Positions 1-21,933 of a stretch of 21,933 nucleotides of DNA are shown here, one piece after another. The notes under the pieces are model-generated. The model had not been told where the DNA came from and ran no database searches. It saw only the letters and a program-made list of their open reading frames with translations. The position numbers were made by a program, and so were the translations under genes. Numbering within the stretch: position 1 is the stretch's first letter; each line of letters opens with the position of its first letter. This DNA comes from a virus. The stretch covers positions 1-21,933 of the IMG/VR virus record IMGVR_UViG_3300025889_001074; one strand, written 5' to 3'.

Positions 1-222
1 CCAATAATCCACACTAGAAGTAGAATCACCTTGCCATATTAAACCCCCTGCCACCCCTGTTCTTTCTCCTGGGTTAAACCAAAACATAACAGAAAAAGGG
101 TAAGAAAAGTTGTCACCAATTATCGTCGAAGATGACAGCCTATCATCAGAACCATCCAGTTTAACCCCACCATAACAAACTGAAGGGATAAGTAAAAACA
201 ATATAATTAACTTTTTTATCAT
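1..222 (-). CDS. Secreted LamG-like protein, N-terminal part (partial)
   Basis: The ATG at 220-222 has GGAG eight bases upstream and lies 17 nt after the stop of the 826-residue gene; the frame runs open to position 1, giving 74 residues. Residues 1-18 (MIKKLIILFLLIPSVCYG) are a signal peptide; the cysteine is not in a good lipobox. The mature start GVKLDGSDDRLSSSTII, then SYPFSVMFWFNPGE and GGLIWQGDS, follow the opening strands of a concanavalin A-like/LamG jelly roll, a carbohydrate- or ligand-binding fold common in adhesins. It continues the run of exported fibre-like proteins. The rest of the protein is outside the window, so its full domain make-up is unknown. Confidence 0.75.
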   Translation of the reverse strand, partial: MIKKLIILFLLIPSVCYGGVKLDGSDDRLSSSTIIGDNFSYPFSVMFWFNPGERTGVAGGLIWQGDSTSSVDYW

Positions 223-239
223 GCTGTTATCTCCATGTT

Positions 240-2720
240 TTATTGGCATATAAGAACACCGCTTCCAAACTTAACATCTTTTGTAGCGGTATCATCAGCA
301 TCATCATAATCCCGACCTAACCGAACGAAACAATTATCAAAAGCAGCCATACTATCTAAATTCGTGGCTGTTATGGTAAATGTTGTTATGTTATCATCTG
401 TTGAATCTAAAGTTACTCCACCGCTTATTTCGTTTATCGTATCAAATGAAGCTGTAACAATTGACTCTCCACTGCTGACACACATAAAATCAAGCTCAGG
501 ATCAACTTTTGTTGAGACTTCTCCTTCGGTCGATTTTACACTTCCATGATACACACATGAAGTAGAAGGAGTTATTGTTGGTACAAAATGCCAACCTGCA
601 TATTCGTGAGCATCCGAGGCTGCAATATTACTCCAAAAACCGTCACCCCCCTCTATTTGCATTGTCCCATCAAGAATAAATGTTCCTGATATTTTTGCGG
701 ATTGTGCGCCCATTGGAAATACATAAGATGAACTTCCTCCGGTTCCTATTTGCGTGGCTGTAGTACCATTACCAACAAATAAAGCATCATCCCCTGTTTC
801 CCAACAAATACGCCCCTCTGTAATCTCGCCCGTACAATCTGTTTGCTGAGGCAATTCAAGCGTTCCATTTGTTGTATCTAAGACATCACCTGCTGTCATT
901 GTAATAGATGAACAATCACCACTTGCACAATCAAAAACGTCTGTGACGTCTCCTGACCCTGCGGCGGTTAAATCGTGATCAACTCCTGCATCATCTGTAA
1001 AATAAAGCGTGTTCCCTGCATCATTCTTAACCCATATCTGACCCAATCCAGCAACATCTGATTGAGCAGCGGATTGCTCTAAAAGAAAAATACTTCCACC
1101 GCCTCTAACCTCAAATACTGTATCTGCGCCTGAATTATCTAACATCTTAAACCCTACAGCATTTGAATCGCCATCATCAACAAAACTAGCTGAATAAGCA
1201 ATTTGGTCATTAGTTAAAAGTGTATCGTCATTAATAACTTGAACAGCCCCTGGATGAGAAGCTACATCTTGCCAATCCTGAAAAAGAATAACATTTTCAG
1301 TGTCATTATCTATTAATCTTAAAAAGAACACCTCATCATCATCATCTGCCGCATGAATTAAATCTAATAAAGAATTTTCATTTGAAGAAAGTGTATCTGT
1401 GTTACTAATAGTTAATGCTGTTTCAATACCTGCTGTTGCATCATCCAATGTTGTTGTTATTAATTGTTGTGTCCCTGCGAACGCCACCGTACCATCACCC
1501 GATGGATCACCTATTGTGTCCCAGTTAGAACCAGCCCCGCCAACTCCTAACTGAAAATCTGTTCCGGCATCATCTGTAAAATATAGCTCGTTAGGCGTAG
1601 CTGTATTTACCCATAACTGACCATACCCAGCAACATCATTATTAGCATCCGCTTGTTCCTGAATATAAATAACCCCCGTATCAACTTCAATCCCTGTTGC
1701 CTGAACTGTTCCGCTAACATGGATTGTATGTGTTAAATCAAACTCCTCATTCGTTTCATCCCACGAAATAATAGCGTCCGAACTAGCCCGATCTACAATT
1801 ATTAAATCTTCGTTCTGATCTAAACCAGAACCAACTATATAACCTGTTGTAGACTTAATAGTCCCTGTATTAGTTATTGTCTTAGTTGAATCTGTAAACT
1901 TAAATGTTGATGATCCGTCTATGGTTCCTGATGAAGTTAAATATAAAAACTCCGTTCCTGAAGCTGTCATATTTAGCGATATATCCACATCATCCGTAGG
2001 CGACTCAACAAGAACAAAATCTGTTCCATCAAAGTCTAAAGTTAATGTTCCCGATGTAATAGAAACTCCATCCTCTTCAATAGTTACCGTTGAACCACCG
2101 CCTCCTCCTCCACTATTATCATCACTACAGGATACATTACCGCTCGCATCTGTCGTTAAAGCACCTCCATTACTATTTCCCGTACAGTCTAAATCTGTTA
2201 TTGCTAATAACGTAGTAAATAACTTACCTGTCATCGTGTCCCCAGCGTTGGATACAAAAACATCCTCAATCTTAGAACCGCTTAACGTCCCATCCGCTAA
2301 ATCATCCAGGTCTGCATCATAGGCTTGTACGGTTGAACCTATATCCGTATCAAGAACAGCATCAGTGTCCGTACTAGCTGAATTAATCTCTGCCATTGTG
2401 TCCCATTCAGTATCCCTTGTTAGACCGGAGTTAATTATTACGTTAACTTCACCGGAAGGGCTTTCACTTGTATCAAAATCACTATCATTTAAATCTATAG
2501 TATCTAACGTACCTGAATGTGTTGTAACATCCCCTTCCTGAAGCGTAACGGCTCCGCTACCGCCTCCTCCTCCTCCTGACGTAGTAATAGGATTTGAAGC
2601 CGTTCCAATTTCATTTCCAGATCCATCAGTTAACACAACCGGAATAGCAGCGAAAGCCGGTACAGCCAAGAGTAAAAATAAGTATACTCCTAATGTTTTA
2701 ATCCATTTTTTAATTTTCAT
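240..2720 (-). CDS. Large fibre-like repeat protein with Sec signal peptide
   Basis: An 826-residue protein with TGAGG five bases before the ATG. Residues 1-24 (MKIKKWIKTLGVYLFLLLAV, then PAFA) are a strong Sec signal peptide. The mature part starts AIPVVLTDGSGNEIGTASNP and continues into a Gly run, then repeated beta modules typical of phage fibres. One repeated pair starts VTLQEGDV (58) and VTIEEDGV (212). Another starts IYIQEQADANNDVAGYGQLW (351) and IFLLEQSAAQSDVAGLGQIW (544). The sequence LTSSGTIDGSSTFKF (261-275) lies between the pairs. The C-terminal region (about 595-826) is cysteine-rich, including DCASGDC, DCTG, ICW, SCVYHG, MCVSS, NCFVR and LICQ, which is unusual for a cytoplasmically assembled fibre. 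A phage adhesin is likely; export is the odd feature. Confidence 0.82.
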   Translation of the reverse strand: MKIKKWIKTLGVYLFLLLAVPAFAAIPVVLTDGSGNEIGTASNPITTSGGGGGGSGAVTLQEGDVTTHSGTLDTIDLNDSDFDTSESPSGEVNVIINSGLTRDTEWDTMAEINSASTDTDAVLDTDIGSTVQAYDADLDDLADGTLSGSKIEDVFVSNAGDTMTGKLFTTLLAITDLDCTGNSNGGALTTDASGNVSCSDDNSGGGGGGSTVTIEEDGVSITSGTLTLDFDGTDFVLVESPTDDVDISLNMTASGTEFLYLTSSGTIDGSSTFKFTDSTKTITNTGTIKSTTGYIVGSGLDQNEDLIIVDRASSDAIISWDETNEEFDLTHTIHVSGTVQATGIEVDTGVIYIQEQADANNDVAGYGQLWVNTATPNELYFTDDAGTDFQLGVGGAGSNWDTIGDPSGDGTVAFAGTQQLITTTLDDATAGIETALTISNTDTLSSNENSLLDLIHAADDDDEVFFLRLIDNDTENVILFQDWQDVASHPGAVQVINDDTLLTNDQIAYSASFVDDGDSNAVGFKMLDNSGADTVFEVRGGGSIFLLEQSAAQSDVAGLGQIWVKNDAGNTLYFTDDAGVDHDLTAAGSGDVTDVFDCASGDCSSITMTAGDVLDTTNGTLELPQQTDCTGEITEGRICWETGDDALFVGNGTTATQIGTGGSSSYVFPMGAQSAKISGTFILDGTMQIEGGDGFWSNIAASDAHEYAGWHFVPTITPSTSCVYHGSVKSTEGEVSTKVDPELDFMCVSSGESIVTASFDTINEISGGVTLDSTDDNITTFTITATNLDSMAAFDNCFVRLGRDYDDADDTATKDVKFGSGVLICQ
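969..1091 (-). repeat. Internal fibre repeat, copy 2
   Basis: Encodes residues 544-584 of the 826-residue protein (IFLLEQ to DHDL), the partner of the copy at 1548-1670. The two copies have diverged to 23/41 identity, so this is an old duplication and not a recent slippage event. Confidence 0.85.
1548..1670 (-). repeat. Internal fibre repeat, copy 1
   Basis: Encodes residues 351-391 of the 826-residue protein (IYIQEQ to DFQL). It aligns without gaps to residues 544-584 with 23 of 41 identical, including the shared NELYFTDDAG / NTLYFTDDAG core. Such repeats are typical of beta-structured phage fibres. Confidence 0.85.
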
Positions 2721-2736
2721 AAAATCCTCACTTTTG

Positions 2737-2907
2737 TTATTGAATATATAAAGGATTACTGGCAGTACCTATTTCAATACCGGCCCCATTTACTAATTTT
2801 ATGCGTGTTGCAGCATATACATAAGTCCCCGAAAGAATCGACCCTATTAAAAGACCAACAATAAACCCGTTAAACTGATTTTTAATAACTTTAATTAAGC
2901 GTTGCAT
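2737..2907 (-). CDS. 56-residue membrane/exported mini-protein sharing a fibre N-terminal motif
   Basis: This short gene has an ATG at 2905-2907 with AGGAG seven bases upstream and overlaps the previous stop by 13 nt. The protein starts MQRLIKVIKNQF and has a hydrophobic segment at 14-33 (GFIVGLLIGSILSGTYVYAA) that could be a membrane anchor or signal peptide. It ends RIKLVNGAGIEIGTASNPLYIQ. The last part nearly repeats the beginning of the mature 826-residue fibre-like protein encoded directly downstream (LTDGSGNEIGTASNPI). A 16-nt gap with TGAGG separates the two genes. The sharing suggests a duplicated N-terminal piece or a partner strand. Overlap, SD and this motif make it a credible gene despite its size. 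Confidence 0.8.
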   Translation of the reverse strand: MQRLIKVIKNQFNGFIVGLLIGSILSGTYVYAATRIKLVNGAGIEIGTASNPLYIQ

Positions 2908-3116
2908 GGCTCAACTCCTATATTTAATGGTTCTTCCATATCTATATCGTAATACTTATCCCATTTGTCATATTCATTCCACATATAATCTGTCCCATAA
3001 TGAACCGCGCGCGGACCAATTGTAAAGAATCCAAGAACTAATAAAGATGCTATCATGATTAATCCATCTTTAACAGGTTTACGTAATAAATAATAAAACT
3101 CACTTAAAATCCGCAT
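2895..3116 (-). CDS. Small single-pass membrane protein
   Basis: A 73-residue protein. I take the ATG at 3114-3116, which has AAAAGG at good spacing; the in-frame start two codons earlier is a TTG. The N terminus is basic (MRILSEFYYLLRKPVKDG), one membrane segment spans about 18-35 (DGLIMIASLLVLGFFTIG), and the C-terminal part is acidic and aromatic (YMWNEYDKWDKYYDIDMEE). The start lies 17 nt inside the giant gene. A small membrane protein next to a muramidase-bearing gene could be holin-like or an accessory to ejection, but holin identity cannot be shown from one membrane segment. No family is recognised. Confidence 0.72.
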   Translation of the reverse strand: MRILSEFYYLLRKPVKDGLIMIASLLVLGFFTIGPRAVHYGTDYMWNEYDKWDKYYDIDMEEPLNIGVEPCNA

Positions 3117-6100
3117 TTTCAAGCACCTTTTGAATGTCTGTATAAGTTTTGTCTATAGCAGGTTTATTTCTCTGTTCCTGAAAAACTCTTAAATTTTTAA
3201 AATGTACACGCGTAAGAGCATTATACGTAGGTTTCATGCGAGTTAACTTTTTAAGCTCTTCTTTTGTAATTAATCCTCCAGCCTTTCTTTGACTTAACAT
3301 TTCATACTCAGAAAAGAAATCATTAAGCTGACGTTTAGGATTTTCAGGTGACCTTATAATCAATGATCCTAAAACCGGCATATCTGCCATATCTTTTATT
3401 TCCTGCATTGTGAAATTTCTGTAAAATCCGCCCGTATATCCATTCATTAAAGAATCCAACTGAACCGGAGATATATTATCAAACCCTAAATCAGCCATTC
3501 CTTTAGCCATTGATACAGCTAATGTTGATGAATACCATTTCTTTCTCAAATGTTTAGGAAGATATTTCATCCCCTCAGATTCAATCGGAACTCCTAAAAA
3601 GTTTTTATTTTTAGCCACCTGTAAATAAGGGACAAACATTGTAGGAGTTGGATCAGGAATTTGAGTTATAAATGTTTGAAATAAGGATGTTACAGCTTTA
3701 GGATCTTTTTCCCATAAAGCATCAATAGCAGCTAAAGGAGTTGATATAAAAATAACTCCCCATTCAAACGGATTCGGAAGTCTGTAAACATAATCTCCTA
3801 CTTGAAAAAACTGATTACTGTATTTATAAGCTCTCGGAAGATTTTTATACCATTGTTCATCTTTATTTCTCCACCAACTAAGAAGGGCCGGAATCGTTAA
3901 CCATGCAACCCCCCTTACAATTGTACGAATAGGATTTGACTTAAATCTACGCCCGATCTTATCTACTGACTGTAAAGAAGCATTAAAGAAAGCCGCCGCT
4001 TCATTAATCCTTTTACCCCAAGCTCCATTTCGAGTGAAATTAACCGTAACATCTTGAGCCGCATTAAACGCATGTACAAAAGCATCCTGTTCATCCCAAT
4101 CAGGATTGTCTTTTAATGCTTTTTTATAAACACCTTCTAACTCAGCAATGCGCGGTGACAACTCACTTATTTGCATAAGAGCGCGCGCTGTATCAACCGG
4201 ATGTTTGGCTATTCTAAGGCTCTTACCGCCAAACCCTTTTAATTTCTCATCTAAGAGGATATCATAAGAATTCCATACCGCAGCTCGATCATACCCAACA
4301 AAACCGCTTAATTCGCCTCCTACGGCTTTAAAACGCCATGTTAAATCACCTTCCTTAGCTGATAAATCTTTATATAACCCTTGTACAGGATCAAAAGGAG
4401 TGGACATCTTTCTTTCTGAATTTAAAGTATATGTAAACGCATCTCTAAAAGGATTCCTGACTAATCCAAATGCAGGATTTAATTGAGTTGCACCTAACCT
4501 CAGCAAACGGGAAAACTTAGATAATACAGCTAAAACAGGTCCCCGTTCTAATATATCAACACCTGATAATGATCGATACAATTCTGGGTGAATTTCATAG
4601 AACCTTCTTTTTCCATTAATATGAATAGAAACAATGTTATCTTTACCGGAATAAAAAGGTTTTTGATTAAATATGGATAAAATAGCGTTCGGATCAAACT
4701 CAGAATCTTCGTTAACATCTGCGAGAGCTGCATTATCTAAAAGATCCCCAAGATCATGTTGATGTAAAGTTTCAATTAACCGTCCTAAAGATATATTGGT
4801 TACACCTTGAGGAGGTTGAACTTCAGTAATAAATCCACCAACACCTTCATTATTAGCCATTTCAGCAATTAATTTAGCCAAATGAAGCTTTTGAGCCTTA
4901 TTAATCATTTCAGTTGCTTGACCAATAAGACTTTCAATAGGATTAATAACCGGACGGCCTGAACCTTTTAACTTTTTCAACGGATCACTTTGATTAACTG
5001 TTCCCCCAGACCCTTTCTTAATAACCTGAACCTCATCAAGAAAAGCACGTTTAAATGGTATATAGATAGGATTCATAGCGCGTATTACTTTCGCATCATC
5101 TTCCGTTAATCCTCCGGCTCTAATAATCCAATCAAGCAGATGATTTGACCATATTGTTATATCATCCACCGCTTGATCCCACCCTTTATCTGCATATTTA
5201 TTTACTAAAAATTCAGTATCCCTTTGATCAAAACCGCTTTCTTTACCGCGAGACTCAATTAATAAAGCTCTTTTAGCAACAGCATAAGCAATAAATTTTT
5301 CCATATCATTGCGTGATACCGGTTCTAAAGCTTCAATAAGAGACTTTCCAACCGCATTTCCTGTTTCATCCACCGCCTTCTTTAAAACAAACGTACGTGC
5401 AATAGCCCCTGACTTCATCTTCATGTATGTGGCCATTTGGAAAGGATCTTCTGTAGGCTTTAATTTCTTTCCGCCGATCTGTCTTTGAATATCTTTAATC
5501 GTATATAGCTCATCAACAAACTTTGTAATAATAAACATTTTAGCGCGACGCAACTTATCTTTAACATTAAATATAGATTTTGTATGTTCTCCGCGGAAAT
5601 CAATCTGCTGAACAATACGATTCTCCGCCCCCTGTTCATACCATACACGATACTTATCTCTTAACTCATTAATATTCTTTGATAACTTAGGATTTGCAGG
5701 TAAATACTCATTGATGAAAAATTGATGGAATTTAGGAGCCTCTGTAGCTTCTAATCCCGTTTCAGTTAAATAGTGTCGCATATACTCTGCAAATCCCTCG
5801 TAATCTCTTCTTTGCGGGCTATAATCAAGATTCTTTAACTCTGTTTTAACTGCTTTAGATAAGTGACTCCATATTTTTTTGCCGGACCTAAGGGAAGTTG
5901 TTCCTTTTTCACGGGATTGATTATCAATCTCATGAGCAATCTCATGAGCAAGAACCTCCAACTCACCCCAAGTCTTTAATCTAATTAAAGCTTTATTCGT
6001 ATAATGAAGTCCGGCCGCCTTAACCATACGTTCCGTAGCTTTGCCTTTTATACTAACTTTAAAAGTATCTTCAGCAAACTTTATAATTTGTGTTTTATTA

Positions 6101-9012
6101 ATCGTTTTATCTGTAGATTTTTCAAGTTTTGGAGTCTTACCCCACTTCTGAGCCAGTAAAGCATCAGCCGGATTTTTAAAGGTATCCGCATCACCATCAT
6201 TAACACCATTAGCTCTAATGGATAATGCAGATCCTTTAGGTGATTTTCTTACGAGACTTTTCTTTTTCTCCCGAATGTCCCGATCTGATTTCTTTGTTTC
6301 GATTTGCTTATCTTTTTGCTTTTGGTTTTGTATCCCCGTCCTTTTGGCATTTGTTTTCTCCTTTTGTGCTTGTTCCCATATAGTGCGAAGTTGGTCATCT
6401 GTTTTAAATTCTGGTTTGCCTTTAAAGTAAACATATTCTGATCCAAGATAGAATGGATCATCAGAAAAACCTTCTTTATCTTCTGAATAAAGAAATTTCG
6501 CTGGAACATCTATAGACACAACATCTTCTACGCTTCCTGTATATGCTAAAGCAGAATCAAAGTCTACCGTAACAAAATCCCCATCCTTAATTTCTCTCTT
6601 TATTTTTTTAGATGTATCATCTATCCCTCTATAAATTGTTATTGTTTTTTCTGGATCGATGCCAAGATTAGATAAATTTGATTCTGGATCAACTGCATAT
6701 TTTCTCATGCTCGTATTATAATCGCCGTATTGACTTGCACTTCCAACAACCTTCTGAATAAAATCCTCTGCCGTATCATACTTCTTGGCTTGTTCAATAA
6801 GGCTCTCAGATACTTTCTTAGGCTCAATTAACGCTGAGGTAGGTATTGGTTCGTTTTCTGCAAAATCTTTCAATTCTGGCGCCTTAGAAGGCTCTACAGA
6901 GGGTTTTTGAGGTGTAATCGGAGGATTATCTGATATGCTTTTTGGTGTATAAAATAATTCACCTCTATTTTGAGAATCTATATCTTTTGAAAACCTTAAA
7001 TCTTGTATTGGAACCTTCTTTGTAATTATTCTTTTTGTTGGATTTAAGCTTATTGCATATTCCTTTCTGTATGTAACAAAATCATTTTCTACTAATTCAG
7101 TTTGTTTGCTATCTCCAACATTCCTATACACAGTTATTGTTCCATCTTTATTAGATATTGATTCAATAAACTCTGGGTTTATTTTTTGAACTTCTTGTAA
7201 TTCAATAGATTCTTTAGGTGTTTTTTGTTTTTCTTCCGGAATGATAATCTCTTCCTCTTGTGTCATTTGCTCTGTAATAGCGGTATCAATCTCATCAGCA
7301 TTATCAATAATCTCCTTAGCCACTGATTCAGCCGCAACTTCTATTTCTTGTGGATCAACCCCTAAAGCAACGGCTTGATTAAGCATCGCATCTGTGTGAA
7401 TACCTCGGCCGGAAGTCATTCCACCCATTATTCCACCCGATCCAGCCCCTGCAATAAAGGCTTCCACCATTCCTTCATGAAGCTGAATAGTATTATCATA
7501 TCCTAATTTGGCTATTAAATTAACCCAAGCAGATTGAGCAACCTCCTCAATCCCTTCTTGCGCAGCACCTATAGCAATATCTTTGACTAACTTACCTTCC
7601 CCACCCCTTATATATCGAGATAAAGGTAATTGTTCTAAAATAGTTGTTCCTGCCCCTGTCGCAAAAAATATCAAATTAGCTTTCTTTTTACTAGCTCCGG
7701 CTTCTCGCGCTTTTAAAAATTGATCCGGTGCTTCTAACCCAAAACCCAATGCAGCCGCACCGGCAAAAGGATTACCTGTAGACATACCAATTAATGTAGC
7801 AACACCTAAAGATGGAATTGACTCCATAACTAAAGCTTGGGCTCTTCTGAAAGAAGGATTTTCCAGGAAAGACCCTCCATAGATAGCAGGATCGCGCGTA
7901 TTAGATAACTCTTGTTGCGCTCGCTCAAAAAAACCTGATAATTTTTTACCTCCCTTAGAAATCTTATCTCCAATGTTCTCAATCATCTGTTGTTGACGTT
8001 CAACATTCTCACGTATGCCATTAATACGATCACGTGTCGCTTGAATATCTGCAGGATCAATACCTAAATCTTCCATCTGCTTAAATATCTCTTCATCATC
8101 TTCACGCGTACTTTCCATCTGAAGGCTTATAAATTCAGGTAGCGATTGTCCAAACCAATCAATAAGATTTGAGAATCCGGCATAAATATTATCAACACCT
8201 ATTGCTAAACTCTTAACATTTTCTCCCCCTTGATCCGCAACTCCTTCAAGAATACCCTTAGACACATCCCACACCTTAGAAGCTGTTTTTTCAATTACTG
8301 AAGGAGGAACAGGACGCATTAAATCCGCGGTTGTCCGGCCAATTGATTCTTCATTTTGTATTAAAGTACCGCCTGATAATAATTCTTCTGTTGTAAACCC
8401 ATATGAATCACCTTCAGAGGCTTCAGCAGTTGATACAGAAAATGGATTTAATGCCGATATATCAAATATTTCTTTAATCTCTTTAATACGGTTTTCCCAT
8501 CCCTTTTGAAAATCACCATACTTTTTAGGATTATTTTTAATTAAATTTGCGTTATGATTTTCTCTTTCAGTAATTATTTGTTTCAATAAAGTATTCTCAC
8601 CATTAACCCTAATATAATCCACAACGGCTTTCTGTGTCTTTGGCCCCATCAATCCGTCCGACTTTGTTCCAACAACCTTTTGAAGAGATTTAATAGCTGT
8701 TCTTGGGGATGCGTTAATTCCGAAGTCAAACAACACAACCGCTGTCTTATCTGGAAGCATATCTAACTTAGGTCTAACAAAGAATTCATTTTGATAGAAT
8801 TCTCTAGTTTCACCTTCCGTTAAATGAATTACATTCTTTAGGGGTAATTTTCTTTGCTTTGCGTAAGAATTATACGTTTGCTGTGTTATACCTCGGTTAG
8901 ATATTCCACTAGAACCAATTTCATTACGATCAATACCGCCTTCAAACAATAAAGACATATTTAAAGCTGTATCAAAGGTACCTGTTAATTCTTGAGTTTT
9001 AAAGGGTGCCAT
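3100..9012 (-). CDS. Giant multidomain virion/ejection protein: muramidase, ART-like x2, zincin, LPD38-like
   Basis: I choose the ATG at 9010-9012 (AAAAGGC upstream; 1,970 residues), not the in-frame extension to 9258 through the previous gene. Residues 1-184 match a GH108 N-acetylmuramidase with its peptidoglycan-binding end: LLFEGGIDRNE (proposed catalytic E24), GISNRGITQQTYN, then LFDFGINASPRTAIKSLQKV and DGLMGPKTQKAV. Residues about 396-538 are Gly/Ala-rich and hydrophobic, possibly membrane-inserting. Two ADP-ribosyltransferase-like modules follow (about 611-690, TITVYRNVGD; about 744-866, TITIYRGIDD with SEYVYF). Then a zincin (HEIAHE at 1023-1028, EGFAEYM at 1072-1078). The C-terminal part (about 1493-1863) resembles the LPD38 region of large polyvalent proteins. 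It is likely an ejected internal protein that opens peptidoglycan. Domain calls are by motif; the muramidase and the zincin motif are firmest. Confidence 0.85.
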   Translation of the reverse strand: MAPFKTQELTGTFDTALNMSLLFEGGIDRNEIGSSGISNRGITQQTYNSYAKQRKLPLKNVIHLTEGETREFYQNEFFVRPKLDMLPDKTAVVLFDFGINASPRTAIKSLQKVVGTKSDGLMGPKTQKAVVDYIRVNGENTLLKQIITERENHNANLIKNNPKKYGDFQKGWENRIKEIKEIFDISALNPFSVSTAEASEGDSYGFTTEELLSGGTLIQNEESIGRTTADLMRPVPPSVIEKTASKVWDVSKGILEGVADQGGENVKSLAIGVDNIYAGFSNLIDWFGQSLPEFISLQMESTREDDEEIFKQMEDLGIDPADIQATRDRINGIRENVERQQQMIENIGDKISKGGKKLSGFFERAQQELSNTRDPAIYGGSFLENPSFRRAQALVMESIPSLGVATLIGMSTGNPFAGAAALGFGLEAPDQFLKAREAGASKKKANLIFFATGAGTTILEQLPLSRYIRGGEGKLVKDIAIGAAQEGIEEVAQSAWVNLIAKLGYDNTIQLHEGMVEAFIAGAGSGGIMGGMTSGRGIHTDAMLNQAVALGVDPQEIEVAAESVAKEIIDNADEIDTAITEQMTQEEEIIIPEEKQKTPKESIELQEVQKINPEFIESISNKDGTITVYRNVGDSKQTELVENDFVTYRKEYAISLNPTKRIITKKVPIQDLRFSKDIDSQNRGELFYTPKSISDNPPITPQKPSVEPSKAPELKDFAENEPIPTSALIEPKKVSESLIEQAKKYDTAEDFIQKVVGSASQYGDYNTSMRKYAVDPESNLSNLGIDPEKTITIYRGIDDTSKKIKREIKDGDFVTVDFDSALAYTGSVEDVVSIDVPAKFLYSEDKEGFSDDPFYLGSEYVYFKGKPEFKTDDQLRTIWEQAQKEKTNAKRTGIQNQKQKDKQIETKKSDRDIREKKKSLVRKSPKGSALSIRANGVNDGDADTFKNPADALLAQKWGKTPKLEKSTDKTINKTQIIKFAEDTFKVSIKGKATERMVKAAGLHYTNKALIRLKTWGELEVLAHEIAHEIDNQSREKGTTSLRSGKKIWSHLSKAVKTELKNLDYSPQRRDYEGFAEYMRHYLTETGLEATEAPKFHQFFINEYLPANPKLSKNINELRDKYRVWYEQGAENRIVQQIDFRGEHTKSIFNVKDKLRRAKMFIITKFVDELYTIKDIQRQIGGKKLKPTEDPFQMATYMKMKSGAIARTFVLKKAVDETGNAVGKSLIEALEPVSRNDMEKFIAYAVAKRALLIESRGKESGFDQRDTEFLVNKYADKGWDQAVDDITIWSNHLLDWIIRAGGLTEDDAKVIRAMNPIYIPFKRAFLDEVQVIKKGSGGTVNQSDPLKKLKGSGRPVINPIESLIGQATEMINKAQKLHLAKLIAEMANNEGVGGFITEVQPPQGVTNISLGRLIETLHQHDLGDLLDNAALADVNEDSEFDPNAILSIFNQKPFYSGKDNIVSIHINGKRRFYEIHPELYRSLSGVDILERGPVLAVLSKFSRLLRLGATQLNPAFGLVRNPFRDAFTYTLNSERKMSTPFDPVQGLYKDLSAKEGDLTWRFKAVGGELSGFVGYDRAAVWNSYDILLDEKLKGFGGKSLRIAKHPVDTARALMQISELSPRIAELEGVYKKALKDNPDWDEQDAFVHAFNAAQDVTVNFTRNGAWGKRINEAAAFFNASLQSVDKIGRRFKSNPIRTIVRGVAWLTIPALLSWWRNKDEQWYKNLPRAYKYSNQFFQVGDYVYRLPNPFEWGVIFISTPLAAIDALWEKDPKAVTSLFQTFITQIPDPTPTMFVPYLQVAKNKNFLGVPIESEGMKYLPKHLRKKWYSSTLAVSMAKGMADLGFDNISPVQLDSLMNGYTGGFYRNFTMQEIKDMADMPVLGSLIIRSPENPKRQLNDFFSEYEMLSQRKAGGLITKEELKKLTRMKPTYNALTRVHFKNLRVFQEQRNKPAIDKTYTDIQKVLENADFK

Positions 9013-9874
9013 TCTTTTGCCTTTTTTCAAACTCTTTCTTAGGAAGCCATGTATCATTCCCGATATAAATAAACGGCTTACCTTGAAAAACACGTTCTTC
9101 TTCATTCCTGAACCCAAAATCATCCGGTCCGAACTTTTCAAGAATCTTCTCTTCAATATCAGGGAATCTTGTAGCATAGTTTGGTCCAAACTTTCTTGCA
9201 GCTCTATCTCGAGCCTCTTTCTCTGTCCTAATAGGGAACTCAATCCCTTGTATCTCAAAATTACCTGTCTCTAATTGACCTAAAAATTTATCTTTATCAG
9301 AAACTTTATCTAACCCTGAACTCGATTTAATCTCACGATCCGATCTCTTATTAAATTGATCCACGATATCATCAACCCCTAAATCATAATCTGTTCCATG
9401 CTCAATCTTCAACTTTAATAAACTATCCACCTTATCTTCATTTTTAGCTGTTGAACTCATTATTGTCTTAACACCATCAACAAACTTTGTTCTATTTTCA
9501 CGTTTTTGTTGAGCAATTTTTTGTCGAGAAGCATCTGCCAATGTTTGAGATAGGTTTTGTAAACCGCCTGATATATCCGGTCCTGTACGATTAACAAGCA
9601 AATTAGTCCCTCCAATATTAGCTGTCTCAACCTGGTTGTTACCAGAACCAGATACACTTTGAGCTAATTCAGAGATAACTTGTAATAATCCTCCTCCGTT
9701 AGAGGGTTGTACTCCGCCTCCTTGACTTTCTGCTTGGTTCGGCGCTCCTCCTTGATTGATAATAATATTAACCAAATCTTGCAAGGAAGTTGCCTGCGTA
9801 TTACCTCCAAATATATTAGCACCTACACCTCCTCCTGGCTTAACAGATCCATCTTGGTTAGGTAAAAACGTCAT
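8999..9874 (-). CDS. Candidate internal / ejection protein B
   Basis: A 291-residue protein with AAGGAG five bases before its ATG and a 9-nt gap from the gene before. Residues 1-110 are low-complexity, rich in Gly, Asn and Gln (GGAPNQAESQGGG, GSGNNQVETANIGG). A charged helical part follows (110-200, e.g. ADASRQKIAQQKRENRTKF). The C-terminal domain is mixed and has the repeated phrases ARKFGPNY and EKFGPDDFGF. It has no cysteines, signal peptide or membrane segment. Its last 14 nt overlap the start of the giant multidomain gene, so it is probably made with it as part of the internal virion proteins. No family recognised. Confidence 0.7.
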   Translation of the reverse strand: MTFLPNQDGSVKPGGGVGANIFGGNTQATSLQDLVNIIINQGGAPNQAESQGGGVQPSNGGGLLQVISELAQSVSGSGNNQVETANIGGTNLLVNRTGPDISGGLQNLSQTLADASRQKIAQQKRENRTKFVDGVKTIMSSTAKNEDKVDSLLKLKIEHGTDYDLGVDDIVDQFNKRSDREIKSSSGLDKVSDKDKFLGQLETGNFEIQGIEFPIRTEKEARDRAARKFGPNYATRFPDIEEKILEKFGPDDFGFRNEEERVFQGKPFIYIGNDTWLPKKEFEKRQKNGTL

Positions 9875-9883
9875 GTTATCTCC

Positions 9884-10576
9884 TTATTTATCAAAAATTC
9901 CACCAATATTTGCACCGGCTTCAGCTCCTAATAACGGATTCCCATAAGGAAGTCCAGCTAATCCACCTATACCAAGCCCAATTAATGATCCAATAGGATT
10001 CTTATTCGGCACATTAACCTTAGATTTAAAAGGAAGCGTCGTTTGATATTGCTGCTGCGCGAGCTGTTGTTGCTGAGTATTATGATTACTAGCTAAACCT
10101 AAAAGATTTAAAATAGCTCCGGTATCCGCATTGGCTACATTAGACACTCCGGCAAGTTGACTAAGCTTCTGATTTTCATCTGATACCTGAAGATTCTCTC
10201 TTTGTAAAATAGCCTCAGTCGCTAATTTAGAAATTAAATCTGTTATCTGATCACCATAAAACTTAGAACCTCCCAACCCTCTATCAAACAAACTATTTTC
10301 CAAAGAAGGTAAGGCTATCCTTGAAGATTCCTTAAAGAAAGTATCTTCAAACTCCTGCAAACTAGCCTCTCTATTAGCCGTTGTTACACCAATACTTTTA
10401 AGAATACTTTTCTGTAAAGCCTGAACCTCAGCCCGATCTAAAGCCGCTTGTTCAGATTCGTTGAATGAGTAAGCATTATCCGCAAAATTAACACTTCCAA
10501 AAGGTGTATTAAAATCAACCTTTGGAGGCGGTGTAAATTTCGGTATCTCTACTGTTGGTTGTGAATTCTTCCCCAT
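9884..10576 (-). CDS. Candidate internal / ejection protein A
   Basis: A 230-residue protein whose ATG (10574-10576) has a strong AGAGGAG seven bases upstream, inside the GNAT gene. The N terminus is proline-rich (IPKFTPPPKVDFNTPFG). A helical middle follows (residues about 38-140, with YSFNESEQAALDRAEVQALQ and LISKLATEAILQRENLQ), then a Gln-rich stretch (NTQQQQLAQQQYQ, about 166-178). The tail is hydrophobic and Gly-rich (PIGSLIGLGIGGLAGLPYG, 194-212, then GAEAGANIGGIF). Phage ejection proteins often combine helical segments with Gly-zipper membrane-active ends. It lies in the block leading to the giant ejection-like protein. Family not recognised; role inferred from composition and order. 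Confidence 0.7.
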   Translation of the reverse strand: MGKNSQPTVEIPKFTPPPKVDFNTPFGSVNFADNAYSFNESEQAALDRAEVQALQKSILKSIGVTTANREASLQEFEDTFFKESSRIALPSLENSLFDRGLGGSKFYGDQITDLISKLATEAILQRENLQVSDENQKLSQLAGVSNVANADTGAILNLLGLASNHNTQQQQLAQQQYQTTLPFKSKVNVPNKNPIGSLIGLGIGGLAGLPYGNPLLGAEAGANIGGIFDK

Positions 10577-11135
10577 TGTTCCACTCCTCTTTTAATATGG
10601 CCATCATAATGATATCATCCTGAATATCCCCATTACGAAAAGCTTTTCTTCTAACACCTTCCTGCTTAAACCCTAATCTTCTATGTATCGCGTATCCTAA
10701 TCTATTACTCTTAATCACATCACCATCAATTCTATCAAACTCAAACTCATTAAAAGCAGCGGTAATTAATGTTCGAGTTGCATCCTCTGTAGGCGTTAAA
10801 TCTCCTCTTTTAAATTTCTTTACAAACTTCTTTGTAAACTCAGGATCAATCATCCCTGCAATACTGCAGGAAAAAGAATTAACATCAAAAAAATAAATAA
10901 ATCCAACTCTTTTAGCATCCTTTCCTTTTGTCATAACTGTCCATATAAACATCTGATATCCGCCTAAAAGTGCTTTTATATATAATTTAGCCTCCTGATC
11001 CGTCATTTTACATAAACTGAATTTACCCATATACCCCTTTTTATCGCCTCGATGAAGATCAATAAAATATTGAAAATCATTATCCATGAAAGGAAATAAA
11101 ACTGTTTTCTTACCATAAAATACATTCGTTCTCAT
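10515..11135 (-). CDS. GNAT-family N-acetyltransferase
   Basis: A 206-residue protein. The C-terminal half carries the RimJ/RimL-like GNAT ending: a helix and strand before it (LITAAFNEFEFDRIDGDV), then SNRLGYAIHRRLGFKQEG (143-160) and GDIQDDIIMMAILKEEW (169-185). This corresponds to the CoA-binding helix and the GF..EG signature. The N-terminal half is less typical but includes the central strand FIYFFDVNSFSCSIAG. Similar acetyltransferases occur within phage structural regions, with unknown targets. The ATG overlaps the collar-fibre stop (ATGA) and has only a distant SD, so it is probably coupled. The last 62 nt overlap the start of the next gene. Possible targets are virion or host proteins. 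Confidence 0.83.
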   Translation of the reverse strand: MRTNVFYGKKTVLFPFMDNDFQYFIDLHRGDKKGYMGKFSLCKMTDQEAKLYIKALLGGYQMFIWTVMTKGKDAKRVGFIYFFDVNSFSCSIAGMIDPEFTKKFVKKFKRGDLTPTEDATRTLITAAFNEFEFDRIDGDVIKSNRLGYAIHRRLGFKQEGVRRKAFRNGDIQDDIIMMAILKEEWNNGEEFTTNSRDTEIYTASKG

Positions 11136-11980
11136 GTCTTTATAATTACTCCTGCTGCGTGTGAAGGCTGTATATTGTTATGCGCGCCTCCACCTCCGGT
11201 TGATCCTGTACTCTTATTTCCTGTTGTCGCAGAAGCTGAATGATATATATCGCCAGCACCACCACCATTAGTAGTTGTTTGAGTCGCAATTGTATGAGTA
11301 TGAGCCGGCATTTCACTTTCCGATAATGTATGTGTTTCCGTCCCTACTTCACCCCCTAAACTATCAGCATTTGCATCTGTAACAATATTTTTAGGTGTAC
11401 CTCCCAAATTATCTAAACCTATAAATGTACGCCCTCTTAAATCCGGTAAATTAAATGTCGTAGACCCGTCCCCAACTCCATAGGTTGTACTGACTAAAGA
11501 AAAAAGTGTGGCATATGTTGTACGCGAAACGGCTGATCCATCACATAAAAGCCATCCAGAAGGAGCTGAAGTACCTGCATAAGGCATCATTGCTCCGGCC
11601 GGTATAAATTGATCTGTTGATTGAGATAATACAATCCATCCATCATTTGCTTTATTACGCACATTAATAACATTTTCTGATCCAGAGGTATCAATCCATA
11701 TATCTCCTACTTGAGGATTTGACATAACCGTAGATGATGAATGAACAACTCCTAAAATCACCCATTCAGAGTTGCGATATACCTTAAGAAAATCATTAGT
11801 GCTATCGTACCAAACCTGACCTTCAATAGGAGAAGAAGGAGCTGAACCGGATACAATAACTTTCTGGTTCAATTTTGTAATAACATTATCTAATTCACCA
11901 TCCACCCTAGAGGCTGTTATAGGAACACCTCCATTTCGATCATCTACAAAGTTATATTGTCTTACTGAGGTCGTTGACAT
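11132..11980 (-). CDS. Tail fibre with phage collar domain
   Basis: A 282-residue protein without a signal peptide. Residues 7-74 are the shared RQYN module (see the copy at 13314-13517), followed by a short beta linker (DIWIDTSGS...WIVL). Residues about 125-190 are a phage tail collar domain: FIPAGAMMPYAG, SGWLLCDGSAVSRTTYATLF, TTFNLPDLRGRTFIGLD. The C terminus has MPAHTHT and GGGGAHNNIQPSHAAGVIIKT, the usual ending of collar-type adhesins. Such proteins form the receptor-binding fibre or its tip. No clear SD is visible before the ATG, so translation probably depends on the gene ending 2 nt upstream. Its stop overlaps the GNAT start by 4 nt (ATGA). Confidence 0.9.
   Translation of the reverse strand: MSTTSVRQYNFVDDRNGGVPITASRVDGELDNVITKLNQKVIVSGSAPSSPIEGQVWYDSTNDFLKVYRNSEWVILGVVHSSSTVMSNPQVGDIWIDTSGSENVINVRNKANDGWIVLSQSTDQFIPAGAMMPYAGTSAPSGWLLCDGSAVSRTTYATLFSLVSTTYGVGDGSTTFNLPDLRGRTFIGLDNLGGTPKNIVTDANADSLGGEVGTETHTLSESEMPAHTHTIATQTTTNGGGAGDIYHSASATTGNKSTGSTGGGGAHNNIQPSHAAGVIIKT
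11759..11962 (-). repeat. Fibre N-terminal module, copy 2 (paralogous to 13314-13517)
   Basis: Encodes residues 7-74 of the collar-domain fibre (RQYNFVDD to SEWV). It is 46/68 identical to copy 1, so the two fibre genes share a duplicated N-terminal module with different C-terminal domains. The module is probably for attachment or trimerisation (inference). Confidence 0.9.
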
Positions 11981-11982
11981 AA

Positions 11983-12297
11983 TTATTTAATATTTGCAAA
12001 GTTAGTATTACCACCTAATTCAGCTTTATTAAGCTTCATATGATAACAATTTCCGTTAACATGAGTTTCTTCACAATTTCTTATAGATTCTGAACCTAAA
12101 GGACCCCACTCTCCGGCAGGATACTTAACGATTGCAGCATAAAGGGTAGCTCCAACAATAGCTCCAACTACAGCTATCTCAAGACTCGAGGCTCCTAATA
12201 AAGATGTTGCTTCAATAACATTAGCCTCACTCATCTTTGGTGTAACAGCCATACATAATGCTAAAGCTATAAACATTGTTAATATAAGTTTTTTCAT
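11983..12297 (-). CDS. Small exported protein with membrane segment and Cys pair
   Basis: A 104-residue protein with AGGAGG four bases before its ATG; the SD overlaps the preceding stop. Residues 1-25 (MKKLILTMFIALALCMAVTP, then KMSEA) look like a Sec signal peptide with probable cleavage after SEA. Residues about 40-57 (EIAVVGAIVGATLYAAIV) form a hydrophobic, Gly/Ala-rich membrane segment. The C-terminal part is polar and has two cysteines (C75, C84) that could pair in the periplasm. LALC is a poor lipobox because of Leu at -1. It lies between two fibre genes, so it may be a fibre partner, a superinfection-exclusion factor or a spanin-like protein. None of these is shown by the sequence. Confidence 0.75.
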   Translation of the reverse strand: MKKLILTMFIALALCMAVTPKMSEANVIEATSLLGASSLEIAVVGAIVGATLYAAIVKYPAGEWGPLGSESIRNCEETHVNGNCYHMKLNKAELGGNTNFANIK

Positions 12298-12305
12298 AAT
12301 TCCTC

Positions 12306-13598
12306 CTATTTAAACCCGATTATTATAAATCCATCCCCACCTGTTCCACCTGCACCGCTTGCAATCCGTCCGGCTCCACCGCCTCCGGCAGCTATTCCTC
12401 CATTAGATCCATTAGATGAATTACCCTCTTCTCCACCAACTCCATAGTAAGATGATCCCCCGGCTCCTCCTGCATTAGCTGTTCCAGATTGATCCCCACC
12501 TGAACCTGATCCAGTTGTTGCTATTCCGCCAACAGTAATTGTCGTTGCATCCATTGATCCTGCTGAATGACCTGCTCCACCAAGATCTGTTGCGTCTGCG
12601 CCACCATTAAGCCCTTTATTACCCCCCTGAGCTGTTAATGTATAATTAGATGGAGCCGTATCTCCGACAAAAGTACTATCCCCACCATCAACACCATTTG
12701 CTGCCCCAGAACCACCTGCACCACCACTACCAATTGTGTAAGTATAAGTATTTCCTGCAGTAATATCCATCACATGACCTATAATGCAATCACCACCTGC
12801 ACCACCCGATCCACCGCAATTCGTTCCGCAATCACCACCTCCGCCTCCTCCACCCCCTCCAGCACACATCGTTATAACCGCTTTAGATGTCCCAGATGGA
12901 GCATCAATTGTTCCATTAGAAGTAAATATAGAATCTCCTGCCGATGCCCAAACCCCATCACCTCTCCAAAATGTCGTTGTAGAAGCATTTGTACCACTAT
13001 CAAAATGTGTAATAGCAAGTGTTCCTGTAATACCCGTATTAAGGTCTACCTGCTCGTATAAAGGATTATTATTGCTTCCTTGGTTACTTAGATACCTTGA
13101 CTCGTTTGTGTCCTTATTTAGGGCTTCCAGCGTGTTTGTGCCTGTAACATAAAGTAAATCACCCTGAACAAGCGTTATTGATGAATCAATATCTAATACC
13201 GTTGACCATGAAGATCCATTGTAAAGCTGAAGAAGATCATCATCTGTATTATAAAATATATCCCCATCTTGAGGCGTTGCTACATATGATGTTCCAATAT
13301 GAAGAACAACGCCAACCCATTCATTATTGCGATATACTTTAAATACATCATTAACTGAATCAAACCACATCATCCCCTCAATAGGCGTAGATGGAGCGGT
13401 CCCTTTAATTAAAACCTTCTGATTTAATTTAGTGATAATCGCATCAAACTCTTCATCCATCTTTAAAGCTGTAATAGGTATACCGTTGTTCCTATCATCC
13501 ACCCAATTATATTGCCGCGAAGCTTCAGTTGAAGATTGAGCCGGTACACACATTAAGAGTATTGTTAATAAACAAAATAATCCGATTCTTCTAAACAT
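12306..13598 (-). CDS. Glycine-rich tail-fibre-like protein with Sec signal peptide
   Basis: I place the start at the ATG at 13596-13598 (AAGGAAA upstream), giving 430 residues; an in-frame start at 13655 would sit inside the previous gene. Residues 1-20 (MFRRIGLFCLLTILLMCVPA) form a clear signal peptide, with likely cleavage after VPA. Residues 28-95 are a module starting RQYNWVDDRNNGIPIT that is 46/68 identical to the same module in the fibre at 11132-11980. A beta-repeat linker follows. From about 244 to the end is a glycine-rich domain (nine consecutive glycines, repeated GGAGG, terminal GFIIIGFK) with four cysteines (C245, C257, C261, C271), similar to Gly-rich phage adhesin tips. A signal peptide on a fibre protein is unexpected. 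It may be exported to the periplasm or cell surface. Confidence 0.82.
   Translation of the reverse strand: MFRRIGLFCLLTILLMCVPAQSSTEASRQYNWVDDRNNGIPITALKMDEEFDAIITKLNQKVLIKGTAPSTPIEGMMWFDSVNDVFKVYRNNEWVGVVLHIGTSYVATPQDGDIFYNTDDDLLQLYNGSSWSTVLDIDSSITLVQGDLLYVTGTNTLEALNKDTNESRYLSNQGSNNNPLYEQVDLNTGITGTLAITHFDSGTNASTTTFWRGDGVWASAGDSIFTSNGTIDAPSGTSKAVITMCAGGGGGGGGGDCGTNCGGSGGAGGDCIIGHVMDITAGNTYTYTIGSGGAGGSGAANGVDGGDSTFVGDTAPSNYTLTAQGGNKGLNGGADATDLGGAGHSAGSMDATTITVGGIATTGSGSGGDQSGTANAGGAGGSSYYGVGGEEGNSSNGSNGGIAAGGGGAGRIASGAGGTGGDGFIIIGFK
13314..13517 (-). repeat. Fibre N-terminal module, copy 1 (paralogous to 11759-11962)
   Basis: Encodes residues 28-95 of the glycine-rich fibre, running from RQYN to NNEWV. 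It aligns without gaps to the second copy with 46 of 68 residues identical. It lies directly after the signal peptide, so the export signal appears to have been added to, or lost from, an otherwise shared module. Confidence 0.9.
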
Positions 13599-13920
13599 TA
13601 GAATTTCCTTTTTCAATAATCCATAAATTAGATAAAAGACACCAAATGTTCTCATGCTGATACATAGTCATACCTTTTTTAAGCGTCCACACTTCTTTAT
13701 CATCCGGTAAAACTTCATGTTTTAAATCATATGGAATATCGGATGTTTTACTTATCAACCTCTCCAAGCGCGGTACTAACACATACTCTTCATCCGGCAA
13801 TATTCCTTTAAATTGCATATATTGATTTGACTTGGTCAAATAAATATTATCATACATAGTTAGCTTCTGATCCCAACCATTCTTCTTTAAATTAATAGCC
13901 ATCTTTGAATATTCATGCAT
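13591..13920 (-). CDS. Small unknown protein before the fibre genes
   Basis: A 109-residue protein beginning one base inside the upstream gene, with GAGGAG eleven bases before the ATG. It has alternating strand-like stretches (LTMYDNIYLTKSNQYMQF, EYVLVPRLERLI, EVWTLKKGMTMYQHENIWCL) and a single cysteine. No domain is recognised. Its last 8 nt overlap the start of the exported glycine-rich fibre gene, so the two are translationally linked. It could be a small tail or fibre-assembly factor, but the sequence does not show this. Confidence 0.75.
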   Translation of the reverse strand: MHEYSKMAINLKKNGWDQKLTMYDNIYLTKSNQYMQFKGILPDEEYVLVPRLERLISKTSDIPYDLKHEVLPDDKEVWTLKKGMTMYQHENIWCLLSNLWIIEKGNSNV

Positions 13921-14132
13921 TACGTTAAAAACTCCTCAACAATTGTTTTAACTCCTTCAATATCTGAAGAAATTGAAGTAATTTCTCCTTCATAATCATC
14001 ATTAATCCTTGTTCTTACCAAAAACCCATTCTCTGCGGATTCAACTACGATATTTTTTCTAACCTTAGTAGAAACACCATTTTTTGCATTATTAAGCCTT
14101 ACACTTGGTTCTACAAAAACATTTGCACTCAT
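13920..14132 (-). CDS. Small unknown protein in tail module
   Basis: A 70-residue protein whose ATG overlaps the preceding stop (TAATG), with AAGGAG seven bases before it. The sequence is polar, with predicted short strands (KNIVVESAENGFLVRTRI) and a helical, acidic end (DIEGVKTIVEEFLT). There is no signal peptide, cysteine or membrane segment. It is tightly coupled to the nozzle gene before it and to the next small gene by a one-base overlap. I do not recognise it; a tail-assembly accessory role rests on position only. Confidence 0.75.
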   Translation of the reverse strand: MSANVFVEPSVRLNNAKNGVSTKVRKNIVVESAENGFLVRTRINDDYEGEITSISSDIEGVKTIVEEFLT

Positions 14133-15676
14133 TAGTTAACTCCTTCCATTATTCCTCTTACTAAGAACCAAGGAATAATAATACGTGCATCTAAAGTATT
14201 TTGTCTGAATTCAATAAACATCATTCTTCCGCGCCCTAATATATCAGAAGTATGCACAATCTCATTCCCCTGCGTATCCCAATAAGCAACATCCCATAAA
14301 GCTTCATCCCATAAAGAGCTTGACGCTTCAACTATCAAAGATTTAGTTATTTTATCCGAAGATAGTGAATCTAACCCATACCAATAATCAATATTCAAAG
14401 TAAGCGTTTTAGTTGCTTGAATTAAAGCTTCTATTGTATGAGGCTTCTTATAATTCTGAGGTTTTTTGAAATAAAGAGCCGGCATAGCCAATTTAAAACT
14501 TATAGCTGTACCATCATCATTTGAACCCGTATTAATCTTACGCACATAACCATCTTCATCACCAACTAAAATATCTCCATTAATACGAGCTAACATTGAA
14601 TATATATTAAATGGATAAGTAAACCTCCCAACAAAATTACCGGCATCAACAGAATAAACCAATGTCTGAAAATTATTAGTAATAGGAAGATTTAAGTAAT
14701 AAAAATTCATTCTTTTATCAAAAGCACCGCTTAATAAATCGGTATTGCTCACTGTACTAATTAATTGCCTATAATAAGGTTCAATGAAATGTGATAAAGA
14801 CTTCACATCCAATTCATCATTATTAGCGGAAGAGAACAATGATGTTAAATTATTTGTAGATGGATAAACAATATCCTTACCTACATAATCAGCCGCCTTA
14901 ATAGAAATACATGTTGTAGGAAAATACTGAACAAAAGTAAAATCATACACATTAGCTCCGGCTGAGTAAATTACTGTATATTTACGGCATATAATCGCTA
15001 TTAAACCGCTATCACGGCCTCCATATGTTCTATACCCAAGTATTGTGTCACCTTCAGGGAGAACGGTGCTTAAATCAAGTGTTCCTGCGTCTGTAGCCCC
15101 TGTCCATGCTGTAGCACCATTCGCATTATTCGTCTTACTGAAATAAGCCATCATAGGAGTTGATGGAGAATTCAGCCATAACTTATTGCGGTGTACCCAG
15201 CCGGAGGTTGCGTCTTGAGGCATATTGGAATCAGAAGAAAGAGCAGATACAGAATATGCTGCGGTTGCTTTTTGAGGTACACCGCCATCTAACATGATTA
15301 ATTCATTTTTATACATTAAAGCTTGACCAACAACATCATCCGCGCGGCCTGTTATTATAGAATCAAATGTATCTACGCCATCAAACTTACCCCAAGCTGT
15401 ACCGGCACGAACAATAATATCCGTACCGCCTCCATCCCATTTAGCTTCAAACAAAACCTTTATCTTTTTCGTTGCCCCATAATCTGCATCCAACTGAACA
15501 TCATTAAATTTCTCACTGCCTTCTCTCTGGAAAGTAACCCCAAGATTACTACCTTTAAAATCTTTAAGAGTAAACCCATTTAAACAATCATAGACAAAAT
15601 CCGTAGGTGAATTCAACCGGTCTGTCCTTCGATTCATTCCTCTAAACTCTGTAAATACTTGTTCAAATGTAGGCAT
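14132..15676 (-). CDS. Tail nozzle / tubular protein B-like (T7 gp12 / P22 gp10 type)
   Basis: A 514-residue, almost entirely beta-predicted protein with many aromatic-ending strands: KKIKVLFEAKWDGGGTDIIV, GLIAIICRKYTVIYSAG, FTFVQYFPTTCISIKAADY and NGDILVGDEDGYVRKINTG. The N-terminal FRGMNRRTDRLNSP resembles the start of podophage nozzle proteins, where a strand near 'G.n...d...' begins a beta-propeller-like body. The C-terminal half has a Trp-rich repeat (SLWDEALWDVAYWDTQG, about 450-466) and a final strand pair. In T7 and P22 such proteins form the hexameric nozzle and carry or contact the fibres. The upstream SD is weak (GAG), so translation is probably coupled to the adaptor gene 2 nt before. 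The stop overlaps the next ATG by one base. Confidence 0.75.
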   Translation of the reverse strand: MPTFEQVFTEFRGMNRRTDRLNSPTDFVYDCLNGFTLKDFKGSNLGVTFQREGSEKFNDVQLDADYGATKKIKVLFEAKWDGGGTDIIVRAGTAWGKFDGVDTFDSIITGRADDVVGQALMYKNELIMLDGGVPQKATAAYSVSALSSDSNMPQDATSGWVHRNKLWLNSPSTPMMAYFSKTNNANGATAWTGATDAGTLDLSTVLPEGDTILGYRTYGGRDSGLIAIICRKYTVIYSAGANVYDFTFVQYFPTTCISIKAADYVGKDIVYPSTNNLTSLFSSANNDELDVKSLSHFIEPYYRQLISTVSNTDLLSGAFDKRMNFYYLNLPITNNFQTLVYSVDAGNFVGRFTYPFNIYSMLARINGDILVGDEDGYVRKINTGSNDDGTAISFKLAMPALYFKKPQNYKKPHTIEALIQATKTLTLNIDYWYGLDSLSSDKITKSLIVEASSSLWDEALWDVAYWDTQGNEIVHTSDILGRGRMMFIEFRQNTLDARIIIPWFLVRGIMEGVN

Positions 15677-15678
15677 AA

Positions 15679-16410
15679 TTAACTCAATATTGGGTTTTGG
15701 GTGAATATACCGCCTCCACCATTATTTTCCATTTGTTCAACAACAATATTATCATCTAATAACTCAGGGGAACCGTAAAGCACTTTAAACTTATTCAAAC
15801 TTCCTTCTAAATTCTGTGACCGATTACCATAAACTTTACTGTAATAATTAGCCGCTTCTTGATTGTTCTTATAATGAAGTATTTTATACGTTACTAAATC
15901 AGCTAACATCGTTAAATCAAAACCTTCCGGTATCCAACATGTTCCAGCCGGTGTATCTGTTGAAAGAATAGTTGGTATTTTCCAATATCTATATTTAATC
16001 AATTTACCTGCTGCATTTGCATCTGGAATTAAATACGGCCAAAAGAAATCTTCCCACTCTGTAACAATAGACGGGATTCCTGTATCTGTTTGAATTGGAT
16101 AGTTACGATCAAACTTTTGAGGCGTAATATATGTAATAGGCTTTTGGTTATCATATTTAAAAGACTTTTCATCAAAATCCTGAACATCTGAAGCTTTAGC
16201 ATACGTTGATGTTCCGGCTCCTAACGTCATTGATCCAGTAGCCTCTAAAGGTTTATATTTGTTTTCTGAAGCAAGATCATAAATAGCCTCATTTATGGTA
16301 TTAAAAACTAAAAGCGATAACCCTGCTAAAGATGTTAATACCGATTTATCCGGTTCTCCTAAATTATTTAATACCTTGTTAACGAGTTGTAACGCGGATG
16401 ATTTTGCCAT
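15679..16410 (-). CDS. Head-tail adaptor (T7 gp11 / P22 gp4-like)
   Basis: A 243-residue protein. The N terminus (SSALQLVNKVLNNLGEP, followed by a helix ending AIYDLASENKY) matches the helical start common to podophage adaptor proteins that dock below the portal. A beta-rich middle follows, including KYRYWKIPTILSTDTPAG. A helix pair then ends with TMLADLVTYKILHYKNNQEAA and YYSKVYGNRSQNLE, as in the tail tubular protein A family. The C terminus is low-complexity with a Gly run. In T7 and P22 this ring joins portal and nozzle. It lies directly before the nozzle-like gene with a 2-nt gap, the same order as T7 gp11-gp12. The family assignment is by pattern and order. Confidence 0.72.
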   Translation of the reverse strand: MAKSSALQLVNKVLNNLGEPDKSVLTSLAGLSLLVFNTINEAIYDLASENKYKPLEATGSMTLGAGTSTYAKASDVQDFDEKSFKYDNQKPITYITPQKFDRNYPIQTDTGIPSIVTEWEDFFWPYLIPDANAAGKLIKYRYWKIPTILSTDTPAGTCWIPEGFDLTMLADLVTYKILHYKNNQEAANYYSKVYGNRSQNLEGSLNKFKVLYGSPELLDDNIVVEQMENNGGGGIFTQNPILS

Positions 16411-16772
16411 TATTTAATCCCCAAGTTTAAAGCCGCTTCCATAAGCCTATTATTAGAACCACTCGACCCTCTTGACAATAAATCGTGAACCTCTAACAAC
16501 AATTTAGTCGGCTTTACAGCTAAAATAGTATCCTCAATATTCTTATTTAATTTCTTCATTTCATCCTGAGTCTGCTTCATTTCAGTAAGCATAAGTTTAA
16601 GATCCAATTTAGTCTGAGCAACTTCAGCATGAAGCTTCTTAGTTTCTTGTAAAGTTCTTCCAATTTCAACCAACACACCGCCAATCATAGGTTTCAATTC
16701 CAAAGGAATTTTGTTTATAGTTAAAAGAATTTTCTTTTCAAGAGTTTCTAAGAATTTTATATCTTCACTCAT
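16410..16772 (-). CDS. Coiled-coil protein of unknown function
   Basis: A 120-residue protein starting at an ATG that overlaps the upstream stop by 4 nt, with AAGGAAAG as SD. Residues about 35-85 are strongly heptad-like (TLQETKKLHAEVAQTKLDL, then MKQTQDEMKKLNKNIED), indicating a coiled coil. Shorter helices lie on either side (KIPLELKPMIGGVLVEIG and PTKLLLEVHDLLSRG). There are no cysteines, membrane segment or signal peptide. It directly precedes the head-tail adaptor gene, sharing one base with it, so a small assembly or connector role is possible. No family is recognised. Confidence 0.75.
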   Translation of the reverse strand: MSEDIKFLETLEKKILLTINKIPLELKPMIGGVLVEIGRTLQETKKLHAEVAQTKLDLKLMLTEMKQTQDEMKKLNKNIEDTILAVKPTKLLLEVHDLLSRGSSGSNNRLMEAALNLGIK

Positions 16773-17197
16773 AATACTTTCCTTTGTTTTAGTTCCTTAA
16801 AAAGCTCCATTGATCGATGTTCAATCATTTCTTCTTCCATCTTAGCTTTTTTAATCATAGCTTCATCACACAAATGATGGTATTCACTACAATGATCACT
16901 GCCGCAATGTAAAGGCTCTATTACATTATCCACATTGTTAGGATCAATATTCCCTGACATTATCCATTTCTGAATATGCATTTGATTCCAATGGAACCAA
17001 TCTCCGCAATAAATACACCTCTTATCACCATACAACTTACCTTTAAGCGCGAACCTATGACCGCAAAACCTTCCATCCCCTTCAATTTCTGTAGATTTAC
17101 TCTCTTTTGGCCGTGAATCTATTAAATGACCATTCAAGTCTAAATCAAGAAAAGCTTTATTCCTATTATGGCCACGACGGCCTCGCGCTATGGACAT
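16769..17197 (-). CDS. Cys/His-rich putative zinc-binding protein
   Basis: I choose the ATG at 17195-17197, which shares one base with the upstream stop (TAATG) and has GAGG eight bases before it. An in-frame TTG at 17236 is a weaker choice. The 142-residue protein has a basic N terminus (ARGRRGHNRNK). It then has C45/H47, CIYC (C61, C64), a tryptophan-rich linker, and a cluster HCGSDHCSEYHHLC (97-110). This spacing suggests one or two structural zinc sites. It is reminiscent of treble-clef or HNH-type folds, but I cannot point to an intact HNH catalytic motif. Residues 111-142 form a charged helix. Function unknown; it may belong to the glycosyltransferase/methyltransferase cassette. Confidence 0.7.
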   Translation of the reverse strand: MSIARGRRGHNRNKAFLDLDLNGHLIDSRPKESKSTEIEGDGRFCGHRFALKGKLYGDKRCIYCGDWFHWNQMHIQKWIMSGNIDPNNVDNVIEPLHCGSDHCSEYHHLCDEAMIKKAKMEEEMIEHRSMELFKELKQRKVL

Positions 17198-17988
17198 TAC
17201 TTTTTCCTCGCCATAATGTGAAAATCTCCGATACAAACAAAGTCATACCCAACATTATGTTTAGCGAATATAATTTCAAATCCATTTTCCTCTAAAACCT
17301 CTACAAAAGAATCCATATCCCACAACACATGATGTTCTTTAAGATGCCAATGCCCCCATTGATAAGGATTCTTCCAATCAATAAAATAAGGATCTGGCAT
17401 AGCACAAAAAAACAAACCGCCGGATAATAATAAATCCTTAACTTTCTTTACAGCTAAAACAGGGTTTCTAAAATGTTCAAACACATGAGAAGCCCATATT
17501 AAAGAAAAACACCCCAATCCATTATCCAATTCTTTTACAAAGTTCTCAAAATCTCCGCATATAAATTGATGAGGTTCGATGTTATGCTCTACAATATCAA
17601 GACCGTATGTTTTCATTCCAATATCAGACAACCCATCAAGTATAGGAGTCGCGATACATCCAATCTCAAGAGCTTTTCCATAAAACTTTCCATTCAATTC
17701 TTTTTTAATAACATTTCCGTAAGCATCAATATACTCTTTCAAATGTTTTAAAATTATAGGATTATCATACTTATTTACATAATCAGCATCATAAGATCCT
17801 TGATCCATATTACTCCAATTAGTAAAAAAGATATTCCTACAATTACAAAAAGAATATCCCTTCTTAGTATCAACAACAACCTTTGAACCATCACCTTTGA
17901 GGAATGTATGACCATTAACAATCATATCTCTAGGCTCTTTACACAACGGACATTTTTGCGTTCGCCTTCTTACATCTTGCGTAATCAT
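17197..17988 (-). CDS. Class I SAM-dependent methyltransferase with N-terminal Cys motif
   Basis: A 263-residue protein. The ATG (17986-17988) lies inside the end of the glycosyltransferase gene and has GGAGGAGG just upstream. Residues 13-50 contain CPLC and CNC, a probable zinc-binding motif (C13, C16, C48, C50). The Rossmann methyltransferase core follows: motif I ALEIGCIATP (106-115), acidic ribose-binding end GLDI (129-132), FSLIWASHVFEHF (161-173) and LLLSGGLFFCAMPD (186-199). Next come KEHHVLWDMDSF and LEENGFEII, typical of UbiG/Methyltransf_23-like enzymes found in sugar-biosynthesis clusters. With the adjacent glycosyltransferase, methylation of a sugar or glycan is a reasonable guess; DNA methylation is less likely because no target-recognition domain is seen. 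Confidence 0.82.
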   Translation of the reverse strand: MITQDVRRRTQKCPLCKEPRDMIVNGHTFLKGDGSKVVVDTKKGYSFCNCRNIFFTNWSNMDQGSYDADYVNKYDNPIILKHLKEYIDAYGNVIKKELNGKFYGKALEIGCIATPILDGLSDIGMKTYGLDIVEHNIEPHQFICGDFENFVKELDNGLGCFSLIWASHVFEHFRNPVLAVKKVKDLLLSGGLFFCAMPDPYFIDWKNPYQWGHWHLKEHHVLWDMDSFVEVLEENGFEIIFAKHNVGYDFVCIGDFHIMARKK

Positions 17989-18976
17989 AAGCCTCCTCCA
18001 TTCTATTTAGTAATAATTCTGCATTGATTTTAATACATTTAGGATATTTAATCCCCAAATGATCAAACATAGGACAACCGATATAATCATAAGGTCCTTT
18101 ATGACATGGAGAGCAGGCAATAGTAGATTGTATAGAAAAATCATTCGGAAAATCACCACCATGATTCTTAATACTCGCGGCTGTCATTATTTGTACTGTG
18201 GCTGTACCGCTAAGAGTTGACATAACAGGTAAACCTGATTCCGCGGAAATAACCATATCCGCATACTCTGTCATAAGCAGTGATTGTCTCATGGGATAAA
18301 TGTTAGACCGCTTAATAACTCTTGGATGATCAAATTCTAAATTATCCGCAGAATCCTTATCCCCCATAGTTATACATACAGATTCAGGATGTTTATCTAA
18401 AAACGATGAAATTATTCTTTTAGCATCATAAAATAATTTATGTTTTGAAGTGCCGGACAAATTGGCTATAACTACAAAATTATCTTTATACTCACGATTA
18501 AAGATATTTTCAACCATAGCCCTCTCTTCATCCGTAAAAAACAATTCCCCAACCATTCCAACATGTTGAGGATATCCTGCAAAAATCGTATTTTGATCAT
18601 AATAATTCCATTTACCAAACCTCTCGCGCCTAACACTTTCATGCTGATAATATATATTGTCATCCTCCATGGCAATATATCCGTATTCAAGAGAACCATT
18701 AAGATCAATGCAATGATCATAATTACCTTCCCGAACAATAACATCCATCCTTTTCTGCAAAAAAGATGCCGGATAATCGCAAATAGGCGGTTGGTAAGGA
18801 TCAAAATGGATATGATTATCAATAAAAGGATTATTAGCCCAAACAGCCATCCCTTTAGGATTATACTCTACAGCTACATAATCAAAACCTTCTTTTTCTT
18901 TTAATAATCTCGGAATATGGGTAGCGTGGATTAAATCTCCATACGCTCCATATCGCCTCATATAAGCTTTTTTCAT
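17939..18976 (-). CDS. GT9-like glycosyltransferase (heptosyltransferase type)
   Basis: A 345-residue protein with AGGAGG nine bases before the ATG. The N terminus (MKKAYMRRYGAYGDLIHATH) matches the glycine-containing start of GT9/ADP-heptose:LPS heptosyltransferase-like GT-B enzymes. The C-terminal half has the second Rossmann domain: VVIANLSGTSKHK (about 168-180), VCITMGD (200-206) and YADMVISAESGLPVMSTLSG (238-257), the usual nucleotide-sugar site. It ends with a cysteine cluster (C288, C291, C301, C314). GT9 enzymes transfer heptose or related sugars to lipopolysaccharide. Substrate and acceptor are unknown here and could be host surface glycan or a virion protein. It is the first gene after the terminator and overlaps the methyltransferase gene by 50 nt, suggesting linked function. 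Confidence 0.8.
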   Translation of the reverse strand: MKKAYMRRYGAYGDLIHATHIPRLLKEKEGFDYVAVEYNPKGMAVWANNPFIDNHIHFDPYQPPICDYPASFLQKRMDVIVREGNYDHCIDLNGSLEYGYIAMEDDNIYYQHESVRRERFGKWNYYDQNTIFAGYPQHVGMVGELFFTDEERAMVENIFNREYKDNFVVIANLSGTSKHKLFYDAKRIISSFLDKHPESVCITMGDKDSADNLEFDHPRVIKRSNIYPMRQSLLMTEYADMVISAESGLPVMSTLSGTATVQIMTAASIKNHGGDFPNDFSIQSTIACSPCHKGPYDYIGCPMFDHLGIKYPKCIKINAELLLNRMEEAYDYARCKKANAKMSVV

Positions 18977-19036
18977 TTAATCCACCCTCCTAATTAGGTG
19001 TGCCTACGATCTTATCTCTAAGGTATCATAGAAGTG

Positions 19037-19068
19037 AAATAAAGGGGTAAGCATGATACTTACCCCTT
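19037..19068 (-). terminator. Stem-loop terminator after the capsid module
   Basis: A perfect 10-bp inverted repeat (AAGGGGTAAG at 19042-19051, CTTACCCCTT at 19059-19068) surrounds a 7-nt loop. On the minus strand it begins 5 nt after the stop of the decoration-like gene and is followed by TTTATTTC, a moderate U-tract. It fits an intrinsic terminator, probably partial, because the tail genes follow in the same direction. A 7-nt segment just downstream (19023-19029, GTATCAT) can pair with the loop and stem edge (19053-19059), so an alternative fold is possible. Confidence 0.8.
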
Positions 19069-19073
19069 CAAGT

Positions 19074-19469
19074 TTAAGCATCAACAAATTTTTCAGTATA
19101 GAAAGGCTGAAATTCAATATTATACACAATTGCATCAGTTCCTAAATGCTGAAAAACTAACTCTTCACCAGCAGCAATAGCTCCTGAAATACCTAGAAGC
19201 TTTGTTGTATTTGTGGCTTGAGTTCCGAGTACAGCTGTACCAATGGCTGTCATAGCCCCACCGGATGTAGCTGTACCTATAATAATTTGTCGAGTTGCAG
19301 CCGTTCCTCCGGCTTTAAACCTAACGCCAATATCATCGATTGTAGCAGCTTTTTTATGAATATATCGGAACAACTCAGTTGCCCCAACAGTTCCATTTAA
19401 AGCTCCTGTCAAATCTGTAACGTAGGATTGCTGCACCCCGAATCTTGGATCTGCGTAATCTTTACCCAT
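19074..19469 (-). CDS. Probable capsid decoration / head protein
   Basis: A 131-residue protein with a strong SD (AAAGGAG) before its ATG, 31 nt downstream of the major capsid gene. It is rich in Ala, Gly and Thr with short beta-type stretches (GVRFKAGGTAATRQIIIGTA, GEELVFQHLGTDAIVYNIEF), suggesting a small beta-sandwich. There is no signal peptide and no cysteine. The gene directly after the capsid gene commonly encodes a cement or decoration protein in phages, and it is the last gene before the terminator at 19037-19068. This would keep it co-transcribed with the capsid. The fold is a guess and no specific family is recognised. Confidence 0.65.
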   Translation of the reverse strand: MGKDYADPRFGVQQSYVTDLTGALNGTVGATELFRYIHKKAATIDDIGVRFKAGGTAATRQIIIGTATSGGAMTAIGTAVLGTQATNTTKLLGISGAIAAGEELVFQHLGTDAIVYNIEFQPFYTEKFVDA

Positions 19470-19500
19470 GTTTTTATCTCCTTTATGGTTAGACCAGCAA

Positions 19501-20448
19501 TTAAGCCGAGGTTATTTCAACGATTCGTTCAATACCTTTATTGGTACTGTTTAAATCATCAGTTGCAAGATCCCACATCTTTTTGAATTGCATAATAGAA
19601 TACCATGCAACCCCTTTTGATCGGCCATAATCAGTTGGTATCTTCATACGGACTTCTTCAGCTAGAGCCATGGCTTCTAGGACAGACTCTTGTCCGAAAA
19701 CAAGACCTTCTCCGTACTGCGTTCCATTACCAACATTGTCATTTAAAAACGCATTATCCAATGTGAATCTCACTCCGTAATACTGTCCAACTTCAGCATT
19801 ATGCCTAAAATCAGGATCAGCATACTGAGCCACAGCCTGCAATACGTCATAAATACCTCTACGCGTATTTACAGAAACAATAGCCCTATAACTTCCATCC
19901 GCAAATTTAGGAATAGCTCTTTGCGTCATATAGTCAACAATATCTCTAATGTTGACATCTGAAGCGTTAGCACTTGCCGTTACTGTTGCCGTACCATTAG
20001 TGGTAATAACAGTCACTGCCGTTGTTGAACACACCGCTACGTATTTTGCCAATCTAAATTGATCATGTGCGGCTGAATCTAAAACTTCAATTTGATCTTC
20101 CACTAAAGCAGCAGAAGAAATGTTTTCTGGATCAAACTCTGCAAGAGTTTGTAATTTTTCAGTGTAAGGAACGCTATTACCCCATTCCGTAACAACGACT
20201 GAATCTTTAACTACTTTCCATTTGTTTTCAGGAATAGTATTTGTTTCGACTAAAGTTCCACCTTTGTTGTCAATCCTTAATCTCTTATCAAAAAATACTG
20301 TATCCCCTGCGTTTTTGCCCGTATCTTCTTTAATGTTCACAAACTGTCTGTAAACATACGAAGGAAGAGCTTGTTTTCGTAAACTTTTACTCAATTGGTT
20401 ATTTGTTAAATGACCACCCGAGCTGTTTACTGCCCATAATTGGCTCAT
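19501..20448 (-). CDS. Major capsid protein (HK97-fold, N4 gp56-like)
   Basis: A 315-residue protein with an ATG preceded by AGGATAAATT. It has the pattern of an HK97-fold shell subunit. An N-terminal arm leads into residues about 35-60 with an extended-loop-like stretch (GDTVFFDKRLRIDNKGG). A central helix/beta region follows with RAIVSVNTRRGIYDVLQA, and then the C-terminal motif set AEVGQYYGVRFTLDNAFL, GEGLVFGQESVLEAMAL and VAWYSIMQFKKMWD. This arrangement resembles the N4-gp56 family of major capsid proteins. Size and position (after scaffold, before a small decoration-like gene) agree. No N-terminal prohead protease domain is fused. The subfamily name is a recognition call from memory of the family and not from a search; the capsid role itself is well supported. 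Confidence 0.87.
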   Translation of the reverse strand: MSQLWAVNSSGGHLTNNQLSKSLRKQALPSYVYRQFVNIKEDTGKNAGDTVFFDKRLRIDNKGGTLVETNTIPENKWKVVKDSVVVTEWGNSVPYTEKLQTLAEFDPENISSAALVEDQIEVLDSAAHDQFRLAKYVAVCSTTAVTVITTNGTATVTASANASDVNIRDIVDYMTQRAIPKFADGSYRAIVSVNTRRGIYDVLQAVAQYADPDFRHNAEVGQYYGVRFTLDNAFLNDNVGNGTQYGEGLVFGQESVLEAMALAEEVRMKIPTDYGRSKGVAWYSIMQFKKMWDLATDDLNSTNKGIERIVEITSA

Positions 20449-20462
20449 AATTTATCCTTTGT

Positions 20463-21242
20463 TTAAAAAATCCCCATAGCGTGTTGACGAGCTTTACGTG
20501 CGGCCGGACTTGTTGGATCAGGTTCAGGTTCTTTCACAACCTGTCCGCCAACTCCACCACTTGCTTCACTCTGACTTGAAGAAGATTCACCCTCACCTTG
20601 AGAGCCGGAAGGAGCAGAAGTATTACCTTCACCTTCACCTTCACCTTCACCTTCTTCGTTACCTTTTGAGGACTTGGTTAATAATGGTGATACTTTTTCT
20701 CTTGTCTCTTTAACTGCCTCGTCTACAGCTTCTTGAAAAGGCTTCCCTTGCTGAATAAGCTGATTAGCACGAGCTGAAATAACACCTTCAAATCCTAAAT
20801 CCATTAAGTCTTTATTCTCATTCCTAACCTTTTCCGCGTAATTAGTCTGCTTGATGACATTTTCTACGTTAGCCATTGTACTTGCCATAGCAGATTTTTG
20901 ACCAGAAGATTGAGTTTTTTGGAGTAGGGAAGCAAGTTCCTTTCCTGCTTTCTCAGGATCTTCTTGAGCTAATTCCATTACACGGGCGGCTTCAGCTTCT
21001 AATTCAGCTGGAGTAGACCCTTGATTTACTGATTGAGTGGGTGTTTGTGTAGATGTTATACGTTGTTCCAAAGTTGTCTTTTCATTTGTTAGTTGTCCGA
21101 TATGACGATCTTTATCGGAAATACGCTTTTCATATTCTTCAGTTTGTTTTTTTAACCGCGCATTTTCAGCAATAATTTCTTCCGGTGTAGGAGATTTTAC
21201 CACTTCTTTTTGTGGTTCTTTTACTTGATTTTGATTATCCAT
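20463..21242 (-). CDS. Scaffolding-like protein
   Basis: I place the start at the ATG at 21240-21242 (259 residues). It is preceded by CCAAAGGAAG at proper spacing, whereas the longer open frame up to 21362 runs through the upstream gene and has no better site. The protein is hydrophilic. Residues about 20-62 look like a coiled coil (EEIIAENARLKKQTEEYEKR onward), a second helical, Ala/Glu-rich part covers 78-190, then an EG repeat (about 196-206) and a Ser/Gly/Pro-rich linker. It ends in a basic segment, AARKARQHAMGIF. Phage scaffolds are typically helical and charged with a basic C-terminal capsid-binding helix, and they sit directly before the major capsid gene as here. There is no protease motif, so removal during maturation would need exit or another enzyme. 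The function is inferred from composition and position. Confidence 0.75.
   Translation of the reverse strand: MDNQNQVKEPQKEVVKSPTPEEIIAENARLKKQTEEYEKRISDKDRHIGQLTNEKTTLEQRITSTQTPTQSVNQGSTPAELEAEAARVMELAQEDPEKAGKELASLLQKTQSSGQKSAMASTMANVENVIKQTNYAEKVRNENKDLMDLGFEGVISARANQLIQQGKPFQEAVDEAVKETREKVSPLLTKSSKGNEEGEGEGEGEGNTSAPSGSQGEGESSSSQSEASGGVGGQVVKEPEPDPTSPAARKARQHAMGIF
20625..20654. repeat. Hexamer tandem repeat (ACCTTC x5) inside scaffold gene
   Basis: Five perfect copies of ACCTTC on the plus strand. On the coding strand they read GAAGGT and encode alternating Glu-Gly in the linker of the scaffold-like protein. The unit is a multiple of three, so copy-number changes would lengthen or shorten the linker without breaking the frame. 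Confidence 0.9.
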
Positions 21243-21270
21243 AATAACTTCCTTTGGTTGTGAGGAGCGA

Positions 21271-21579
21271 CTAAACGGTATCCTCAGGTTGATTAAACAT
21301 TGCATCTTTAAGGCGTTCCTTAGCATCACGCCCAATATCAATATCTGACTGAAACCTCTCAAACACTTCCTGAATAACTTTATATTTAACTTTAGCTTTA
21401 TCCGATAAATCCCTATCAGTATCTAATATAATTTCCATAGTCTCAGCAGTCATTTCTTTAAAAATATCAACGATATGAGGCCAAGCAGCATGACCGCGCA
21501 AAGACTCTAAAGCCTCACCTTTAATCAATTCTCTTTGTTTTTGACGACGCTCTTTTTCTATCTGATTATCTAGCGGCAT
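21271..21579 (-). CDS. Small charged helical protein between portal and scaffold
   Basis: A 102-residue protein starting at an ATG (21577-21579) that overlaps the end of the upstream portal-like gene by 14 nt. It is highly charged (MPLDNQIEKERRQKQREL at the N terminus) and predicted by eye to be mostly helical. There is a possible small core around AAWPHIVDIFKEM (residues 31-43) and YKVIQEVFERFQSDI. There is no signal peptide or membrane segment. I do not recognise the family. Small proteins between portal and scaffold genes in other podophages are often of unknown function or assembly-related; a role in head assembly is inferred from position only. Confidence 0.75.
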   Translation of the reverse strand: MPLDNQIEKERRQKQRELIKGEALESLRGHAAWPHIVDIFKEMTAETMEIILDTDRDLSDKAKVKYKVIQEVFERFQSDIDIGRDAKERLKDAMFNQPEDTV

Positions 21580-21933
21580 TTAATTGTCCCCCTTGAGGTC
21601 CACCTTGAACACCTTGTTCATCCGGTAAAGCTCCATTTTGTTGCTGCATCAATTCTCTTATCTCTTCCTTACCTCTCAATAATTGTTCATAATCCTCAAT
21701 ATCACTCATAGATAATAATTTCTTCCAAAGCTCATCAATCTTTGTCATTAAAGTTAACTCAGGATGAGACAAAGCATCATTTAAAGCTTGCCTAAGTTGA
21801 GCAATAACTTCAAGCTTTTCAGTAAATTGCGTTATACCAACAGCCCTAAAGTTATTCTCCCAATTCTTTTTCCTTAACTCAGATAAATCGATCTTAGAAA
21901 CCCTCTTAGATCCTTTAACCTTAGCAACACCAT
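21566..21933 (-). CDS. Probable portal protein, C-terminal end (partial)
   Basis: The reading frame is open from the window edge (first full codon at 21929-21931) to a TAA at 21566-21568, giving about 121 residues of a longer protein. An apparent start at 21772 is an internal TTG with open frame continuing upstream, so it is not the true start. What is visible is a charged helical segment (DLSELRKKNWENN, then EKLEVIAQLRQAL and KIDELWKKLL) followed by a Gln/Gly-rich tail ending QLNAAR. Portal proteins, which form the dodecameric DNA-entry vertex, often end in helical and then low-complexity sequence. The position just before a scaffold-like gene and the capsid gene is where portals usually sit. 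The assignment is therefore mainly contextual; the conserved portal core lies outside the window. The end overlaps the next gene by 14 nt. Confidence 0.6.
   Translation of the reverse strand, partial: GVAKVKGSKRVSKIDLSELRKKNWENNFRAVGITQFTEKLEVIAQLRQALNDALSHPELTLMTKIDELWKKLLSMSDIEDYEQLLRGKEEIRELMQQQNGALPDEQGVQGGPQGGQLNAAR

Follow-up and report, generated by a model that had tools for sequence, protein, structure and literature searches.

All fibres of tailed phages are taken to be built in the cytoplasm. The closest described systems to the one reported here are PblA and PblB of Streptococcus phages and Llp of phage T5 with similar superinfection-exclusion lipoproteins. PblA and PblB belong to the tail module, have binding domains, and come to lie on cell surfaces; the lipoproteins are exported, target the receptor, and shield progeny from debris (PMC9586334). 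A signal peptide is predicted for pneumococcal PblB, and S. mitis PblB is drawn without one (PMC4508584). We liken the cassette described below to PblB in origin and to T5 Llp in purpose. It differs from PblA and PblB, which are released by lysis, serve host adhesion, and are encoded by prophages in Gram-positive bacteria; a conserved cassette with signals has not been described for them. Like Llp, its products are phage encoded and predicted to be exported, and they may have a similar role at the receptor and debris. However, Llp is a small early lipoprotein, whereas the proteins described here have no lipobox on inspection and lie in the structural operon, and two of them (fibre A and fibre-1) are large and fibre-like. 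Fibre-1 and fibre-2 have one N-terminal domain in common, and both of their C-terminal domain types (collar and glycine-rich) occur in ordinary podophage tail fibres, but most ordinary fibres have no signal peptide and few cysteines. LamG/ConA-like domains (PF13385), known from phage and bacterial proteins, are present in several genes directly after the fibre gene (+1), where, unlike elsewhere, they are signal bearing and sit directly behind a signal-bearing fibre gene.

The stretch of DNA analyzed (the window; 21,933 bases) is a complete virus record. Its minus strand encodes the structural module of an uncultured virus resembling podophages: a scaffold-like gene and the major capsid protein come first, followed by the tail genes, two fibres, some smaller genes, a large internal protein, and finally the cassette genes. 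Its capsid protein is ∼31% identical to Vibrio phage capsid proteins. Near-identical contigs from other IMG samples (L001 and L006; 99.7% identical) indicate that the assembly is reproducible and make an artefact unlikely; L001 spans fibre-1, where the signal differs by one synonymous change only. The open reading frames and coordinates of the preliminary description were checked and are correct, with the sole exception of 1-222, which is cut by the contig end. Between the capsid and tail genes (17197-18976) are a methyltransferase-like gene and, by eye, a possible glycosyltransferase gene, the latter with a look-alike in the relative G002. The features relevant here are as follows.

1-222, minus strand: 18-aa signal peptide, then the first part of a probable LamG/ConA-like lectin that the contig end truncates
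240-2720, minus strand: fibre A, 826 aa; signal peptide (24 aa), repetitive fibre-like body, 10 cysteines
2649-2720, minus strand: predicted fibre A signal peptide (MKIKKWIKTLGVYLFLLLAVPAFA/A), score 12.07
2737-2907, minus strand: 56-aa protein; signal-like segment, site VYA/A, then a 24-aa mature peptide
3100-9258, minus strand: large internal virion-type protein, 2052 aa, upstream of the cassette; GH108 lysozyme, PG_binding_3, and LPD38 domains, no signal peptide
11132-11980, minus strand: fibre-2; phage tail collar domain (PF07484, 3.8e-25), N-terminal domain as in fibre-1, score 3.35
11983-12297, minus strand: 104-aa protein; signal peptide, second hydrophobic segment at residues 39-57, C-x8-C pair
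12306-13598, minus strand: fibre-1, 430 aa; signal peptide (MFRRIGLFCLLTILLMCVPA/QSSTEA/SRQYNW), tail-fibre N-terminal domain, glycine-rich C-terminal domain
13194-13520, minus strand: fibre-1 N-terminal domain (RQYNWVDDRNNGIPIT...), 53% identical to fibre-2
13518-13598, minus strand: predicted fibre-1 signal peptide, up to residue 27, score 12.0; this phage species only

We scored N termini with a home-made signal-peptide scorer based on n-region charge, h-region hydrophobicity, and the -3/-1 rule. In two annotated E. coli regions used for calibration, none of 18 Sec substrates scored below 9.42 and the cytosolic proteins peaked at 8.56, with some inner-membrane proteins overlapping the range of the Sec substrates. 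The preliminary description had reported four signal peptides and, at 2737-2907, an anchor-like segment, and had called for a predictor; by our scorer all five N termini behave as Sec signal peptides, with scores above the E. coli cytosolic maximum (1-222, 12.1; 240-2720, 12.07; 12306-13598, 12.0; 2737-2907, 11.4; 11983-12297, 11.1), and the 18 remaining window genes score 5.4 or less. The frame at 2895-3122 scores 9.6, yet it resembles a plain single-TM protein. According to the same scorer, each of the five has a positive n-region, a hydrophobic h-region, and small residues at -3/-1, and a Shine-Dalgarno-like sequence is found at each start. There is no second hydrophobic segment in 12306-13598, 240-2720, 2737-2907, or the available fragment of 1-222. 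Residue-shuffled N termini equaled the observed scores in 0 to 2 of 300 trials, and these shuffles, together with the 18 low-scoring genes, led us to reject chance hydrophobicity. Mis-called starts that skip a signal were also rejected (0 internal starts with a ribosome-binding site), as were Llp-like lipoproteins (no lipobox, [LVI][ASTVI][GAS]C, on inspection of the five N termini) and Tat export (of the five, only fibre-1 contains RR, and it shows no consensus and its h-region is very hydrophobic). Among the tail fibres and tail genes of T7, N4, and Vibrio phage 234P8, none scored as a signal peptide; T7 gp14, an internal virion protein, scored 9.1.

Runs of signal-bearing genes occupy the cassette position in two relatives, G002 (7163-9196, 9193-10959, and 11454-12050) and G006 (16332-18155, 15031-16335, and 14531-15076), despite diverged mature sequences. 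Their counterparts of fibre A are 19 to 28% identical to it, and the gene after fibre A differs in kind between the window and these two. G002 also has, upstream of its cassette, a homologue of the lysozyme part of the 3100-9258 protein. Within the window, the mature peptide of 2737-2907 and fibre A have IGTASNPL in common; the fibre A model from AlphaFold was too poor to use (pLDDT 34). The protein of 1-222 is probably a LamG lectin, based on a pairwise BLASTP match (E = 3e-4), partly in the signal region, to a signal-bearing LamG protein of L035; a Pfam search of the truncated fragment alone gave no match, LamG (PF13385) included.

Several other genes of relatives caught our attention. The G002 major capsid gene is apparently split by an insertion (L012:10042-11682) that encodes an HNH-type endonuclease-like protein (10353-10946; identity by eye). 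In the L005 tail module, a multi-membrane protein with a TPR-like C terminus (L005:12834-14195) lies between the fibre and an acetyltransferase-like gene. Look-alikes of the window tail protein at 14132-15676 are gene +4 of L040 (760 aa) and a protein of L033 without a signal (similarity by eye). After the cassettes of L026 and L073 are related signal-bearing proteins of 181 to 185 aa (L026:9080-9625, with four cysteines and a largely helical look, and L073:6700-7257), which could be periplasmic helpers or lysis proteins.

A family search started from the G002/G006 fibre returned 88 IMG/VR relatives, 80 of which were fetched. Signals are present in 63 of the 77 family fibres with complete 5' ends, or 55 of 67 after removal of duplicates. 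As a control we used 70 distinct IMG/VR fibres that share the common FWRGDGTW motif and were picked regardless of signals; only 6 have one (Fisher p = 1.6e-19; this and the following p values are optimistic because the loci are related by descent). The preliminary description held that phage fibres normally carry no signal, which applies to most fibres (64/70 controls), but with ∼8% of unselected IMG/VR fibres bearing one, signals are uncommon rather than unheard of. Across 65 non-redundant loci with mechanical gene calls, the +1 gene is signal bearing in 36 of 54 cases versus 27 of 320 for genes at least 3 away (p = 5e-20), the +2 gene in 17 of 48, and the gene before the fibre in 8 of 63. 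The +1 gene usually overlaps or abuts the fibre gene, and for 32 of the 36 signal-bearing +1 genes the start lies no more than 40 bases from the fibre stop.

Exported proteins are known to prefer an even cysteine count (PMC7678975). Among signal-bearing +1/+2 genes that contain cysteine, 36 of 42 have an even count (p = 2.8e-6), compared with 174 of 350 signal-free neighbors, and these genes were not chosen for cysteines. The fibre family itself (45/55 even) is a partly biased sample because the search motif contains cysteines. In the window, fibre A has 10 cysteines, fibre-1 has 4, and 11983-12297 has 2, with 0 to 3 in the signal-free proteins checked; the few control fibres with signals are richer in cysteines than the rest (p = 0.0016). 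Cysteine parity thereby provides evidence for the predicted export that is independent of the signal peptides. The hydrophobic N termini might instead be membrane- or virion-interaction helices or mis-called starts, as the acceptance of some inner-membrane proteins by the scorer and the T7 gp14 score would allow. Given the cleavage motifs, the positive n-regions, the lack of ribosome-binding sites at internal starts, and even cysteine counts only alongside signals, we consider this extremely unlikely. The earlier proposal that the phage exports adhesin-like proteins gains support from the synteny, the enrichment over control fibres, and the restriction of even cysteines to signal-bearing genes, and export of the cassette proteins from the cytoplasm is, as a prediction, well supported. 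The sequences would suit each of the roles put forward there (a coat on the cell, an adsorption block, attachment to other cells, or completion of assembly outside the cytoplasm) and do not separate them.

Pfam detected LamG (PF13385) in 8 of 41 +1/+2 genes, in keeping with exported adhesins or lectins, and a beta-helix in one. These matches would also suit exported proteins that bind or degrade polysaccharide, loosening the capsule or biofilm matrix from the outside and aiding release and spread, and the large signal-bearing proteins of L073 and L090 cluster with the L039 protein that has the beta-helix. We found no catalytic glycosidase or lyase domain, however, and no beta-helix in the window cassette, so a matrix-loosening function seems unlikely.

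Fibre-1 differs from the cassette. Its signal is joined just before the domain that it has in common with fibre-2 (the RQYNWVDD domain), and its profile matches are to PF21722 Gly_rich_2 (5.8e-10) and phrog_863 (2.5e-24). The N-terminal domain is 53 to 58% identical to those of fibre-2 and the L005 and L015 fibres; its AlphaFold model (pLDDT 68) gave only non-significant PDB matches, several of them phage tail proteins. There is no signal peptide in fibre-2, which serves as an internal control, in L005, in the two genes of L015, or in the distant relatives L236, L237, and L238. Fibre-1 is a lineage-specific oddity, a signal peptide fused to a tail-fibre N-terminal domain that is signal free in every relative seen, and the exported set appears to have gained this tail-fibre-type protein recently. 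The neighboring 11983-12297 protein, for which no relative was found in the other fetched loci, may be membrane anchored given its second hydrophobic segment. The preliminary description had treated all of these N termini as one pattern, which lumps two things: 240-2720 and 1-222 belong to a conserved cassette, predicted to be exported, with 2737-2907 beside them, and the fibre-1 signal is a separate, window-specific layer. Relatives keep signals at the fibre A and 1-222 positions (G002 and G006) but not at fibre-1 (L005, L015, and L236 to L238).

The architecture of fibre-1 bears on another possibility, in which the exported fibres belong to the virion: they would fold and acquire disulfides in the periplasm, then attach to particles at lysis or later. 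Consistent with such delayed assembly, the domain known from fibre-2 directly follows the fibre-1 cleavage site, a signal-bearing, cysteine-rich protein of L040 resembles the window tail protein at 14132-15676 by eye, and several +1/+2 genes have matches in PHROG families named "virion structural" or "baseplate wedge". A binding domain held in common, such as LamG, may be all that underlies those PHROG matches, however, and fibre A has no fibre-1/fibre-2 N-terminal domain. Moreover, among fibres with the RQYNWVDD domain, the signal occurs only in the window species, and the window and L015 also encode signal-free fibres. We regard late assembly onto virions as less likely than our preferred reading but as its main rival, chiefly on account of fibre-1 and the L040 look-alike. 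Because signal-free fibres are also encoded (fibre-2 and two in L015), the exported fibres are additional to them, and we therefore favor adhesins and lectins that act outside the virion.

We searched beyond IMG/VR for similar proteins. Cassette proteins used to probe 50,697 isolated-phage records found no whole homologue, with short or domain-level matches only. By tblastn, the fibre A N terminus, the 1-222 protein, and the L074 signal-bearing fibre had no match in isolated phages; the L015 signal-bearing fibre had a short match only, in Pelagibacter phage HTVC008M, and a LamG protein had partial matches in Synechococcus and Brevibacillus phages. Plasmids gave no match to the cassette proteins probed. 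A first query of a cellular genome collection gave no match, and a fibre-motif search of it gave 7, of which 2 are real: an apparently chromosomal Nomurabacteria surface protein and a phage-like contig in a Moraniibacteriota bin. Among Patescibacteria genomes, 3 of 145 match. Based on these isolated-phage, plasmid, and cellular-genome searches, the fibre family is thus mainly one of uncultured phages. The Nomurabacteria protein (L230) has a signal peptide and the same fibre repeat and adjoins a DNA ligase-like gene and other exported proteins.

Such a setting, beside exported proteins and apparently chromosomal genes, would fit lysogenic conversion, in which lysogens express surface adhesins for host attachment, and phage-derived adhesins such as PblB are known (PMC4508584). 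This was one contig, however, and the family is near-absent from cellular genomes (2 real matches in the collection and 3/145 Patescibacteria). The cassette genes are also tightly packed behind structural genes, with promoter-like sites not in excess over shuffles, and we judge lysogenic conversion very unlikely.

The explanation that we favor, at a probability of roughly 50%, is that the cassette encodes Sec-exported, periplasm-matured adhesins and lectins that act outside the virion on the envelope and debris. The predicted signals, synteny, enrichment, cysteine parity, and operon position can all be read from the sequences; the subsequent steps are proposed. The export cassette at the 3' end of the structural operon (2737-2907, then fibre A, then the probable LamG-type lectin of 1-222) would be made alongside the virion proteins, presumably late. 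Its products would cross the inner membrane by Sec, signal peptidase would remove the signal, and disulfides would form in the periplasm. From the periplasm or after lysis, the mature proteins could bind host surface glycans or receptors, which would limit superinfection and stop debris from capturing progeny. If the host is diderm, Sec by itself takes proteins no further than the periplasm, and we saw no outer-membrane exporter; surface coating of a diderm cell before lysis is therefore unexplained by this scheme. The tail-fibre N-terminal domain kept in fibre-1, a hint of virion attachment, also speaks against it.

A broader statement, which we hold with slightly less than even confidence, is that many uncultured tailed phages Sec-export disulfide-bonded fibres and lectins that serve them in the periplasm or once the cell has lysed, whether as soluble anti-adsorption decoys or as virion fibres fitted outside the cytoplasm. 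Our literature search returned no title or abstract describing an exported fibre/lectin cassette, and we found no description of such a putative extracytoplasmic step in the tailed-phage life cycle. The recurrence of the cassette suggests that infection by uncultured phages includes a phase outside the cytoplasm that has gone unstudied, with secreted proteins of a class that could influence superinfection, release, and the debris left around cells after lysis. Where metagenomes contain fibre genes with signals, these may be viral instead of encoding bacterial surface proteins.

What the first reader, a model, noticed from the sequence alone, without database searches (positions are those of the whole stretch)
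3100..9012. One 1,970-residue protein joins a muramidase to toxin-like and polyvalent-protein domains
Seen: GH108-type motifs at residues 1-184, a hydrophobic Gly/Ala-rich region at about 396-538, two modules beginning with Y-R motifs (629-630 and 794-796), HEIAHE at 1023-1028, and a long C-terminal region resembling LPD38. Known: large polyvalent proteins in phages and conjugative elements string together enzyme domains thought to act on entering the host, and virion muramidases open the peptidoglycan. Inference: this protein is ejected, cuts the wall through its own first domain, inserts in or crosses the membrane, and delivers ART-like and protease modules. The order wall-cutter, membrane region, effectors, virion-anchoring end would make it a self-contained delivery machine.
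Basis: partly seen in the sequence, partly recalled or inferred. Interest (0 to 1): 0.77.

Follow-up and report, generated by a model that had tools for sequence, protein, structure and literature searches.

The report
Giant phage entry protein with swappable cargo
A short-tailed phage makes one 1,970-residue protein that very probably rides in the virus particle, cuts the bacterial wall with its front end and carries two toxin-like enzyme modules into the cell on a conserved carrier; related phages use that carrier with quite different cargo.

Summary
The 1,970-aa ORF (minus strand, 3100-9012) has a GH108 muramidase, PG_binding_3 and LPD38 by Pfam, all above cut-off. The zincin and ART readings, which Pfam misses, gained support from homologues and AlphaFold models. 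The zincin keeps HExxH, Asp and Glu and best matches the PPEP-1/lethal-factor fold (Z 7.5). The two Y-R modules belong to an unnamed phage-wide domain family (at least 299 viral contigs). A profile built without the window protein finds both (E 4.6e-6 and 3.8e-13), and every structural match listed for the second is an ART-superfamily chain, though at low Z (4.3 or less).

The gene sits where T7, P22 and N4-type phages encode their last ejection protein. The closest precedent is phage JC1 gp69: N-terminal lytic transglycosylase, enzymatic cargo, C-terminal LPD38, similar neighbourhood, and shown in virions by mass spectrometry. So the plan is known, and this is a new variant of it.

New here: the zincin-LPD38 half is a conserved carrier. 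Two relatives about 84% identical there have unrelated inserts upstream (RadC-type versus another), and the zincin occurs only in enlarged forms (15/22 versus 0/42). 'Self-contained' is overstated; packaging and enzyme activity are untested for this phage.

The parts
3100..9012 (-). 1,970-aa polyvalent protein P0001 (proposed gp16-position ejection protein)
   Evidence: Uninterrupted ORF with ATG and ribosome-binding site; LPD38 at C-terminus; gene order shared with LPD38 podophages
8710..8952 (-). GH108 muramidase domain, residues 21-101; catalytic-type Glu24 in FEGG
   Evidence: Pfam E 9e-12; PDB relatives 7dnp, 2ikb align with the EGG glutamate conserved
8488..8697 (-). PG_binding_3 domain, residues 106-175
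   Evidence: Pfam E 3.5e-7, above cut-off
7408..7962 (-). Gly/Ala-rich membrane-type module, residues 351-535, similar to the N-terminal region of N4 virion RNA polymerase
   Evidence: PHROG phrog_2206 E 1.8e-6; hhalign 185 columns, score 41.9 against at most 23.0 in 60 shuffles
6937..7197 (-). ART-like module 1, residues 606-692 (YR629-630, DFVT, GELFY)
   Evidence: Profile built without P0001: E 4.6e-6; alignments
6415..6774 (-). ART-like module 2, residues 747-866 (YRG794-796, GDFVT, SEYVYF)
   Evidence: Profile built without P0001: E 3.8e-13; AlphaFold2 model with a confident core; all 31 structural matches listed are ART-superfamily chains, Z 4.3 or less
5683..6099 (-). Zincin metallopeptidase domain, residues 972-1110; HEIAHEID 1023-1030 and EGFAE about 1072-1076
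   Evidence: Motif conserved in relatives; AlphaFold2 model residues 37-175 match PPEP-1 and lethal-factor zincins, Z up to 7.5
3103..5520 (-). LPD38-containing C-terminal carrier region, residues 1165-1970 (Pfam LPD38 1720-1865)
   Evidence: Pfam E 7.1e-28; 45-46% identity to L033/L035 over 946-1970; 78 BFVD matches at E<=0.001, the named ones mostly large polyvalent phage proteins; no significant PDB match
8999..9874 (-). 291-aa protein in the gp15-like (second ejection protein) position
   Evidence: Position only; no detectable sequence similarity to L033/L035 counterparts
9884..10576 (-). 230-aa protein with Gly-rich C-terminus in the gp14-like (first ejection protein) position
   Evidence: Position and size only
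10515..11135 (-). GNAT acetyltransferase-like protein that heads the block
   Evidence: Pfam Acetyltransf_3 E 3.7e-4, below cut-off; phrog_4470 E 1.5e-5; acetyltransferases are annotated in the same position in HTVC034P, Lederberg and JC1

Best explanation
P0001 is the last and largest ejection (internal virion) protein of a short-tailed phage, built as a carrier with cargo. Proposed sequence of events: it is packaged in the head [inferred from JC1 gp69]; on infection it passes, at least partly unfolded, through the tail; its GH108 domain opens peptidoglycan [family shown, activity inferred]; the Gly/Ala-rich module inserts at the inner membrane, as the N4 virion RNA polymerase N-terminal region does [similarity shown, insertion inferred]; the C-terminal LPD38 region, shared by all relatives, does the packaging and translocation job [inferred from conservation]; the zincin next to the cargo cuts the chain so that the two ART-like modules are freed in the cytoplasm, where they modify host targets early in infection [fold and motifs shown or suggested, action inferred].
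For: GH108 and LPD38 above cut-off. Gene order tail tube - GNAT - small protein - mid-size protein - giant LPD38 protein in HTVC034P, Lederberg, ct8d5349 and L002, and in 14 of 37 distinct loci with enough upstream DNA as the full GNAT/gp14/gp15-like series, with 12 more partial. JC1 gp69, with an N-terminal transglycosylase and C-terminal LPD38 in a similar neighbourhood, is in virions with 51 unique peptides (PMC9144972). Cargo swapping: L033 and L035 share 71% identity over the first ~509-536 residues and 84% over the last ~1,058, with unrelated middles of about 680 (RadC) and 150 residues. Zincin in 15 of 22 long and 0 of 42 short distinct carriers, with HExxH kept in all 15. The ART-like family also sits ahead of LPD38 in an independent phage, L259. 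N4 virion RNA polymerase shows the same layout: membrane region, polymerase cargo, HExxH domain, helical C-terminal part, ejected (PMC12633501).
Against: No proteomics for this phage. The two proteins placed as gp14/gp15-like have no detectable homology to known ones. ART structural scores are low (Z 4.3 or less; Foldseek E above 1). L259 carries ART-like cargo without an HExxH motif and 7 of 22 long carriers lack a zincin hit, so release by the zincin is not general. Length and zincin counts are not corrected for shared ancestry. No strong transmembrane helix is visible.
Confidence: 0.62

Rival explanations
1. The zincin matures the protein before packaging, as proposed for P1 DdrB, so only a fragment is packaged and the cargo and wall-cutter part company before infection.
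For: Iyer et al. infer self-cleavage for P1 DdrB, whose packaged form is a processed ~76-kDa fragment (PMC5512222). Zincin position between cargo and carrier and its presence only in long forms fit equally well.
Against: N4 vRNAP, with an HExxH domain in the same position, is packaged unprocessed (PMC5512222). The N-terminal wall-cutter would be useful for entry only if packaged.
Confidence: 0.2
2. The Y-R modules are not enzymes but binding or structural modules with an ART-like fold.
For: Low structural Z, no NAD assay, short spacing between R and E, module 1 has YRN rather than YRG.
Against: Y-R, D-x-V-T and E are near-invariant over 51 diverse members, as expected of an active site; every listed structural match is an ART-superfamily chain.
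Confidence: 0.25
3. The GH108 domain is the phage's lysis endolysin fused to a virion protein and serves exit, not entry.
For: GH108 relatives are mostly annotated as endolysins and no other endolysin was recognised in this 21.9-kb fragment.
Against: The record is a fragment, so absence says nothing; JC1 carries a different wall-cutter at the same N-terminal place and a separate lysis module.
Confidence: 0.1
4. The fusion is a metagenome assembly chimera joining a GH108 gene to an LPD38 gene.
For: The N-terminal half has no counterpart in the closest relatives.
Against: One open frame without stops, steady base composition along the gene, and precedents of wall-cutter plus LPD38: JC1, an SLT domain in one of 21 carriers scanned and LT_GEWL-named proteins among the BFVD matches.
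Confidence: 0.04

Closest known systems
Burkholderia phage JC1 gp69 / Bcep22 'DarB-like' giant protein (PMC9144972)
   Same: N-terminal peptidoglycan hydrolase, enzymatic middle, C-terminal LPD38; acetyltransferase and virion proteins a few genes upstream; detected in virions
   Different: 4,515 aa; lytic transglycosylase instead of GH108; methylase/helicase cargo and LPD3 instead of ART-like modules; the JC1 sequence itself was not compared here
N4 virion RNA polymerase gp50 (PMC12633501)
   Same: Membrane-type N-terminal region (detectable similarity), cargo, HExxH domain, large helical C-terminal region; last of three ejection-protein genes; ejected
   Different: Cargo is an RNA polymerase; no wall-cutting domain; no significant similarity found between its C-terminal part and the LPD38 region
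T7 gp16
   Same: N-terminal peptidoglycan hydrolase, membrane-inserting, last of the gp14-gp15-gp16 series (PMC8954989)
   Different: Transglycosylase rather than GH108; no cargo enzymes or zincin in the passages read; direct sequence comparison not run
Phage-type polyvalent proteins of Iyer et al. 2017 (PMC5512222)
   Same: LPD38, lysozyme, ART and MPTase domains combined in late-gene proteins
   Different: GH108 as the wall-cutter and the YRG/GD[FW]VT/E modules were not seen in the passages read; their ARTs use an H-Y-D active site
Metagenomic relatives L033 and L035
   Same: 45-46% identity over residues 946-1970; same upstream layout; L035 has a homologous tail collar protein
   Different: No GH108 and no YRG modules; other cargo, RadC/JAB in L033

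Membership tests
LPD38 phage-type polyvalent protein | LPD38 domain above the curated cut-off | tested here: met
   98.4 bits against 27, E 7.1e-28
LPD38 phage-type polyvalent protein | Unrelated enzymatic domains in one polypeptide | tested here: met
   GH108 plus zincin motif and fold
LPD38 phage-type polyvalent protein | Encoded among virion genes | tested here: met
   Capsid, adaptor, tail and collar genes in the window
LPD38 phage-type polyvalent protein | Packaged and delivered into the host | not testable with these tools
   Only a precedent: JC1 gp69 in virions
GH108 muramidase | Family profile and conserved EGG glutamate | tested here: met
   45.8 bits against 21.2; Glu24 aligned in 7dnp and 2ikb
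GH108 muramidase | Peptidoglycan cleavage | not testable with these tools
   Needs an assay
Zincin MPTase of polyvalent proteins | HExxH, Glu in the second helix, Asp three residues after HExxH | tested here: met
   HEIAHEID and EGFAE, conserved in BA3, Vibrio 1.211 and VvAW1
Zincin MPTase of polyvalent proteins | Zincin fold | tested here: met
   PPEP-1/Zmp1 and lethal factor lead the list, Z 7.0-7.5 over 113-130 residues, unrelated rows at 6.5 or less; Z under 8, so the motif carries part of the weight
Zincin MPTase of polyvalent proteins | Conserved His at the end of strand 2 (one clade) | tested here: inconclusive
   A His is present in P0001 (GLHY) but not in the phage relatives aligned
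ART superfamily | ART fold | tested here: inconclusive
   All 31 listed chains are ART-superfamily, but best Z 4.3 and Foldseek E above 1
ART superfamily | Conserved catalytic-type residues | tested here: inconclusive
   Y-R, GD[FW]VT and E are near-invariant and resemble an R-S/T-E set; not mapped onto an NAD site
ART-PolyVal (Tox-ART-HYD2) | H-Y-D active site and family profile | tested here: not met
   The first strand carries Y-R, not His; no Pfam hit at E up to 10
T7 gp16-like ejection protein | Last gene after gp14- and gp15-like genes | tested here: inconclusive
   Position fits, but the two neighbours show no detectable homology
T7 gp16-like ejection protein | Sequence or structural homology to gp16 | not tested
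   No direct comparison with T7 gp16 was run
N4-type virion RNA polymerase | Single-subunit RNA polymerase domain | tested here: not met
   No RNA polymerase domain among the Pfam or PHROG hits to the middle of P0001; only the N-terminal region of the family is matched

The most novel reading that the evidence does not exclude
LPD38 proteins are a general virion-to-cytoplasm carrier: a conserved zincin-LPD38 half onto which phages swap cargo (ART-like pairs, RadC-type, methylase-helicase, pyrophosphatase and others), with a swappable wall-cutter in front and the zincin freeing the cargo; and the YRG/GD[FW]VT/E domain is a large, unnamed family of phage-delivered ADP-ribosyltransferases.
Probability: 0.4. 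Interest if true: 0.72.

Novelty: new variant of a known kind. Interest (0 to 1): 0.55.

Why it matters
Phages must act on the host in the first moments of infection, before their genes are expressed. A conserved carrier with interchangeable cargo would explain how many phages deliver different enzymes with one machinery, and it makes the function of LPD38, a domain known only by name, directly testable. The unnamed ART-like family is common in phages and would be a new set of early host-takeover enzymes if active.

Tried and rejected
Pfam, NCBIfam, PHROG and PADLOC on the whole protein: no ART-PolyVal or MPTase-PolyVal. Scan of viral contigs with the cargo-zincin block alone: no relative. tblastn of each Y-R module against phages: only matches at E 4 or worse. 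PDB sequence search with the modules: nothing meaningful. Homology of the LPD38 region to the N4 polymerase C-terminal part: not found (hhalign probability under 5%). Homology of the 230- and 291-aa neighbours to L033/L035 counterparts: not detected. L035 and L033 cargo do not match the ART-like profile. PDB fold search with the LPD38 region: no significant match; T7 gp16 is not among the rows listed. Genome-contig scan gave one relative only, on a Planctomycetota MAG contig. Literature searches for virion proteomics of phages that BLAST to this region found none. Assembly chimera considered and thought unlikely. An in-script control failed and was repeated.
Full report
What is there. The finding is a real gene on the minus strand of the window: ATG at 9012, stop ending at 3100, 1,970 residues, with an AAAAGG-like ribosome-binding site. 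The window is the whole of a 21,933-base virus record, so the rest of the phage is unknown. Around it lie a major-capsid-like protein (19501-20448; NCBIfam N4-gp56 family below cut-off, phrog_1357 E 9e-10), an SU10-type adaptor (15679-16410), tail and collar proteins, a GNAT-like protein and two small proteins. This looks like the structural module of a short-tailed phage.

Domains of the protein. Pfam finds GH108 (21-101), PG_binding_3 (106-175) and LPD38 (1720-1865), all above cut-off. The GH108 glutamate of the FEGG motif is conserved against solved relatives. No library recognises an ART or a metallopeptidase domain in the middle.

The zincin. tblastn found Thalassomonas phage BA3 and Vibrio and Shewanella phages aligned from residue 988 onward. 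The alignment keeps HE[IM]AH, an Asp three residues later and EGFAE, the signature Iyer et al. describe for a widespread phage-type MPTase (PMC5512222). An AlphaFold2 model of residues 936-1970 (pLDDT 78.6, pTM 0.72) matches PPEP-1/Zmp1 and lethal-factor zincins at model residues 37-175 with Z 7.0-7.5, ahead of unrelated rows. The resemblance is to the fold only.

The two Y-R modules. Each alone has no BLAST relative in phages. A DNA pattern for Y-R-G, a short gap and G-D-x-V-T returned 99 stretches, many in frame with fixed spacing. Not all of these are one family: a second, collagen-like tail-protein group also fits the pattern and was left out. From the relevant ones I built an alignment, and a wider scan returned 299 viral contigs encoding relatives, 80 kept. 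A profile built from nine relatives only, without the window protein, finds module 1 at E 4.6e-6 and module 2 at E 3.8e-13; after iteration the values are 1.9e-5 and 3e-9. Across 51 members the Arg is invariant, and Y, G-D, V-T and E are at 90% or more. Nine members scanned against Pfam gave nothing credible. An AlphaFold2 model of module 2 has a confident core. Foldseek gave no significant PDB match, but on realignment every one of the 31 chains listed is an ART-superfamily protein (KptA/Tpt1, TreX and TreTu toxins, CNFy, PARPs, ExoS), with Z 4.3 at best. The list is drawn from Foldseek's own top chains, so this is suggestive and no more. I read it as a divergent ART family, distinct from ART-PolyVal, whose active site is H-Y-D.

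The membrane-type region. Residues 351-535 align with the N-terminal region of N4-type virion RNA polymerases (PHROG E 1.8e-6; hhalign 185 columns, score 41.9, reversed sequence 22.0, best of 60 shuffles 23.0). In N4 the isolated N-terminal domain enters membrane nanodiscs, with membrane helices predicted at 224-278 (PMC12633501), which overlaps the start of the matched stretch. Hydropathy in P0001 itself is modest.

Carrier and cargo. Using LPD38-region alignments I gathered 108 relatives. The closest, L033 and L035, are 45-46% identical to P0001 from residue 946 to the end, and no match to its first 900 residues was found in them. L033 and L035 are 84% identical to each other over the zincin-LPD38 end and 71% over the first ~500 residues, but their middles (683 and 147 residues) are unrelated, with a RadC-type JAB domain in L033. 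Among 64 distinct carriers, 15 of 22 longer than 1,500 aa have the zincin, all 15 with HExxH, against 0 of 42 shorter ones (Fisher p 1e-9, not corrected for ancestry). Cargo recognised by Pfam in 21 full-length carriers includes methylase, helicase, pyrophosphatase, FtsK-gamma and RadC, and one SLT wall-cutter. BFVD structural matches to the carrier include proteins named methylase, RelA/SpoT, LT_GEWL and zeta toxin. In L259 the same ART-like family sits ahead of LPD38 without an HExxH motif.

Gene order and virion evidence. In HTVC034P, Lederberg, ct8d5349 and L002 the order is tail tube B, acetyltransferase, internal virion protein B-like, a mid-size protein, the LPD38 giant, tail fibre. The window has GNAT-like, 230 aa, 291 aa, giant; the two small proteins have no detectable homology to the counterparts tried, so their role is positional inference. 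Of 37 distinct loci with at least 3.5 kb upstream, 14 show the full acetyltransferase/gp14/gp15-like series and 12 part of it. In Burkholderia phage JC1 an acetyltransferase (gp63) and virion proteins gp64, gp67 and gp68 precede gp69, of 4,515 aa with an LT-like domain at 80-192, methylase and helicase regions, LPD3 and LPD38 at 4195-4401, and gp69 is found in CsCl-purified virions with 51 unique peptides (PMC9144972). This is the direct precedent for a wall-cutter-to-LPD38 giant in the particle.

Mechanism. By analogy with T7 gp16 (PMC8954989) and N4 vRNAP, the protein would be packaged, ejected through the tail with smaller partners, cut peptidoglycan with its N-terminus, insert at the inner membrane and present its remaining domains to the cytoplasm. 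The zincin could then release the ART-like cargo. Shown here: domain family membership, conservation, cargo exchange, gene position. Inferred: packaging, ejection, insertion, cleavage, and enzyme activity.

Novelty. Polyvalent proteins combining lysozyme, ART, MPTase and LPD38 were described in 2017, and JC1 supplies an experimentally packaged example, so the overall plan is known. New are this domain combination (GH108 with a tandem of unnamed ART-like modules), the ART-like family itself, and the evidence for a conserved carrier with exchanged cargo. Iyer et al. [quoted passage not shown] I did not make an exhaustive literature search for the YRG family, so its novelty rests on the absence of a Pfam model and is provisional.

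Noticed in passing
window 240-2720 (-), 11983-12297 (-), 12306-13655 (-): Three proteins in the tail region begin with signal-peptide-like sequences (for example MKIKKWIKTLGVYLFLLLAVPAFA), which is unusual for virion proteins and unexplained.
   Followed up: no
window 11132-11980 and 12306-13655 (-): Two tail proteins share a similar N-terminal segment (QYN[FW]VDDRN.G[VI]PITA...), then diverge into a collar domain and a glycine-rich domain; looks like a partial duplication.
   Followed up: no
window 17197-17988 and 17939-18976 (-): A methyltransferase-like and a glycosyltransferase-like reading frame lie between the capsid and tail genes; by eye only, they may modify a glycan.
   Followed up: no
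L033, protein residues 930-1041 (locus ORF 5672-12421): A RadC-type JAB domain on a phage LPD38 carrier, though RadC was described as confined to polyvalent proteins of conjugative elements.
   Followed up: partly
L118, L129, L135, L139, L141, L144, L163, L186, L210-L289 and others: A large phage domain family with Y-R-G, GD[FW]VT and E-x-G-Y motifs and no Pfam model; ORFs run up to about 2,000 aa, five of 106 with two copies.
   Followed up: partly
window 19501-20448 (-): The capsid-like protein matches the N4-gp56 major capsid family below cut-off, hinting at a distant tie to N4-type phages beside the N-terminal similarity to their virion polymerase.
   Followed up: no
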